The position numbers and the translations under genes are program-made. Below are positions 1 through 64,000 of a DNA stretch of 64,000 nucleotides, in pieces. The DNA lies in assembly GCF_040436345.1 (NCBI RefSeq), contig NC_133238.1:11162150-11226149 (forward strand). The letters are read 5' to 3'. The notes under the pieces were generated by a model. That model was given only the letters and a program-made list of their open reading frames with translations. It did not search any database and was not told the DNA's origin. Within the stretch, counting starts at the first letter, position 1. Each line of letters opens with the position of its first letter. The stretch is from Pagrus major (Eukaryota; Chordata; Actinopteri; Spariformes; Sparidae).

Positions 1-350
1 AGGAAGCAAAGCCAGTTTTTTACCACACACGTTACGTGTCTACGTAGCATTCCCACAACAGTAAGCAAAATCGTGTGATCGGAACTGAAAGTAATTGACA
101 CTTGCAGCCCTAGAGGAGGAATTAGACCAGGGGTGCCCAAACTTTTTCCCTTGGGGGGCCAAAACTGGCCTCTTGAATACCTCTATGTTAGATAAAACAT
201 GATACCCGCCAACCTTTCTAGTGGACAAAACGTGGCCCTCTAATTGTGACATTCTGCGCGCTAATGCTGCACAGTATACAAGTGGTGCCCTTTTTATTTT
301 TTTCACCCCTGCCCCTCAAACATCCTGAGTCTGCCACTGCTCCAGCCTAC
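1..350 (-). other. Intron after TRIM exon 1, with a degraded interspersed repeat
   Basis: This is intron sequence 3' of the TRIM exon that ends at 351, read on the minus strand. About 125-265 resembles a common fish repeat (a stretch meaning 'gggtgcccaaactttttccc'). The following TRIM exons would lie left of the window, so the gene is cut by the window edge. No coding exon is visible here. Confidence 0.5.
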
Positions 351-983
351 CTGTTTCTCCAGGCGCTCAGCCTTGGTGGACACACACTCGTGGCCTTTGT
401 GTGTGTTGCTGGTGCACAGCCAGCAGACGAACATCTTACAGTGGCGACAGTAGAACTCCTGCAGGTACTTGTGCTGGGTGCAGATCTTCTCAGCCAGGTT
501 GCCTGTGGGTGGGATCAGCTCATGCTGCTTCAGGGACTTCTTGGTCTGGTGGGGCTTCAGGTGGGCTTCGCAGAATGAGCTCATACATGCCAGGCAGCTC
601 TTGACTGCCTCTCGCTGTTCTCCTTTGCACATGTCGCATGGCACTGCTGCGGTGGAAAGCTTACCTTTGGATCTAGATGAGGAGGATGAAGCTCCCCCAT
701 GGGCTTTCCGCAAAGACTCACGCACGTCAGCTTTGAGGGCCCCTTTGCGGAGCTGCTCCACAGCCTCAGCCAGCATGGTGTTCCTGGACAGGGAGGGCTT
801 GGGGCAGAAGGTCTGGCGGCATTGTGGGCAGCTGTAGATCCCCTTGGGGTCATCTTTGCTCCAGTAGTCCTTGATGCAGCCCATGCAGTAGCTGTGTCCA
901 CAGGGGATGGTGACTGGATCATTAGGAAGATCCAGACACACAGGGCAGTTGAACTGCTCCTCTGTCCACAGTTTAGCACTCAT
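351..983 (-). CDS. TRIM-family E3 ubiquitin ligase, first coding exon (RING plus two B-boxes), finTRIM/TRIM25-like, partial
   Basis: The exon encodes 211 residues and ends in phase 0 at a GTAGGC donor (345-350). A C3HC4 RING is complete: C13, C16, C28, H30, C33, C36, C52, C55. A serine-rich linker (about 96-110) follows, then B-box 1 (C116-H145) and B-box 2 (C168-H198), ending in a Glu-Lys-Gln typical of TRIM exon 1. In this family the RING recruits an E2 and the later coiled coil dimerises the ligase; many fish members act in innate immunity. The start codon at 983 opens directly onto the RING and is the usual TRIM start. The coiled-coil and any B30.2 exon must lie beyond the left edge. The gene is divergent to NUDT15. 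The exact paralogue cannot be named; TRIM16- or TRIM25-like members are possible. Confidence 0.88.
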
Positions 984-1936
984 TCTGACACTCAGTCACA
1001 ATAGAAAGAAGAAGCTGAACGCACAGAGAATAGAGCGGTGGTTTGCAGGTGTGACTCTGAGATATCTGGTAAAAAGTAGAACAGTGGAAGAGAAAGATCC
1101 AGAGAGGTCCAGGTGCCTGGTATCACAGGAGGAAAATGCTGTCTCTCAGGTGAGAGCAGGGAGAGGTGAGCAGGGCGGGGCCAGAGCCACCAGGCAGGTC
1201 GAGCGGGGAAAACGGGTGTCGGTGGAAAACTGTTAAAAGCCATGAGAGCAAAGGTGTGAATGGACAGATCTTTTTAGCATTTCACCAAACAAATGATGAA
1301 AGAAGTCTTCTGATCATTCAGTTACCAATAGCACAAGGTAAAAATACTCCATTATAAGTAAAAGTCCAGCATTTAAAATCCCACTTAAGTATTATTTGGC
1401 TGCTTCTGACCCAACAGCATATCCTCCTCCACTGTCCTGCGTTTCACATGCATCTTACTATGACATACATTTTCATATCTTAATACTTAATATATCTGGT
1501 AGGTATAAGTTTAATTTGTGTCTAATATATAAAAAAAGAGTACTTTTTAAAGGGTTTCGGTTTACAGAAATACATGCTGCTGAGACACCATGTAGCCAAA
1601 GAGTGTTTAACTTTAAAAATAGTGCACCTTTAGCCCAGCCAACACATAATGACGGGTTATATAGCACACTATTACGATTTAATCAGCCACTCATTAGTTA
1701 AATACCATCATACTCGTGCCGCCCTTTTTGATAGAACATAACAAGAAGTTAATGTGCCGAAAGTAAGAAAGCAAGGCAAGACAAGGTCTCCCAAACGATT
1801 TTTAAAGCGAAGACGGAAGTTCACAGCAGGGAGTCATCTTGTACCTCCTGGTTAGCTAGTTTACAGTGTGGCACTGCCGACTAGGTCTGTTTAGCTAGCT
1901 TTGTCTCATTTATGACTCGTTTTTTAGTGTATCCAG
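984..1936. promoter_or_regulatory. Divergent spacer between the TRIM gene and NUDT15
   Basis: The two genes point away from each other, so both 5' UTRs and promoters should fall here. I see no clear TATA box, no ORF with coding character and no recognised repeat. AT-rich sequence dominates 1340-1720. Confidence 0.45.
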
Positions 1937-2924
1937 ATGTCAAATAAAGCCGTAAAACGTCCAGGAGTTGGGGTCGGAGTGTTGGTGACAGATTCAGCCC
2001 ACCCAGGCTGTGTTCTCCTGGGGAAACGGAGAAGCGAGATGGGCAAAGGGACATACCAGCTCCCCGGTGGCCACTTGGAGTTTGGGTAGGAAGGTAGCTA
2101 GTTAGCAAAGTCCATTCACAAATATATGTGTGTATATTCCTCTCACTGTTGTGTGTTTCTCTGTCATTAGAAGATACATTATAACGAAATAAAGACATAT
2201 TAGACAGTTATCATTATGCCGAATTTCCCCAAACAGTTCAGCAAATATTTAGACATGTTTTGAAGTTGCATGGTTACAGGTGTCTGCCAAATAAGTGTGC
2301 AGGAATACCAATTTGCTATATTTTAAATGCAGTTTGGTGGAAGGTAGTGAGGCTTTTTGAGTCAGTCATCTTAAAGTAAATGTCCAGCCTGTTGAGGAGT
2401 GAAGGGGGACTAGTCTAAATATGTTACTCAATGTTCAGTCCATATGATCTGCATGACCTGAATGTGATGAACTCCAATGCATGCGACACTCATGTCATTG
2501 AATGAAAGGGAGACGTGGGAGGACTGCGCTCACAGAGAGGTGTTGGAGGAAGCAGGGGTTCGTTTGGTGAACGTCGGCTTTGCGTCAGTGGTGAACTCCA
2601 TCAGACTGGAGGAGCAGTACCACTACGTCACCATAATCATGCAAGGAAAACTCGACAGGAAGCAGTCAGGGGAGCCAGAGAACCTGGAGCCGGAGAAGAA
2701 TGAGGGTATGTGGAGTGGATCTAACATTAAATGGGAATAAATATCCCCACTCCCCTGAGTAGTTTATGATAAAAGAAATGTGTGGTTCTCTATCAGGTTG
2801 GACGTGGACGCAGTGGGACCAGTTTCCCCCTGAGGAGCAGCTCTTCTTGCCACTAGCCTGTCTGAGACAACAAGGCTTCCATCCGTTCAGGAACACAGTA
2901 ACAAACACTGAAACTCAGCTGTGA
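1937..2924 (+). CDS. nudt15: NUDT15-like Nudix nucleotide diphosphatase, complete in three exons (1937-2085, 2509-2705, 2797-2924)
   Basis: The spliced reading frame gives 157 aa (human NUDT15 is 164). All junctions are GT-AG and the phases agree: Gly50 and Gly116 are split codons. The N-terminal [11 protein letters not shown] matches the NUDT15 family. The Nudix box spans 45-67 (G45, E51, R59, E60, E63, E64, G66), a full Gx5Ex7REUxEExGU that holds the Mg-binding glutamates. The family hydrolyses oxidised and thio-modified (deoxy)guanosine triphosphates to monophosphates in the cytosol. The C-terminal half keeps the HYVTI strand and a Trp-rich exon 3 start. At the position of human Arg139 this protein has Ala136. 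The C-terminus is a few residues shorter than human. The last exon converges on the CPO copy, whose stop lies 380 nt away. A second copy of the exon-3 tail is found near 8904. Confidence 0.93.
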
Positions 2925-3304
2925 AACCGGCTGTTACAGCGGGAGACTTTTCTCGTTCCCCAAAGGATAAATGCAACACACATCAACAACACACATGTCG
3001 GTTGTGGTACATACTGTATTTTTTGCCAATATTATGTATATTTACTTTCTATTTGGGACACGCAGTTTGTCAGCTGTACATTCATCCATATTTAGAGCAA
3101 ATGATGTGATGATCAATGATGATATTCTAATGCATCAAGTATTGGCAGCAATGCGACATTTCAGATCATTTAGAGACACTTTATAGCAGTTTAATAATAG
3201 TTTGAACCAAGGATGCATTATTTATCAACAGACACATTTCCATACTTCCATACAAAAACTTTGTAGCTTAAAAACTGGAACCATTTCTGCAGGTTTTTTC
3301 CACC
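2925..3304. other. Convergent 3' spacer between NUDT15 and CPO copy A
   Basis: This holds the 3' UTR of both converging genes. No canonical AATAAA is obvious on either strand; GATAAA occurs at about 2966. The first part (to about 3010) and the last part (from about 3128) recur next to CPO copy B, which shows that the duplicated unit includes this spacer. Confidence 0.5.
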
Positions 3305-5144
3305 TCACATCAGGTTGGTGCCGGTGACACCCGCTGCTAACAGCAGGGCCCACAGGGTTGCAGCAGCAGTTGCCACAGCACCATTAAAGGTCTTGTCGTG
3401 GGCGTAGGTGATGATGTGCAGGGCTCCGCTGTAGGCCTCCTCGCACGTCGGCTGGATCTGGTCCTCGGGAAGCTCGAAAGCAAATGTCCCATTATCTCTC
3501 AGCTCGAAGGTAAAGGAGAAGGGGATCCCAGATAAACGAGCCCAGTCTTTAGATGTACCTGAGTGGGAATCTGTAGAAAGAGGTTACGAATATTACCGTT
3601 CTTTATGTAATATCCACTTTATTTTATTACTTTAACCCCTTCCATGGTCTGTAATCAGCAGTGATTTGTGGACTTACATAATATATCTGGCGAGGTTCCT
3701 ACTCTGTACTCTTTCCCGTGGACCTTCTTAATGGCTTCTGCTGCAGCCAGACCAACATCCATCTGAGGAACCAGACATTTAAAACTGTTAATCACTTTTT
3801 CACAATTTTGAGCATCTACAACAACTTTGTGTTCCTTTATACTGTAGCCTCATTAATCCTTAATATCATCCAAATATATAGAATGCTAAATATATATGGT
3901 ATATCTGTACAGCAATGTTTTATGACTTGGCAGCCAACTTACACATGGATATCAATACCATAGCATTATTTTTTACCTCAGTTTATATACACAGTATATT
4001 GTATACATATATGCATTTTAATTCCTACCCTAGTGCTACACCCATAAATTGGCCAAGCCTATATATCAACTGATAATCGCTTAATGTAAACGAGTTCTGT
4101 TAGTGACTTGTTGGCCAATTTGTTGTAAGAAATTGTAGTGCAATATATCGGTATTGTAACATCAAAACTGTTATTTCTTCACATTATGTCGGTAATTTCA
4201 GTTAATGTCATGATGTTTGGACTGAAATTCTTACATAGTGCACTGATGTCATTTTGAACAAAAAGGTCTATTGTGAAACTGTAAAATATCCTTCTCCATT
4301 ACATACAATGTAGTGTTTGACAACCACATTTGAGGGAGCATGGCAAATAATGTGTGTTAATGTATATAATCTGTGTAAGAATATTTGCTGATATATTAAT
4401 ATCAGAATTTTTAAATGTTTTTTTTAGACACCCCATATATCAATATCCGTATCAGCATCAAGTATGCAGTATCTGTCAGGTGTTAAGATGTAGAATTTTA
4501 CCAGTCTGATCAAGAGGACCAGGCAGGATTTTACAGCATCAATTTAAGGGTGCTCATAAACCAGTTTTGCTCCAGGTTCACTCATTGGAGATTCCTAATT
4601 GAAAACCTCATCACATCATCTGTGAACGTTGGGTGTGACTCTGCCAATCCAAAGACACATGGTGTTCTGCATAATTAATTCTCTCTGGATTGTGGCTCCA
4701 GTGAGTTATTACCTGCATCAGCCTCCCTGCTAACAGCTTCGTTTCCTGCTATCAATGCTTCACAGCTTCCTCCTGTTGTGTTCTGTCTTGGCAGATGAGG
4801 ACTGACGGCTTTGAGATGCCAACTGTGTCGAAACTGTACTATTATGTGTATGTTTTGTGTTTATCCAATGAGGGATATTAAATCCTAAACCTTGAAATAA
4901 ATTAATTTGTGCACTGAATTTTTTTTCTCGCAGATTTCACTCGTATACTATGGGTTTTTGTGATCTGCATAGGCAGTTTCTATGGCAATATGCAGAGCAT
5001 TCTCCTTACTAATGTAGAATCATGCAGTGATAATCAGGCCATAAGGATTCATATACACTTTTTATCCTGATATTATCTAGAATGCTGCGTGTGAATTCTC
5101 AGAAATGTGTAAAATATTCATCACTGTGTTTGCAGATGTAAGTA

Positions 5145-5180
5145 CCAGCTCATTGTAGTTGGAGTCAAGTTGGGGTGATC
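5145..5180 (-). other. cpo: Four-base deletion that breaks CPO copy A
   Basis: Aligning the ends of the two exon 7 copies (5146-5176 against 12032-12066) gives 31 nt against 35 nt between the same flanking words. The loss falls where copy B encodes Phe-Thr-Ala-Pro. The donor site GTACTT is kept, and no nearby donor restores the frame: the next GT downstream adds 21 nt, a multiple of three. Confidence 0.85.
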
Positions 5181-5514
5181 GTAGGGAACCAAGAGCAGCT
5201 GGCCGTAGGAGTGGATGGAGAAGAAACACAGGAACTCGTCGATCCGACTTCCTACAAAATAAGTGATGGCCGCGGCCTCGGGCTCAGACAAAGGTTGGCT
5301 CCCCGGGTAGGTTTGACTGCAGCAGTCAAACGACACCCCGACAGCTGAAAAGAGGAGCAAAATTAATAGATTTATCTGAATCAAATGTAGTCGTGACACC
5401 ACTTCTTCCCTTAACAGCTAGCTAAAAGCTTCAGCTTCACATGTTGGAAGCTTAGAAACTCTGTACCACATCTCTGATATAAATGTACACAAGTTTAAAG
5501 CTGTATTAACCTAT

Positions 5515-5950
5515 TTTTGGCCAGTTGGGGGAGGCAGAAACAAGCTGTGAACACAACCCCTTATAATAGCCAGAACTTTGACTTGACAATAGGGAAGAGC
5601 GAGTACACCATTATCTGTATCTGTTCGGCCAACTAAATTATATCTGTATCTGTATCAGTACTCTGAACGGGTGGGACTTATACCAGAAGTGGGTGGTGCC
5701 TAAACCTGACAGGGCTGAAAGTCTGAAGTCTGAAATCGGTTGATATGAAGTTGCCATATATATTGTTTATTAGAAAACTATTTTTAGAACAGACTTAAAT
5801 TGAGCTTAAGATGTTTTTGATCACGAACTTGAATAAATAAACTTCAGTGAACTAACCAGGGGATTTTCCTTAATCATGAGTATAAATATTGACACACTTG
5901 ATTGTTGTACTGGATACCCAAGTACTTGCACAGCCCTACTTCATGTCTTA
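5515..5950. repeat. Interspersed fish repeat in intron 6 of CPO copy A
   Basis: A block with the words for 'gagtacaccattatctgtat' and 'acccaagtacttgcacagcc' occurs here and at 13135-13325 in copy B. Copy A keeps about 170 nt of the middle that copy B lacks. The family looks like a short non-autonomous element, but it is not named. Confidence 0.5.
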
Positions 5951-6834
5951 GAAGTTGTTCAGCTTCAGTTGCCAGGGTCTCAAATCTTGTTAAAGAGCAT
6001 CATGGGCTATTACTAATTGGCTATTTTTCATGATTATCAAAGCAACAGGGTATATAAATAAGGAGATGTAGATCCACAATAAGACTCACTTCCCCATTTG
6101 GCGTCAAAGTTGCGGTTGAGGTCAGTTCCGTAACAACCGCAGTCCGAAGGTCCTGGTGACCTGTTCTTCCTCCACAGTCGTGTCTAAACGGGTCAAAATG
6201 ATCAGTAGGTTAAATCAGCTGGTTCTGATTATTCTCTTAATCTAGTAATGAATACATTTGGGGCCATTTGAGCATCAGAAATCAATTTATTCACTGATTG
6301 AGTTGTAGCTCATTTTAACATAACTACCATTGCTTTAATAGACTCAGATCATTCTCTCATTTCCTGTTCCCCTTCTTGAGGAACAATTTAGGACCCTAGA
6401 AAAGTAATTGGATAAATATCCATCAAAAATAAGCACTGACCGTTTCATTTGCCCAGGAGTAGATGTAGCCGTCCATGTTGAACACAGGGGTGACGTAGAA
6501 GTCCATGTTATTCATCATCTCCGCCATTTTCGGGTCTGTTTTGTATGCCTGCAGGATCTGATTTGAGAAAGCAAATGAAAACATCAGGGTTAGATTGATA
6601 CAGTGTATTGGAAGGATGATAAATCATCCTCTTGTTTTTCACTCAGTTCGACTAAATAACAACAGTTTGGAAACACACCGTTAATTAATGATAAATGTCT
6701 CTTACCTGACTGACAAAATACTGACAGAAGGCTGGGGCGATCCATTCCCTGGCGTGTATACCACAGTCCATCCAGATAGCTTTCTTTTTCTCTCCAGTAT
6801 TCACTCCAATCTGGTAGACAAATTAGGCACTTAA

Positions 6835-7000
6835 ATTTCTGTTGTTTGGCTTTACAGCTGTTGCCATTTTTGTTTTTTGGAGCCAGAAGTGACCATATTT
6901 GGACAAGAGGGTGGAGCTTGGGACGATATCCTGATTGGATCTGACTGAGAACCTGAGGATGCGCCATGGTAGCGACTTGTCTATTACAAGGTAGCCACAC
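6835..7000. repeat. Interspersed fish repeat in intron 3 of CPO copy A
   Basis: This segment (also at 14265-14402 in copy B) resembles a widespread fish repeat with the phrase 'gccagaagtgaccatatttg'. It predates the CPO duplication because both copies carry it at the same place. The long ORFs that cross it on the minus strand run through exon 4 into intron and are not genes. Confidence 0.5.
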
Positions 7001-8194
7001 CCTGAAGCATACCCTGCTTTATCATCTATTTTAATCTAAATGGGACCATAATTAAAAAATGAAATGAAGAGGACTTTAAACTAGCAATTGAGACCATAAA
7101 CTCATTAGGAAACTGTTCAATGAGGTAACAAATCAAGTGAGAAGTTGAGTCATTTTCTCATAAGCTTGCATTGAATCAGACCAGTGGAGTCGCCCCTGCT
7201 GGCTATTAGAAAGAAAGCAGCATTCGCTTCACTTTTCAGACCTGGACTCTTCGTCCAGGTCTTCGTCCAAAGTCGATGGGTTTACCTTGAGTAAGCTAAT
7301 GACCCTCTTCTCATAGGTCTGTCCATATTGCACTATGGTCACAACATCAGGGTTAGCCTTTGCAGTCTGCTCCATCCAGTCGCTGATCTGTAGTGAGGAG
7401 CATAGTTACACATCTGAGTATCTGTCTTTTGTATAATTGTGTAGTGATCTCATTAATGTGGGAGAGCAGTGGTCTGGCCTTCTTACCTCGTTCATGGGAT
7501 GGTATCTGTAGTAGTCATACGCTCTGTTGCATACACACCAAAATAATTAATGACATTATCAACATAAGTCAAGTAATCTTTATTCACAGTTGCTTCATAC
7601 AAACATACTTTTCTGCTTATACAGAGGCTGAGCAAATGGGTCTGAATTAAAGTTATATGTAAATCCAGCTAATTTGGTCACATTTCAGTGGATGAATGAA
7701 ATAAACTGCAAATTAAAATTCCATAACTGATGATCTATAAAGTTGTTACTTCATGATTTGTTAATGGTTAACAACAGGAATCCAAGCAAAAACAATTGCT
7801 GCTCTCACTAGGCGTCACGCCTTAAATCACGGCCACAGCTGCCATTCTTAGCTGATTATGTGGCCAAGAAATAGTCTCACACATAAACCCCCATAAAACC
7901 ACAAGTTTTTGTCTCTCTAGTGAACTTTAGATAACTGTTGTTAAGTTAAGTTTATCTCTCTAAAATATCAAACTATTGCTATAATTATTAGGTCAGATGC
8001 ATCAATTATAATGACATTAAAGATTGACTACGTTCAAATTATTTGGATAAAAAGTAGCTGATAGTACATTGTGTTACTGAATTTTGAACAAAGCCATCAT
8101 TATGCAATTTAATGAATAAAACTCACCTCTCTACTGTGGCTGCTCCCATCGCTGAAAGCAGCACCACAAGGCTCAGTACTACAGAGTTAAGCAT

Positions 8195-8368
8195 TGTCAC
8201 TTTGTGAGAGTAAACTCCTTGTTTGCAAGTGTTAAGTGTTAGTGAACCGACCTTGGGATGATACAAGCTTTTATAGAAGGGATCCGTCATATAAAGATAC
8301 ACCTTTGACTCAGGCGCAGACCACAGGCTGCGCACACATAATCATTGTGTCGGTTAATGTTTAATCTG
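8195..8368 (-). promoter_or_regulatory. Promoter of CPO copy A (TATA box and HNF1-like site)
   Basis: On the minus strand TATAAAAG sits at 8275-8268, about 75 nt before the ATG, leaving a short 5' UTR. Farther upstream 8353-8365 reads GTTAATGTTTAAT, two changes from the HNF1 palindrome. HNF1 drives many gut enzyme genes, so this fits an intestinal peptidase. Both motifs recur in copy B. Homology between the copies ends at about 8368. Confidence 0.6.
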
Positions 8369-8593
8369 TGTTTTTTCATGCTGATTTTTGTGCTTCAGTC
8401 AGCAATTTCAGTGGTTATATCAAAGCCCTTATACTTTCTTCCATAAATACTGACATTATCTCCATAGTTAGCCACAAAATCCATTGATGAATGTCACGTT
8501 ACTGCTTCTCTAATATTGCTCAAGCTCCAAGGTAGCATTTCCCACAATGCCTTTCATTAGTCCCTTCCTTCTAAACTCCCTCATCCATCTTAC
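8369..8593. other. Unique spacer between CPO copy A and the stranded TRIM exon
   Basis: The sequence here has no match after CPO copy B. It should be the intron that followed the TRIM exon, read on the minus strand. No ORF or repeat was recognised. Confidence 0.4.
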
Positions 8594-8827
8594 CTGCAGG
8601 TAGTAGATGTGGTCCTTGCAGCGGGCCAGGTCCTTCATCTCCGTGTCCCTCTTCTTCAGCACCTTGATCTCGGCCTCCAGGCTGTCTTCAACCTCCTGAG
8701 CCTGCTCCATCTTCTTCAGGCCAGCCTGATCCATCAGGTCCTCCAGCAGCTCCTGCAGAGGCTCCACCGAGCGCTGCAGCTTGGAAAACACCTGCTCCGT
8801 GTCGTCGTGTACCCTGCCTGCAGAACG
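8594..8827 (-). pseudogene. Orphan TRIM coiled-coil exon (234 nt)
   Basis: The segment is exactly 234 nt, the usual length of the TRIM coiled-coil exon, and is open throughout (78 residues). It ends with HIYYLQ followed by a GTAAGA donor, and starts after an AG acceptor (8829-8828). The content is heptad-like and charged (Leu, Glu, Lys rich), as in finTRIM dimerisation helices. It lies on the same strand as the TRIM exon at 351-983 but about 8 kb upstream of it, on the wrong side to be spliced after it. No RING/B-box exon is found on its 5' side before CPO copy B. It is therefore read as a remnant of a duplicated TRIM gene. Confidence 0.8.
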
Positions 8828-8903
8828 CTGTGCAGGCACGGACAGAGACGATAAGGTTGTCATGTCTCAGTAAGGGTTATGGGAAATGTAGATTTTGGTC
8901 TTT

Positions 8904-9055
8904 TGTCTGCGACAACAAGGCTTCCATCCGTTCAGGAACACAGTAACAAACACTGAAACTCAGCTGTGAAACCACCTGTTACAGCGGGAGACTTTTCTCG
9001 TTCCCCAAAGGATAAATCCAACACACATCAACAACACACACGTTGGTTGTGGTAC
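8904..9055 (+). pseudogene. Duplicated tail of NUDT15 exon 3 and its 3' flank
   Basis: The sequence repeats 2859-3010 almost base for base: the last 20 or so codons of NUDT15, its stop and the 3' flank. The earlier NUDT15 exons are absent. It marks the left edge of the second duplicated unit. The junction word tgtctg is shared by both sides. Confidence 0.88.
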
Positions 9056-9088
<33 letters not shown>

Positions 9089-9233
9089 CATTTTATTTAA
9101 AGGTGCCTTTCAAAGCATTCAAGGACACCACACATAGCAACAACAGTACATCAAAAAAAAAATCAGGAAACATTTTAGTGCAATTATGAAAGATAAATAA
9201 ATAAATAAATAAATGAATAAATGAATGAATAAA
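9056..9233. repeat. AAT and AAAT microsatellites around a short fish repeat
   Basis: (AAT)n covers about 9057-9087 and an imperfect (AAAT)n about 9192-9233. The piece between them begins with a phrase seen in many fish repeats (an AAT run followed by 'gcattttatttaaaggtgcc'). The block is missing from the equivalent place in copy A (after 3010), so it arrived after duplication or was lost there. Confidence 0.7.
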
Positions 9234-9354
9234 TATGAAGATGGGATTACATAGTCCAATAATATAGAATAGGCAAGGGTGTGATTATATGATTAGTCTG
9301 ATACAGAGTAAACCACTCACAATAAGTGTGTTTTCAGGCGGGATTTAACGGTCC

Positions 9355-9622
9355 TTTGGCCTTTTATTGTGGCCAGCCTAAGGCACACCTGTGCAATATT
9401 CATGCTGTCTAATCAGCATCTTGATATGCCACACCTGTGAGGTGGGATGGATTTTCTCGGCAAAGGAGAAGTGCTCACTAACACAGATTTAAACAGATTT
9501 GTGAACAATATTTGAGGGAAATGGTCTTTTGTGTATATAGAAAAAGTTTTAGATCTTTGAGCTCAGCTCATGAAAAATGGGAGCAAAAACAAAAGTGTTG
9601 CGTTTATATTTTTGTTCAGTGT
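9355..9622. mobile_element. MITE-like DNA element in the 3' flank of CPO copy B
   Basis: The run from 'ccttttattgtggccagcct' to 'tttttgttcagtgta' is recognisable as an abundant short fish DNA element, highly uniform between genomes. It has no coding capacity. It sits only in the copy B unit, directly before the point where homology with copy A resumes. Confidence 0.6.
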
Positions 9623-9752
9623 ACTTTCTATTTTGAACACACAGTTTGTCAGCTGTACATTCATTCATATTTAGAGCAAATGATGCAATAAATAAAAGGC
9701 AATATACATTTTTCTATTAGCTTTATTCACAAATGTTAAAAGCACACACATT

Positions 9753-9866
9753 AAAGGTGCACTATGTAGTTTTCGGGAAGACATTTCATTGTATTCATTG
9801 GGTGGATTTCTTTAATGCCTAAACAAACTAAATAAACAAACTCCAAAACTACATAGTGCCCCTTTT
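9753..9866. mobile_element. MITE family 1 (ends AGGTGCACTATGTAGTTTT), short copy
   Basis: The left end AAAGGTGCACTATGTAGTTTT is mirrored by AAAACTACATAGTGCCCCTTTT on the right, giving terminal inverted repeats of about 20 nt, flanked by TTAA. The interior is deleted to about 75 nt. Fuller copies are at 28848-29193, 45085-45416 and 51342-51593. Confidence 0.75.
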
Positions 9867-10137
9867 AATACACGAAAAGCCAAACATATTTAAATAGTTT
9901 TAGGCAAGTTGTTATTGCTCTTTATATGTAAGTGAAAAACAAAAAAACTTGGGAATATTCTAATGCATCAAGTATTGGCAGCAATGCGACATTTCAGATC
10001 ATTTAAAGACACTTTATAGCAGTTTAATAATAGTTTGAACCAAGGATGCATTATTTATCAACAGACACATTTCCATACTTCCATACAAAAACTTTGTAGC
10101 TTAAAAACTGGAACCATTTCTGCAGGTTTTTTCCACC

Positions 10138-13100
10138 TCACATCAGGTTGGTGCCGGTGACACCCGCTGCTAACAGCAGGGCCCACAGGGTTGCAGCAGC
10201 AGTTGCCACAGCACCATTAAAGGTCTTGTCGTGGGCGTAGGTGATGATGTGCAGGGCTCCGCTGTAGGCCTCCTCGCACGTCGGCTGGATCTGGTCCTCG
10301 GGAAGCTTGAAGCCAAATGTCCCATTATCTCTCAGCTCGAAAGTAAAGGAGAAGGGGATCCCAGAAAAACGAGCCCAGTCTCTAGATGAACCTGAGTTGG
10401 CATCTGTAGAAAGAGGTTACGGATATTACCGTTCTTTATGTAATATCCACTTTATTTTATTACTTTAACCCCTTCCATGGTCTGTAATCAGCAGTGATTT
10501 GTGGACTTACATAATATAGCTGGCGAGGTTCCTACTCTGTACTCTTTCCCGTGGACCTTCTTAATGGCTTCTGCTGCAGCCAGACCCACGTTCATCTGAG
10601 GAACCAGACATTTAAAACTGTTAATCACTTGTTTATGAGCATCTACAACAACTTTGTGTTCCTTTATACTGTAGATTTTCCCTAGTGGTTCTTGGAGACA
10701 CCAGGAAGCAGTTTTACAAGTCAGGAAATGCAGATTTAAACTCAGTTTTCATCAGTTTGAGTGCATCCCTGTGACACTATCCTTGATATGGTGCACAAAC
10801 ACTGTGGCGGGGGAGTGTGAAATGTTTTTTACACCCAGTCAGAACAGATGAATATGTAGATTAGATTTGTGGAGCAAACGAGTGCTGCAACCCAATGCCA
10901 TTTACAGTTTGTTTACATTAATACCAACACAAGGGTTGAACTGTTTAAGGTGTATTTTCTGTTTTCAGTTTGAAGACAGTAAGAAGGTGTGTTTAGATGT
11001 ACTAAATATCAACAATTTGCATATTTTCCATTAACATTTTTGTAAGTATTTAGGGAGGGATTTCTTGCCAGTTGCCTTTTTTGGGGAATCCAGACTATAG
11101 CCTCATTAATCATTCATTTTTTAGGTTGATACCAAAATTGTTTATAAAAATCCATTAATAATATCATCCAAATATATATAATGTTAAATATATGTTAAAT
11201 ATGTATGGTATATCTGTACTGCAATTTTTTGTTACTTAGCAGCCAACTTACACATGGATATCAATACCTTAGCATTATTTTTGGTCTTCGAAAATAGTCA
11301 TACCTTAGTTTATATACACAGTATATTGTATACATATATGCGTTTTAATTCCTACCCTAGTGCTACACCCATAAATTGGCAAAGCAGGATGTTACAGCAT
11401 CAATTTAAGGGTGCTCATAAACCAGTTTTGCTCCAGGTTCACTCATTTGAGATTCCTAATTGAAAACCTCATCACATCATCTGTGAACGTCGGGTGTGAC
11501 TCTGCCAATCCAAAAACACATGGTGTTGTTTGAGTGGCTCAGGAGAGCTGGCTGGACATAATCCTGTTTTGCATAATTCTCTCTGGATTGTGGCTCCAGT
11601 GAGTTATTACCTGCATCAGCCTCCCTGCTAACAGCTTCGTTTCCTGCTATCAATGCTTCACAGCTTCCTCTTGTTGTGTTCTGTCTTGGCAGATGAGGAC
11701 TGACGGCTTTGAGATGCCAGCTGTGTCGAAACTGTACTATTATGTGTATGTTTTGTGTTTATCCAATGAGGGATATTAAATCCTAAACCTTGAAATAAAT
11801 TAATTTGTGTACTGAATTTTTTTTCTCGCAGATTTCACACTTTTTGTGATCTGCATAGGCAGTTTCTATGGCAATATGCAGAGTATTCTCCTTATTAATG
11901 TAGAATCATGCAGTGATAATCAGGCCATAAGGATTCATATACACTTTTTATCCTGATATTACCTAGAATGCTGCGTGTGAATTCTCAGAAATGTGTGAAA
12001 TATTCATCATTGCATTTGCAGATGTAAATACCAGCTCGTTGTAGTTGGGGGCGGTGAAGTTGGGGTGTCCGTAGGGAACCAAGAGCAGCTGGCCGTAGGA
12101 GTGGATGGTGAGGAAACACAGGAACTCGTCGATCCGACTTCCTACAAAATAAGTGACGGCAGCGGCCTCGGGCTCAGACACAGGTTGGCTCCCTGGGTAG
12201 GTTTGACTGCAGCAGTTAAACGACACCCCGACAGCTGAAAAGAGGAGCAAAATTAATAGATTTATCTGAATCGAATGTAGTTGTGACCCCACTTCTTCCC
12301 TTAACAGTTAGCTAAAAGCTTCAGCTTCACATGTTGAAAGCTTAGAAACTCTGTACCACATCTCTAATATAAATGTACACAAGTTTAAAGCTGTATTACC
12401 CTATTTTTGGCCACTTGGGGGAGGCAGAAACAAGCTGTGAACACAACTTGTTAGCAAACAGTTACCCAATCCAGCAGATGCAGAGCAATATTATCATTCA
12501 TTTAGATCCATGTGTCTGGCATATTCACTGACTTTTAGCTCAGTCTTTTGTTATTCCCAACTCCTGAGAGAAATGCTCCACTTTGATAGCTAGCTGGTTG
12601 CTAACTGTATCTTTCTGATATTTGGTACAGGGCGGTAGAGGCGCTAAAATGATCCGTAGAGGTGAGGGGAGCTGTATAGTCGGGTGATATGTCTGTCAAT
12701 TTATCACCGTGAGCGACCACTTACAAATACAATTAGTAATGTCATCCATTGTTAGTATAAAAATCTTGATTATAGCATAATTAGCATAGCTAGCATAGCA
12801 TAGCTTTATCCAAACCAAAGTTATTAAACTGATGTCACCTAAAGTGCAATATGTAAGAATTGGCCGACTGTCAAATTCATACTCAAAATGAAAACGGGGC
12901 ATCATATAACTGGAGTAAACACTAAGTGCTGCTAACTGTAACTGGTGTTAGCTAGTTAGCTCAGTTAGCCATGCAGCTAGTAGTTCAAACTGGGAGCTTG
13001 GGGACCAGGGGACTGTGTTTACACCACTAGCACAGGAGCTTTGGACTTCAGTAGAAGTAAAACTGCTATTTATTTGTTGATAATTTTACCTGCTTTGCAA

Positions 13101-16100
13101 ATGTTTTCACTAAAATTCTCACATTTTGCCCCTTTTAATAGCCAGAACTTTGACTTGGCAATAGGGAAGAGCGAGTACACCATTATCTGTATCTTTTCAT
13201 TTTTGATCACAAACTTGAATAAATAAACTTCAGTGAACTAACCAGGGGATTTTCCTTAATCATGAGTATAAATATTGACACACTTGATTGTTGTACTGGA
13301 TACCCAAGTACTTGCACAGCCCTACTTCATGTCTTAGAAGTTGTTCAGTTTCTGTTGCCAGGGTCTCAAATCCTGTTAAAAAGCATCATGGGGCATTAAA
13401 TTCAGCTAGCTGTGTCCAAATTCAATTCTAAGAGCTCTAATTGGCTATTTTTCATGATTATCAAAGCAACAGGGTATATAAATAAGGAGATGTAGATCCA
13501 CAATAAGACTCACTTCCCCAGTTGGCGTCAAAGTTGCGGTTGAGGTCAGTTCCGTAACAACCGCAGTCCGAAGGTCCTGGTGACCTGTTCTTCCTCCACA
13601 GTCGTGTCTAAACGGGTCAGAATGATCAGTAGGTTAAATCAGCTGGTTCTGATTATTCTCTTAATCTAGTAATTAATATATTTGGGGCCATTTGATCATC
13701 AGAAATCAATTTATTCACTGATTGAGTTGTAGCTCATTTTAACATAACTACCATTGCTTTAATAGACTCAGATCATTCTCTCATTTCCTGTTCCCCTTCT
13801 TGAGGAACAATTTAGGACCCTAGAAAAGTAATTGGATAAATATCCATCAAAAATAAGCACTGACCGTTTCATTTGCCCAGGAGTAGATGTAGCCGTCCAT
13901 GTTGAGCACAGGGGTAACGTAGAAGTCCATGTTATTCATCATCTCCGCCATTTTCGGGTCTGTTTTGTATGCTTGCAGGATCTGATTTGAGAAAGCAAAT
14001 GAAAACATCAGGGTTAGATTGATACAGTGTATTGGAAGGATGATAAATCATCCTCTTGTTTTTCACTCAGTTCAGCTAAATAACAACAGTTTGGAAACAC
14101 ACTGTTAATTAATGATAAATGTCTCTTACCTGACTGACAAAATACTGACAGAAGGCTGGGGCGATCCATTCCCTGGCGTGTATACCACAGTCCATCCAGA
14201 TAGCTTTCTTTTTCTCTCCAGTATTCACTCCAATCTGGAAGACAAATTAGGCACTTAAATTTCTGTTGTTTGGCTTTACAGCTGTTGCCATTTTTGTTTT
14301 TTGGAGCCAGAAGTGACCATATTTGGACAAGAGGGTGGAGCTTGGGACGATATCCTGATTGGATCTGACTGAGAACCTGAGGATGCGCCATGGTAGCGAC
14401 TTGAATATGTGAACGTCATGCTGTATTGAAGAAGACTTTAAACTAGCAATTGAGACCATAAACTCATTAGGAAACTGTTCAATGAGGTAACAAATCAAGT
14501 GAGAATTAGAGTCATTTTCTCATAAGCTTACATTCAATCAGACCAGTGGAGTCGCCCCTGCTGGCTATTAGAAAGAAAGCAGCATTCGCTTCACTTTTCA
14601 GACCTGGACTCTTCGTCCAGGTCTTCGTCCAAAGTCGATGGGTTTACCTTGAGTAAGCTAATGACCCTCTTCTCATAGGTCTGTCCATACTGCACTATGG
14701 TCACAACATCAGGGTTAGCCTTTGCAGTCTGCTCCATCCAGTCGCTGATCTGTAGTGAGGAGCATAGTTACACATCTGAGTATCTGTCTTTTGTATAATT
14801 GTGTAGTGATCTCATTAATGTGGGAGAGCAGTGGTCTGGCCTTCTTACCTCGTGCATGGGATGGTATCTGTAGTAGTCATACGCTCTGTTGCATACACAC
14901 CAAAATAATTAATGACATTATCAACATAAGTCAAGTAATCTTTATTCACAGTTGCTTCATACAAACGTACTGTTCTGCTTATACAGAGGCTGAGCAAATG
15001 GGTCTGAATTAAAGTTATGAAAGTATTATTGAAATTATTATTATTGAAAGTCCATCATTTGGTAATGGTTAACAACAGGAGTTCAACCATTAAATCAACA
15101 TGAGTCTTGCATTAGTTAATCATTAAGGACCCTTATTATAAGGGTGTTGCCAGTTTTACAACTTATTTCACGTATGCAGTACAAATTGGGAAATAAGTCT
15201 ATTGGCTATCCTGCCGTGATTCCGATGAGAAGACCGATATCACTCTCATATTTTTGCACTAGTTGATGGTTAGCTTAGTCTAGTGAGACTGGGAGCAGGG
15301 AGAACAGCATGCATCGCTCTGTCCAAGGGTAAAAGATAATCCACCTACCAGCACCTCTTAAGCTCACAGTAAACACATTATTCTACATCCTGTTTGTTAA
15401 ATCTGTAAGAGTGTAAAAAGGGAACTTGAAAGCTAACTTGACCATCTGGAAAGGCGCCACGAGAAACTATTTGGAAAAGGGCAGGTGATTGGACGAACCG
15501 TCTTTTTATCACGGGCTAATTTCGGCCAATCAGATCAACAGGAGGAGAGCGAGAGAAACTCTTACTAAAGCCATTCGAGAGAAGAGTTAAAACATCTTTA
15601 CCATCGAGAAAAGCCTTTAGTATCACTTCTTTGCTCTTCTTACAATGAAATATATGCTCCAGTTCTGATATAACCGATGCTATAGCAGCTACGCTAATGT
15701 CTTGATGAGCCGCCAATGAACAGTTGCTTCTCTCACTAGGCGTCACACCTTTAATCACGGCCACAGCTGCCATCTCTAGCTGATTATGCGGCCAAAAAAT
15801 AGTTGCACACATAAACCCCCATAAAACCACAAGTTTTTGTCTCTCCAGTGAGCTTTAGAGGTGCTGTTAACAGTTATTTTTACCTTTGGACAGAGCTAGT
15901 TTACTTACTAGAGTAAGTTTATCTCCCTAAAATGTCAAAATATTGCTATAATTATTAGGTTGGATGCATCAATTATAATGACAATGAAAATTAACTACAT
16001 TCAGATTATTTGGATAAAAAGTAACTTAATGAATAAAACTCACCTCTCTACTGTGGCTGCTCCCATCGCTGAAAGCAGCACCACAAGGCTCAGTACTACA

Positions 16101-16111
16101 GAGTTAAGCAT
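10138..16111 (-). CDS. cpo: Carboxypeptidase O copy B, intact nine-exon GPI-anchored metallocarboxypeptidase
   Basis: Exons: 16111-16044, 14885-14849, 14749-14648, 14234-14130, 13981-13865, 13607-13514, 12234-12032, 10595-10511, 10403-10138. Together they give 358 aa with consistent phases. Residues 1-19 are a signal peptide, and the enzyme domain begins almost at once (YDYYRYHPM, from 25): the activation propeptide of CPA/CPB is absent, as in CPO. M14 catalytic parts are present: zinc ligands H88, E91 (HAREW) and H219 (IHSYGQ), R148 and N166-R167 for the substrate carboxylate, Y271 (Tyr248 of CPA) and general base E293 (Glu270). The specificity residue 255 is R278, a basic residue as in human CPO, predicting removal of C-terminal Glu/Asp. 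The last 20 or so residues are hydrophobic after FNGAVATA, a GPI signal, so the enzyme should sit on the apical enterocyte surface. Sequon NFT lies at 233-235. It is the likely functional copy. Confidence 0.93.
12447..13135. mobile_element. Copy-B-specific insertion containing a MITE family 2 element
   Basis: Copy A passes straight from 'gtgaacacaac' to 'cccttataatagcc' (5560), while copy B has about 690 nt between these words. The right part (12841-13139) starts AAAGTGCAATATGTAAGAATTGG and ends at TTTTAA, matching the family also at 24955, 29945, 42497, 56228, 61045 and 63722. The left part (12447-12840) is another repeat-like stretch. Confidence 0.65.
15040..15720. repeat. Repeat cluster in intron 1 of CPO copy B, largely missing from copy A
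   Basis: About 15265-15375 belongs to the fish repeat with 'gcttagcataaagactggaa'-type words (also 38270-38340, 41188-41285 and 46615-46930). About 15510-15700 resembles 45545-45700, including an 'aatcagatcaacagg' word and a stretch reading like 'KAFLDGKD' on the minus strand. Copy A lacks most of this block near 7790. The 104-aa ORF across it is repeat-derived. Confidence 0.55.
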
Positions 16112-16285
16112 TGTCACTTTGTGAGAGTAAACTCCTTGTTTGCAAGTGTTAAGTGTTAGTGAACCGACCTTGGGATGGTACAAGCTTTTATAGAAGGGAT
16201 CCCTCAGATAAAGATACACCTTTGACTCAGGCGCAGACCACAGGCTGCGCAAACATGATCATTGTGTTGGTTAATGTTTAATCTG
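16112..16285 (-). promoter_or_regulatory. Promoter of CPO copy B
   Basis: TATAAAAG lies at 16192-16185 (minus strand) about 75 nt before the ATG. An HNF1-like GTTAATGTTTAAT lies at 16270-16282. Both are the same as in copy A, so any expression difference between copies must lie elsewhere. Homology with copy A stops at about 16285. Confidence 0.6.
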
Positions 16286-17900
16286 AAATGATTACTTTAT
16301 ATGCTTAAGAATAAAAACAATTATTATATTGGCCTGTTACTTTGATAAGTCCTGCTCATCAGGAATGCCAAATAAATTCACATGAGACTATTGTTTAGTT
16401 CATGACTGTTCTGATCTGAAGTGTATGAGGAATCATTACCGCAATGTTTTCCTCAGTTCAGTCTGGAAACCTTTAATTACACTGAGAGACTGCCGTCAGT
16501 AGAACTGCAGCTCCTACCAGCCCGTTAAGAGGTGGTGTTAGCGGTCAGTGGTTGTATAAATAACAAGTGGTCCTTGAGCATACAGTCATAAATGTGCACA
16601 ATAAAATAATAAGCTGTTGGGTCCAGTAGTATGTGAGAGATTAGCTGCACACACATGGACACACATACACTTGGCCAAACCCATTGTCCTCTCAAGGCTT
16701 ACACCTGGGTGGGATAATAAGAGGGAGAAGATTAGATAAGTTAGGCGACATTAAGTCAATGACGTGAAGGGAAGCAATGATGAGATAGATTAATGAAAAA
16801 GAGCAAAAGGGCCGCACACTACCAGGCCATAAAAGCACTACACGTGTTATTCTGTTAAACAAAGCGACATGAGATTGGGTGGGCGGTTCCATGTCAGTAA
16901 AAGTCTGTTCTTGATTATCTGTAACCGTAAGCACCCTTTAAATCAGTGGTGTTGCTAACGCTAGCTGATTATTGTTTAAGGTTTTTGTTGTTAAAGGATG
17001 CTGTAATTTAAAGAGTCCATTTCACTTGAAGAGTTTTAAAGGTGATTTTGATTTGATTTGAGGTCTTAAGGTGTGTTGAAAACTCACACAAGAATTAATT
17101 CATTAAAGGAACCACAGTGTATGTTAAATAGGATCTAATATTAGCTTACATGATAAATTCAGTGCTTTAATAAGTTAAAGTAAGTTTAAAAGGTGATCTA
17201 AAAACAGATTAAAATAAGATTAAAATAGGTTAAAACAGATATGAAATTGGTTTAAAAATTAGCTTCAAGTAGGTCCAAAACCTAGCAAGATCAAATGAAC
17301 ATTTAAATGGTTCAATACACTGATTACTGTGCTTATGTTTATTTCTGTTTACATTTTATTTCATTTCATGTCTTCAAGCAACTAATACAGCACAGATATT
17401 TTTTCTATAAAACTTACCTGTCGTTGATGAGTCTTATTTGCTTTTGCTACTTATATCTCAGCGTCTAAACACTCATTTCTCCAGTGAGCGAACTTAAAAT
17501 TCTTCTGATGCACTAGTCCTATTGATTATTGGTTTCTATAGATGTTGTCTGTACCACCCAGTGCCTGATGTTGCAATTTGGGGCTGAGACCGGTTACACC
17601 CGCCTCACACTCTGAAAACCTCTGCTATAGAGAATATAGGCTACAATATAGTATAGAAAATACAAAATACATAGAAGGTTCAAATATAGAAAAAAACATG
17701 TAGTCTACAAACCATTTGTGTACTGCAATGTCTTTTTGCGTTTCTGACCACATGCATACCAATATCAGGTGAATATTGACAATCTGTGTGCAGGTGCACT
17801 ACTACCTGTCTCCACTATTGCTAGAACTTCCCCTAATATATTTCACTAAATTTTGTTTGTTATAATGTCAGTTAGTCATGCCACATTCCTTCTGTTATAG
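16286..17900. other. Intergenic stretch without recognised features
   Basis: This is AT-rich with scattered short 'ttaaaatag' runs (17180-17250). None of the small ORFs has splice context, family motifs or codon character of a gene. Confidence 0.4.
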
Positions 17901-18018
17901 GTTGGAGGAGCAGGAGAAGATCAGAGCAGCAGTTGAGGCTGAAAATAGGACACTGCGTGCTCTGAACATAGAGCTGCAGCAATATCTGCTTCAACTAGCA
18001 ACTCCACTAGGCTCAAAG
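17901..18018 (+). other. Unidentified exon-like segment encoding a short coiled coil
   Basis: A pyrimidine-rich tract and AG (17899-17900) precede 118 nt that stay open in one frame (39 codons) up to an AAAG|GTGATA donor. The peptide is rich in Glu, Leu, Ala and Gln with leucines at helical spacing (LEEQEKIRAAVEAENRTLRA and on), so it would form an amphipathic helix. No partner exons were recognised. I do not recognise the family. It could be a stray exon of a decayed gene or chance. Confidence 0.4.
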
Positions 18019-18224
18019 GTGATATTGCCTCGACTGTCAGTATGATACTGTCCCTTCTTATCATTGCCCATAGCAGCAGCTAATGGTCAAATTCAAAATT
18101 TCTGCAAACGGCTTTGGATAGGTGATTGGGGAAGCCTACAAGTCTTGTTGGAGTGCTTCAGCTGTGATCTTTGAACAAAGTTTCTGATCACATTTGTGAT
18201 ATATTTGTTCTCTTTCTACGCCCC

Positions 18225-18429
18225 CGTTATCACCGCAGAGATAGGGCTCGTCTCGACCACAAGTATGACCTGATGTACGCCAAGAGGGCCTTCGTCCACT
18301 GGTCCATCGGAGAGGGGATGGAGGAGGGAGAGTTCTCAGACGCCGGAGAGGACATGGCTGGAGGAGAAGGATTACAAAGAGGTGGGAACCGACAGTGTCA
18401 GGGAGGAGGATGAAGGCGAGGAGTACTAG
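18225..18429 (+). pseudogene. Alpha-tubulin C-terminal fragment, frameshifted
   Basis: The segment [18 protein letters not shown] followed by [10 protein letters not shown] is the conserved alpha-tubulin C-terminal helix region. After GEDMA the frame shifts by a small deletion. The second frame then gives [12 protein letters not shown] and an acidic end with the terminal Glu-Glu-Tyr and TAG at 18427. One more base is missing just before the arginine at the start (AEAW is broken). No upstream tubulin exons occur. It is a decayed fragment, either a processed copy or a stranded last exon. It is not able to make tubulin. Confidence 0.88.
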
Positions 18430-19589
18430 GCTGCTGAAACATCTGCACAGGAAAGACCACTGGGCTGCATTATCACCAAGGGCTGAGACTGAGACCACAG
18501 GCTGCAGGACCGCACCAGGGGCTGAGACTGAGACCACAGGCTGGACATCAGCAGGAGACTGAGTGCCAGGCTGCTAAAACAACAGCATTATGACATGTGC
18601 TGTAACAGCAACAGCATAGCAGCAATGTAAACAGATATGCGAGATGTAATTTTTCTAATGCTCACCTTAACAGTGTGAAATCCACAACTACAGTCCATGG
18701 ACCCTCTAAAGAGAGTGGTCTGTCCACGGGCCTGCATGGGGCATTTCTCAATCTGAAACAATCAGAATTGTATTCAGCCTGGAGTTAGACACTTTCTGCA
18801 CCATCAGAATGACTATTTCTCATCTAGTGATATGCATGGTCATGAGTAATAGGTGGACAAATTTTTATTATTTTTCCAGAACTTTTAAGAGGGGAAATGT
18901 TTGGTAACAACTCATGGTCACACAACAATTAAATTCATGCAAACTTTACCTTTTTGGATAAATATACATATTGAAATGCATGTTAGCATTAGCGTAAAGC
19001 ACCGAGCTATGCCTGAGTAACCCTCTCAGAGCACCTAGCGTGGCCTTCTGCGTGTTTTAAATGTTACCAAATCGTTTGTCGGTCCTCCATAAAGCTATTT
19101 ATAGTTTCTGGTCACCCATATCTAGGTAATTATTAATTCAGTTATTGCTTTTTCCATTATTAAAGTACTAAACTGGGATGGTTACATAAGATCGATACCT
19201 GGAAATGAACAGCGAGGAGCATGTCTTGGGAAATCATTATAGACCAAATCTAATCTGGTTTTTCATTTTCAGTATAACAGGCTATAATGTTATCCTTGGA
19301 GTGCCACACTGAAAAGACCTCATTGTGGTCTTCGAGTTCTGCATTTTGGAGCTAAATTACTGGAATGCTTTCTGCACTGCTTCTTTAATTGTTTTTTCAT
19401 CTTCGGTTGCTGTTGTTGCTTCGGAAGACTACCCAGTTCTCCTGTTGATTGTAAACAAGCTTTTGTGGCTGCTGTGAAAATCTTGAAACACATTACTTCT
19501 TGTGTGCCCTGGAGAATTTATACAAAGTGAGCATTTGAAATGATGCAGAGCAAGAATGACTGTTATATAACTATAAAGCATGCAATCTC
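18430..19589. other. Spacer with a short direct repeat
   Basis: The phrase 'gggctgagactgagaccaca' occurs at about 18479-18498 and again at about 18519-18538, some 40 nt apart, just after the tubulin fragment. The rest shows no gene or recognised element. Confidence 0.5.
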
Positions 19590-19870
19590 TGTTTGTCTGT
19601 CTGTCTGTAACACGCATATCTCAAGAAACGTTCATCAGGTCTGCTTCATACTTGGCAGAGATGTTGCTAAAGACCAAAGGAAGTGCAGTGCCGAATTTGG
19701 TGCAATGTGGACACAATATTACATATATTTTTTTAAATAAACAGCAAACCCTACTCAGTGCAGCAGACTGGGTTGGGCTTCAGTACTCTGGCCTCATGGC
19801 TGTGCAGACTGACGGGCTTCCACGTGATCCTTCTCAAGTGACGTCATGGGGACGCAGACATAAACAAAAT
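19590..19870. repeat. Interspersed fish repeat beside a LINE fragment
   Basis: The stretch with 'acgcatatctcaagaaacgt' and 'cttcatacttggcagagatg' resembles a common fish repeat. It begins after a short TCTG run (about 19592-19608) and abuts the LINE piece. Small ORFs in it are not genes. Confidence 0.45.
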
Positions 19871-19929
19871 AGAGATAAGATAAGCGTTGTACAACAACTT
19901 GCTGTGGTAACTGTAAGAAACGGAAAAAT

Positions 19930-20431
19930 TTAAATGAGTCTGCATGAGTGGGGAGACGTGGATGAGGAGTGGTGTGTGACTGGGCTGGCTCCTCCTGAAG
20001 TCGACGATGATCTCCTTGGTTTTGTCGACGTTCAGGGCCAGGTTGTTGATTTTGCACCAGTCCACCAGATGTTCCACCTCCTCTCTGTAGGCCGTGTCGA
20101 AGTCCAGAAACAACATTCGCACCTGTGTGTTCCTCCCTTCCAGATGTTCTAAGCTCGGGTGTAGTGCAGAGGAGATGGCGTCCTCTGTGGAGCGTTTAGG
20201 CTGGTAAGCAAACTGGTAAGGGTCAAATGTGGGGGGGAGTCTGGAGACAGTGTGGTCCTTTACCAGCCTCTCGAAGCACTTCATCATGATGGGAGTGGGA
20301 GCTACGGGGCGGTAATCATTGAGGGAGGAGATTGTGGGTTTTTTAGGCACCGGTATAACTGTAGCAGTCTTTAGGCATGATGGTACCACAGCCTGGATCA
20401 GCGAGGTGTTAAAGATGTCTGTGAGAATCAC
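19930..20431 (-). mobile_element. L2/Rex1-like LINE reverse transcriptase fragment with an internal deletion
   Basis: The minus strand reads [43 protein letters not shown] and MLFLDF, the fingers and palm start of a non-LTR reverse transcriptase. Then it jumps to [19 protein letters not shown] and [14 protein letters not shown], which in intact elements lies about 100 residues later. The segment with the catalytic FADD box is therefore missing. The copy is 5' and 3' truncated and cannot move itself. Confidence 0.85.
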
Positions 20432-23400
20432 GGTATAAATACTGTGATCTAGTGTTTGATTTTACAGTAAATCTGACATTCATACGAGGCAAAATAATGA
20501 TTGTAATGTGTTTTTACTATTTTTAGACACCTAGATAGTTCAATTACTTTTCTCTTTACAGGATGCTGCATTTATTATTCCTCTTATCTTTCTACTTGTG
20601 TCTCCATTTGAATTGCAGTAGTAGCCTCTGTACTTTAATGGTAATAAGCACTGAACCTTGTGCTACAGGTAGCTCATTCTGGGGCCTAACCATGTGATTT
20701 ATAGTTTTGTACCTCTTATAAAAATGTGAAAGTTATGCCAAATACATAGTATTTCAAACTACAAAGATGTTGCCCTCTAAGACATGTAACATATGACCAG
20801 CAGATGTCAGTACAGTGCTGAGTTTAGATCAAACGTGTAGCAAAGATCATCAGAGGCAAATATTGGCAGATGCAGGGTGCTCACCAACACCTGTACACCC
20901 AGTAAAGAAGCATCCAATGGCTGTTTTGTTCAACAATAAAGTCTGTCAGTGGGAGTAAATCACCTGAAGTCAAGTAGTGGAAAATCTCTAACAAAAGCAG
21001 AGTGTTTGTGGGTGTTATTATGTTGTCTACTGATATTTTGTGTAACCTGCTATTCATAGCAAGCACTAACCAATGTCCACACTGCTTTAAAACCCTAGTT
21101 TTATCCCACTGAGATTAATTATTGAAGGAGTGCAGTCTTCTCTTTCTTCAGAGCTCTCTGCCTGCTACAGAGTTTTGCTAGCTTGCATGTTAACTACGCC
21201 TCAGCAGCCCAAGTATTTGTTCCCGGCTCCTTTGCTGACATTTGCATCATGTCTATTCATGAGCTGCTCGTAAGATATAGAGACAAGACCTGTCTCCACT
21301 TCGGCCCTGTGCGCAAAAACACAGGATGTGTGTAGTGTGTGTGTGTGTGTGTCCCAGACAGAGAATCAAAGCAAACATCACGGGCTGTTTCTTCATAGTG
21401 ATGGGTGAAAGCGCTAATGCTTTGGGATGAGATAGGCAGGCCGTTATGTTGCACTCAGACACAAGCTTACAACATCTCAAAATCTGTCTGTAACCTCGAT
21501 GATAGCACCTTAAAGTTTGTTTTCGGGAACATGCACCGCTGAGATAAGAGAATATTCTTGGTGATTACAGCTGATTTTAGTCATCTGTTCCTTTTTTACC
21601 TACCCCGACATGCTCTCCTCTGTAGTTTGCGACTGACTGTACTGTATATAAACACACATTCAGCCAGAGGGTACATCACCAGACAGTTTGCACCTAATTT
21701 TATGACCACACTAGCAGTTCATTTCAGCATTGGATTCTGTTTTATGAGATGCAGTAAACTTAAGAGAGTGCATGCGGTGAGGAAGAAGCTGTGTCAACAT
21801 CTGGACAGACGGCAAAGCTGAGGGTTACGGGCAAGTTTTTGGGGGGCACACATTCCTCAGGGGCCTTAGGTTCTCATGGGTCGGTGGGTTTTCACTTAAA
21901 TGTCTGCTGGTGCTGCATTGACATGTGAGTGAGTGTGCGTTTGTGACTGGGTTTACAAGACGTAAAATGTTTACACAAGCCAAATTCACTAAGATAAGAA
22001 TAATTAGTTTGACATTTTGGGAAATATTTCTACTTGTCTCCTTTCTTGCCAAGAGTGGCATGAGAAGATTGACACCACTCTCAAAAAAATATCTACCAAC
22101 AGTCCTAAAGCTCACTAATTACATATTAAACAAACACACACACCTAAGGCCATGGACTCCAAAGGTAGTTTCACTTCATTGTTTTATAATTAAATCCTTG
22201 CTTTGTAGGGGAGCCTCTGAAACCCTTTAATGACCCAATAACTTTTTTTGCTAGCTAACAGTAGGTCAGTACAGTATGCTGTACATACTGTAGAATTCAG
22301 CCATTTTTTAAAACTTTTTTTCCCCACAAACTGGCAACTACCAAGACTGTTAATCACTGATGAAACACAGACACCACGTGATACCAATGTCGAACCAACT
22401 GTCAGAATTCTTACACAGAGATAAACAAAACAAAATTACTGATTCACAATCATAGTAATGTTTTTAGGAAAAGAGATGTAGATGTATTATTTCTAAAAGA
22501 AAAATGATTTGTCTGCGTAAAAATGTTATCAATATGACCTTTAACATCATATTAGTAAGATTAATGGTCCGAGCACTGAACCCTGTGGAACGCCACACGT
22601 GACCACTTCATCAATATCTAGACACTGAATATGATTACTTATGATTCAAGCCAGTTAACTACAAGGTTATCACCGCTGGTAGTGTCAAATTTATATCATA
22701 GCATTATTATTTTTACCTAATTGGATTCCTTTTGAAGGTCAAGGTGCTTTTTTTTTTAAGTGACTGATTGTATTGAGAGTAAAACCAATCATTTGACTCA
22801 CGCAGTGTAGGTCCTGTGACATTACAATGCAGTTTTCCTGCACAAACATTCCACTCAATCTTTGAGTTCCTGTGTTATTATGGTGCCCCGAGGTGTTACA
22901 CAATCATGCAGTGACACAAAGCAGCAACCAATAATTTTGTCATGTTAAAGGTCAGTTCTCCTGTTTCTGCTGAGAGATCGGTGGATGCTCATTGGTGGCC
23001 AGGACAAGCCTGTCCTGCGGCACTGGTGAATTCTTAAAATGAGCAGGCTTAAGTTCCCCCATATGCAAATCTGTACTGCTTTACTTGTACTGCTTTTGCA
23101 TGTTTGAACATGGCATTTCATTGCTCCTAAAGTAAAATGCCAACAAAATAGCTCTACTTTTCGCCGGATGTGTTGACACCCTGGAGTATTAGACGGCGAA
23201 CAGTTTCCCATCTCATCAGACATGCTGGTTATGACCTGTGTAAAGACCTTGATACAATGAAAATCAATACGGAGCAGCTGCCAAACTCACAACATCGGAG
23301 GCTTGACAGGAAGCAGAAGGGAGAGACTTTTGGCATTCCTTCAGTAAGCCTTTATCTTCAAAAATGTAGAAGAAACAACAGCATGTTAGCCAACACACAG

Positions 23401-24721
23401 CACAATACACCTCCCACACAAGAGCAGTATAAAAGCAGTAACAACGGTGGCAGCAACATGTGTAAAACCATCAGCGGGACTGACAGCAACAAATCCCAAA
23501 CACAAATAGCAAAGCCCTCCTCCCCCACAGTGCAAACTAACTCCCCCTCCTCCTCCCCCGCTGCCTCCAGACATTTTTGAAGCATCGGTATCATTTCTCA
23601 AGCTGCAAAACATGAACAGAACCCAGAGGCACTCGAAGATCGTTTCCCGTAAACAAAGTCATCACGCTGCACATCAGGAGGCCCAGAACCTCTCACCTTC
23701 CTCCCGCGGGTCGGCCAAATAGCAAAATGGAAAATTAAACAGTCGTTTCACGGGCTAGAAAAAAGAAGAAAAAAAACACTTCCAAGAAATTCTCCATTTT
23801 AAAACAAATCATAGTTTAAACAAGACAGTGGTGTTCGCAAAAAAAGTGTGTCTGCTCTTGTGCCAAAAACTATTTGGTAACCATGACACCATCCTCTGCT
23901 TTAAACCTCCAGACAATCTAAGAAAAGGTAGCCACCGCTCTCCTCTTAACCTTGGAGAATTGTAGCTCTTTGTCCCTCTGATGATAGCTACTGACATCCT
24001 GCAAGACCTGGAGGGTTTTCACAAGGGCAGAGAAACAGACAGCCTCCATTCCTTGAGAGAAAGAGATTGTCCTGTTATCGATTGTACTTTTAACAATTGA
24101 AGGAAAGTGGCATTCTAACAGAACTGGTGACACGGATCCTGTGATTGAGGGATGGAGACCTTTGAGAGCTTGACAACCAAGAGGGCCATCCAGGTAGGTC
24201 TGGTCGAAGCGTTATGGGATTCTTGATGAGATTTTGGCTGCTGTCGCAACAAGTAGATAGTGAGTGTCTTTGATATTTTTTAAGGAATAGCACTCAGTCT
24301 ATCTGGCCCAGTCTCAGATTATCTCACTCTTGTGCTAAAATGCTGTTTTTACTTGTATCTTCACACACCGAGCGGCTCATTAAGGGCAATAAATGTGCTA
24401 CCCAAAATACAGATGTTTGTTTGTTGTTTTTTCCTGTAGCTCTTGAGAGCCTTAAGTGGTTTCGAATTTGCAATTACATCCCAATCTCTTTTAACCCAAA
24501 CAGCCACCCACAGCAATTTCCTTGCAAATTCTTTCCATCCACTAACTTAATGGATACAACTTCAGATGCAAAAATCAAATTTATAAAATTAAGAATAAGA
24601 GGCCCGGGTTAGGGGTTAAAGCTGAAATCTTCACTTTAGCTAAAAGCATTAGCATGTTACTCTGTTTTGCTGTGAAGGACTACGAAACTTCACTCGCCTG
24701 TCTGACTAACTTTCCTTTTTT
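20432..24721. other. Gene-poor intergenic region
   Basis: It contains a (TG)n run at about 21334-21352 and a short stretch near 22560-22670 resembling a fish retroelement remnant. No ORF has recognisable domains; the 136-codon ORF at 23170-23580 ends in Ser/Thr/Asn/Pro-rich sequence and looks like chance. Confidence 0.45.
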
Positions 24722-24960
24722 TGGTAGAACTTATAAGGTAAATGGACTTCCATTTCTATAGCAAGTTTTTCCAGTCTACACATTCATACACTGCAAGGTG
24801 CCAACTGCTCATCAGGAGCAATTTGGGGTTCAGTATCTTGCTCAAGGATGCTTCGACACGCAGCTGGGGGAGCTGGAGATTTAAACCAGCGACCTTCTGA
24901 TTGCTAGATGACCCACGCTATCTCCTGAGCTACAGCCGCCCCACAAGGTGTACCAAAGGT
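24722..24960. repeat. Common fish interspersed repeat ('cttgctcaagga' family)
   Basis: The phrases 'gtaaatggacttccatttct', 'cagtatcttgctcaaggatg' and a final part meaning 'gagctacagccgcccc' follow one another as in a very widespread teleost repeat. It is non-coding and diverged. Confidence 0.7.
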
Positions 24961-25308
24961 GAAACATGTAAGAATTGGCCGCCTGTCACATTCATCCTCC
25001 CAACAAAAGATAGCATAAGAGTAATCGCTAACTGCTTCTAGCTGTAGCTGCCGTTACTTAGCACATTTAGCAATACAGCTAGCGATCTGGACCGTGAGCT
25101 TGGAACACCAGGGGAGTGGTGCTGTTGTTTACCGGAAGGATGGGTGGGTTAGCCGGTTAGCATGCTAACTTCATGCTAACTAGATGTCTCTGCAACACCT
25201 AGTCCTCTTTAACATAATAGCAAAAGTGATGTTTCTTCACACCTTGCTGATAATTTTAGTTCATTTTTGAGTGTTTTGAACTAAAATTTGCACATACTGC
25301 AGCTTTAA
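24955..25308. mobile_element. MITE family 2 copy upstream of the CCK receptor gene
   Basis: The left part carries 'acatgtaagaattggccgcc' and the right end 'tgcacatactgcagctttaa', with several 'gctaac' words inside. It lies about 620 nt before the receptor start codon. Confidence 0.6.
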
Positions 25309-25534
25309 GTGTTGTGAAACCAAAACAATGAGCTAAAAGATGCTAAAACGCTACATGGAGGTGAGGGGCGGGTTTGACATTGGAAATGACAGCTTATCCA
25401 CTATGCATTTCACCTCCAGCATCCCTTTTAAAAAACATTGCTATTTAGACTCATCTAATCCATTGAGTGTCTCCCCTCCTTGCAGCCATGGATGTGAAGC
25501 CTATTTGTGCTGGCTTGTACAGTGACAGTCGTGA

Positions 25535-25603
25535 GTTGAATGGAGAGAGAGAGTGTGTACGTGTGAGTGTGTGTGTGTGTGTGTGAGTGTGTATGTGTGA
25601 AGA

Positions 25604-25643
<40 letters not shown>
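25535..25643. repeat. TG/GA compound microsatellite in the CCK receptor 5' flank
   Basis: A GT-rich run (about 25556-25600) passes into (GA)n (about 25601-25643). It lies 280 nt before the receptor ATG, so it is in the promoter or 5' UTR. Length variation here could affect expression; that is inference. Confidence 0.8.
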
Positions 25644-25645
<2 letters not shown>

Positions 25646-25926
25646 CCTCAGTTGCCTTAGCAGCAGCAGCTTCATTCCTTCACAGTCCGGTGCTGTGCGC
25701 GGTGCGTTCACGGGACTTCCCCTCGCCACTCCACGTTAATTAACCTGTCACAGCGCGCTTTTTCTCCAGGCTCCAGATTTGTAAAATTACCACACTCCAG
25801 TTTGGCCTTTCTCCAACTTTCCCAACGCCGCCCTCCCACTTCTCCTGCTGTTATGAAGAAAAAGACGAGTTGATTCTCGAGTTTTCATGTCATTTTACGC
25901 ACAGTAGACGTCGCCAGAAGAGGAGG

Positions 25927-28900
25927 ATGGCTCTGCAGGCGCTGAATGTGAGCGTGGTGGAGGTGTCAGCAGCGGGCTGCGTGGAGCAGGGGAACCTCAG
26001 CGTGGAAGTAAGCGACTACAACATCAGCTGCACGAACAGCTCCGTGATCTCCAGACCGAGCAACAAAGTCAGAGGTAGGATTTCCTCGTCTTCTTTTTGT
26101 GCACCGCGCTGCCTCTCATTGAGTAACCAAAACAAATGCGTTAAATGCTCCAGATGGCATTCCATCAGCCAGAAGGCAACATCTGGCTGCAAACATCTGG
26201 GCTTGAAAGAAAAAAAGGTGTTATACTTTATTGTGTTTTAGTTTACATCTGAAAATAAATATTCACTTCAAAATAAAAGCATCAACCTTCAAAAAGATGA
26301 GAAAGAGGAGTCAGCTCTCATTTCACCTGGATGATGTTGTTTCTCATTACAAGCTGCCACCTTTGATTGATCACCTCCATCCCTGGATGCACTCTTCCCC
26401 CCTAACCATCACTGATTTGCTCATTTTCACTTCCCACCTGATCACTGTGTTTACTATCGAATGATTTGCAATCAGGAGTTTTGTTTAAATCAAGCCCCTC
26501 ATGCGGCCTCATTGTGTGCAATCCATCACAGAGCGAGCCCAATTTACTGCTGCTGCTCTCTCAGTCAATAACGCCACAATCAGCATGAGGAGCACATCAG
26601 TGTGGAGGCTACAGTTTTGATTCTGAATGTTTATTTTCCCCGGCTTATGATTCTCTAAATGCAGAGGAGATTAAACCCCACGCCAGGAGAAGAAGAGATA
26701 AGCCCCCCCCCCAGCTGTGTCTTGTACGAGGACACCAGTAGGAAAATAAGGGCTGATTGGGTAATAAGGTCTGGACGTGGGAGGAAGCAAGGACGTGCAC
26801 AAGCCCGGGATAAAGTTGCTGGAGGAACAGGCACAAAGGGCGTAGGCTGGGTATCAAAAGGAAAAAATCAAAATCAAGTAAAATTACTCTAACAGCTGTA
26901 GTGAATTACGGGATGGAAAGGCTTGAAAATGCCCATGAAACCCTCTAAAACATTTTATAAGAGTTTTGTTTTCTAGTGCATATTCAATTCCTGGGCTTCA
27001 TCAGTGAGTCAAACCACAGTCAGCATCACGTCCATTGAAATTCAACTGGCTGTACCAAAGCATTCACTTATCTGAAAGGTGAAATTTGAGGTACAGAATT
27101 TAAATGATAAAAATTGTCCCAGTATATATGAGGTTCTTCTTCCCAGTTCTTCCATGCTCAGGCAATTTTCAATGCAAAATGCTGTGGCCAGATCCATTTT
27201 AGATGAGGCGCAATCGCAAGACAGTGAGGGAGAGCATGCTGAGCACCAGGAGACACATCAGACATCCAGGTACATGTGAGGGTGGTGATGGCCGAGTGTG
27301 ATGAATAGAATACCGACTCATAATCACCTTGATAGATCTCAGTGTTGAGCTGAAGACGCAAAATACACAAGTAACAAGAAACCACACCTGCAATAATGTG
27401 TCAGTCGTCTTTAAAGTCGCCTCCAGTCATTAATGTGTCTTTCTTCCTCTCTCCCTGAATGTTTGAGTTTCACTGTGTAGAATGATCTATGTGCAGAGCT
27501 GACACCAGAAGGCTGTTTTCACTTTCATCGCTCAAGGTGTACATTTTCTCTCTGATTGTAGGAGGCGGGCCTACAAGCACGATTTGTGACATCACAAATA
27601 GTTTGGAGGTCATTTTATATTATCATATTCCAACCCAGCTGCTAGGATAAATGTCGGACGTGTACATTTTTAGAAACCATGGATATGTTGAAACGTTAGG
27701 GTCAATTTTCTGCTTTATGTTGTGACAACCGGGCCTGGGGAGTAACGGAATACATGCATGCCGCATACTGTATGCCGGTAAAGCTACGGGAAAAAATGTT
27801 TTGTTGCCACAAACGCTGCTGGACATTTTCCCCGAGGTCTCCTTAAAAATATCCAGTGGTGTCACACTTACAAATGTTGAAACACAGTCTTGAACTGTGG
27901 TCACTGGCTTGGCAACCTTCTCTCCCGTCACTCGCCTCCATCCCCTTGCAGTATTTTAAGGATTTTAATGAGATGATTCGACTCTTTTCCGTGTCAGACA
28001 CACATTAGAGCATGTTTATGTATGCCTTAATGCATGTGTGGAGCGGATCTTTAACATTTAAAACAATTAACAAGTTTGAAATTGATTTGTGGTTAGTTAA
28101 ATAACCATATTTTACACCCTTCAGGTACATGATGATGTATGAGACATAAAACAGGGTACAAGGGGGGGTTCAGGTTCGTACAACAGCCCCTCAAAATGTC
28201 CATCCTGATCCCTTTTTTAATTTCTTTTTCTCCACATGCTGCTGCTGCAGTATCAAGAAATTTCAAATCTTCCCCCACTAAATAATTCACATCCATTCCT
28301 CCTTCCGTGCTGCATTACTTTTATTGACCTTATACAGGAGGCATGCTGTAACATCAGCAGCAGTATAGGTTTAACTACCCGGAGAGCAATCAAGTGCTGC
28401 TGGGCGTGTTCGGTGTTCGACCGAGAGAAAAGTCCTGCAGACAGATTGCTCATTCCCTCCCTCACACTTTCAAGGCGAGGCACACACATACACACAGACA
28501 AGTCTTCATTTTATTTACCTAAATCCTTAGTGGAGCTATTCCTCCTCCACTGTCTCCCTTAAGGCTGAGGGAGAGCAATGGAGCCTGATTATGCAGCTGT
28601 ATTGTTGCTCTCAGATGTAATACTCCTGCGCCGGGACAGGAAATTAAAGCTCCAGCCCACCTTCCATTTGTGGAATTACCACTGTCCGATGCATTGAATT
28701 GGAGATTTTTTTCCTTCACTTGCAAAAGGACGGAGCTTCTGATAAGAAATACTGTGCTCTGGTTTGAATCTTTTGTTGATTTTATTGGAAAAATGTGCAT
28801 AAATCACACATTTTGAGCAAAAAATCTAAACTTCTTCCTAAAACTTAAAGGTGCACTTTGTTGTTTTGGGGAAGAGAATTTAATTGGAAAAGAAAGATCT

Positions 28901-31900
28901 TCATTGCCTCATTTTTATGCCTAAACAAACTAAATAAACAAACTATCTTTGTTTTCATGACTGAATAAACTGAATAAACAAACTGACCTTAAAGGACAAT
29001 ACAATTTATACCGTTTAACTTTGTTTATATGTGGCGGACCCTGCCACCTTTCTAAATTCAAACAGTGTTCTTGGGATCATTTCTTCCTCTGAGAACAGCT
29101 TGTTTATTCAGTTATAGAAACAATAAATATTTTGAGTTTGTATGATTACCTCATTAATATTGTAAACCAACTATGTAGTGGTCCTTCAAACTTTTAAATA
29201 TTGATATATTGAACTACAAACTAGGGCTGCAACCATCAAGTGTTTTCATTTTTGATGAATCTGCATATTAATCAGTCATCAAATGTCTTGTTTTTGTCTG
29301 ACGCAGTGAAAAACCTTAAGATATTCATTTTTTACATCACACAAGATAAAGAAAAGCAGCAAATTTTCACAACAGAGAAGCTGAAACCAAGAAATGTTCG
29401 TCACTGTTCGCAGAAAAAATGACAAAAATGACTTATTGATCATTTAAAAAGTGGGTGATTACTTTTCTTTTGAATGACTACTTGTTTAAAAGTGTTTCAG
29501 TTCACAGTACACACAGTGTTTTAATTTCGCAGAAGCGGTGACAGCATATTTGTCCAAACAAGTCTAAGAAAGATGAGGAAATACATTTATGCATGTTTTG
29601 ACACTGTGGGTTGGATCAGAGCAACGAGTACAAAACACTAAAGCAATAATTAGTGAAATGCTTAAATGAAACATTTCACTCATTATGTTTCAATACAAAA
29701 AGGACTGAGCTTCTGACGCAATGAAACACGTCTTTTACATTTGTTTTAACTTAGAGAATCATATAATTCTCAACATCTTTATAAAATGGACACTTGTTTT
29801 GATTGTTGACCCAATTATTTTCAGTACTGATGAATCTGTTGATTATTTTCTCAATTATTGCATACAAAAACCAGCAAATGTTGAAATGTCTGGCCCAACA
29901 TTCCTGTGCTTGTGGTCCAAAATAAAACAACACTACTCTGATGCTCAGTCTGGACCACTAGCTGCACAGCTAACTCAGCTAAGTAGCTAACGGCCACTAC
30001 AGTTAGTGGTTAATATTGTGATACGCTGCTCCTTGTTTGTTTTGAGTACGAATTCGACAGGTGGCCAATTATTACATATTGCACCTTTAACACGGAGAAG
30101 ATTTAATAATTCATCAGTTGGTTTTCAAGGGCTGCAAACATTTCCTGACTAATGGGTGTAGATACTTGAATTTTAGACCTTTGTATATAATTTGGTTACA
30201 CAGCTTTTAATGTATCTCTGAGCGACCTGAGACTGACGATCATATTTCAAACAATTACTTCGCAGTATAGGCCGCTCCATTACACTGCTGCCCCCTTGCC
30301 TGAGCTGTTCCTCTTTTGTTTTCACTCCAGATAGACTAGAGTTTTTCAGCCTCCGTTCAACTCCGTGGGTGCGGTGAAAGGGCAAAGATACTGTGTGAAG
30401 TGAAAGAAACAGGAGCATGCAGGTGATCCAGAAAACAACAGGAAATTATTTGGCTGCTGATTTTGGTCCATTCACCAGTAAAGGTAGCAATTAGAGCTGC
30501 AGCAGGGGCTGTGACACACAGCTCACGGAGGCAATCAATGGTACTATAAAACCGGAAGCGCTCCAATTTGTGTCAATAACCGCACCGCTTCTCGGAGTCA
30601 TAACTCAGTCAATTATATACACACAGACGTGATTCACATATTTTTAGATTCAGGTTGACTTACATTATCTGAGTATAACATGATCTCAGATGTACACTGT
30701 AAATAAATGCTCATATACACGCTTAGAGATCTGAGGAAAAAAGTTGCTCCCAATTGACTGCAGAACTTGCCTTAGAATTATCATGTTTTTAAGTTTTCAT
30801 CAGTGTCAATGTAATCCAGTGATGGCTGTCTGTAGATACATGGGTACATTGCAAACAGGAAGCACTAATAGCTAATTCGGCACACTTTGATTGTATCCTG
30901 CATGGCAATATACCATTATATCCTTTGGGATCTGTATTTATATGTTAATTCTGGAGACAGACTGTTTTCATCTTCATGTCGGCAGCTGAAGGAGCAGCTG
31001 TAAAACTCCCACAACACAAAAATGAAACGCTGTGTGACACACATCACATTACAGTTAATCACTGGAGAGCAGTTCAGCTCAGACAGGGGCCCCGGTTATG
31101 TGGAGCAACATCTGTAGCTGCACCTTGGCTCGGCCCCGGACACTCTCCGCTGATTCAAAGTGACATTTTGCTGAGCTCGGCCCGTCCTTTTGAGTTCTTG
31201 TGAGATAAGTTATCGTGAAGTGAATCTCATAAGCATAAAATGAACACTGGTTCAATTTTCAGAGAGGCCAAGCAGCGGCCTTGAGCTCCGGGTAAAATAG
31301 AAAAGACTTATTACTGCAGGGGAGCTCAGGAGTTTCTAATATCTAACCAATTTCAGCAACAAGGTGTGCTGTAGAAGAAATTAGCCTCTTTTTCCCTTTG
31401 GGTTTGTACACGGTGATGCAGACTGTCATAACATGATCGCGGTAATCAGAACAAATAATTGGAAAGGGTTGAAGCGACCTGGTGAGTCGGAACAAACACA
31501 ACGCAGGCGCTGTGATAGTGTATAAACTATCCTCCATCCTGATAATGAGCTGCTGCCTCTGGTGCACAATCCCAGAGCCTAAAAAAACCTTCTGTGTTTT
31601 TAATAAAGAGAATCAATAAGAGATTATAGCCTTTTATCTCTTCAGTTCACTCCACAAAACGGTGCATATGCCGCAGAGTGTGACAACACACATAAAGATC
31701 CCATCAAACATGTGCGGCACTCACTCGACCATGCAACGGCATTGAGCTGTGATGCCCTCTGTCCGGACACCGGCTTGATTAACTCGCGGGGTTGGAGCTT
31801 TATGAGCTTATCTGGTGTCAGTTGGACTCAATTTCACTGTCGGTTAATCCTTAGTCATGTGACAAAGCAAAAACAGCCCTACTTTATAGGACTCCCTGTG

Positions 31901-34900
31901 CAACCGTACATAACAAGGAAGTTTAAAGGAGATTAATTATGCTCTATTCAGGTTCACAATTTTATTTTGGTTACTACTAGAATAGGTTTACATGCTCAAA
32001 AAGCACATGATACTGTCCATTGGTCCACTGTATTCCCCCTCTGAAATGCTCTGTTTTAGCCGTCTCTTCAAGGCCCCCACTGAATTATAAGTCTCCTCTG
32101 ATTGGTCAGCTCACACACGCCTGAGCAAGCACCGCTAACAACAACAAAGCAGCTGTGCAGGGCTACTGATGAGGCGTTTCAGGAGCAGTGTTTTCTGTGG
32201 GAGAGAGGAGCTTCTGTTGACCTTTTTAACTTATAAACCTATAAAACACTGAAGGAAGGAAGAAACGTAAAATCATAATAAGTCTCTTAAATGATTATGA
32301 AACACATGCGCAGTAATTTTGTATTTTTACTCTGTGAAGTTTGATTCTCACAAAGTTCAGTCCTGAGAGAATTCAGTTAGTAATTGGATTGCATACGTGG
32401 CCCCTTTGGAAACACCGGTGCCTCGGTGCTGGCTCTGTTTACATAGTGATTTATGGGAATCAAGTGGCAAACAACTCGGCTGAATGTTTAATTCGATAAG
32501 GAAATCCCTTAAGATGCAGCACATCTAATAGCTACAAGGTGCTGGTTCCTGTGAGACTGTGAGGAAACTCCTGTTTAATCAATTTCCACAAGTTCTGGTC
32601 AGAATGGTTAATTTCATTACATTTAATGAGGAACTTAGTGGTCATTAAAACCTTCCTGTATTAATTATATTAGGAAGGCCCTAAGAGGTTTGTTTGGGGG
32701 GCTGTTTGCCGTGATTGACAGGTGTCTCAGCCCGTTAACACTGATTTTACTAATACTAGTTCTCTACTCATTGACACGATACTAGTAGAAAAGAAATGCT
32801 ACTCAACACCTCTTTTGATACCACCAGAAAGGAAAAAAAGTCCAGAAACATTATTTTTTCCCCCTTGTCTTAATAAAAAACCTGCACACAGTGCTGGCAC
32901 AGAAAGGTCACTGACCACAAACCAACACAATTTTTAATAATGTTGACATCCGTGCAGCCTTGTGTTTAATTCAGCACTTTTTCAGAACAGAAGTTACTTG
33001 AAACTTTAGATTCATCAGCAAGGGTGGTTGTTTAACAATGAAGACAACAACTCCCATGATCCCACACTCCTTCATAATGCCATCAAACTACGTCTTTTGT
33101 TTGATGAGACCCCTCGTGGCTGTGCATTTAATGCTCCTTTAATTTAGGAGACTGGACTTAATATGTGATAATATAGATATAGATATGATAATCGGTCGAA
33201 CCATTGTTTACAGTACATACGTACATATACACAAACATCATACCATAGTAACTGGTGTGCACTCTCATTGGGAACATGGGAATTTAATTTACAGTGTGCA
33301 GCCGGCCTGGCAGTTGAACATTGGCAGGCATTTGGCTTTCTGTCATTGTGTTTGCAGAGACAGCAGAATGTATAGGGATTTACTGAATTTGTCACCCTTG
33401 GGAGAAGCTGCAGTGCAGCAAGTCTGCCTGTTTGTCTGCTGAACGCTTTACTTAAAATAGACGTGAGCTCACACCTACGGTCCATGTGCCATTGAGCTGA
33501 TTGTTCCAGTGTCTTCCTCGGTTTCCTCAAATTCACAGCATCATGGCTCGTTTCTGTTCACGATTTCAAGTCAAAATGTTCACTTGAGAATCTTAAAACA
33601 TGCTAATGAGCATGTTAATGAGGCAGAGAGAGGTTCATGTCTGACGAGGCCTCGGGGGTAATTCAGTATGTGCTGAGCTTGTTTCATACACTGCAAACAA
33701 GCTCTCTCCAACTTCCAGAAATTTCAAGTTAATGCAGGATCAATATGATTCTCTCACGGGATGGCACAGTGGAAACTAATTGAGTTTAATTGTGCTGACG
33801 GTTACAGTAACTCCCTTCATTACAGTGATAAAATGTGATACAGAGAACAGCTTCTGCAATTGCTGTCAAAACATCCAACATTCACTTTGTTCCGACCCGG
33901 TGATGCGATGTGGAGCTAAAAAATGGTCAATAGGGGAAATCTACAATGAGTTCACAACCCATACGATCCAGATATTTCAAAAAGCAAACTGGGATTTTGT
34001 CATAAAGCCAACATGTGAAGGTTTATCCTTTCAGACAGATCCTGACACGAGGTGAAATCAGTCCCGGCATCCTGATCCTTATCTTTTGATTGAATCTGTT
34101 AGGATACAAGACATGTGTTAACGTTCAAAGAGAGAGGCAGCCAGCGTCTAGATTAGCCATGACAAGCAACAGAAGAATGTCAGGAGTTGAAGACAGAGAT
34201 ATTAAGTGATCCGTGATGTAAGATAGTGATTTATTGTCAGTGTAGACACAAATCAGGCATTGGAAGCATTAGTCCACTCAGAGGAAACGTTTACACTGAG
34301 TATGTTTGTCGTGGTATATTCACAATTTGGAGTGTTTACTAGTAAAGACCGCAAAACGCAACCATTAATGGCTATAAGCAAACAGATGTTTATATGTAAT
34401 AACCAGCAGGTCCTTGTGCTTGGGAAGCCTTTCAGAGAAAAATGAATCAATCTCAAAACACAGACTTTATTTCTGCCAATTTTTTTCATGTGCTGTGTAG
34501 CAGAGGAACACCATAGAAGGTAAATCACAGCGAAAGGGCACAGACGAGTTCATGAGACTTAGAGGACGACATTGAGGAATGCACTGAAGTTACTTTACCT
34601 AGATGCTTTTGTCCTTTATATGGGAAAATGTTGATGAGGCAGCAGAGAAGTCAATCACTGATAAATTAGTTTATCTCTTGATGACATTTTTCTCCTCGTG
34701 TCTCCGTCTCTGATTGAAGAGAGACTCTCTGTAATAACAATGAAAATGTGAGTTTCATTAAATTTGAAACGTCTCAACAGGAAAGTACTCCGGGAAATGT
34801 AATTACATCGGACTGATTTGTGTGATATAATAGCTGTCAGACAGATGTCAGTGATGATGTGTCTGCACATTAAATCAGCATTACGTTGACTTGTGAAGCC

Positions 34901-37900
34901 GGTGCATTTTCCTCCTCATGAAACAGCAATTTATAAAAAATACATTATTAATTAATCGTGTATCATTTACGTCTACTCGCTAACTTCCCTTCTTCTTCAC
35001 TGCCGTCATTGTTGATGCATTGCCCACTATGTCGGCACATTACTGCCACCAACTGCTGATCAATGGAACAGCGTGAAACCAACAGCAGGGTGTGATTGCA
35101 CAGGACAGGAGTGAACATAAACAAGCTTTGTCCATCTTTAAACTATATCACCTGACTTCCTGTCTGCTTTCCAGCCAATAAACTATAAAAAAAAAGGCAG
35201 ACCACCAATCACTTTCCATGCACATGGATGTGTGTTCGAATACAGAAAATGATTTAAAAACTACAGGAAGTCAGAGAACTGGCTGAGATGGTTGCGGAGG
35301 CCGCCGAAGCGTCCCCTGCCATGTCGCTGCATCCTATTAGATGCAACAGGCGTCAATTTGATTTATTATCATTGACCAACTGTTGTATTGAATCGCTAAC
35401 TGAGTATTTTATTTGCTTCCTGTTATCCCCAAAGGACATTTTTTTATTGGAAGTCCAACTGTGGATTTTGTATTCAGCACTGACTGTCTCCTTGGCTGTG
35501 GTCTGTGTCTGAGAGCATTTTCTAGTTAAGCTTCCAGCCTCGTAATCATTGTGGATTTCTCATGTTTTTTTTAGGAGTCTGATCGCACTGAGGTCTGCTG
35601 ATAAAAATAACATTAATGTTATAAAATTATAAAACCAGTAATAGGCCAATTTATTTGAAAATCCAGCATCCACAGTTTCTGCTTAGAACATTCTGGCCCT
35701 TGGACAAATTTAGATGATGATGGCCCCTGGTTTGCATGCATTATGTAGAAGTACTGGATATTAAGTGCTTAAACAGAATTGATCGACGGTATATAAATAT
35801 TACATGGTAAATCGTTCACCAGGCAAATGTTCACTGAATGTTAATTCATGTCCTTAGAGAAGAAGTTTGAGAAAACACTTAACTCAAGGTCCACTTCGGC
35901 GTTTGGTTGGACACAACAAGCAAATCAGAAAGGTCACCTTTTGCTCTGGTAATTTTGAATCAGTTGGAAAAAATGCTTAATAGATGAATCAGTGATTAAA
36001 GAAATTGTGTTATATTAGTCCTCGCTTGAATGGTACTCAAAAGGGTAAAAGCTGCCGATTCCCACACGTTCAAACCTCATTTCCTGCCTCATGTCTCCTG
36101 CTTCACAGGTTCATTTCCAAAAGGGCTTTCTGCTCTCTTGTAATTAGGAGTAACATCAGATTCAGACGGAGCTGACACTCATTTCTAACATTTCATCGTC
36201 TCACAGGAGCTCGGTGTGAAATACAGCCTCACGGCAAGGTTCTGATTGAAATAACTTTTTTTTTCATGACACCTCTAAGATTAATACCGCTCATTATCGA
36301 TGATCTTTATAAGTATTCATTCATGTACTGAAATCTGGCTGTCAGTCATTCCTCAATATATGACAATGCTTTAAATGACTTGCTGCTAAAAAAAACTCGT
36401 GATAATCCTCTCTTGGAGACAAGTGGAGTGATGAAACTTCAATGATCCTTGAGGGGAAACATTATTACAGTTTGCATAGCGGCAGCCATTAAAGTACACA
36501 GTGCAATAAGACGAGGAGTTAAATAAAGAGACACAACACTAACATAGCCTCTCCCTGGCTCATGGCTGAAATGTTCCACATGAGCTCCTGCTGCATACAA
36601 ACATCTCAAAGGTGAACGCGTATTATTATCTGTGCTGTATTTATAGATGCCTGTGGATTCGAACGCAGCTGTCACGCTCGAGGGAGTCAAAGAAACCGAC
36701 GTGAATTGTCCTGCGGTCGTTAGGCTCCGGGGAGCCGGCGTGCCACTGGTGCTCAATGAATAGATAATTCAATTTTCACGTGGCTGGATTGCGAGAAATC
36801 AAACACAATAGAGCCAGCGGATGTTGCTTACGTTAACTTGACCATGGTGTCAATCTTCAGCTGATGAAACTGCTCTCGAAGCCATCAGCGGATTTTCTGA
36901 TCAAAAGAATAATTCATATTTGCCTCTCAGGTGGCAGATGTGATTAACATGCATGCTGCAGTGTCCCGGGTTCAAGTCTACACCTCATCTACTTTTATCT
37001 CTGCTGTCTAGTTGCTCCACCGATTGCCCGATAAATGTGAAATGTTCCCTTTATATTGGCAGACTTCCTCACCGTTTTTAGATTCATTTAAAACAGGTTG
37101 CTGCTATTCTTTTCATAATGTTTGATGCAGCATGGGACTAATGCCAGAGAAAAGTGTTTAAAACAGTCAATAAAAAAATAAATCTATTTCTTGACTATAT
37201 TTAATAAGAACAAGGCACATTAATCAACTTTACAGAAATTGTGCCAGCTGGCCAATAAACTGCAGTCCTTTGGCAACATGCCCTGAAAGCAATGAAGGGT
37301 AAGTAATATAATGATTAGATATCAAGACGATGACATTACAACAATAAAAGCATCATTTTCAACCTAGAGCACAAATCATGCTGAGTGACAGGAAGGAACA
37401 CAACACAAGCAGAGCACAAAAAAGCATACTGTCAGTAACCACATTTGCATACATTAGCCATGCGGAGAAGCATTAAGCAAAGATATCATTAACAATCACT
37501 TGTATTAATCCTAATAAAATTGGAATAGAAATAGTTTGAAAGTTAGTAAAATGTGAATGTAATTCATTGAACATGCAAGACGTGTATTACAAAGTCAGAC
37601 GTCACCACGGTGTTAGTAAAATGCCAGTAAATATGACCATACATACCCAAACAATGCAGCGCAGACCAATTAGCAACAGGTATAGGGTGTTGGACAAGTT
37701 AGCAGAAAGCTAGCGAGATAATGATAATGATAGAAGATGGCAAATATATTTTTTGTAAACGCCAGCTTCGTTAGCTGGAAATGCTAACCTATAACTGAAC
37801 TCAAACAAATTAGCTAAATATATGTGCTTGTTAATGTAACGTTAGCTAAATAACATCAACATTTGAACACAACAAATCAAAAACAGCCAATACCGCTAAG

Positions 37901-40900
37901 CTAACGGTAGCAAAACGTTAGCGAGTAACGCAATGTTTACCCAAAGGTTTTAGTAATTTATCAGTAACATTAATGAACTACTCAGGTCAAACAAATTAGC
38001 TACATATATCCGCTTGCCTGCTGTAACATTTGCTAAATAACAGAAACATTTCAACACGTCAATACAACCAATACTACCAAGCTAACGTTAACAGCAAAGA
38101 GTAGAAAACTGACTCACTAAGGCTGTTCGCTTAGCTTAGCTGTTTTATCTGTGTATATGTATCTGCATGTCAAATGTAACGTTAGCTAAATAACGGTAAC
38201 ATTTCAACACAACACATCAAAAACGACCAATACCGCTTAGCTGACTTCATTCACTAAGGTGGTTAGCTTAGCTTAGCATAAAGACTGAAAACAGGGGGAA
38301 ACAGCTAGCCTGGCTAATCAACATAACAGCACCTTTGGAGCTAATTAGATGTGCTAATTTAACAAATTATTATTCTAACATTGTTGACAACAGAGAGGAG
38401 CATGTACAGGCATGTACTTGCTGTAATACATTGATTAATTAGTATGATTTCTGATATGCTTTTTATTTTGAAGGTGTTGAGATTTAGTCATCCCTCTGTG
38501 TGGGAGGACAGAATTAAATTATGAAAATGAAATGGCATTGACTCACTGTGGCCCAAAAAGCCCACATATAAACATTACCTACCTGAACATACAGCCCTGT
38601 TTGTGTCCCGGTTCCGCTCCTCATGACGAGTCTGCGTGCCTTCAAGGTGATGTGTGGGCTCGGCTGTGGACCTTTAGACTTGTCGCATGTCGCTGTCTCT
38701 AATCAGAGGACTCAGTCAGCGCAGCACATGGCCTGCCCCGACCTTGTCCTGTTAGATAGTCTCTCTCTCAGACAGACCCGCTGTGACAGGCCGGTGTGAG
38801 TGAAGAGAGCATCCCAAAAACCCTGCGGCTGGGCCGTCCTGCTCTCCCTGATGCTCAGCTGTATGGCAGCGCTGCGAGAGGGGAAACATAGGAAACACAC
38901 TTATTTTCAGTTTCATTCTTAGTTTTCGTTCGTCCTTTGTAAATATTCTATTTTTTATATGCCTGTAGGGGCTCAGTGTGGTGGGGATCCTTTATGAAAT
39001 GCTAAAAACCGTGTTAGATCTCGAATTTAAAGGCCTGGTTCTTGCCAATAATAAACTTGAACATTACATTAGTGTAATGCCAAGTAGACAACTTTAAATA
39101 TTATGAACTTGAATGATATTAAATAGCTGCTATTTATAATTCCACATAGTCCTCCAGCAATTGTAGCCGTTTTGTGTCTTTAATTATCATTTTGTATCTG
39201 ATTGTGGTTGTTAAACTTCTCTGTGAGGTTGTTTTGCATCTCTTTGTATTCATTTTGTGTCTCTTTAAAGTTTTTTTAGGTATTTTTTTGCATCTTATTA
39301 TTGTTGTTTTATGTTGCTTCTTGGTTGTTATGGTCATTTTGTGTCTCTATGAAGATGTTTCATGTCATTTTACTCCTCTGTGTGGTTGTTTTGCATCTCT
39401 TTCTGGTTATCTTGACCAGGGGCTCATTGTCAGTGCCCCTTAACCTGCTCAGTCATCCCTTCATGCCAACAAGGTGTCACCCTCTGACTCCTGCAGGGCC
39501 TTGCCACCTCTGGCCACCCTCTGCCATAAACCTGTTTCTATGATTTGTATTTCATTCATTTAAAGGGTATAAACCTGAGAGAAAACACACGGTGCAAATA
39601 CGGCTGCCATATTATAACTTCAATTATCTTTTTGCTTGTGGGGCGAGCAGGAAAATATTGACACTAGTGCAATTCAAAATGTTGATTACGAGAAGTTATC
39701 CTGTCTTGTAACACACTTTGGTGTTGTTAATGTGCCGTGGATTCTTATTTCCCAGGCGAACAACCTGTTACAGTCGGTTCTCTTCATGTATCAATGTTAT
39801 TTAGTTTTCTCTGAATTTTTCCCTCTTATTTTATTATTTCATGAGTTATTCAATACGTTGGTCGCCCGAATGATTGCAGGGAAAAGCAAAATGCGTGGAG
39901 ATGAAGAAATGTTCCCCATTTCAAAGTAGTTTTTGTTTTGTAAATCTGGTGGAAGTCTCTTGCCGACCAGCCAGTTCATTTACTGCAGTATATCTTCCTC
40001 TCCTGCCTCTTTTATTCGTTTTTCCGCTTCTTCTTCTTTGTTTATTGCTGTTCCCAGTAACATTAAACATGTGGTTGTTCCTCACGACCACAAGAACAAG
40101 TACCCACATGAGCACACTGAGAGGTTTTGATGAAAGAAGTTAATATTTTCTATTTAAGAAGACAGATTCATTCAGCGTATCCCATTAGTTCAAAGTAATT
40201 CACTTTCGCAGATGTGTTTCCTTCCTTTAATTGATCATCTGAACTTTGCAAAAACAGATCTTATAAATGATATCCTCCCTCTCCCTCTCTCTGTTAGAGA
40301 TGTCTCTGTCGCTGCGCATCCTGCTCTACTCGCTCATCTTCCTGCTCAGCGTCTTCGGCAACCTGCTGATCATCGTGGTCCTGATCCTGAACAAGCGCAT
40401 GCGGACCGTCACCAACTCCTTCCTGCTGTCGCTGGCGGTCAGCGACCTCATGATGGCCATCTTCTGCATGCCCTTCACCCTCATCCCCAACATCCTGGAG
40501 GACTTCATCTTCGGAGGCGCCATGTGCAAGACCGTCTCCTACTTTATGGGTGAGGATGAATCGTTTAATTAACTACATTTTACAACATGCTCCATTTCCT
40601 GTGTGTGTTTTTTTTAAATAAGGGACGCTGTGAAGAGTTTTTGTTACAAAACAGGGCTGTGATCTCTCCAGCTGGCAGAGCTGGTAATAATGGATGGCCT
40701 GGTACTGATCAATAAAACCCATTTTTATTAGGTCACTTATCTTTATAATCACGAGGCCCATTAATGCTACACATCACCTTTTCACTGGTGTAGTCCACAT
40801 TTAAAGATAAGCTCTAGCATTAACATAAAACATATTTTTATGTACACCTCATGTTTTAAAGCAACAAGGAAATGCTCTGCACACATATGTTGTCTTATTA

Positions 40901-43900
40901 CTTCCCGTCTACCCTAGGAAATGCACCTAATCCGGACCAGAGCATGGAAGGCCCTATTGGAATTGAAGGATTTATTATTTTTCCTCCTAAATAACATTTT
41001 TGAGGGGTTAAACATGCTCAAAAACTTATGAAACTTTGCACAAAATTCAATCATGGTGGAAATGTATGTATTTCATGGGTTTCAGCCATAGGTGTTGCAA
41101 AATGGCTCGCCAGCACTCCCTAAAATGCAGCCCAGGACTACTTCAACCTCCATGAATGACATTCGTGGTCATGACCTACACCTAAAGAGGAAGTCAGCCA
41201 TTTTGATACCTTTGGACAGAGCCAGGCTAGCTGTTTACCCCGTTTCCTGTTTTTCTGAGCCAAGCTAAGATAAGTTAAGTAAGCGAGTTACCTTTGTACC
41301 AAAAATCATCTTTTAAACTGATATCTGTGGTGGATGTGCTGGTGTCAGGGCATAATTGTAGTCAGTTGCGTTGTGCTCACTTTGTTTTTAATATTTGATG
41401 GCAATACTGCTTAGAAGTTAAGTAATAGAAGAGGAAACAACAAGTTTGAACTGATTTGAATGTTGAGTTTGGGAGAAAAATACCAAAAGCCTCTTTTGCA
41501 AGCAATTATTTCTTCTTCATTTAATGTCTGAATGAAATGCAAATTGGAGCCGCATGAAACAGACACATTATTCTGACATCAACAGTAATCTGGCCTATTG
41601 TTGGAGCTGACAGCCATTCAGAAAATGTGCTCCAGCTTAAGAGGTAAGAAGAAAGTAAGTGAGATTCCTGCCTGAAAATTGCTCCATATCTAAGAAGTGC
41701 CTGTCTTTCAGAGAGGCTTTTCTCCGGCCTTCATTTCGCCTGTCAGAAGGTAACCATCGTGCTCAAAGTGCTCGAACAGTCACACATCTCCGGGAGTGTG
41801 ACTTAGCGATGAGCTGGCTCCCATCAGGCCAGAGTCGAGGTGCCACGTGAGGCCCTGAGTCACACTGAGGCTCAGAAAGAAATCCAGATCTGCTGCAGTA
41901 CACTTCAGTGTCTTCGCTTGACTTTGAGCTTTGAATGGGTTGAGAAAAGCTATTGAATAGTGAAGTCCACAATCCTATTATTGTCTCAGAAATGCAATGC
42001 AGCCTCTGTGAGAACAGGTTCGCTGAATCTCTTTTCAATTACTGGGCTCCCTTAGCTGTGATAAGGAGCCGCAGCTGCCTCGAACTTTGAATTCAAACTT
42101 TGAGTGACTGCTTTGTTTTATGCTCGTCACTTTAGTCAAGGTAAAGGCTGCTGCGGGGTTTAGCTGATAATGAATGATGAATCACTTAACCTCAGGAATG
42201 CTGACTGTGAATAATGAAGAGGATTTACTCCACAGCAAATGTGATAGATGTTACTTCCTAACTCTGCTACCTATATTTTATGCACAATAAATGCAATGAA
42301 TGTCATTAGTGTAAGTTTGAATTTAAATGATTTGAATAGATGATTAAAGAGTTGTATTAGCGGTTATTCCGGCTAGTTAGCAGGCAAGTCAAATTATAGT
42401 GGATGATATGAGCTATCGATAGCTTCCTCCATTTTGGACTCTCCATTCCCTCAAAGGTCAGGGCTAACCCTCACCCACTGTCAAAGTTCACAAACTTAAA
42501 GGTGCAATATGTAAGTTTGTTAGTTAGCTTGTTAATTCGGTTAGCCATACAGCTAGCAGTCTGCGGCAGCTTCAACCAGGATTCTGTCTTTTTTCCCGCC
42601 TTTTTTTATTGCCATATTAGTTTCACCTGTCTCTTATTAGTCTTCCCTCCCTTGTGTATTATGTCTGTGTCTCTTTCCCCCTCTCTCTGTCAGTTTTTGT
42701 CTTCACGTCGGTCGCCTGGTCCCCTTTTATCCTTGTGTTTTTCTGGCATTTGTGCTCTTGGGTTCCTGCTTTTATCGCCTGCCTTGTCTTTTGTGGATTC
42801 AGCTTTTTCCTTAATAAAGCTCGCCTTTTGTTGCGTCTCCCTGCCCGCCTTAGTTTCTTGCATAGGGCTCCCCTTTTTGCCTGACCATAACACATTCACT
42901 GGAATCACTTTCATGCGACTTTGGTACGCTAGCAGCATGATTTAATGCATTGGTTCCTCATCAAATGCTCTTAAGGATTTAGCACGTTGTCTGGGGGTTG
43001 AGCAAGTTGATTCATCACCTATTTCATTAGCGAACAACCTTGTCCAGACAAACAAGAGACTCATGACAAAGAAATTGAGATCAGGAGAGTTATAATGTTG
43101 GCCAGCCGGCAGCCAGAGAGGGGACAGCCTGAGAAGATAAAACATAACATTAAGAAATTGAGGTACCGCCACTGTCGCCAGGATAAAATGTTAGCAATTA
43201 ACGTTTCTGCAAACTTTGTTTGCATATTTCACATTCATACATGTCATAGGCTGTTCAAAACGTATCATAACACGTTCACATCACATGTTTATTACCTGAC
43301 TTTTGGCATTTGTAAGTGACCCCACTGGATATTTTTGTATTGTACCCCGGGACAATTTGCAGCCGTCTTGTTGGCGACCAAAATATATTTATTTAAAGCC
43401 AAACCACGATGTTTTTCGAACCCTGACCAAGTGTTTTTTGTGCCTAAACCTAACCAGCCTATAATTGTGACAAGCGAGAAATAGAAAACTGAACCCAAAG
43501 AATCGTTTTAACTGTAAGTTTTAACTGATCTGTGGTTTACAGAAACTTACTTTACCAACATGTATTCCGGCAATTGTTGTAAAACTAGTATTTCTACCTT
43601 TGAAAAGTGTAGTACATGGGAATCAACAGAAGTGTGTGCAGTGGGCATATGACTTCCAGATGTCACACATCTGTGCCTGGACCATCACTCCAACAATAAG
43701 TACAGTCATTAAGAAGACAACTGGTGATGAGGGAACACAAATTCATTTTACTTCCTGACATGAAAATGGTCAAACTGAATGATTTGAAGCAAAATATCAT
43801 TTAATCGTTCATCGACAAGCCTCAATCCAACCTCCTCCAAGTGTCAGATCTGAGCCTCACATGAGCGAACCTCCTCCATCGGCCAAAACCAATCAATACA

Positions 43901-46900
43901 CAGGCTCACTGTGACCATCTTTACCCATTGATCCTGCGGCGGACCTGCTCGGCAAACTCATCCACCCTTTGCCAACTCATCCGTTAGCACGCGCCCATTA
44001 GGAATATAATACACCATCCGTCCTTCTATTCAGCCGTTCGTCCGTGCATCCATCCATCTGTAGCCCGATAATCATGTGAATCATCGCTACTGTACTGTTT
44101 CGCTGGCAGTTATGAGATCTATGTCTTAACAATCTGTGTGTGTGTGTGTGCTAGCAGTCTTAAATCACACTTATGCGTCCATGTTTATGTTGTTGTTGCT
44201 GGTCATATGATGTAATTACCAGCTCAGCCTGTCAGCTCCCCCCGAGGTGCAGTTTGCATAATGGATTAGAATTTGGGTTTTCACGGCTTAAAGCAACTTT
44301 CCCAGAACAGGCTGCGAGGGCACCTGTAACACATTTATTCCATTTGTATAAAGTTTGAACACCTTTTTGGCTTCTTTAGGGCAAAATTCAGCCGAACACT
44401 GAGAGAATTAGGTGGGGAATGTAAATTTCGTCTCCCAGGTTGAGGTGCGCTGAGAGACTCCAAACTTCCCTGATTCGCTCAAAAGCCAGTTATCAAGCTG
44501 TCTGTGCTGTGCTTGTTCTCCCGACTCGGGTTTAATGAACAAGAAAAAGGATTAGAGCTTCTTCTTTTCTTTTTTTCATCCTGAGAAGAGAAGATACGGC
44601 ACAGAGGGAAAAGTGTGAGCATTTAGTTGGTTAGTCGGCTGGCAATTAGCTTGGCAGCACCTTGTCCAGAATCACCTCTCCTCAAACATTAGCCGCTCAG
44701 TACTAATGTTTGTGTCAGGGAGTGAAGCATCTACATGCACACCTGTCTGAAAATTAACTACGAGGCAATAACTGAGACACATGAGACGTGCGTATGATGA
44801 AGAATGTCCGCTCTAATTTTTCTCTCTAATATATGCCAGGGAAATGTAGCAACAACAGCACAGCCCTGCCTTCTAGAAATTACATTTATACACAACTATT
44901 TTCCAACAGCAATTGGGTTTTCTATTAACATAATGAGGGAATATTATTCATTCACTGGCTGATGTTATCAGTAAAAGGTTTACTGACATCTTTTTTTATT
45001 TGTTTTCTGCCAAAATAGGCAATCTTGCAGTGCATTATCCACTGGTAGTGACTACAGAATGATTGAACTTTTTATGGCTATGTTAAAGGTGCACTATGTA
45101 GTTTTGGGGAGGACATTTTAAGCAGAAGATTAAGCTAACGTAAACAAACTAAATAAACGAACTCTCTTTGTTTTCATGACTGAATAAACTGAATAAACAA
45201 ACTGACCTTAAAGGAATTGCATATTGCTTTACTTTGTTTATATGTGGCGGACCCTGCCACCTTTCTAGCTTCAAACAGTGTTCTGGGGACCTTATTTTCC
45301 TCTGAGAACAGCTTGTTTATTCAGTAATGGAAAAGATAAATATTTCTGAGTTTGTATTATTACCTCTTTAATATTGTTAATATTATTCTTCTCCAAAACT
45401 ACATAGTGCCCCTTTAAGTGCTTCCTAAACATAACCACAGACCAAAATTAAGATGCAAACCTTGAGTCCTGGTGTCACAGTCCTGTTGTCTGTATGCCTG
45501 CCATCCACCTGCGTCTCCACTGCGGTTCATAATAGGTACAGGGGCTTACTTAAACCAATCAGATCAGCAGGAGAAGAGCCCTACACCCTGCAGAGCGAAA
45601 ACAGCTTTTCCATCAAGAAAAGCCCTTAGTGGCGTTCTTTGCTCTTCTCTCAAAGAAATATACTCTCTGGTTCTGATATGATTGATGCTGTGAGTGCTTA
45701 CTGTAGGTCCGACGGGCCGCTGGCCAGAAAAAATGATGTTCGTGTGTGAACTCCTCAGAGAGAAGAAAGAGCGAGAGAACACAATTGGTGCTGGTGTATG
45801 GATACTGTAGAAAATGAGTGTTGAGACAGTTTGAAAAATTCTGAATTGATATGTATTGAAAAATCGGCTTTTATAGAAGCATCTACCGTGTCGTCTTAAA
45901 GCACATACAGTATTTACGCATGGGAGAGTAGGATCTATACAGTTGCTGCATTGTCTTTTAGTCACCAAGATTTCCTGTTTTGTTTCATTGCTCTTCTTTT
46001 GTGTCCTAACAAATTGGTCCAGCAGAAGAGCTGATTGGAAATCAGTATTTCCTTCCCCTGCCGGTAATAAAACAGATGGTCAAGCGGAGCTGGACTGAAA
46101 TGTTGAAGGGTTGGATGAATTTGTGCCTGGTGCTCCTGGACAAGAATCTGATCCCTCAGACAAGAAGCACATCTTGAAACTACAACTGTGTCATCAATTC
46201 AAATCACCGGGGTATCAGTGCTACACATCACCTGGAGGTGCACTTCCTTTCGGTATGAATGGGCACGAGCACCCAGCAATCAGTCTTTATAAGCGTAGGG
46301 TTTAAAACTGTGGCTGTATTTCACACAGGCTGCACCCTCTAATGGGGCTCTGTAGGCTCGGCTACTCGTCCTCATGTATCCACGCACTGAAAAATTGCAC
46401 ATGAATATGTTCAGTCAAATATAATGAGCTTAAACTTCCTTATAGTGGTTTGTCTCATCTTGAAGGCAATATAGCCTGACTGCTCATGCAGTTTTTATGC
46501 TGGTTGATGGTGAAGATGATTGTGCCATTCCTTCATTCCTGTTTCTAAAACACGCTGCACTTCTAAAGTGCTCCTTCCTTCATTTCCGGCTTCGAAAATC
46601 AGTTTTTAAATGACTTCTGAAAGGAATACTTTGACGTTTATATATGTTCATTAGATTTTGATTATTTGGTGTGCTGATTAGTGTCTTTTAGAGGTGCTCG
46701 TAGGCAGATTTTGTTCCTTTTGGTCAGAGCCAGACTGACTGTTTCTCCCTGCTTCCAGTCTTTATGCTAAGCTTACTGTCTTGTGGCTGTAGCTCCATAA
46801 TTACTGTACAGATATGAGAATATGGTAGATGTTCTTATCTAACTCTCTGAAAGAAAGCACATATTTTCCGAGTTAAGTTCTACCTAAAGGCTTTGAACAG

Positions 46901-49900
46901 TATTTCTTTTAGAAAGTTGTTTTAACTGCTCTCGCCTTTTATCTCTTAATCCTTCTGTGTGTCTGGTTGCCTTCTAAAGCACTTTTCAAAGGTGCTATAT
47001 AAATAACGCTTCTTTTTCTTCTTCTACTCGGTACTTTTATTGTTCCCTTTGACTATTCTTAGTCCTTGCCCTGCTGGAGAGAACAGAGAAAAAGACCTAA
47101 ATTCCTACCTCTCTGTGTTCCTCATTCTCGCAATCACTGTAAGCCAGCGCTGTGGCTGGGCATGACCGCCTTCAAGCGTCAACAGAAGTGAACCCCCCGT
47201 GTGTGATTTGGTCTTTCTCTGTGTCTGTGCTTAGCACTTGAAAGAGATGTGTGGGAGTGAGAGACTTATTGTGCAAGACTCTTTACAGTGCCGGTGCACT
47301 GTTAAGATCTGGATGTGTTGACTGTGCCACCCACCTCCTTATGCTAAGCCACGAGTGTACGGTGGTCAACTGTCAGTCAGGATCCGGCTGAGACAGTGGC
47401 TTTTTGACAAAAACAGAAATTATAACCCTAGTTCTGTGATGGCAGGTGGAGCCTGCTGGTAAGTCACCCTGCACCTTCAGCAAGGGGTTTTTAAAGTCTG
47501 ACACTGTAGATAATCATGGAGGCCTCGGGAGGGTGTCTTGTGTTGTCTGGGCCTGTCTCGCATTGTCGGCAGGGGGCGGTGATCTGTGTACTTTTGAGCT
47601 CTTTGTCTGACACTGTTGGTATCCATGGAGGCCCAACCGTGAATCAGACTTGGCTCTGACTTGTCACGGAATGGACACAAGACCTCTGAGGGTGCCCTGA
47701 GTTGTCTGGCACGTGGGTGTTGTTGGCAGGAGGTGATGATCTTGGTACTTTTGAGGCCAGGTCAAGGCTTAGAGCTCTTTGTCACGTGCCTTGGGCCATT
47801 TGTGAGCAGTTTATGTAGTGTGTCAAGGCACATTGCCCTTCTGAGGTTAGGGGGCACTGCCATCAAGGAGTGGTGTTGCCATGAGTGGATGATCTTGGTC
47901 CTCAATGGTGTTTGGTTGGCTGCCACCGGGGCGTTGTTGGCATTGGGCATTGATCTGCGTACGTTTGAGGCCAGGTCAAGGCTTTGAGCTCTTTGTCACG
48001 TTTGTCTGGCCGTACCTGATCTGTTTCTGTGGTGTGTCAGGGCACATTGACCTTCTGGGATGGGGGGTCACTACCATCGGGGTACTGTTGCCATGAAGGG
48101 ATGTACTTGTTCTATAATGGTGTTTGGGTGGTACTTGTTGTATTGTATTGTAATGAGATGATCAATGTAGGGCCATGCGATACTACCAGAATCTCACATC
48201 CCAATATCCAGATAAGGACACAAAGTCCAGGTTTCTGCTGCTGCTGGGGCGCTACAACCTGAGCCCTGATTCTTTTTGTCTATATTTGCCGACTTTTTGG
48301 GGGGGACAAATTTGCATTATTAAAAGTCTTCCAAATTAACTACTAATAGCTCTTGTTTGCAGTTAAGTCATGGAGGTGCAAACAACTATCGCTGGAGTTA
48401 AAAGGACCATCTGTTGTTCCGCGATTAGTTTTCTTTGAGGAGTTATGACTCTGACAAGGTGTCTTTTTGATGCAAATTTGATGCCGACATTGAAAAGTGG
48501 GCCAAAAATATATATATACAGTAACTACCTTCCTGTTGTTATTTACCTGACAGGTACATGTCTCTTTCATCTCATGCAGTATCTTTGGCATGAGATGAAA
48601 GAGACGTCACCCCCCGTTGGGAGACGTGCCTTATTGTTTGAAAACCCCTGTGCTCAGCCAATCAGCCCAGGTTGACGTCTTCGTCAATGAACCTAGACAC
48701 CAGAGTTACAGCATGTAACTATCTTTCTTCCACCTGAGTGCATCAGTGGCACACTGGCTTGTTTTGATGTAGTATCCTGTCTGGTTTGATGTCAGTGTAG
48801 CAGCAATCCAAAAAAAATTACCCTCCTCGCCAAGAGCTGAAATGCATTTAATAATGCACAGCACAGTCTGACTGACTGCTCACGGAGCATAAAAGGCATT
48901 CAAACGACTTTTTCTGACAATAATGTTCTCTTTGTTCTCGAGTATACCGACAAGTCAGCTCCTTTGTTCCGTTCGCAAAAGGGCCAAGATAAAGCCGTTC
49001 TCTTGCTTTTATCAGACTCACAAATCAAATCCCACAGGAAATATCTACACAGATCTTCATTTTCTCCGGGTTCCAATCCACACATTTTGAGGTTTTAAAA
49101 TTTTGCACTACAATACACGCCAAATAAAGCTTATTACAGAGGAACAAAGATTTTATCAGTGGCATTGCTGAAGGCTGATCCCGGAGAGGATCAATTGTTC
49201 TCAACCGAGGTAAAGAGCCATCCACCACTTAAATGGCCAATATGGCTCCTGTAGATTGAATTGCACCATGCTCATAGGAGTATGCATAATGACTTCCTCC
49301 CTTGAATGATAATGCAGAGCTATGGTTTGGACAGGATATGTTCTTTCGTCGTGAAGGAACAATGGATGGAGATTAATATGTCACAGCGAAACGGTGGATT
49401 GAGGTTGTTGCTTCTCGTAGTGACAGGATCAGTGTGGTGAATTTATTCCTTGGGGGGTGCTTGTTATACGCAGGTATGGGTTTATTAACGCTATTTGTCT
49501 CACCCCAGCTCACGCTTGGAACACAGGCTTTGCTCTAACTGAAAATGCTCCAGCTCTGAAGATTATGCATATTCATACATGCAAATACAACTTGGCCTTG
49601 GATAGTCTCTGAAGGAATTCAATTGTGTAAAACCCCTTGTGTCCTTGGATAATAACAGAGGTACCAGCACTGATGAAAAAAAAAAGACTCTAAAGCAGAC
49701 ATGTCCATTAGTGTTACTGTATATATCTTTAATGGAGTTTGATCGGACTGATTCAACTCATTAGCTATTTTGCAAATCAATGGCTGGATGAATAAGTCAT
49801 GTTTTTCTAATGAAGCACTTACATTTTCTGGGTGGAAATGAATGAAAAAAATGAAGGTTTCATATTTCGTTACTTTGTTTGCAGATATAATCGATATTTT

Positions 49901-52900
49901 TGCAATATTAGTCCCATATGACGCTCATCTTTAGCTCCATACATTTATTTTGGGCATCTACCAGAAAATGTTTACATGCTTTAATGTTCAAAAACACGTT
50001 ATTTTTCTTCATACTGTCTTTATCTGTTCGCTCTCGGTCTGAACGCTCAGTTTTCGCGCCTGTCTCTTTAAGGCCCCCCTTCCAAAAAAACCCAGTCTGC
50101 TCTTATTGGTCAACTCTCACAGGCCTGAGCAGGCACTGCCCACCGTGTTTTCATATCAGCTCTGCTGGCATTTTTGCAACTACGGCCGTGCTAGGGGTTT
50201 GGCTGAAGGCGGTGACTGTATAGTTGTGACATCACAACCTTACGGAAGTCGCGATGACTTGTTTAAAGGCTTTTGGATCACTTGACTAGCTTGGTTTTTC
50301 AATATCAGTGCACAACTCTTTGACAGTTAAGAGGACAGTTATTATAGTAAATTCCAGCGCCCATACTTCTGAACCTATTTTTTTTATCGGTTGGAGAATT
50401 TTGACAGGGTTAATGCACAAAAAACCCAAGAGCAGCGGAGAAATCTGAGAGCAGACATTTTAAGAACAATATATCTGAATCCGAGTGTAAGCTTGATCAG
50501 AAGCAGAGCAAATCTAACTGTAAGCAATCAATGAGTCATGCCCTCAAATTGAAGGACCACATTGTTGAATAAAGACAGAAAAAAAAGCCTCAGAAAAGTG
50601 AGTGACTCAATGGTGTAAATAATGGAGTATTTAGCAGCTCATGTTTTACATATTTCCATCAGGAGTCGGGGGCACTGAAAACCTTCTCATTCCTAGACAA
50701 AATGACAAAACACTGGAGTAAGTTCAGTGAAAACTGAAATGGGAATGGTTCATCCTCTGGGGAGCATAAATGTAGTCAGTAAATTTAGAGTTAATCTGTC
50801 CATTACATTTCTTGTGTATGAGTAGAAAGTTGCTCAATGGTGGCATTAGAAGGGATCGCCAAAAATATTTGTTATCATCCACTGGGGACCATGAATATTA
50901 ATACAAAATGTCATGGAAATCTTTCTGATCGTTAGTTAATATATCTTGCCTGGGACACCAGTGGATGGATTGACTTACTGTGTTTTCTTTCCTGCAGGGA
51001 TCTCTGTCAGCATCTCCACCTTCAGCCTTGTGGCCATCGCCATCGAGAGATACAGCGCCATCTGTAACCCGCTGAAGTCCCGCTCGTGGCAGACCCGATC
51101 CCACGCCTACCGTGTCATCGCTGCCACCTGGGTGGTGTCATTGCTAATCATGGTGCCCTACCCGGTGTTCAGTGTCCTCAGGTCTTTCCCCAAGAACAAC
51201 AGTACTGTTGGTCACATGTGTCGCCTGGACTGGCCCAGCCCGCCAGCTGAGCAGACCTGGTAAGTTCTGGACTACATCCCGTCAGGAATGTGTATGTTCA
51301 TGACTATTATGTTTTTATTGTCAGGTCACTAATAAAATTTACCTACAATATTAATGAGGTAAAAATACAAACTCAGAAATATTTATCTTCTCCACAAGGT
51401 GGAGGGTCCGCCACATATAAACAAAGTAAAACAGTGTGAAATTGTGTTGGCCTTTAAGATCAGTTTGTTTATTCAGTCATGGAAACAAAAAGAGTTTTTA
51501 TTTAGTTTCTTAAAGTGTAAAAACATCAGTCAATGAAGATCTTTCTCTTCTGATTGAAATTTCACACCCAAAACTCCACAGTGCTCCTTTAATCTGTTCA
51601 TCAACCTTTCTCTGATCTGATTTTAATGACAGAAGAAATAACCATCTGTCTTGCCAGCATGATTTGTTGGTTGATTTCACATGCATGACAGTAATTTGGT
51701 AGACGTGCCTCCGTAACCTCGACAGGAATAAGTGAGGAAAACGAAGAATAGATGGAGTCAGACACTGAACTGGATTGTCTTCGGTCTTAGGGAAGTGTGT
51801 GAAAATGTTCTCATTTATATTCACTGTTATAGTTTAATTTACTTATTCGCTTTCCACTGATTGATCACAGTGGGAAAACAGATTGCATGCTGATTTGGTC
51901 ATTTTGGTCATTTATACGCTAAATGTCCTGCACAAACCTTCTGTGCCCCCCACTTTTCTCTGAGCAGTACGTTGAAGCAGCCTTTGTGTTACGCTGTGTT
52001 TCTAACTTAATTTATTCCGTGCTAACGTCTTAGCTCACCTGTGTAGCTGTAAAATGGATCTCAAAAGAGATTTATGTGATTACTGTGATTAAATTGATTT
52101 TGTTGTGAATTTCACGCTGGTATGACTGAACCTTTGGTGTATTTCCTCTCCACCTACCTAGAAAGAAGTGTGAGAGGGATAAAGAGTGTAGCTAATGACG
52201 GAGAGAAGGCTCATAAATTCTTGTCGTGTCAGCCTTGAACCCCTGGGCTGAGACTGTAAAGGTTGTTAGCGAGGTGGGGTTTGAAAAATGAATGAAATCA
52301 TAAATGGGAGACTGTATTTTAGGAGTATAAAGGTGACCAGGCTGCTCCCACTGAGGCGTAATTAGAGACAGTTTGAAATGGGAAAGTTTTCTAGCGTAGC
52401 GGGAGTCGTACCAAAAAACAGGGGCTGGGACAGAAAACATCATTAGACAAGGAGCCGTGTATAATGTGTCTGCTCTCAGTATTGATGCTGCAGTGTCCAT
52501 TTTGCCGTCATTTTAGATTTACATTAATGTTTCTCTGCTCCTGACTGTACACCAAAAAGGATGGACGAATAAAGCGAGAGAACTGATTGCTGCTGCAGTC
52601 AAAAAGTCATCCATTCATGCCCAAGCCCCCAGAGGACCAATAAAAGCTGCTTTGTTTGTAAAAAGCACCCCAAGTAGATGGATACGCACTTAAAGACCAG
52701 ATATGTTAGAGCATCTTGGGATGTACCACTCAGGGATTTTCATGCATCTGTCCATAAACAACTTTGGGTCCTGCAGGATGATGCAATTATAACGAAGAAG
52801 AGGCTGAACATGGCAGAGCCTTGCACATCTCTCCACTTGGCAGCCTTTTGTGGTCGAACACTGTGCAGAATTCTCTTTTCTCTGACTGTCTATCAAAGTG

Positions 52901-55900
52901 TAAAGCTTCTCCGGGAAAGACGAAACAGTGGGAGACCAGTTAATTAGTCTGCTCGGCGAGGTGGAGGAGGAAGAAAGTCAGGGCTCAGATGTCAAAAGTC
53001 CAGATGTGTCACAGAGTGCAAGGCCCTTTCAAGTTTAAAATTCACAGTTTCGTCTTCAGTCCATCATGTCCGTCTTTTAAATTCCACCACGGTTCAGGTT
53101 TGACACTTAGCACCTAATGAAGCACTGCATGGAGTTACTGAAGCATCCATTCTTAGACCGGAATGACAGTCGGAAATGATGAGAAGACACGTAAGAGCCA
53201 TAAAGTGGTTAATGAAGCAATTTGATCGAGTCAAAGACATTTAATAATTTTCATAATTATTCTTTCGCACGGTGTGCTTTGACGGTTTAATGCAGTTTCA
53301 CAAAAAGAGAAATCATAACAGCAAAGGTAGACGGATGAATAATCTTATTCACTGAGGCAAATCGACCCACTGGATACAGCAGACATTTAAATATGCCTAG
53401 ATAACACTTTCCATCAAAGACAAACCTGGTTATTCCTGTATGCGTCGAACATTTTCAGGTTTTTGATCAAAGCAGGCTTCTTTTTTGACTCATGTGCAGA
53501 TAGTTATAGACTTTCCTTCGGCTGTTTCCTATAATTAGGATTGGGCACCGAACGCTGTACTTTTAAATGTACTATCCATTAAAACAAACTGCCAAATTTG
53601 TGATGATTATGGGATAAAAAGTTTTTAAAAAATATGTCAGAGCTGGGACGAAATCATGGGCCATGTTGAAGTCCTTGGTGCTACATCTGAGCGTGAAATT
53701 AATTGAGGCGTCTCACAGCCTGAAGAATGAAGCAGCTCTGTAGTTTGGTAGGTGGTACGGCAGTGGATACTACTGTATCTTTTCCCAGACGACAGCAGGG
53801 TGATCACCCGCTGTAGAGCCTTTGTGTCCTGGGCCGTGCACGAACCATACCACTTTGTGATGTTTCCAGTCAGGATGCTTTCTATTGCTCCTCTGTAAAA
53901 GCTGACCAGAATCTGGCTTTCCGTAGGAAGGAGAGCCTTTTCTGCTCTTTTTAACCCAGGGTGGTGATGTGTGATGACCAAGATAGGTTCTCAGTGATGG
54001 TCATTCCATCCCAGTATGAACTCTCATTGTTGTTTCTAATGCGGACGATGGTGGTGGTGTTGTCCACATACTTCACAATAGAGTTCTCCTGAGGTCTTGG
54101 AGTGCAGTCGTGGGTGTACAGTGTGAACAGGAGTGGACTGAGCACACAGCCCTAGGGGACTCAAGGTGTTGAGCACTAATGCAGAGGTGGTGTGACTGCC
54201 AATCTGAACTCGCTGGGGTCTGCTTGTGAGGAAGTCCAATATCCAGTAGCAGAGTGTTGTTCTCAGGCCAAGAGTGTTAAGTTTTCCAATCAGCTTCGTG
54301 GATGAGATTGTGTTGAATGCTGAGCTGAAGTCAACAAAGAGGATCCTGATACAGCCGTTCTTACTCTCCAGGTGTGTCAGCCCTGTATCCCACTATAGTC
54401 TATCTGCTCCTCCTCTCAGCAACAGGTGTACAATATAGTGCAGTGTGAGCAGTGTTATTCAACAATGGAATGCATATCCCATTAATTACTAAAATGTCTT
54501 CCTCCTCTCTGGCAATCCAATTTCCTCGTCTCCTCATCACACTCTGAATTTATTTGAAGTGGTGCTTGTAGTGCAGAAATGTGCAGCACGCTCATATAAT
54601 TAAAACAAACCAAATGCATCTTCCCTGGTTGTAGCTTTCAGGTGACATGGATGCTGTCCAAAGAGGGAGCAGAGCATGAATATTTATCATGTTTTTTTCA
54701 TGTGTCCCTCTGCCTCCGCTCCATCCATCTGGGTATCCCCCCTTGAGGCAAAACAAGGTGTCTCCCCGCACTTCCTGACAGCTTTTGTCCGACAGATTTC
54801 CCGCAGTATCAAATGGCCAGCTGATGAGAGGCTCGGACAGAGGCCCCTTCTTTTTTTTAATGAGAGGTGTAAGAGAGGGGCTGCGCAGAGTTCACAGCGT
54901 TGGCCGGGAAGACATTAGAATATCAGAGAGTGAATGAAACCCCGGTCTCTTCCTCTCCGCTGACGCTTTCATGTGCTGACGGATGTGCACCGCAAAGAGG
55001 GAGCGTTCTCTGATTACGACGAATCAAAAGGGAGATGTGGCTGCAGATGGCGAAGACTTATTAGCATCAAAGTGACATCTGTACAGTTTCTTTATCTTAT
55101 TCATTCGCTGGTTACTCTTTTATGTTTTCTCTTTTAGAATAATTGTGCTTTCCCTCCTCCCTTTATCACTTCAGAGTTTCTACGTGTATAATCCCAAGTG
55201 GCTTCTATACAACTCATTCATACTTTACAGCATGCTCGAACACAGTGTTGCAGGTCTCATGCAGAATATATGCAGAGTGGTGAGAAGCTGACAGAGGAAT
55301 TTTTGTACACTACTCAGAATTCCCCTCCGTCGACGCTTTGTTCAGTTTTCTCGCCCTTTACTCAGTTCACTACTTTTCCTTTTTTTTTTTTCGTGGATGT
55401 GTCATCCATCCAGGCACTCGAGAGAGAGCCATGATCGTTACCCTCTCTGTGTGAGAAGAATGGAACATTTGTGATCAGAAAAGCAGCCGAGTACACAGCC
55501 CGGAGCAGCAGGAAATGTCTCGCTGTTGTCACATTACAGCATATTTATCCATGTTCTCTTGGCCAAATGTAATTTCAGAAATGCACTCTGAAAAATTGTT
55601 CTTTCGTGATATATGTAGCCATATGCCCCGTCTATAATACAATGTGCTGCATCCAAATGAGGTCCAGTTGTAACCATTTGTCAATATGTACTGTGTGACT
55701 GTGTAAACTGTCAATACATCGACAAAACAGTATAAGGTCGTGTTGAAAACCTCCCCTGTAGGCTAAACAGGATGGCTGCTAACTTCCCAAAGCATATCGT
55801 GACTTCTAGTGTTAATCCAACAGCAGGTAACTGGTCCGACTGGTACAACTGGCTCACTCTGCAAACTATGGAGATCCAATGTGTCCTCATGTTAGGAAGA

Positions 55901-58900
55901 TATGAGCAGCACATCGTGTTCTGATCGTTTGTTTAAACATACGTTTCATTTCATTTAAGCATTTTCTCGAGGTTAGGGTTTGTTTTACTTCTTTAGAGCA
56001 CATCTGTCTTCACTGGATGAAAGGTCGGACCTTAGATCTAATCTATAAAGGTCCAGAGTGGAAGATTTAGGGGGATTTATTGGCAGAAATTAAATATAAT
56101 GAATAAATAAAGAAAGAAAGAAAATAAACTCAAGAAAAGTCAAGAAAGGAAATACTCTTCTACCTATTTTCCTTATTAAACAAACAATACAACCATACAC
56201 ATTCTGAATTCAAGTTTCTTTCTCTACAGCCACTAGCTGCAGAGCTAACTGAGCTAAATAGCTAATGGAAGCCAGCAGCTACAGCCAAAGATAGCTACTG
56301 AAATGAGTATAATGAGCAGCAGTTAGCTTGTGATATCCTGCCCCGTATTTGCTTTGAGCAACCTTCGACAGGTGGCCAATCTTTACACATTGCACCTTTA
56401 AATGAAGGGAACCATATGGACAGCTAACCTTATGCTCCAAAATGGACAGAAATGCCCTTGCTGCAACTTTCAAGACAGCTTAAGCAGCTAAAGAAAGAGC
56501 AGTAAACAAGACAGAAGACAGGAATATTAAAGACTGCGGAATAAAGTGCAGCACAATACTGCATAACGAGGGACGTGAATACAATGTAATTCTGTACAAT
56601 ATATGCAGGCAGAAGTTTTAACGAACATCAAATAAGTAAACTTTGTAGATGTATGCAAATGTTGCATCAGCAAAATGCTCCGTCTGGTGAATAAATACAG
56701 TCCAGAGCACATGGAGGAGGGTTAAACCGCAGGGTGCTGAGGTGCATGACAGCCTGCAGGGAGAAGCTGCAGAACTGGCCCGGGATGCCGCAGTGCCTTT
56801 TGCCACACGCCACAGGGCTAAGGAGGGCTGCCGGGAGGGGTCGACCATCTGCAGGGCCTCCAACACGTGCATGAAGGTGCACGAGGGAACAAAGACAATA
56901 TAGTTTTGCAGCCAGAAGCATGACATCTGATGTGTTTTGTTTGGTTTCGAGGGCTGATTAAATTCAGATTTAGTAGCAGCTTTCTGCCTCTTCTCTCTGC
57001 ATATTGTTTTTCACGCCTCTCTCTTTCCATTCTGGCTGTTTTTCAGGTATGTGCTGCTGCTGTTCACTCTGTTCTTCGTCCCGGGAGTGGTGATGATTAT
57101 AGCCTACGGTCTGATCTCCAGAGAGCTGTACCGAGGCATTCAGTTTGAGCTGGACCAGAGCAGAGAGACCACCGGTGAGATCCATCATAAATACAATCCA
57201 AGCTTCAAAAAGGCTTTTTGTTCGCATTGATTTAACACACACTGCGGCTGAAAACATCTAGTTCACTGTTTATAGACCTGCATAAAGCTGTAGTGAATTA
57301 CAATAGCAGGATTTATCCAACGTGACAGCTGCCAATAATGACGTAATTAAAATCCAATTTGTGTGCATGTATTTTTTGTATTTTACCTTTAATGTTTTGC
57401 ACTTTCTAATATACAAATCACTGTTCGAACAGGCGAACAAATAATGCAACATAACTGCAAAGGGAAATTGTTTTGCCTCAAGCAGAGAATGACATATTTT
57501 GTCGCTACCTACAGGTTCTGCACCTGTTACACCCAAAAATACACTTCCTCTCAGTTCTCCTTTAGACGCCTGTGTGAAGTATCTCCATGGCCTTATATTT
57601 CCCATAGAAAAGGAAATATCCATTAGCTATACGTAGAAATATGGTACTTTCAGTTCAATCATGACTGCTGTTGTGTCCGTGTGCATCAGGAGCACCAGTT
57701 TCCATGGAGTCCAGTCCTGCGCGTGATTCATCAAGGTTGAGGAAATCTGAAATAGCCTTCGGTAGCGACTGTCAGCCGTAAAACATACAGTAGAGCTCAA
57801 GGTCTTTGTGATGCGGTAAAATAATGAACTTCCAGGAGTCAGATGTGAGTCATTCCTCCTGTTCAAACTGGATATTAAAGATCACATCATGATATGCTTT
57901 CAATGGAAGCGACGAGGGACTAAATCCAAAGTCCTGGTTCTGTGCCAAAATGTATTTGATACGTTTATCTGAAGTTAATGTGAGGCTTCAAAGTCTGAGT
58001 GAAACTAATAAATTGGATATCCTTTGGGGCAAAATTCTGTCTTTGTGTGACATCCTTTCCACTACAGCTCAGAAAAAGATAAGACTTTATTGATCCCTCA
58101 CCATGGATATTCACTTACTGGGGAAATTCACTAAATAGAGGGAATTTGGTCCTGAAAAGAGAAGTCTGAAAGATCATTTGTCTCACTCAGACCGAGACCC
58201 AGACAGAATACAAAGTGACACCTCCACAATGCTTGTTTTAAGCCAACCATTGCGCATTTTGTACATTAACTAGTCAGTAAACCCTTCAGATAAATGTAGA
58301 TAAGTAATTAGTACAGTATTTCTCTCTGGAAAGTGGCATGAGAAGAAATGACTCAGATTTTCAGGTCAGCCAATGTGTGCGTACAAAGCTTGATTCCTTC
58401 CCCGGGCCCCCACTGGAATCAATCAATCACTATGGTGGAGATGGACTTAAATCTGAAACGTATTAAAGCGCCATGTCTTTGAACTTTGCAACACAGTCTG
58501 CAAGTGAAAGTCAAAATGGGAGGGGGGACTGGGAGTGGAATTGGCAGAGGATTGGTGGAAATTGGCTTTAGCTTGGGTGAATATTTTGTCCATCTTGTGC
58601 TTGGAACATATGATGACACATGATCTTTAATCGTTGATGTAATTTCCAATGTGTTGAACAGCAGTAAACAGCCTTGCCCTTTACTAGCCATTTGTCGAGT
58701 GCCTGCGGAGCCACTCCCCTGTAATTCTAACAAGGTCATCATGATTGCTTTTGCGACTTTTCTCGCCAGGAAGAGAATACTCATATCTTGGAAATTGCCC
58801 CCCTTCAGCCTGGCTGAAAGATGTGATCTCATTTTGCAGTTAGAAAAGATAAAGTTTCATGGGCACCAAGCAAAAAGTGACTTGAACAATTGTGCACTTA

Positions 58901-59544
58901 TCCTTTAATACTTGGCATTTAAATCATGTTGCTGTTACCAAATATAAACTGTCTGACCCTCCACAGGCCAGAAGAACGGTGTAGGAAGGGCTCTCACAGG
59001 GTCCAACGATGACGACGACGGTTGCTACATCCAGGTGTCTAAAAAACCCGCCTCCGCTGTGGAGCTCCCCACCCTCTCTGCCTCATCTGGCGCCGCCCCA
59101 GCCAAGACCGAGCGACCCCGCAGCAACACCTCCGAGGCCAAGCTGCAGGCCAAGAGGCGAGTCATCCGCATGCTGATGGTGATCGTGGCGCTCTTCTTCA
59201 TCTGCTGGATGCCGCTGTACTCGGCCAACACCTGGAAGGCCTTTGACCTGAGGTCGGCCTCCAGAGCCCTCACAGGAGCGCCCATCTCCTTCATCCACCT
59301 GCTGTCCTACACCTCGGCCTGCGTCAACCCCATCATTTACTGCTTCATGAACACGCGCTTCCGCAAGGCCCTGCTGTCCACCTTTGCCTGCTGCTGCCGC
59401 AACCGGCTCTGTCGCCGGTGCCGCTGGGGAAAGAGGAGGGAGGCGGGAGAAGACGGCATCACCGCCACCTCCATGGCCACATCGATGGCAACCTCCATGT
59501 CCAAGTTCAGCTACACCACCGTTAGCACCACCGGCACCTGCTGA
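25927..59544 (+). CDS. cckbr: Cholecystokinin/gastrin receptor, CCK-B type, five coding exons (25927-26074, 40298-40549, 50998-51259, 57047-57174, 58967-59544)
   Basis: Splicing gives 455 aa, and every phase agrees (Glu50, Gly134, Trp221 and Gly264 are split codons). It is a class A GPCR of the plasma membrane, normally Gq-coupled, binding CCK and gastrin. The N-terminus has four sequons (N7, N23, N32, N37). TM1 is about 57-80 with N71; TM2 has D99; C126 pairs with C208; the ERY motif is 150-152; W178 marks TM4; CWMP is 343-346; NPIIY is 384-388; Cys405-407 are likely palmitoylated. CCK-B features are SLVAIAIERYSAIC, PISFIHLLSY and the end FSYTTVSTTG. Yet M207-C208-R209 in loop 2 matches the CCK-A pair that contacts sulfated tyrosine. 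N351 is kept and K354 replaces the usual Arg of TM6. The ATG context is strong (A at -3, G at +4). Fish have more than one CCK-B copy; which one this is cannot be told. Confidence 0.94.
28848..29193. mobile_element. MITE family 1, long copy
   Basis: It starts TTAAAGGTGCACTTTG and shares its interior ('tgactgaataaactgaataa', 'ttatatgtggcggaccctgc') with 45085-45416. Its right end is decayed ('ctatgtagtggtccttcaaa'). Confidence 0.75.
29945..30092. mobile_element. MITE family 2 partial copy (reverse)
   Basis: It begins with 'ctagctgcacagctaactca' and ends 'ttacatattgcacctttaa', in the orientation opposite to 42497. The same two words bracket 56228-56402. Confidence 0.65.
31925..32240. repeat. 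Interspersed fish repeat, family shared with 49915-50290
   Basis: Shared landmarks are 'tttacatgct', 'gaaatgctctgttttagc' against 'gaacgctcagttttcgcgcc', 'ttcaaggccccc' and 'attggtcaactctcacaggc'-like words. The two copies are strongly diverged. The left end begins TTTAAAGGAG. Confidence 0.55.
37805..38245. repeat. Three imperfect tandem units rich in GTTAGCTAAATA
   Basis: The word 'aacgttagctaaata' or a close form occurs at about 37839, 38025 and 38179. Each is followed by 'acatttcaacac' and 'ccaataccgcttagct'-like words. Spacing is about 186 then 154 nt. A piece of another fish repeat ('cttagcataaagactgaaaa') follows at 38270-38340. Confidence 0.75.
39166..39420. repeat. Degenerate minisatellite ('ttttgtgtctcttt' / 'ggttgttttgcatctc')
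   Basis: Near-repeats of 'gttgttttgcatctcttt' and 'cattttgtgtctcttt' alternate, the usual form of a common fish minisatellite. It lies about 900 nt before receptor exon 2. The ORFs across it on both strands are by-products. Confidence 0.7.
42497..42890. repeat. MITE family 2 end followed by a retroelement 3'-end-like piece
   Basis: 42497-42570 starts TTAAAGGTGCAATATGTAAG and carries 'ttagccatacagctagcagt'. About 42575-42890 is pyrimidine-rich with AATAAA at about 42813, like the 3' region of a fish retroelement. The 147-codon ORF across both is hydrophobic because of the T-rich strand and is not considered a gene. Confidence 0.5.
45085..45416. mobile_element. MITE family 1, most complete copy
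   Basis: The ends AAAGGTGCACTATGTAGTTTTG and CAAAACTACATAGTGCCCCTTT are inverted repeats of about 20 nt, with TTAA at each edge. The 330-nt interior has no coding capacity. TTAA target duplication is the signature of piggyBac-type transposition, so a piggyBac-mobilised MITE is inferred. Confidence 0.8.
46615..46930. repeat. Interspersed fish repeat ('cagtctttatgctaagct' family)
   Basis: It contains 'tcagagccagactgactgtt' and 'tccagtctttatgctaagct', matching in reverse the pieces at 15265 and 38270. This family is very common in perch-like fish. It is non-coding. Confidence 0.6.
47540..48135. repeat. Tandem repeat with a unit of about 214 nt
   Basis: 'ttgaggccaggtcaaggctt' occurs at 47751 and 47965. 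Each time 'gagctctttgtcacg', then 'ggcacattg', 'ttgccatgag/aagg' and 'aatggtgtttggttgg/gtgg' follow in order. A third, shorter unit lies before it (word at about 47593). The ORFs within it are repeat-derived. Confidence 0.8.
48561..48604. repeat. Perfect 17-bp inverted repeat with a 10-nt loop
   Basis: TCTCTTTCATCTCATGC (48561-48577) is the exact reverse complement of 48588-48604. The loop is 48578-48587. It could be the folded end of a transposable element. There is no evidence of a transcript. Confidence 0.8.
49915..50290. repeat. Interspersed fish repeat, second copy of the 31925 family
   Basis: Landmarks include 'cctgtctctttaaggccccc' and 'cttattggtcaactctcaca', and a tail 'gttgtgacatcacaac' also echoed near 27580. 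Non-coding. Confidence 0.55.
51342..51593. mobile_element. MITE family 1, reverse copy close to receptor exon 3
   Basis: Read on the minus strand it shares 'gtggcggaccctccacct', 'gataaatatttctgagtttg' and the terminal 'aaaggagcactgtggagttt' with the copy at 45085. It is diverged at both ends. Confidence 0.65.
53640..54410 (-). mobile_element. Degenerate L2/Rex1-like LINE reverse transcriptase fragment
   Basis: In shifting minus-strand frames it reads WILDFLTSRPQRVQIGSHTTS, LSPLLFTLYTHDCTPR, IVKYVDNTTT and FYRGAIESILTGNITKWYGS, the palm, thumb and C-terminal parts of a fish non-LTR reverse transcriptase. The catalytic FADD box is decayed to YVDN, and stops and frameshifts break it. It complements the 19930 fragment, which keeps the N-terminal part instead. 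Confidence 0.8.
56228..56402. mobile_element. MITE family 2 partial copy (reverse)
   Basis: It runs from 'cactagctgcagagctaact' to 'cacattgcacctttaa', like 29945-30092. Confidence 0.65.
57175..58966 (+). other. Intron 4 of the CCK receptor (about 1.8 kb)
   Basis: It is bounded by GTGAGA and CCCTCCACAG. About 58075-58145 contains 'gataagactttattgatccc', a typical 3' end of fish LINE/SINE elements. The rest shows no feature. This intron splits the third intracellular loop, the place where mammalian CCKBR has alternative splice forms. Confidence 0.75.
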
Positions 59545-61040
59545 GCCTCGACGAGAGCTGGGTGGTCGCATCAGTGTCTGTCAGGAAGCGGTCGCTGTGT
59601 GCACCATCTGTTTTTTTTTTTTCAATCTTCTGTTCTTCACTCTTCATCTTAACATGAGTCATGCGCTGAGTAATATCCCTGCCCTCGTTCACGAGGCCTT
59701 TTAAAAGGTCTCCTTCAAATTCTGCGTGCATGGTTGCAGAATGTGAGTCGGGGGGGTGCCGTTTCAGTTTGGTGACATTCTTTCTTCTTCTGTTTAATTG
59801 GCAGCATCCGCTTTGTTGCATCCTGAAGAGAACATCAAGTGCCTGTGCTCTTTGTGTGGCTTCGTTCGTCATGGTAGTTAATGTTCACTGGCTCGGACAG
59901 ACATTTTAGTGAAAGGCGACGTTGAAATATGAATCTTGTGTACTTGTAAATACTGTCTTCATGTTCTTACCGTACCAAAGGTTAATTTTTTGACAGAGAC
60001 ATACTGTTGAACAATGAGGACTCATTTACTCAGTAATGAATCAGTATGGATGTCAGCTCCGTTTGTGTTTAATGTTCATCTTTTTTCATTCAGGGCTTCA
60101 CTCTGTTTCTCTCTCACACAGTTATCACAATGATTCTACTGAATAACTTTGTTGGCTCCCAAAGTCTTGAAATATTTGAGCACCAAGAAATAATCCTGTT
60201 TAGTCCAGCTTTCTTTTGGACAAGCCTCTTGCTTTGGGCTGACTTTGTGTTTCGCTCTTATTGAGCTATGTTTCATCACTCTTGTGTGCAAATCAGATTT
60301 TCTGCCAGTATCCAAACACCAAAATCCATTAGTTTGGGTGATTTGGGGCTGTTTTGACCCTTTTCAGCACCACTGTCTGATTCAGGCTGATAAAATAGGT
60401 GCACGTAAACACCTTGAAGATAAACATTTAAGAACCGTGAGTTCTCGGCTGGCATAAATAAGACAACTTGGTTTGGAGCGAGGCAATTTTCTCGCAGTAT
60501 AACCAACTGGGATCAAACAGGCTTGGTCATGGGGCTCCTGCTGCCACTGCTGCAGATGTATGTTGAATACTGATGCGGACATCAACATCAGGATGAGAAT
60601 GAGCAGAGAAAGAGCAGATAGTCCATCCATCCATTAAAGGCTCATGGCACCTGCCTGTTGCTCCAGTCTGCCCCTGTTAAAAAAGGCAGAGAAGCTTTAG
60701 TCTCACCTTTTTTGCTCAATTATCTCTGTGCCATTTTTATGTTCTCCCTCTGCTTTCCGCTTCAGTGCTGCCAATTACTCTGAGCATTACCTCAGTACAA
60801 AGACCCCGTTTCCAGGCTTAGACTAACGAGGTGTTTCTCAGGGACCCTCTCCTGTGGTGCAGATCTCGTGTATAACTGGAGACAAATGGCTCCGCTAACG
60901 CGCCGAATCCTTTGATTCTTTACTGAGGTGAATTAAGAAAAATCGACGCAAGAAAATGATTGGGCAAAGACAACACCTTTAAAAGAAGAGTTAGGTATTA
61001 TGGGTAAAAGCTTATTTGAATTAGGTGAGAAGGTCAAAAG
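59545..61040 (+). other. 3' flank of the CCK receptor
   Basis: The receptor 3' UTR must begin here. A T-run lies at 59611-59622. No clear AATAAA was found close to the stop, so the transcript end is not placed. No other gene is seen. Confidence 0.45.
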
Positions 61041-61143
61041 AGGATAACTAGCTAATGGCAGCTACACTTAGCAGCAGTTAGCGGTTAAACAGGTGATATG
61101 AGTATGAACAGACGGCCAGTTCTTACGTATCGCACGTTTAAAT
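61041..61143. mobile_element. MITE family 2 remnant
   Basis: 'taactagctaatggcagcta' and a terminal 'acgtatcgcacgtttaa' match the family in diverged form. Confidence 0.5.
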
Positions 61144-63720
61144 GCCCACTGAATCATACACACACATCAGAAACACAGCGTTAAGGCAGATTTGTTTGAT
61201 TTCTCCAATAATAGATAGATAGAACACCCTATTAAGATATAAAGTAGACTCCTAATTTTGTCATTTTGCCTCTGCAGCACAAAAAATATCTGGATTTGTG
61301 TTGCAGCGTGATGTAATACTTTTGTCCTACATACGGTGTAGTCGACAGCTTAGTGCTGTCATTTCTAATCACTTTCAAGTTTGTTCGTCTTTTTTTATGT
61401 CCTCCCATCGTCTAGCAGCCCCTGTCCACGCAGCCCCCCTATCCACCCACCATCCTCCTTTTTATCATAATTCAGTGCAGAGGCGTATGAATACATGAAT
61501 GACAATAGCATGTGGGTGACAGCTGAGATTTGCAGGCACAAGCACCGTCCGAGAGCAGTTTTCAGGCGGTGCCAGAGGTGGAAGATGATTGGCACATAAA
61601 AATCCCCAACAGAGCCTCACTTCGTCTGGACGCACTGTTTGTGTTTTGTTAATCAAGGCAGGAGACACTGAGTGATTTCCATAGTTTTGCCAGCACTTGG
61701 CGCGCCGGAGAACAGGAGTCAAGATTTATTCCAGTCTGCACCATTCCACTTCCATTAAATGTGCATTTATCCAAATATTTTGTAAGCACACTGGCATGGC
61801 AGCATGTTAAATGACCGTAGCTGAGACCAAATAATGATGATTAGTCTTTTAAACCAAAGTTGGTATTGTTTCATATTCCATACCACAGTGTAAAACTTCA
61901 GAAAGTAAATCTCAGTGTCTCTGGTCGTGTTTTATTAAAGAAGTGCAAAACGTCAAGGTAACACTGCTCACTAAAAGTTATAGGAAAAGCCTCCTGGAGA
62001 AGCTGAGATTTGCTATTGAAAATGTAGTGTTTTGTTGAATTTGAAATGTTTTGCCTTTTAAATTTTAGCAGGCCAGCAGGTTCAGGTATGAATTATTCAA
62101 ACGAACAAACCACCCAGTCTTAGAGCCGTTACTGTCTTAGTTTCATACTTTCAGAGTCAGGCATTTGGCATTATTAAGTACGCTAAGGTGTTAGCATGCA
62201 GTCCAGACAGATATACTATATTTACCAGAGATGCACACAGAGATGAACTTTTTTTGATCATTGAACCAAACTTCCAAAAATATCGGAGTCGTATTTAACG
62301 GTCCGCAAATTACACGCAGCGAGTGAGCAAAAGCTAACCTGGCTTTGTCCAAAGTCCAACACATCTAAACTCACAAATTAACATCTTGTGTAAAAAGTGT
62401 CAAATTATTATTACGAGGTAAGATATTTTAATATTCTATTTCCCCTATAGCTTACAGTAAAGCTAAGTTAACCAGCTTCTTCCTAAAACCTAAAAAACAA
62501 GTTAGCCTTTTTGCACTTCCATTTTAAGTCAGTGGGTTTACTGAATGGGTTTCCCCCCGATGCAAAACCCTGCTCGTTACTGTGAAATTCTCCTGAAAGA
62601 ATTAAGTTTCATTACTACACGGGAAGTTTAACGACTCCTGAAAAACAAGCTAAAACGCCGTCCCCAGGGGTGAGAAATCTAATTCTTAGCCTCTCCCCAG
62701 AACAATGCCTGATGCAAATTGAAACTGAAATGAGACGGAGGCATGGGACCATACACACAGTTGGTTTCGCTCTTATCTCTACCTCCCCAAACAGGAATCC
62801 CATTAGGTGCTTCAGGCAACACACAAGGAGAAAAAAAAAAAAAAACACAACAGCAAACCTCATTTGGCTCTTTAGCTCCCAACGCAACACATGGAACACA
62901 TTTCTGTCGACTCGGGACACTAATGAAGTGAAGAAAATATAAACTGCAGTGTCATCTTTCATCAGTGTCACTTTTGTGGCAGTGAAATAGTAGCCTCTTC
63001 AATTTTGTGATGATTCACTTGAGTCACTTGTCAACACTATAAATCAGTCCATAGACCATATCCACATGGTGGCCATTCTCCTCTGACAACTCAGTCAGAG
63101 TGGGAAGCTCTAATACTTCATTGCTTCGAGGTTGCAAGTCATATAAACGTGGGCAATCAAACAAAATGTTACCATTTCACCACTTCCTGATTGATCAGCG
63201 ACTGAAAAGACAATGGATAGTGAAAATCTGGAGGGACATCGGGCCATGTTTCAAGGTAAAACATCTTATTTGATATGCTTGTAAGTAAAATATCAACGCA
63301 CATCTTGGACCCGTGGATTAAACCTGGATATTAAACACACAAGGTAAAACAACATACTTGATACCAGTTAGCTAAGATTAGCATCCGACCAAGTTCTAGC
63401 TAACATGAATGTTTGATTACATCCAGTGTGTTTCACTTCGGGGTTTAAAGAAATATGTCCAAGATGTGAGTTGATATTTTAGACTAACATTATCCAACAG
63501 TAATGTTAGCTAGGAAGTGGTTGATTGCTATCGTTAGCTAACAGGTAACATGTCGTTTTGCCTTGAAATGTCCGATTTCCCTCCAGATTTTCTCTACCCA
63601 TCGTCTACAATGAAATAATAATTTGTCAGACTCCCTGTGCTTGTACGACTCTCAACTTGCAACACTATCCCAACCCAAGCTTCCCGCCCTGAACGTGACC
63701 TCAGAGGTCTAACTGCCGTT
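61144..63720. other. Intergenic stretch without recognised genes
   Basis: A poly-A run lies at about 62829-62845. Small ORFs have no family motifs. Scattered 'gctaac' words (63360-63545) suggest worn repeat pieces. Confidence 0.4.
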
Positions 63721-63721
63721 G

Positions 63722-63907
63722 GTTAGTTAGCTCAGTTAGCCGTGAAGCTAGTGGTCCTTTTAGCTGACTCCTGTATCCCCGGACTTGGAGCTCGGGGAGT
63801 GTTGGTGTTATCACGTGTTTCTTTACATTCTGTTGATAATCTTAATTTTACTTATCTGAATTTTTTAACGTTTTAAAGTAAAATTCATACATATTGCGCC
63901 TTTAATA
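63722..63907. mobile_element. MITE family 2 partial copy at the window end
   Basis: It contains 'ttagctcagttagccgtgaa', 'ggagctcggggagtg' and ends 'catacatattgcgcctttaa', closely matching the right part of 12841-13139. Confidence 0.65.
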
Positions 63908-64000
63908 GTTTCTGAAAGCATCGACAAACAGCTGTGAAAGTTTGTTAAGCTGCTCATTATGATTTTGCTCTTAGTTCACCTCTAATTTGGAGGGTTTTGA

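Follow-up and report, generated by a model that had tools for sequence, protein, structure and literature searches.

A TRIM coiled-coil exon and a NUDT15 tail between the tandem CPO copies of Pagrus major: probable remains of a local duplication

Organization of the locus

The window, a stretch of 64 kb (G000:C24:11162150-11226149), is part of the Pagrus major assembly that served as the searched genome (785,883,843 bases in 25 contigs). Two neighbouring blocks are found at its left end, and in both the order is identical: TRIM on the minus strand, NUDT15 on the plus strand and CPO on the minus strand. Major features are listed below in window coordinates, except for the first.

C24:11161312-11161545, minus strand: exon 3 of the parent TRIM gene, 234 nt, 604-837 bp left of the window
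351..983, minus strand: exon 1 of the parent TRIM gene, with RING and B-boxes (Pfam RING and B-box)
1937..2924, plus strand: intact NUDT15, 157 aa, exons 1937-2085, 2509-2705 and 2797-2924
3305..8194, minus strand: CPO copy A, nine exons, net loss of 4 nt in exon 7 (5146-5344)
8369..8572, no strand: filler of 204 bp between the upstream sequence of CPO A and the TRIM piece
8573..8903, minus strand: TRIM piece, with 21 bp of intron 3, exon 3 and about 76 bp of intron 2
8594-8827, minus strand: relic of the TRIM coiled-coil exon (exon 3), 234 nt, 78 codons, open, splice sites retained
8898..9058, plus strand: end of NUDT15 exon 3 (its final 24 codons, counting the stop) with the sequence that follows
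10138..16111, minus strand: CPO copy B, intact frame of 358 aa
16285/16286, no strand: right end of the homology between CPO A and B, paired with 8368 in copy A (BLAST and alignment)

The parent TRIM gene continues beyond the left edge of the window, where its exons span C24 positions from about 11157653 to 11161762: the 96-nt exon 2, the 234-nt exon 3, one more exon and one that encodes PRY/SPRY. Exons 2 and 3 carry splice signals, and all exons inspected are open. In having coiled-coil exons of 96 and 234 nt the gene resembles the zebrafish finTRIM (ftr) genes, whose two coiled-coil exons have these lengths in the passages available from PMC2657112. Its nearest solved structures are TRIM25 for the RING exon (best PDB match, E 8.2e-32) and TRIM16 for the PRY/SPRY exon, with TRIM14 and TRIM25 close behind.

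Intact NUDT15 has NUDT15 chains as its best PDB matches (E 1.6e-60). The genome search returned four matching stretches, which are the three exons of this gene and the tail in block 2 (residues 133-157); no second full NUDT15 was found in that search, and the intact gene in the window is the sole full copy found. By its sequence, the tail in block 2 is a derivative of the window's own intact NUDT15. BLAST aligns 8904-9058 with 2859-3013 at 95.5% identity. By eye, the homology starts earlier, at 8898/2853, where TGT CTG is common to both, and the first mismatch (AGA/CGA) encodes Arg in both. Counted from 8898, the tail has 12 differences over 161 aligned bases.

CPO B has carboxypeptidase O 5mrv as its best PDB match (E 6.4e-115). 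The spliced frame of CPO A, as assembled and allowing for a possible assembly error, ends at the exon 7/8 join after the frameshift. The two copies have nine matching exons, with Ks 0.046 and Ka 0.025 when 3 codons are skipped. A genome search with CPO returned 37 matching stretches, 14 of them within copies A and B (12 at 78-90% identity and two, extending into introns, at 57 and 60%). The 23 stretches elsewhere, with a best E-value of 3.9e-12 at 56% and a top identity of 75% over 32 residues (C9), are presumably other carboxypeptidase genes; a further close CPO copy beyond A and B was not found in the genome search. With a frameshift in CPO A and an intact CPO B, the decay of the two blocks is reciprocal: block 1 keeps NUDT15 and the TRIM gene, and block 2 keeps only CPO B. 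After decay, the two blocks thus amount to roughly one working copy of each gene.

Stretches 9059-9621, 9686-9954, 12448-13128 and 15090-15718 of block 2 do not align with block 1. Some of them match elsewhere in the window, and as sequences they are probably transposable-element insertions.

The lone TRIM exon and its parent

The relic at 8594-8827 is a coiled-coil exon of canonical TRIM size and phase (0/0), with the acceptor ...TGCACAG and the donor GTAAG. Pfam TRIM_CC covers all 78 of its residues (profile positions 20-97, E 6.2e-16), and no TRIM match was found for it in the PDB. It has filler and CPO A on its left and the NUDT15 tail on its right, and no RING, B-box or SPRY part was found adjoining it. 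Parent exons 2 and 4 were not detected in 8300-10100, where their scores of 20 and 17 compare with shuffle maxima of 22 and 21. Searches of viral contigs with TRIM exons 3 and 1 gave 8 and 14 pattern matches, none of which was confirmed.

The first-pass annotation, which described the arrangement of TRIM exon, NUDT15 tail and CPO B, predicted a 234-nt TRIM exon with similar flanks to the left of the window. The arrangement is real by BLAST, Pfam and the genome search, and the exon lies about 0.6 kb outside the window, with strand and order as predicted. In the genome search, window positions 8573-8906 pair with C24:11161291-11161622 at 94% in the same orientation, and direct alignment of 8573-8905 with positions -858..-526 left of the window gives 93.7% identity. 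The flanks agree with the prediction over 8573-8905; the remaining part, 8369-8572, has no match next to the parent exon. With E-values of 1.6e-142 for the TRIM part of the junction and 1.2e-63 for the NUDT15 part, chance similarity is excluded.

Relic and parent exon are identical at 71 of 78 residues (91%) and differ at 7. Among the 150 candidates scored, of 247, in the protein search of the genome, 36 matches were obtained, namely the relic, the parent and 34 others at 28-41% identity; the parent exon 3 is the only close relative in this set, and the next match by E-value has 35%. A distant TRIM paralogue as the source of the exon is ruled out by this next match of 35% and by the maximum of 41% elsewhere among these candidates. 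The presence of intron flanks on both sides of the exon rules out a processed copy.

Decay is not strongly evident in the exon itself, whose Pfam score is not below that of the parent (59.0 vs 57.2 bits); it shows in the loss of all other TRIM exons. The exon's Ka of 0.039 and Ks of 0.128 against the parent can be explained by constraint on the parent itself. Neither does the open frame point to function, since the exon also stays open in 80% of 20,000 neutral simulations (K 0.033, half assigned to the relic's side). When the polarity of the changes is judged by 27 distant TRIM exons (loci L008-L035), residues 16, 23, 71 and perhaps 38, a position at which two alignments disagree, changed on the relic's side to Lys, Pro, Lys and Lys, and residues 13, 14 and 47 changed on the parent's side.

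The exon had been described as fused to the NUDT15 tail. It is not part of a fusion gene, because the TRIM exon lies on the minus strand and the NUDT15 tail on the plus strand, and because the exon's phase of 0 is incompatible with that of CPO exon 2 after an exon 1 of 68 nt.

A probable tandem duplication followed by loss in the second copy

The TRIM piece, the NUDT15 tail and CPO B are adjacent to one another, lie in the same orientation as their counterparts and have each a unique parent in the neighbouring block, the 204-bp filler being the one exception to this pattern of a tandem segmental duplication. It is almost certain that the pieces are of local origin, whether they arose by duplication and deletion or in a single replicative event. 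The best explanation, and a probable one, is that a TRIM-NUDT15-CPO segment was duplicated in tandem and that the second copy later lost part of its interior. In this scheme, an ancestral segment of about 9.2 kb, running from TRIM intron 3 through TRIM exons 3-1, NUDT15 and CPO to position 8368, would have been duplicated head to tail. Expressed in parent coordinates, the unit extends from -858 (TRIM intron 3) to 8368, or 9,227 bp. About 3.4 kb between TRIM intron 2 and NUDT15 exon 3 would then have been lost from the second copy, so that a solitary TRIM exon, the NUDT15 tail and CPO B would remain. Block 2 lacks the counterpart of about -527 to 2852 (3,380 bp), a stretch that holds TRIM exons 2 and 1 together with the first two exons of NUDT15 and a portion of its third. 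The undeleted parent block lies next door and the remainder is collinear with it, as is characteristic of a secondary deletion. At the join, 3 bp (TGT) are common to TRIM and NUDT15 by eye; by calculation, an overlap of 3 or more bp is expected by chance in about 5% of cases.

The core of the first-pass annotation, a tandem TRIM-NUDT15-CPO duplication and a deletion, is thus supported by the local parent exon, the order and the strands. Its duplicated block was to have contained the whole TRIM gene; the unit as seen begins within TRIM intron 3, and the flank match stops at 8573. Its two events account for the order and the strands, and the 204-bp filler needs something more. Several points count against duplication and subsequent deletion: sequence 8369-8572 is left unexplained, divergence is uneven, a 3-bp overlap at the join has a chance expectation of about 5%, and the Pfam score of the relic is not lower than that of its parent. 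The sequences establish what the three pieces are, which local parents they have, their order and strands, and where homology stops; that there were two separate steps, with the duplication first, is what we infer.

The filler masks the original join of the duplication and with it any repeat homology at the unit ends that unequal crossing over would predict, the ends having been compared within the BLAST and alignment runs. A search of the whole genome at E<=10, with simple repeats and very common words skipped, returned only the filler's match to itself. A derivation from TRIM intron 3 was not accepted, as the local score of 23 compares with a mean of 21.9 and a maximum of 28 in 100 shuffles; when the whole flank was compared, 107/300 shuffles scored as well, and in an anchored extension 47/300 did, although two narrower stretches picked by hand were equalled by 5/300 and 1/300.

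Divergence of the two blocks

The relics differ from their parents at 33 of 543 sites when pooled (6.1%), positions 8891-8897, which adjoin an indel, being excluded from the count. Differences are found in the TRIM exon (13/234), its intron stubs (1/21 and 3/63), the NUDT15 coding tail (6/72) and the sequence downstream of it (6/89 and 4/64). The bodies of CPO A and B differ at 95 of 3835 sites (2.5%), as counted in 12 BLAST blocks with non-aligning stretches omitted. CPO intron 1 (7791-8055 vs 15719-16022) is exceptional with 26/251 differences (10.4%), and the remaining aligned CPO blocks differ by 1.4-4.3%. In Fisher tests on segments picked after viewing the alignment, the CPO body is distinct from the relics (p 2.8e-5) and from intron 1 (p 9.1e-9), and the relics compared with intron 1 give p 0.04.

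Constraint fails to explain the low value of the CPO body, because its non-coding part also differs by only about 2.3% (64/2762). Judging from the sequences, later gene conversion is the probable reason for the similarity of the CPO bodies, and the contrast with intron 1 looks like a gene-conversion mosaic. Given the uneven divergence, a single age needs gene conversion as an extra assumption. Duplicated haplotypes in the assembly are an unlikely cause, given a 10% difference between the copies in intron 1, large indels and a junction sequence that is unique.

Alternative explanations

The same final order could have been produced by a single replicative event (fork stalling and template switching), which is possible, if clearly less likely than duplication with subsequent deletion. 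The fork, having copied CPO, would have switched back to TRIM for 331 bp, skipped 3.4 kb ahead to NUDT15 exon 3 and continued through CPO; the filler would be a further short template or would have been made at the join. The parents, the order and the strands fit such an event, the 3-bp overlap at the TRIM/NUDT15 join is consistent with it, and a filler of 204 bp at the other join suits a complex event. It requires at least two jumps in one event, however, and a template for the filler was not found in the assembly. The data do not distinguish duplication and deletion from one replicative event with two jumps.

An improbable alternative is that the CPO pair is old and has been kept alike by conversion, and that the TRIM-NUDT15 piece entered through a recent tract of gene conversion or break-induced replication that ran off the end of CPO. 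Sequence 8369-8572 would then be an old region upstream of CPO A that has since diverged, the junction would record run-off conversion, and the CPO pair would be much older than its sequence suggests. The patchy divergence of CPO is in keeping with this, as is a weak, collinear likeness of the filler to 16286-16457, which came from several comparisons. The anchored score of this alignment was equalled by 0 of 300 shuffles and, in repeated controls, by 3/1000 query shuffles, 9/1000 target shuffles and 8/1500 random anchors, and in one local scheme 1 of 385 random pieces was as good. Against it, the likeness was found after several tries, three other local schemes were matched by 79/392, 52/386 and 33/388 random pieces, and similarity drops abruptly at 8368.

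Finally, the TRIM exon might be a functional captured exon that is spliced into a regional transcript, as its open frame, its two retained splice sites, its undiminished Pfam score and its location on the strand of CPO A, upstream of that gene, would allow, but this is very improbable given the neutral simulations, a phase at odds with CPO exon 2, relic-side replacements that include Arg to Pro within the coiled coil as well as Glu to Lys, and the absence of adjoining RING, B-box or SPRY parts from what was found.

Comparison with other duplications

In many fish species CPO occurs in tandem copies with nudt15 on one side, gene conversion has been reported, and some copies are predicted to be pseudogenes or pseudoenzymes, according to the passages available from PMC9925722, which ascribe the tandem copies to unequal crossing over as inferred from synteny. 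The CPO copies of Pagrus major are likewise tandem and adjacent to NUDT15. Breakpoints are absent from those passages and TRIM is absent from the main text, whereas here the TRIM and NUDT15 remains mark the edge of the unit and an internal loss. The locus gives near base-level edges for one fish CPO tandem duplication, whose unit included NUDT15 as well as a portion of a TRIM gene. In Drosophila yakuba, duplication with a secondary deletion is reported in the available passages of PMC5460883, and there too a gene fragment remains at a duplication after a second loss. That case concerns population samples and a change in expression, whereas the fish copies are diverged. The junction itself is not described in the papers listed by the literature searches, which covered few subscription papers.

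In all likelihood neither the TRIM piece nor the NUDT15 piece is functional in itself, and what has lasted is the second CPO gene. The junction is most likely ordinary genomic debris with a readable history.

Other features of the window and the genome

Directly to the right of the duplicated unit lies a dispersed repeat at 16563-16670; among the 40 matches listed for 16200-16800, 38 come from elsewhere in the genome and hit about this stretch. At 18246-18383 there is a fragment of 46 residues, of which the first 39 match residues 389-427 in the C-terminal part of alpha-tubulin (E 1.1e-17), from its sequence probably a pseudogene piece. GPCR exons, two of which were checked in Pfam, occupy 40267-59544 on the plus strand, and the last of them has cholecystokinin receptors A and B as its best matches (E 1.3e-49).

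Elsewhere in the genome, G000:C13:26780964-26926945 contains at least 21 TRIM coiled-coil matches, all on the minus strand and with 28-32% identity to the query. They are about 4-17 kb apart, and each lies in an open frame of 561-566 codons. By its sequence this array is a tandem TRIM expansion, with a predicted coiled coil within a long single open frame.
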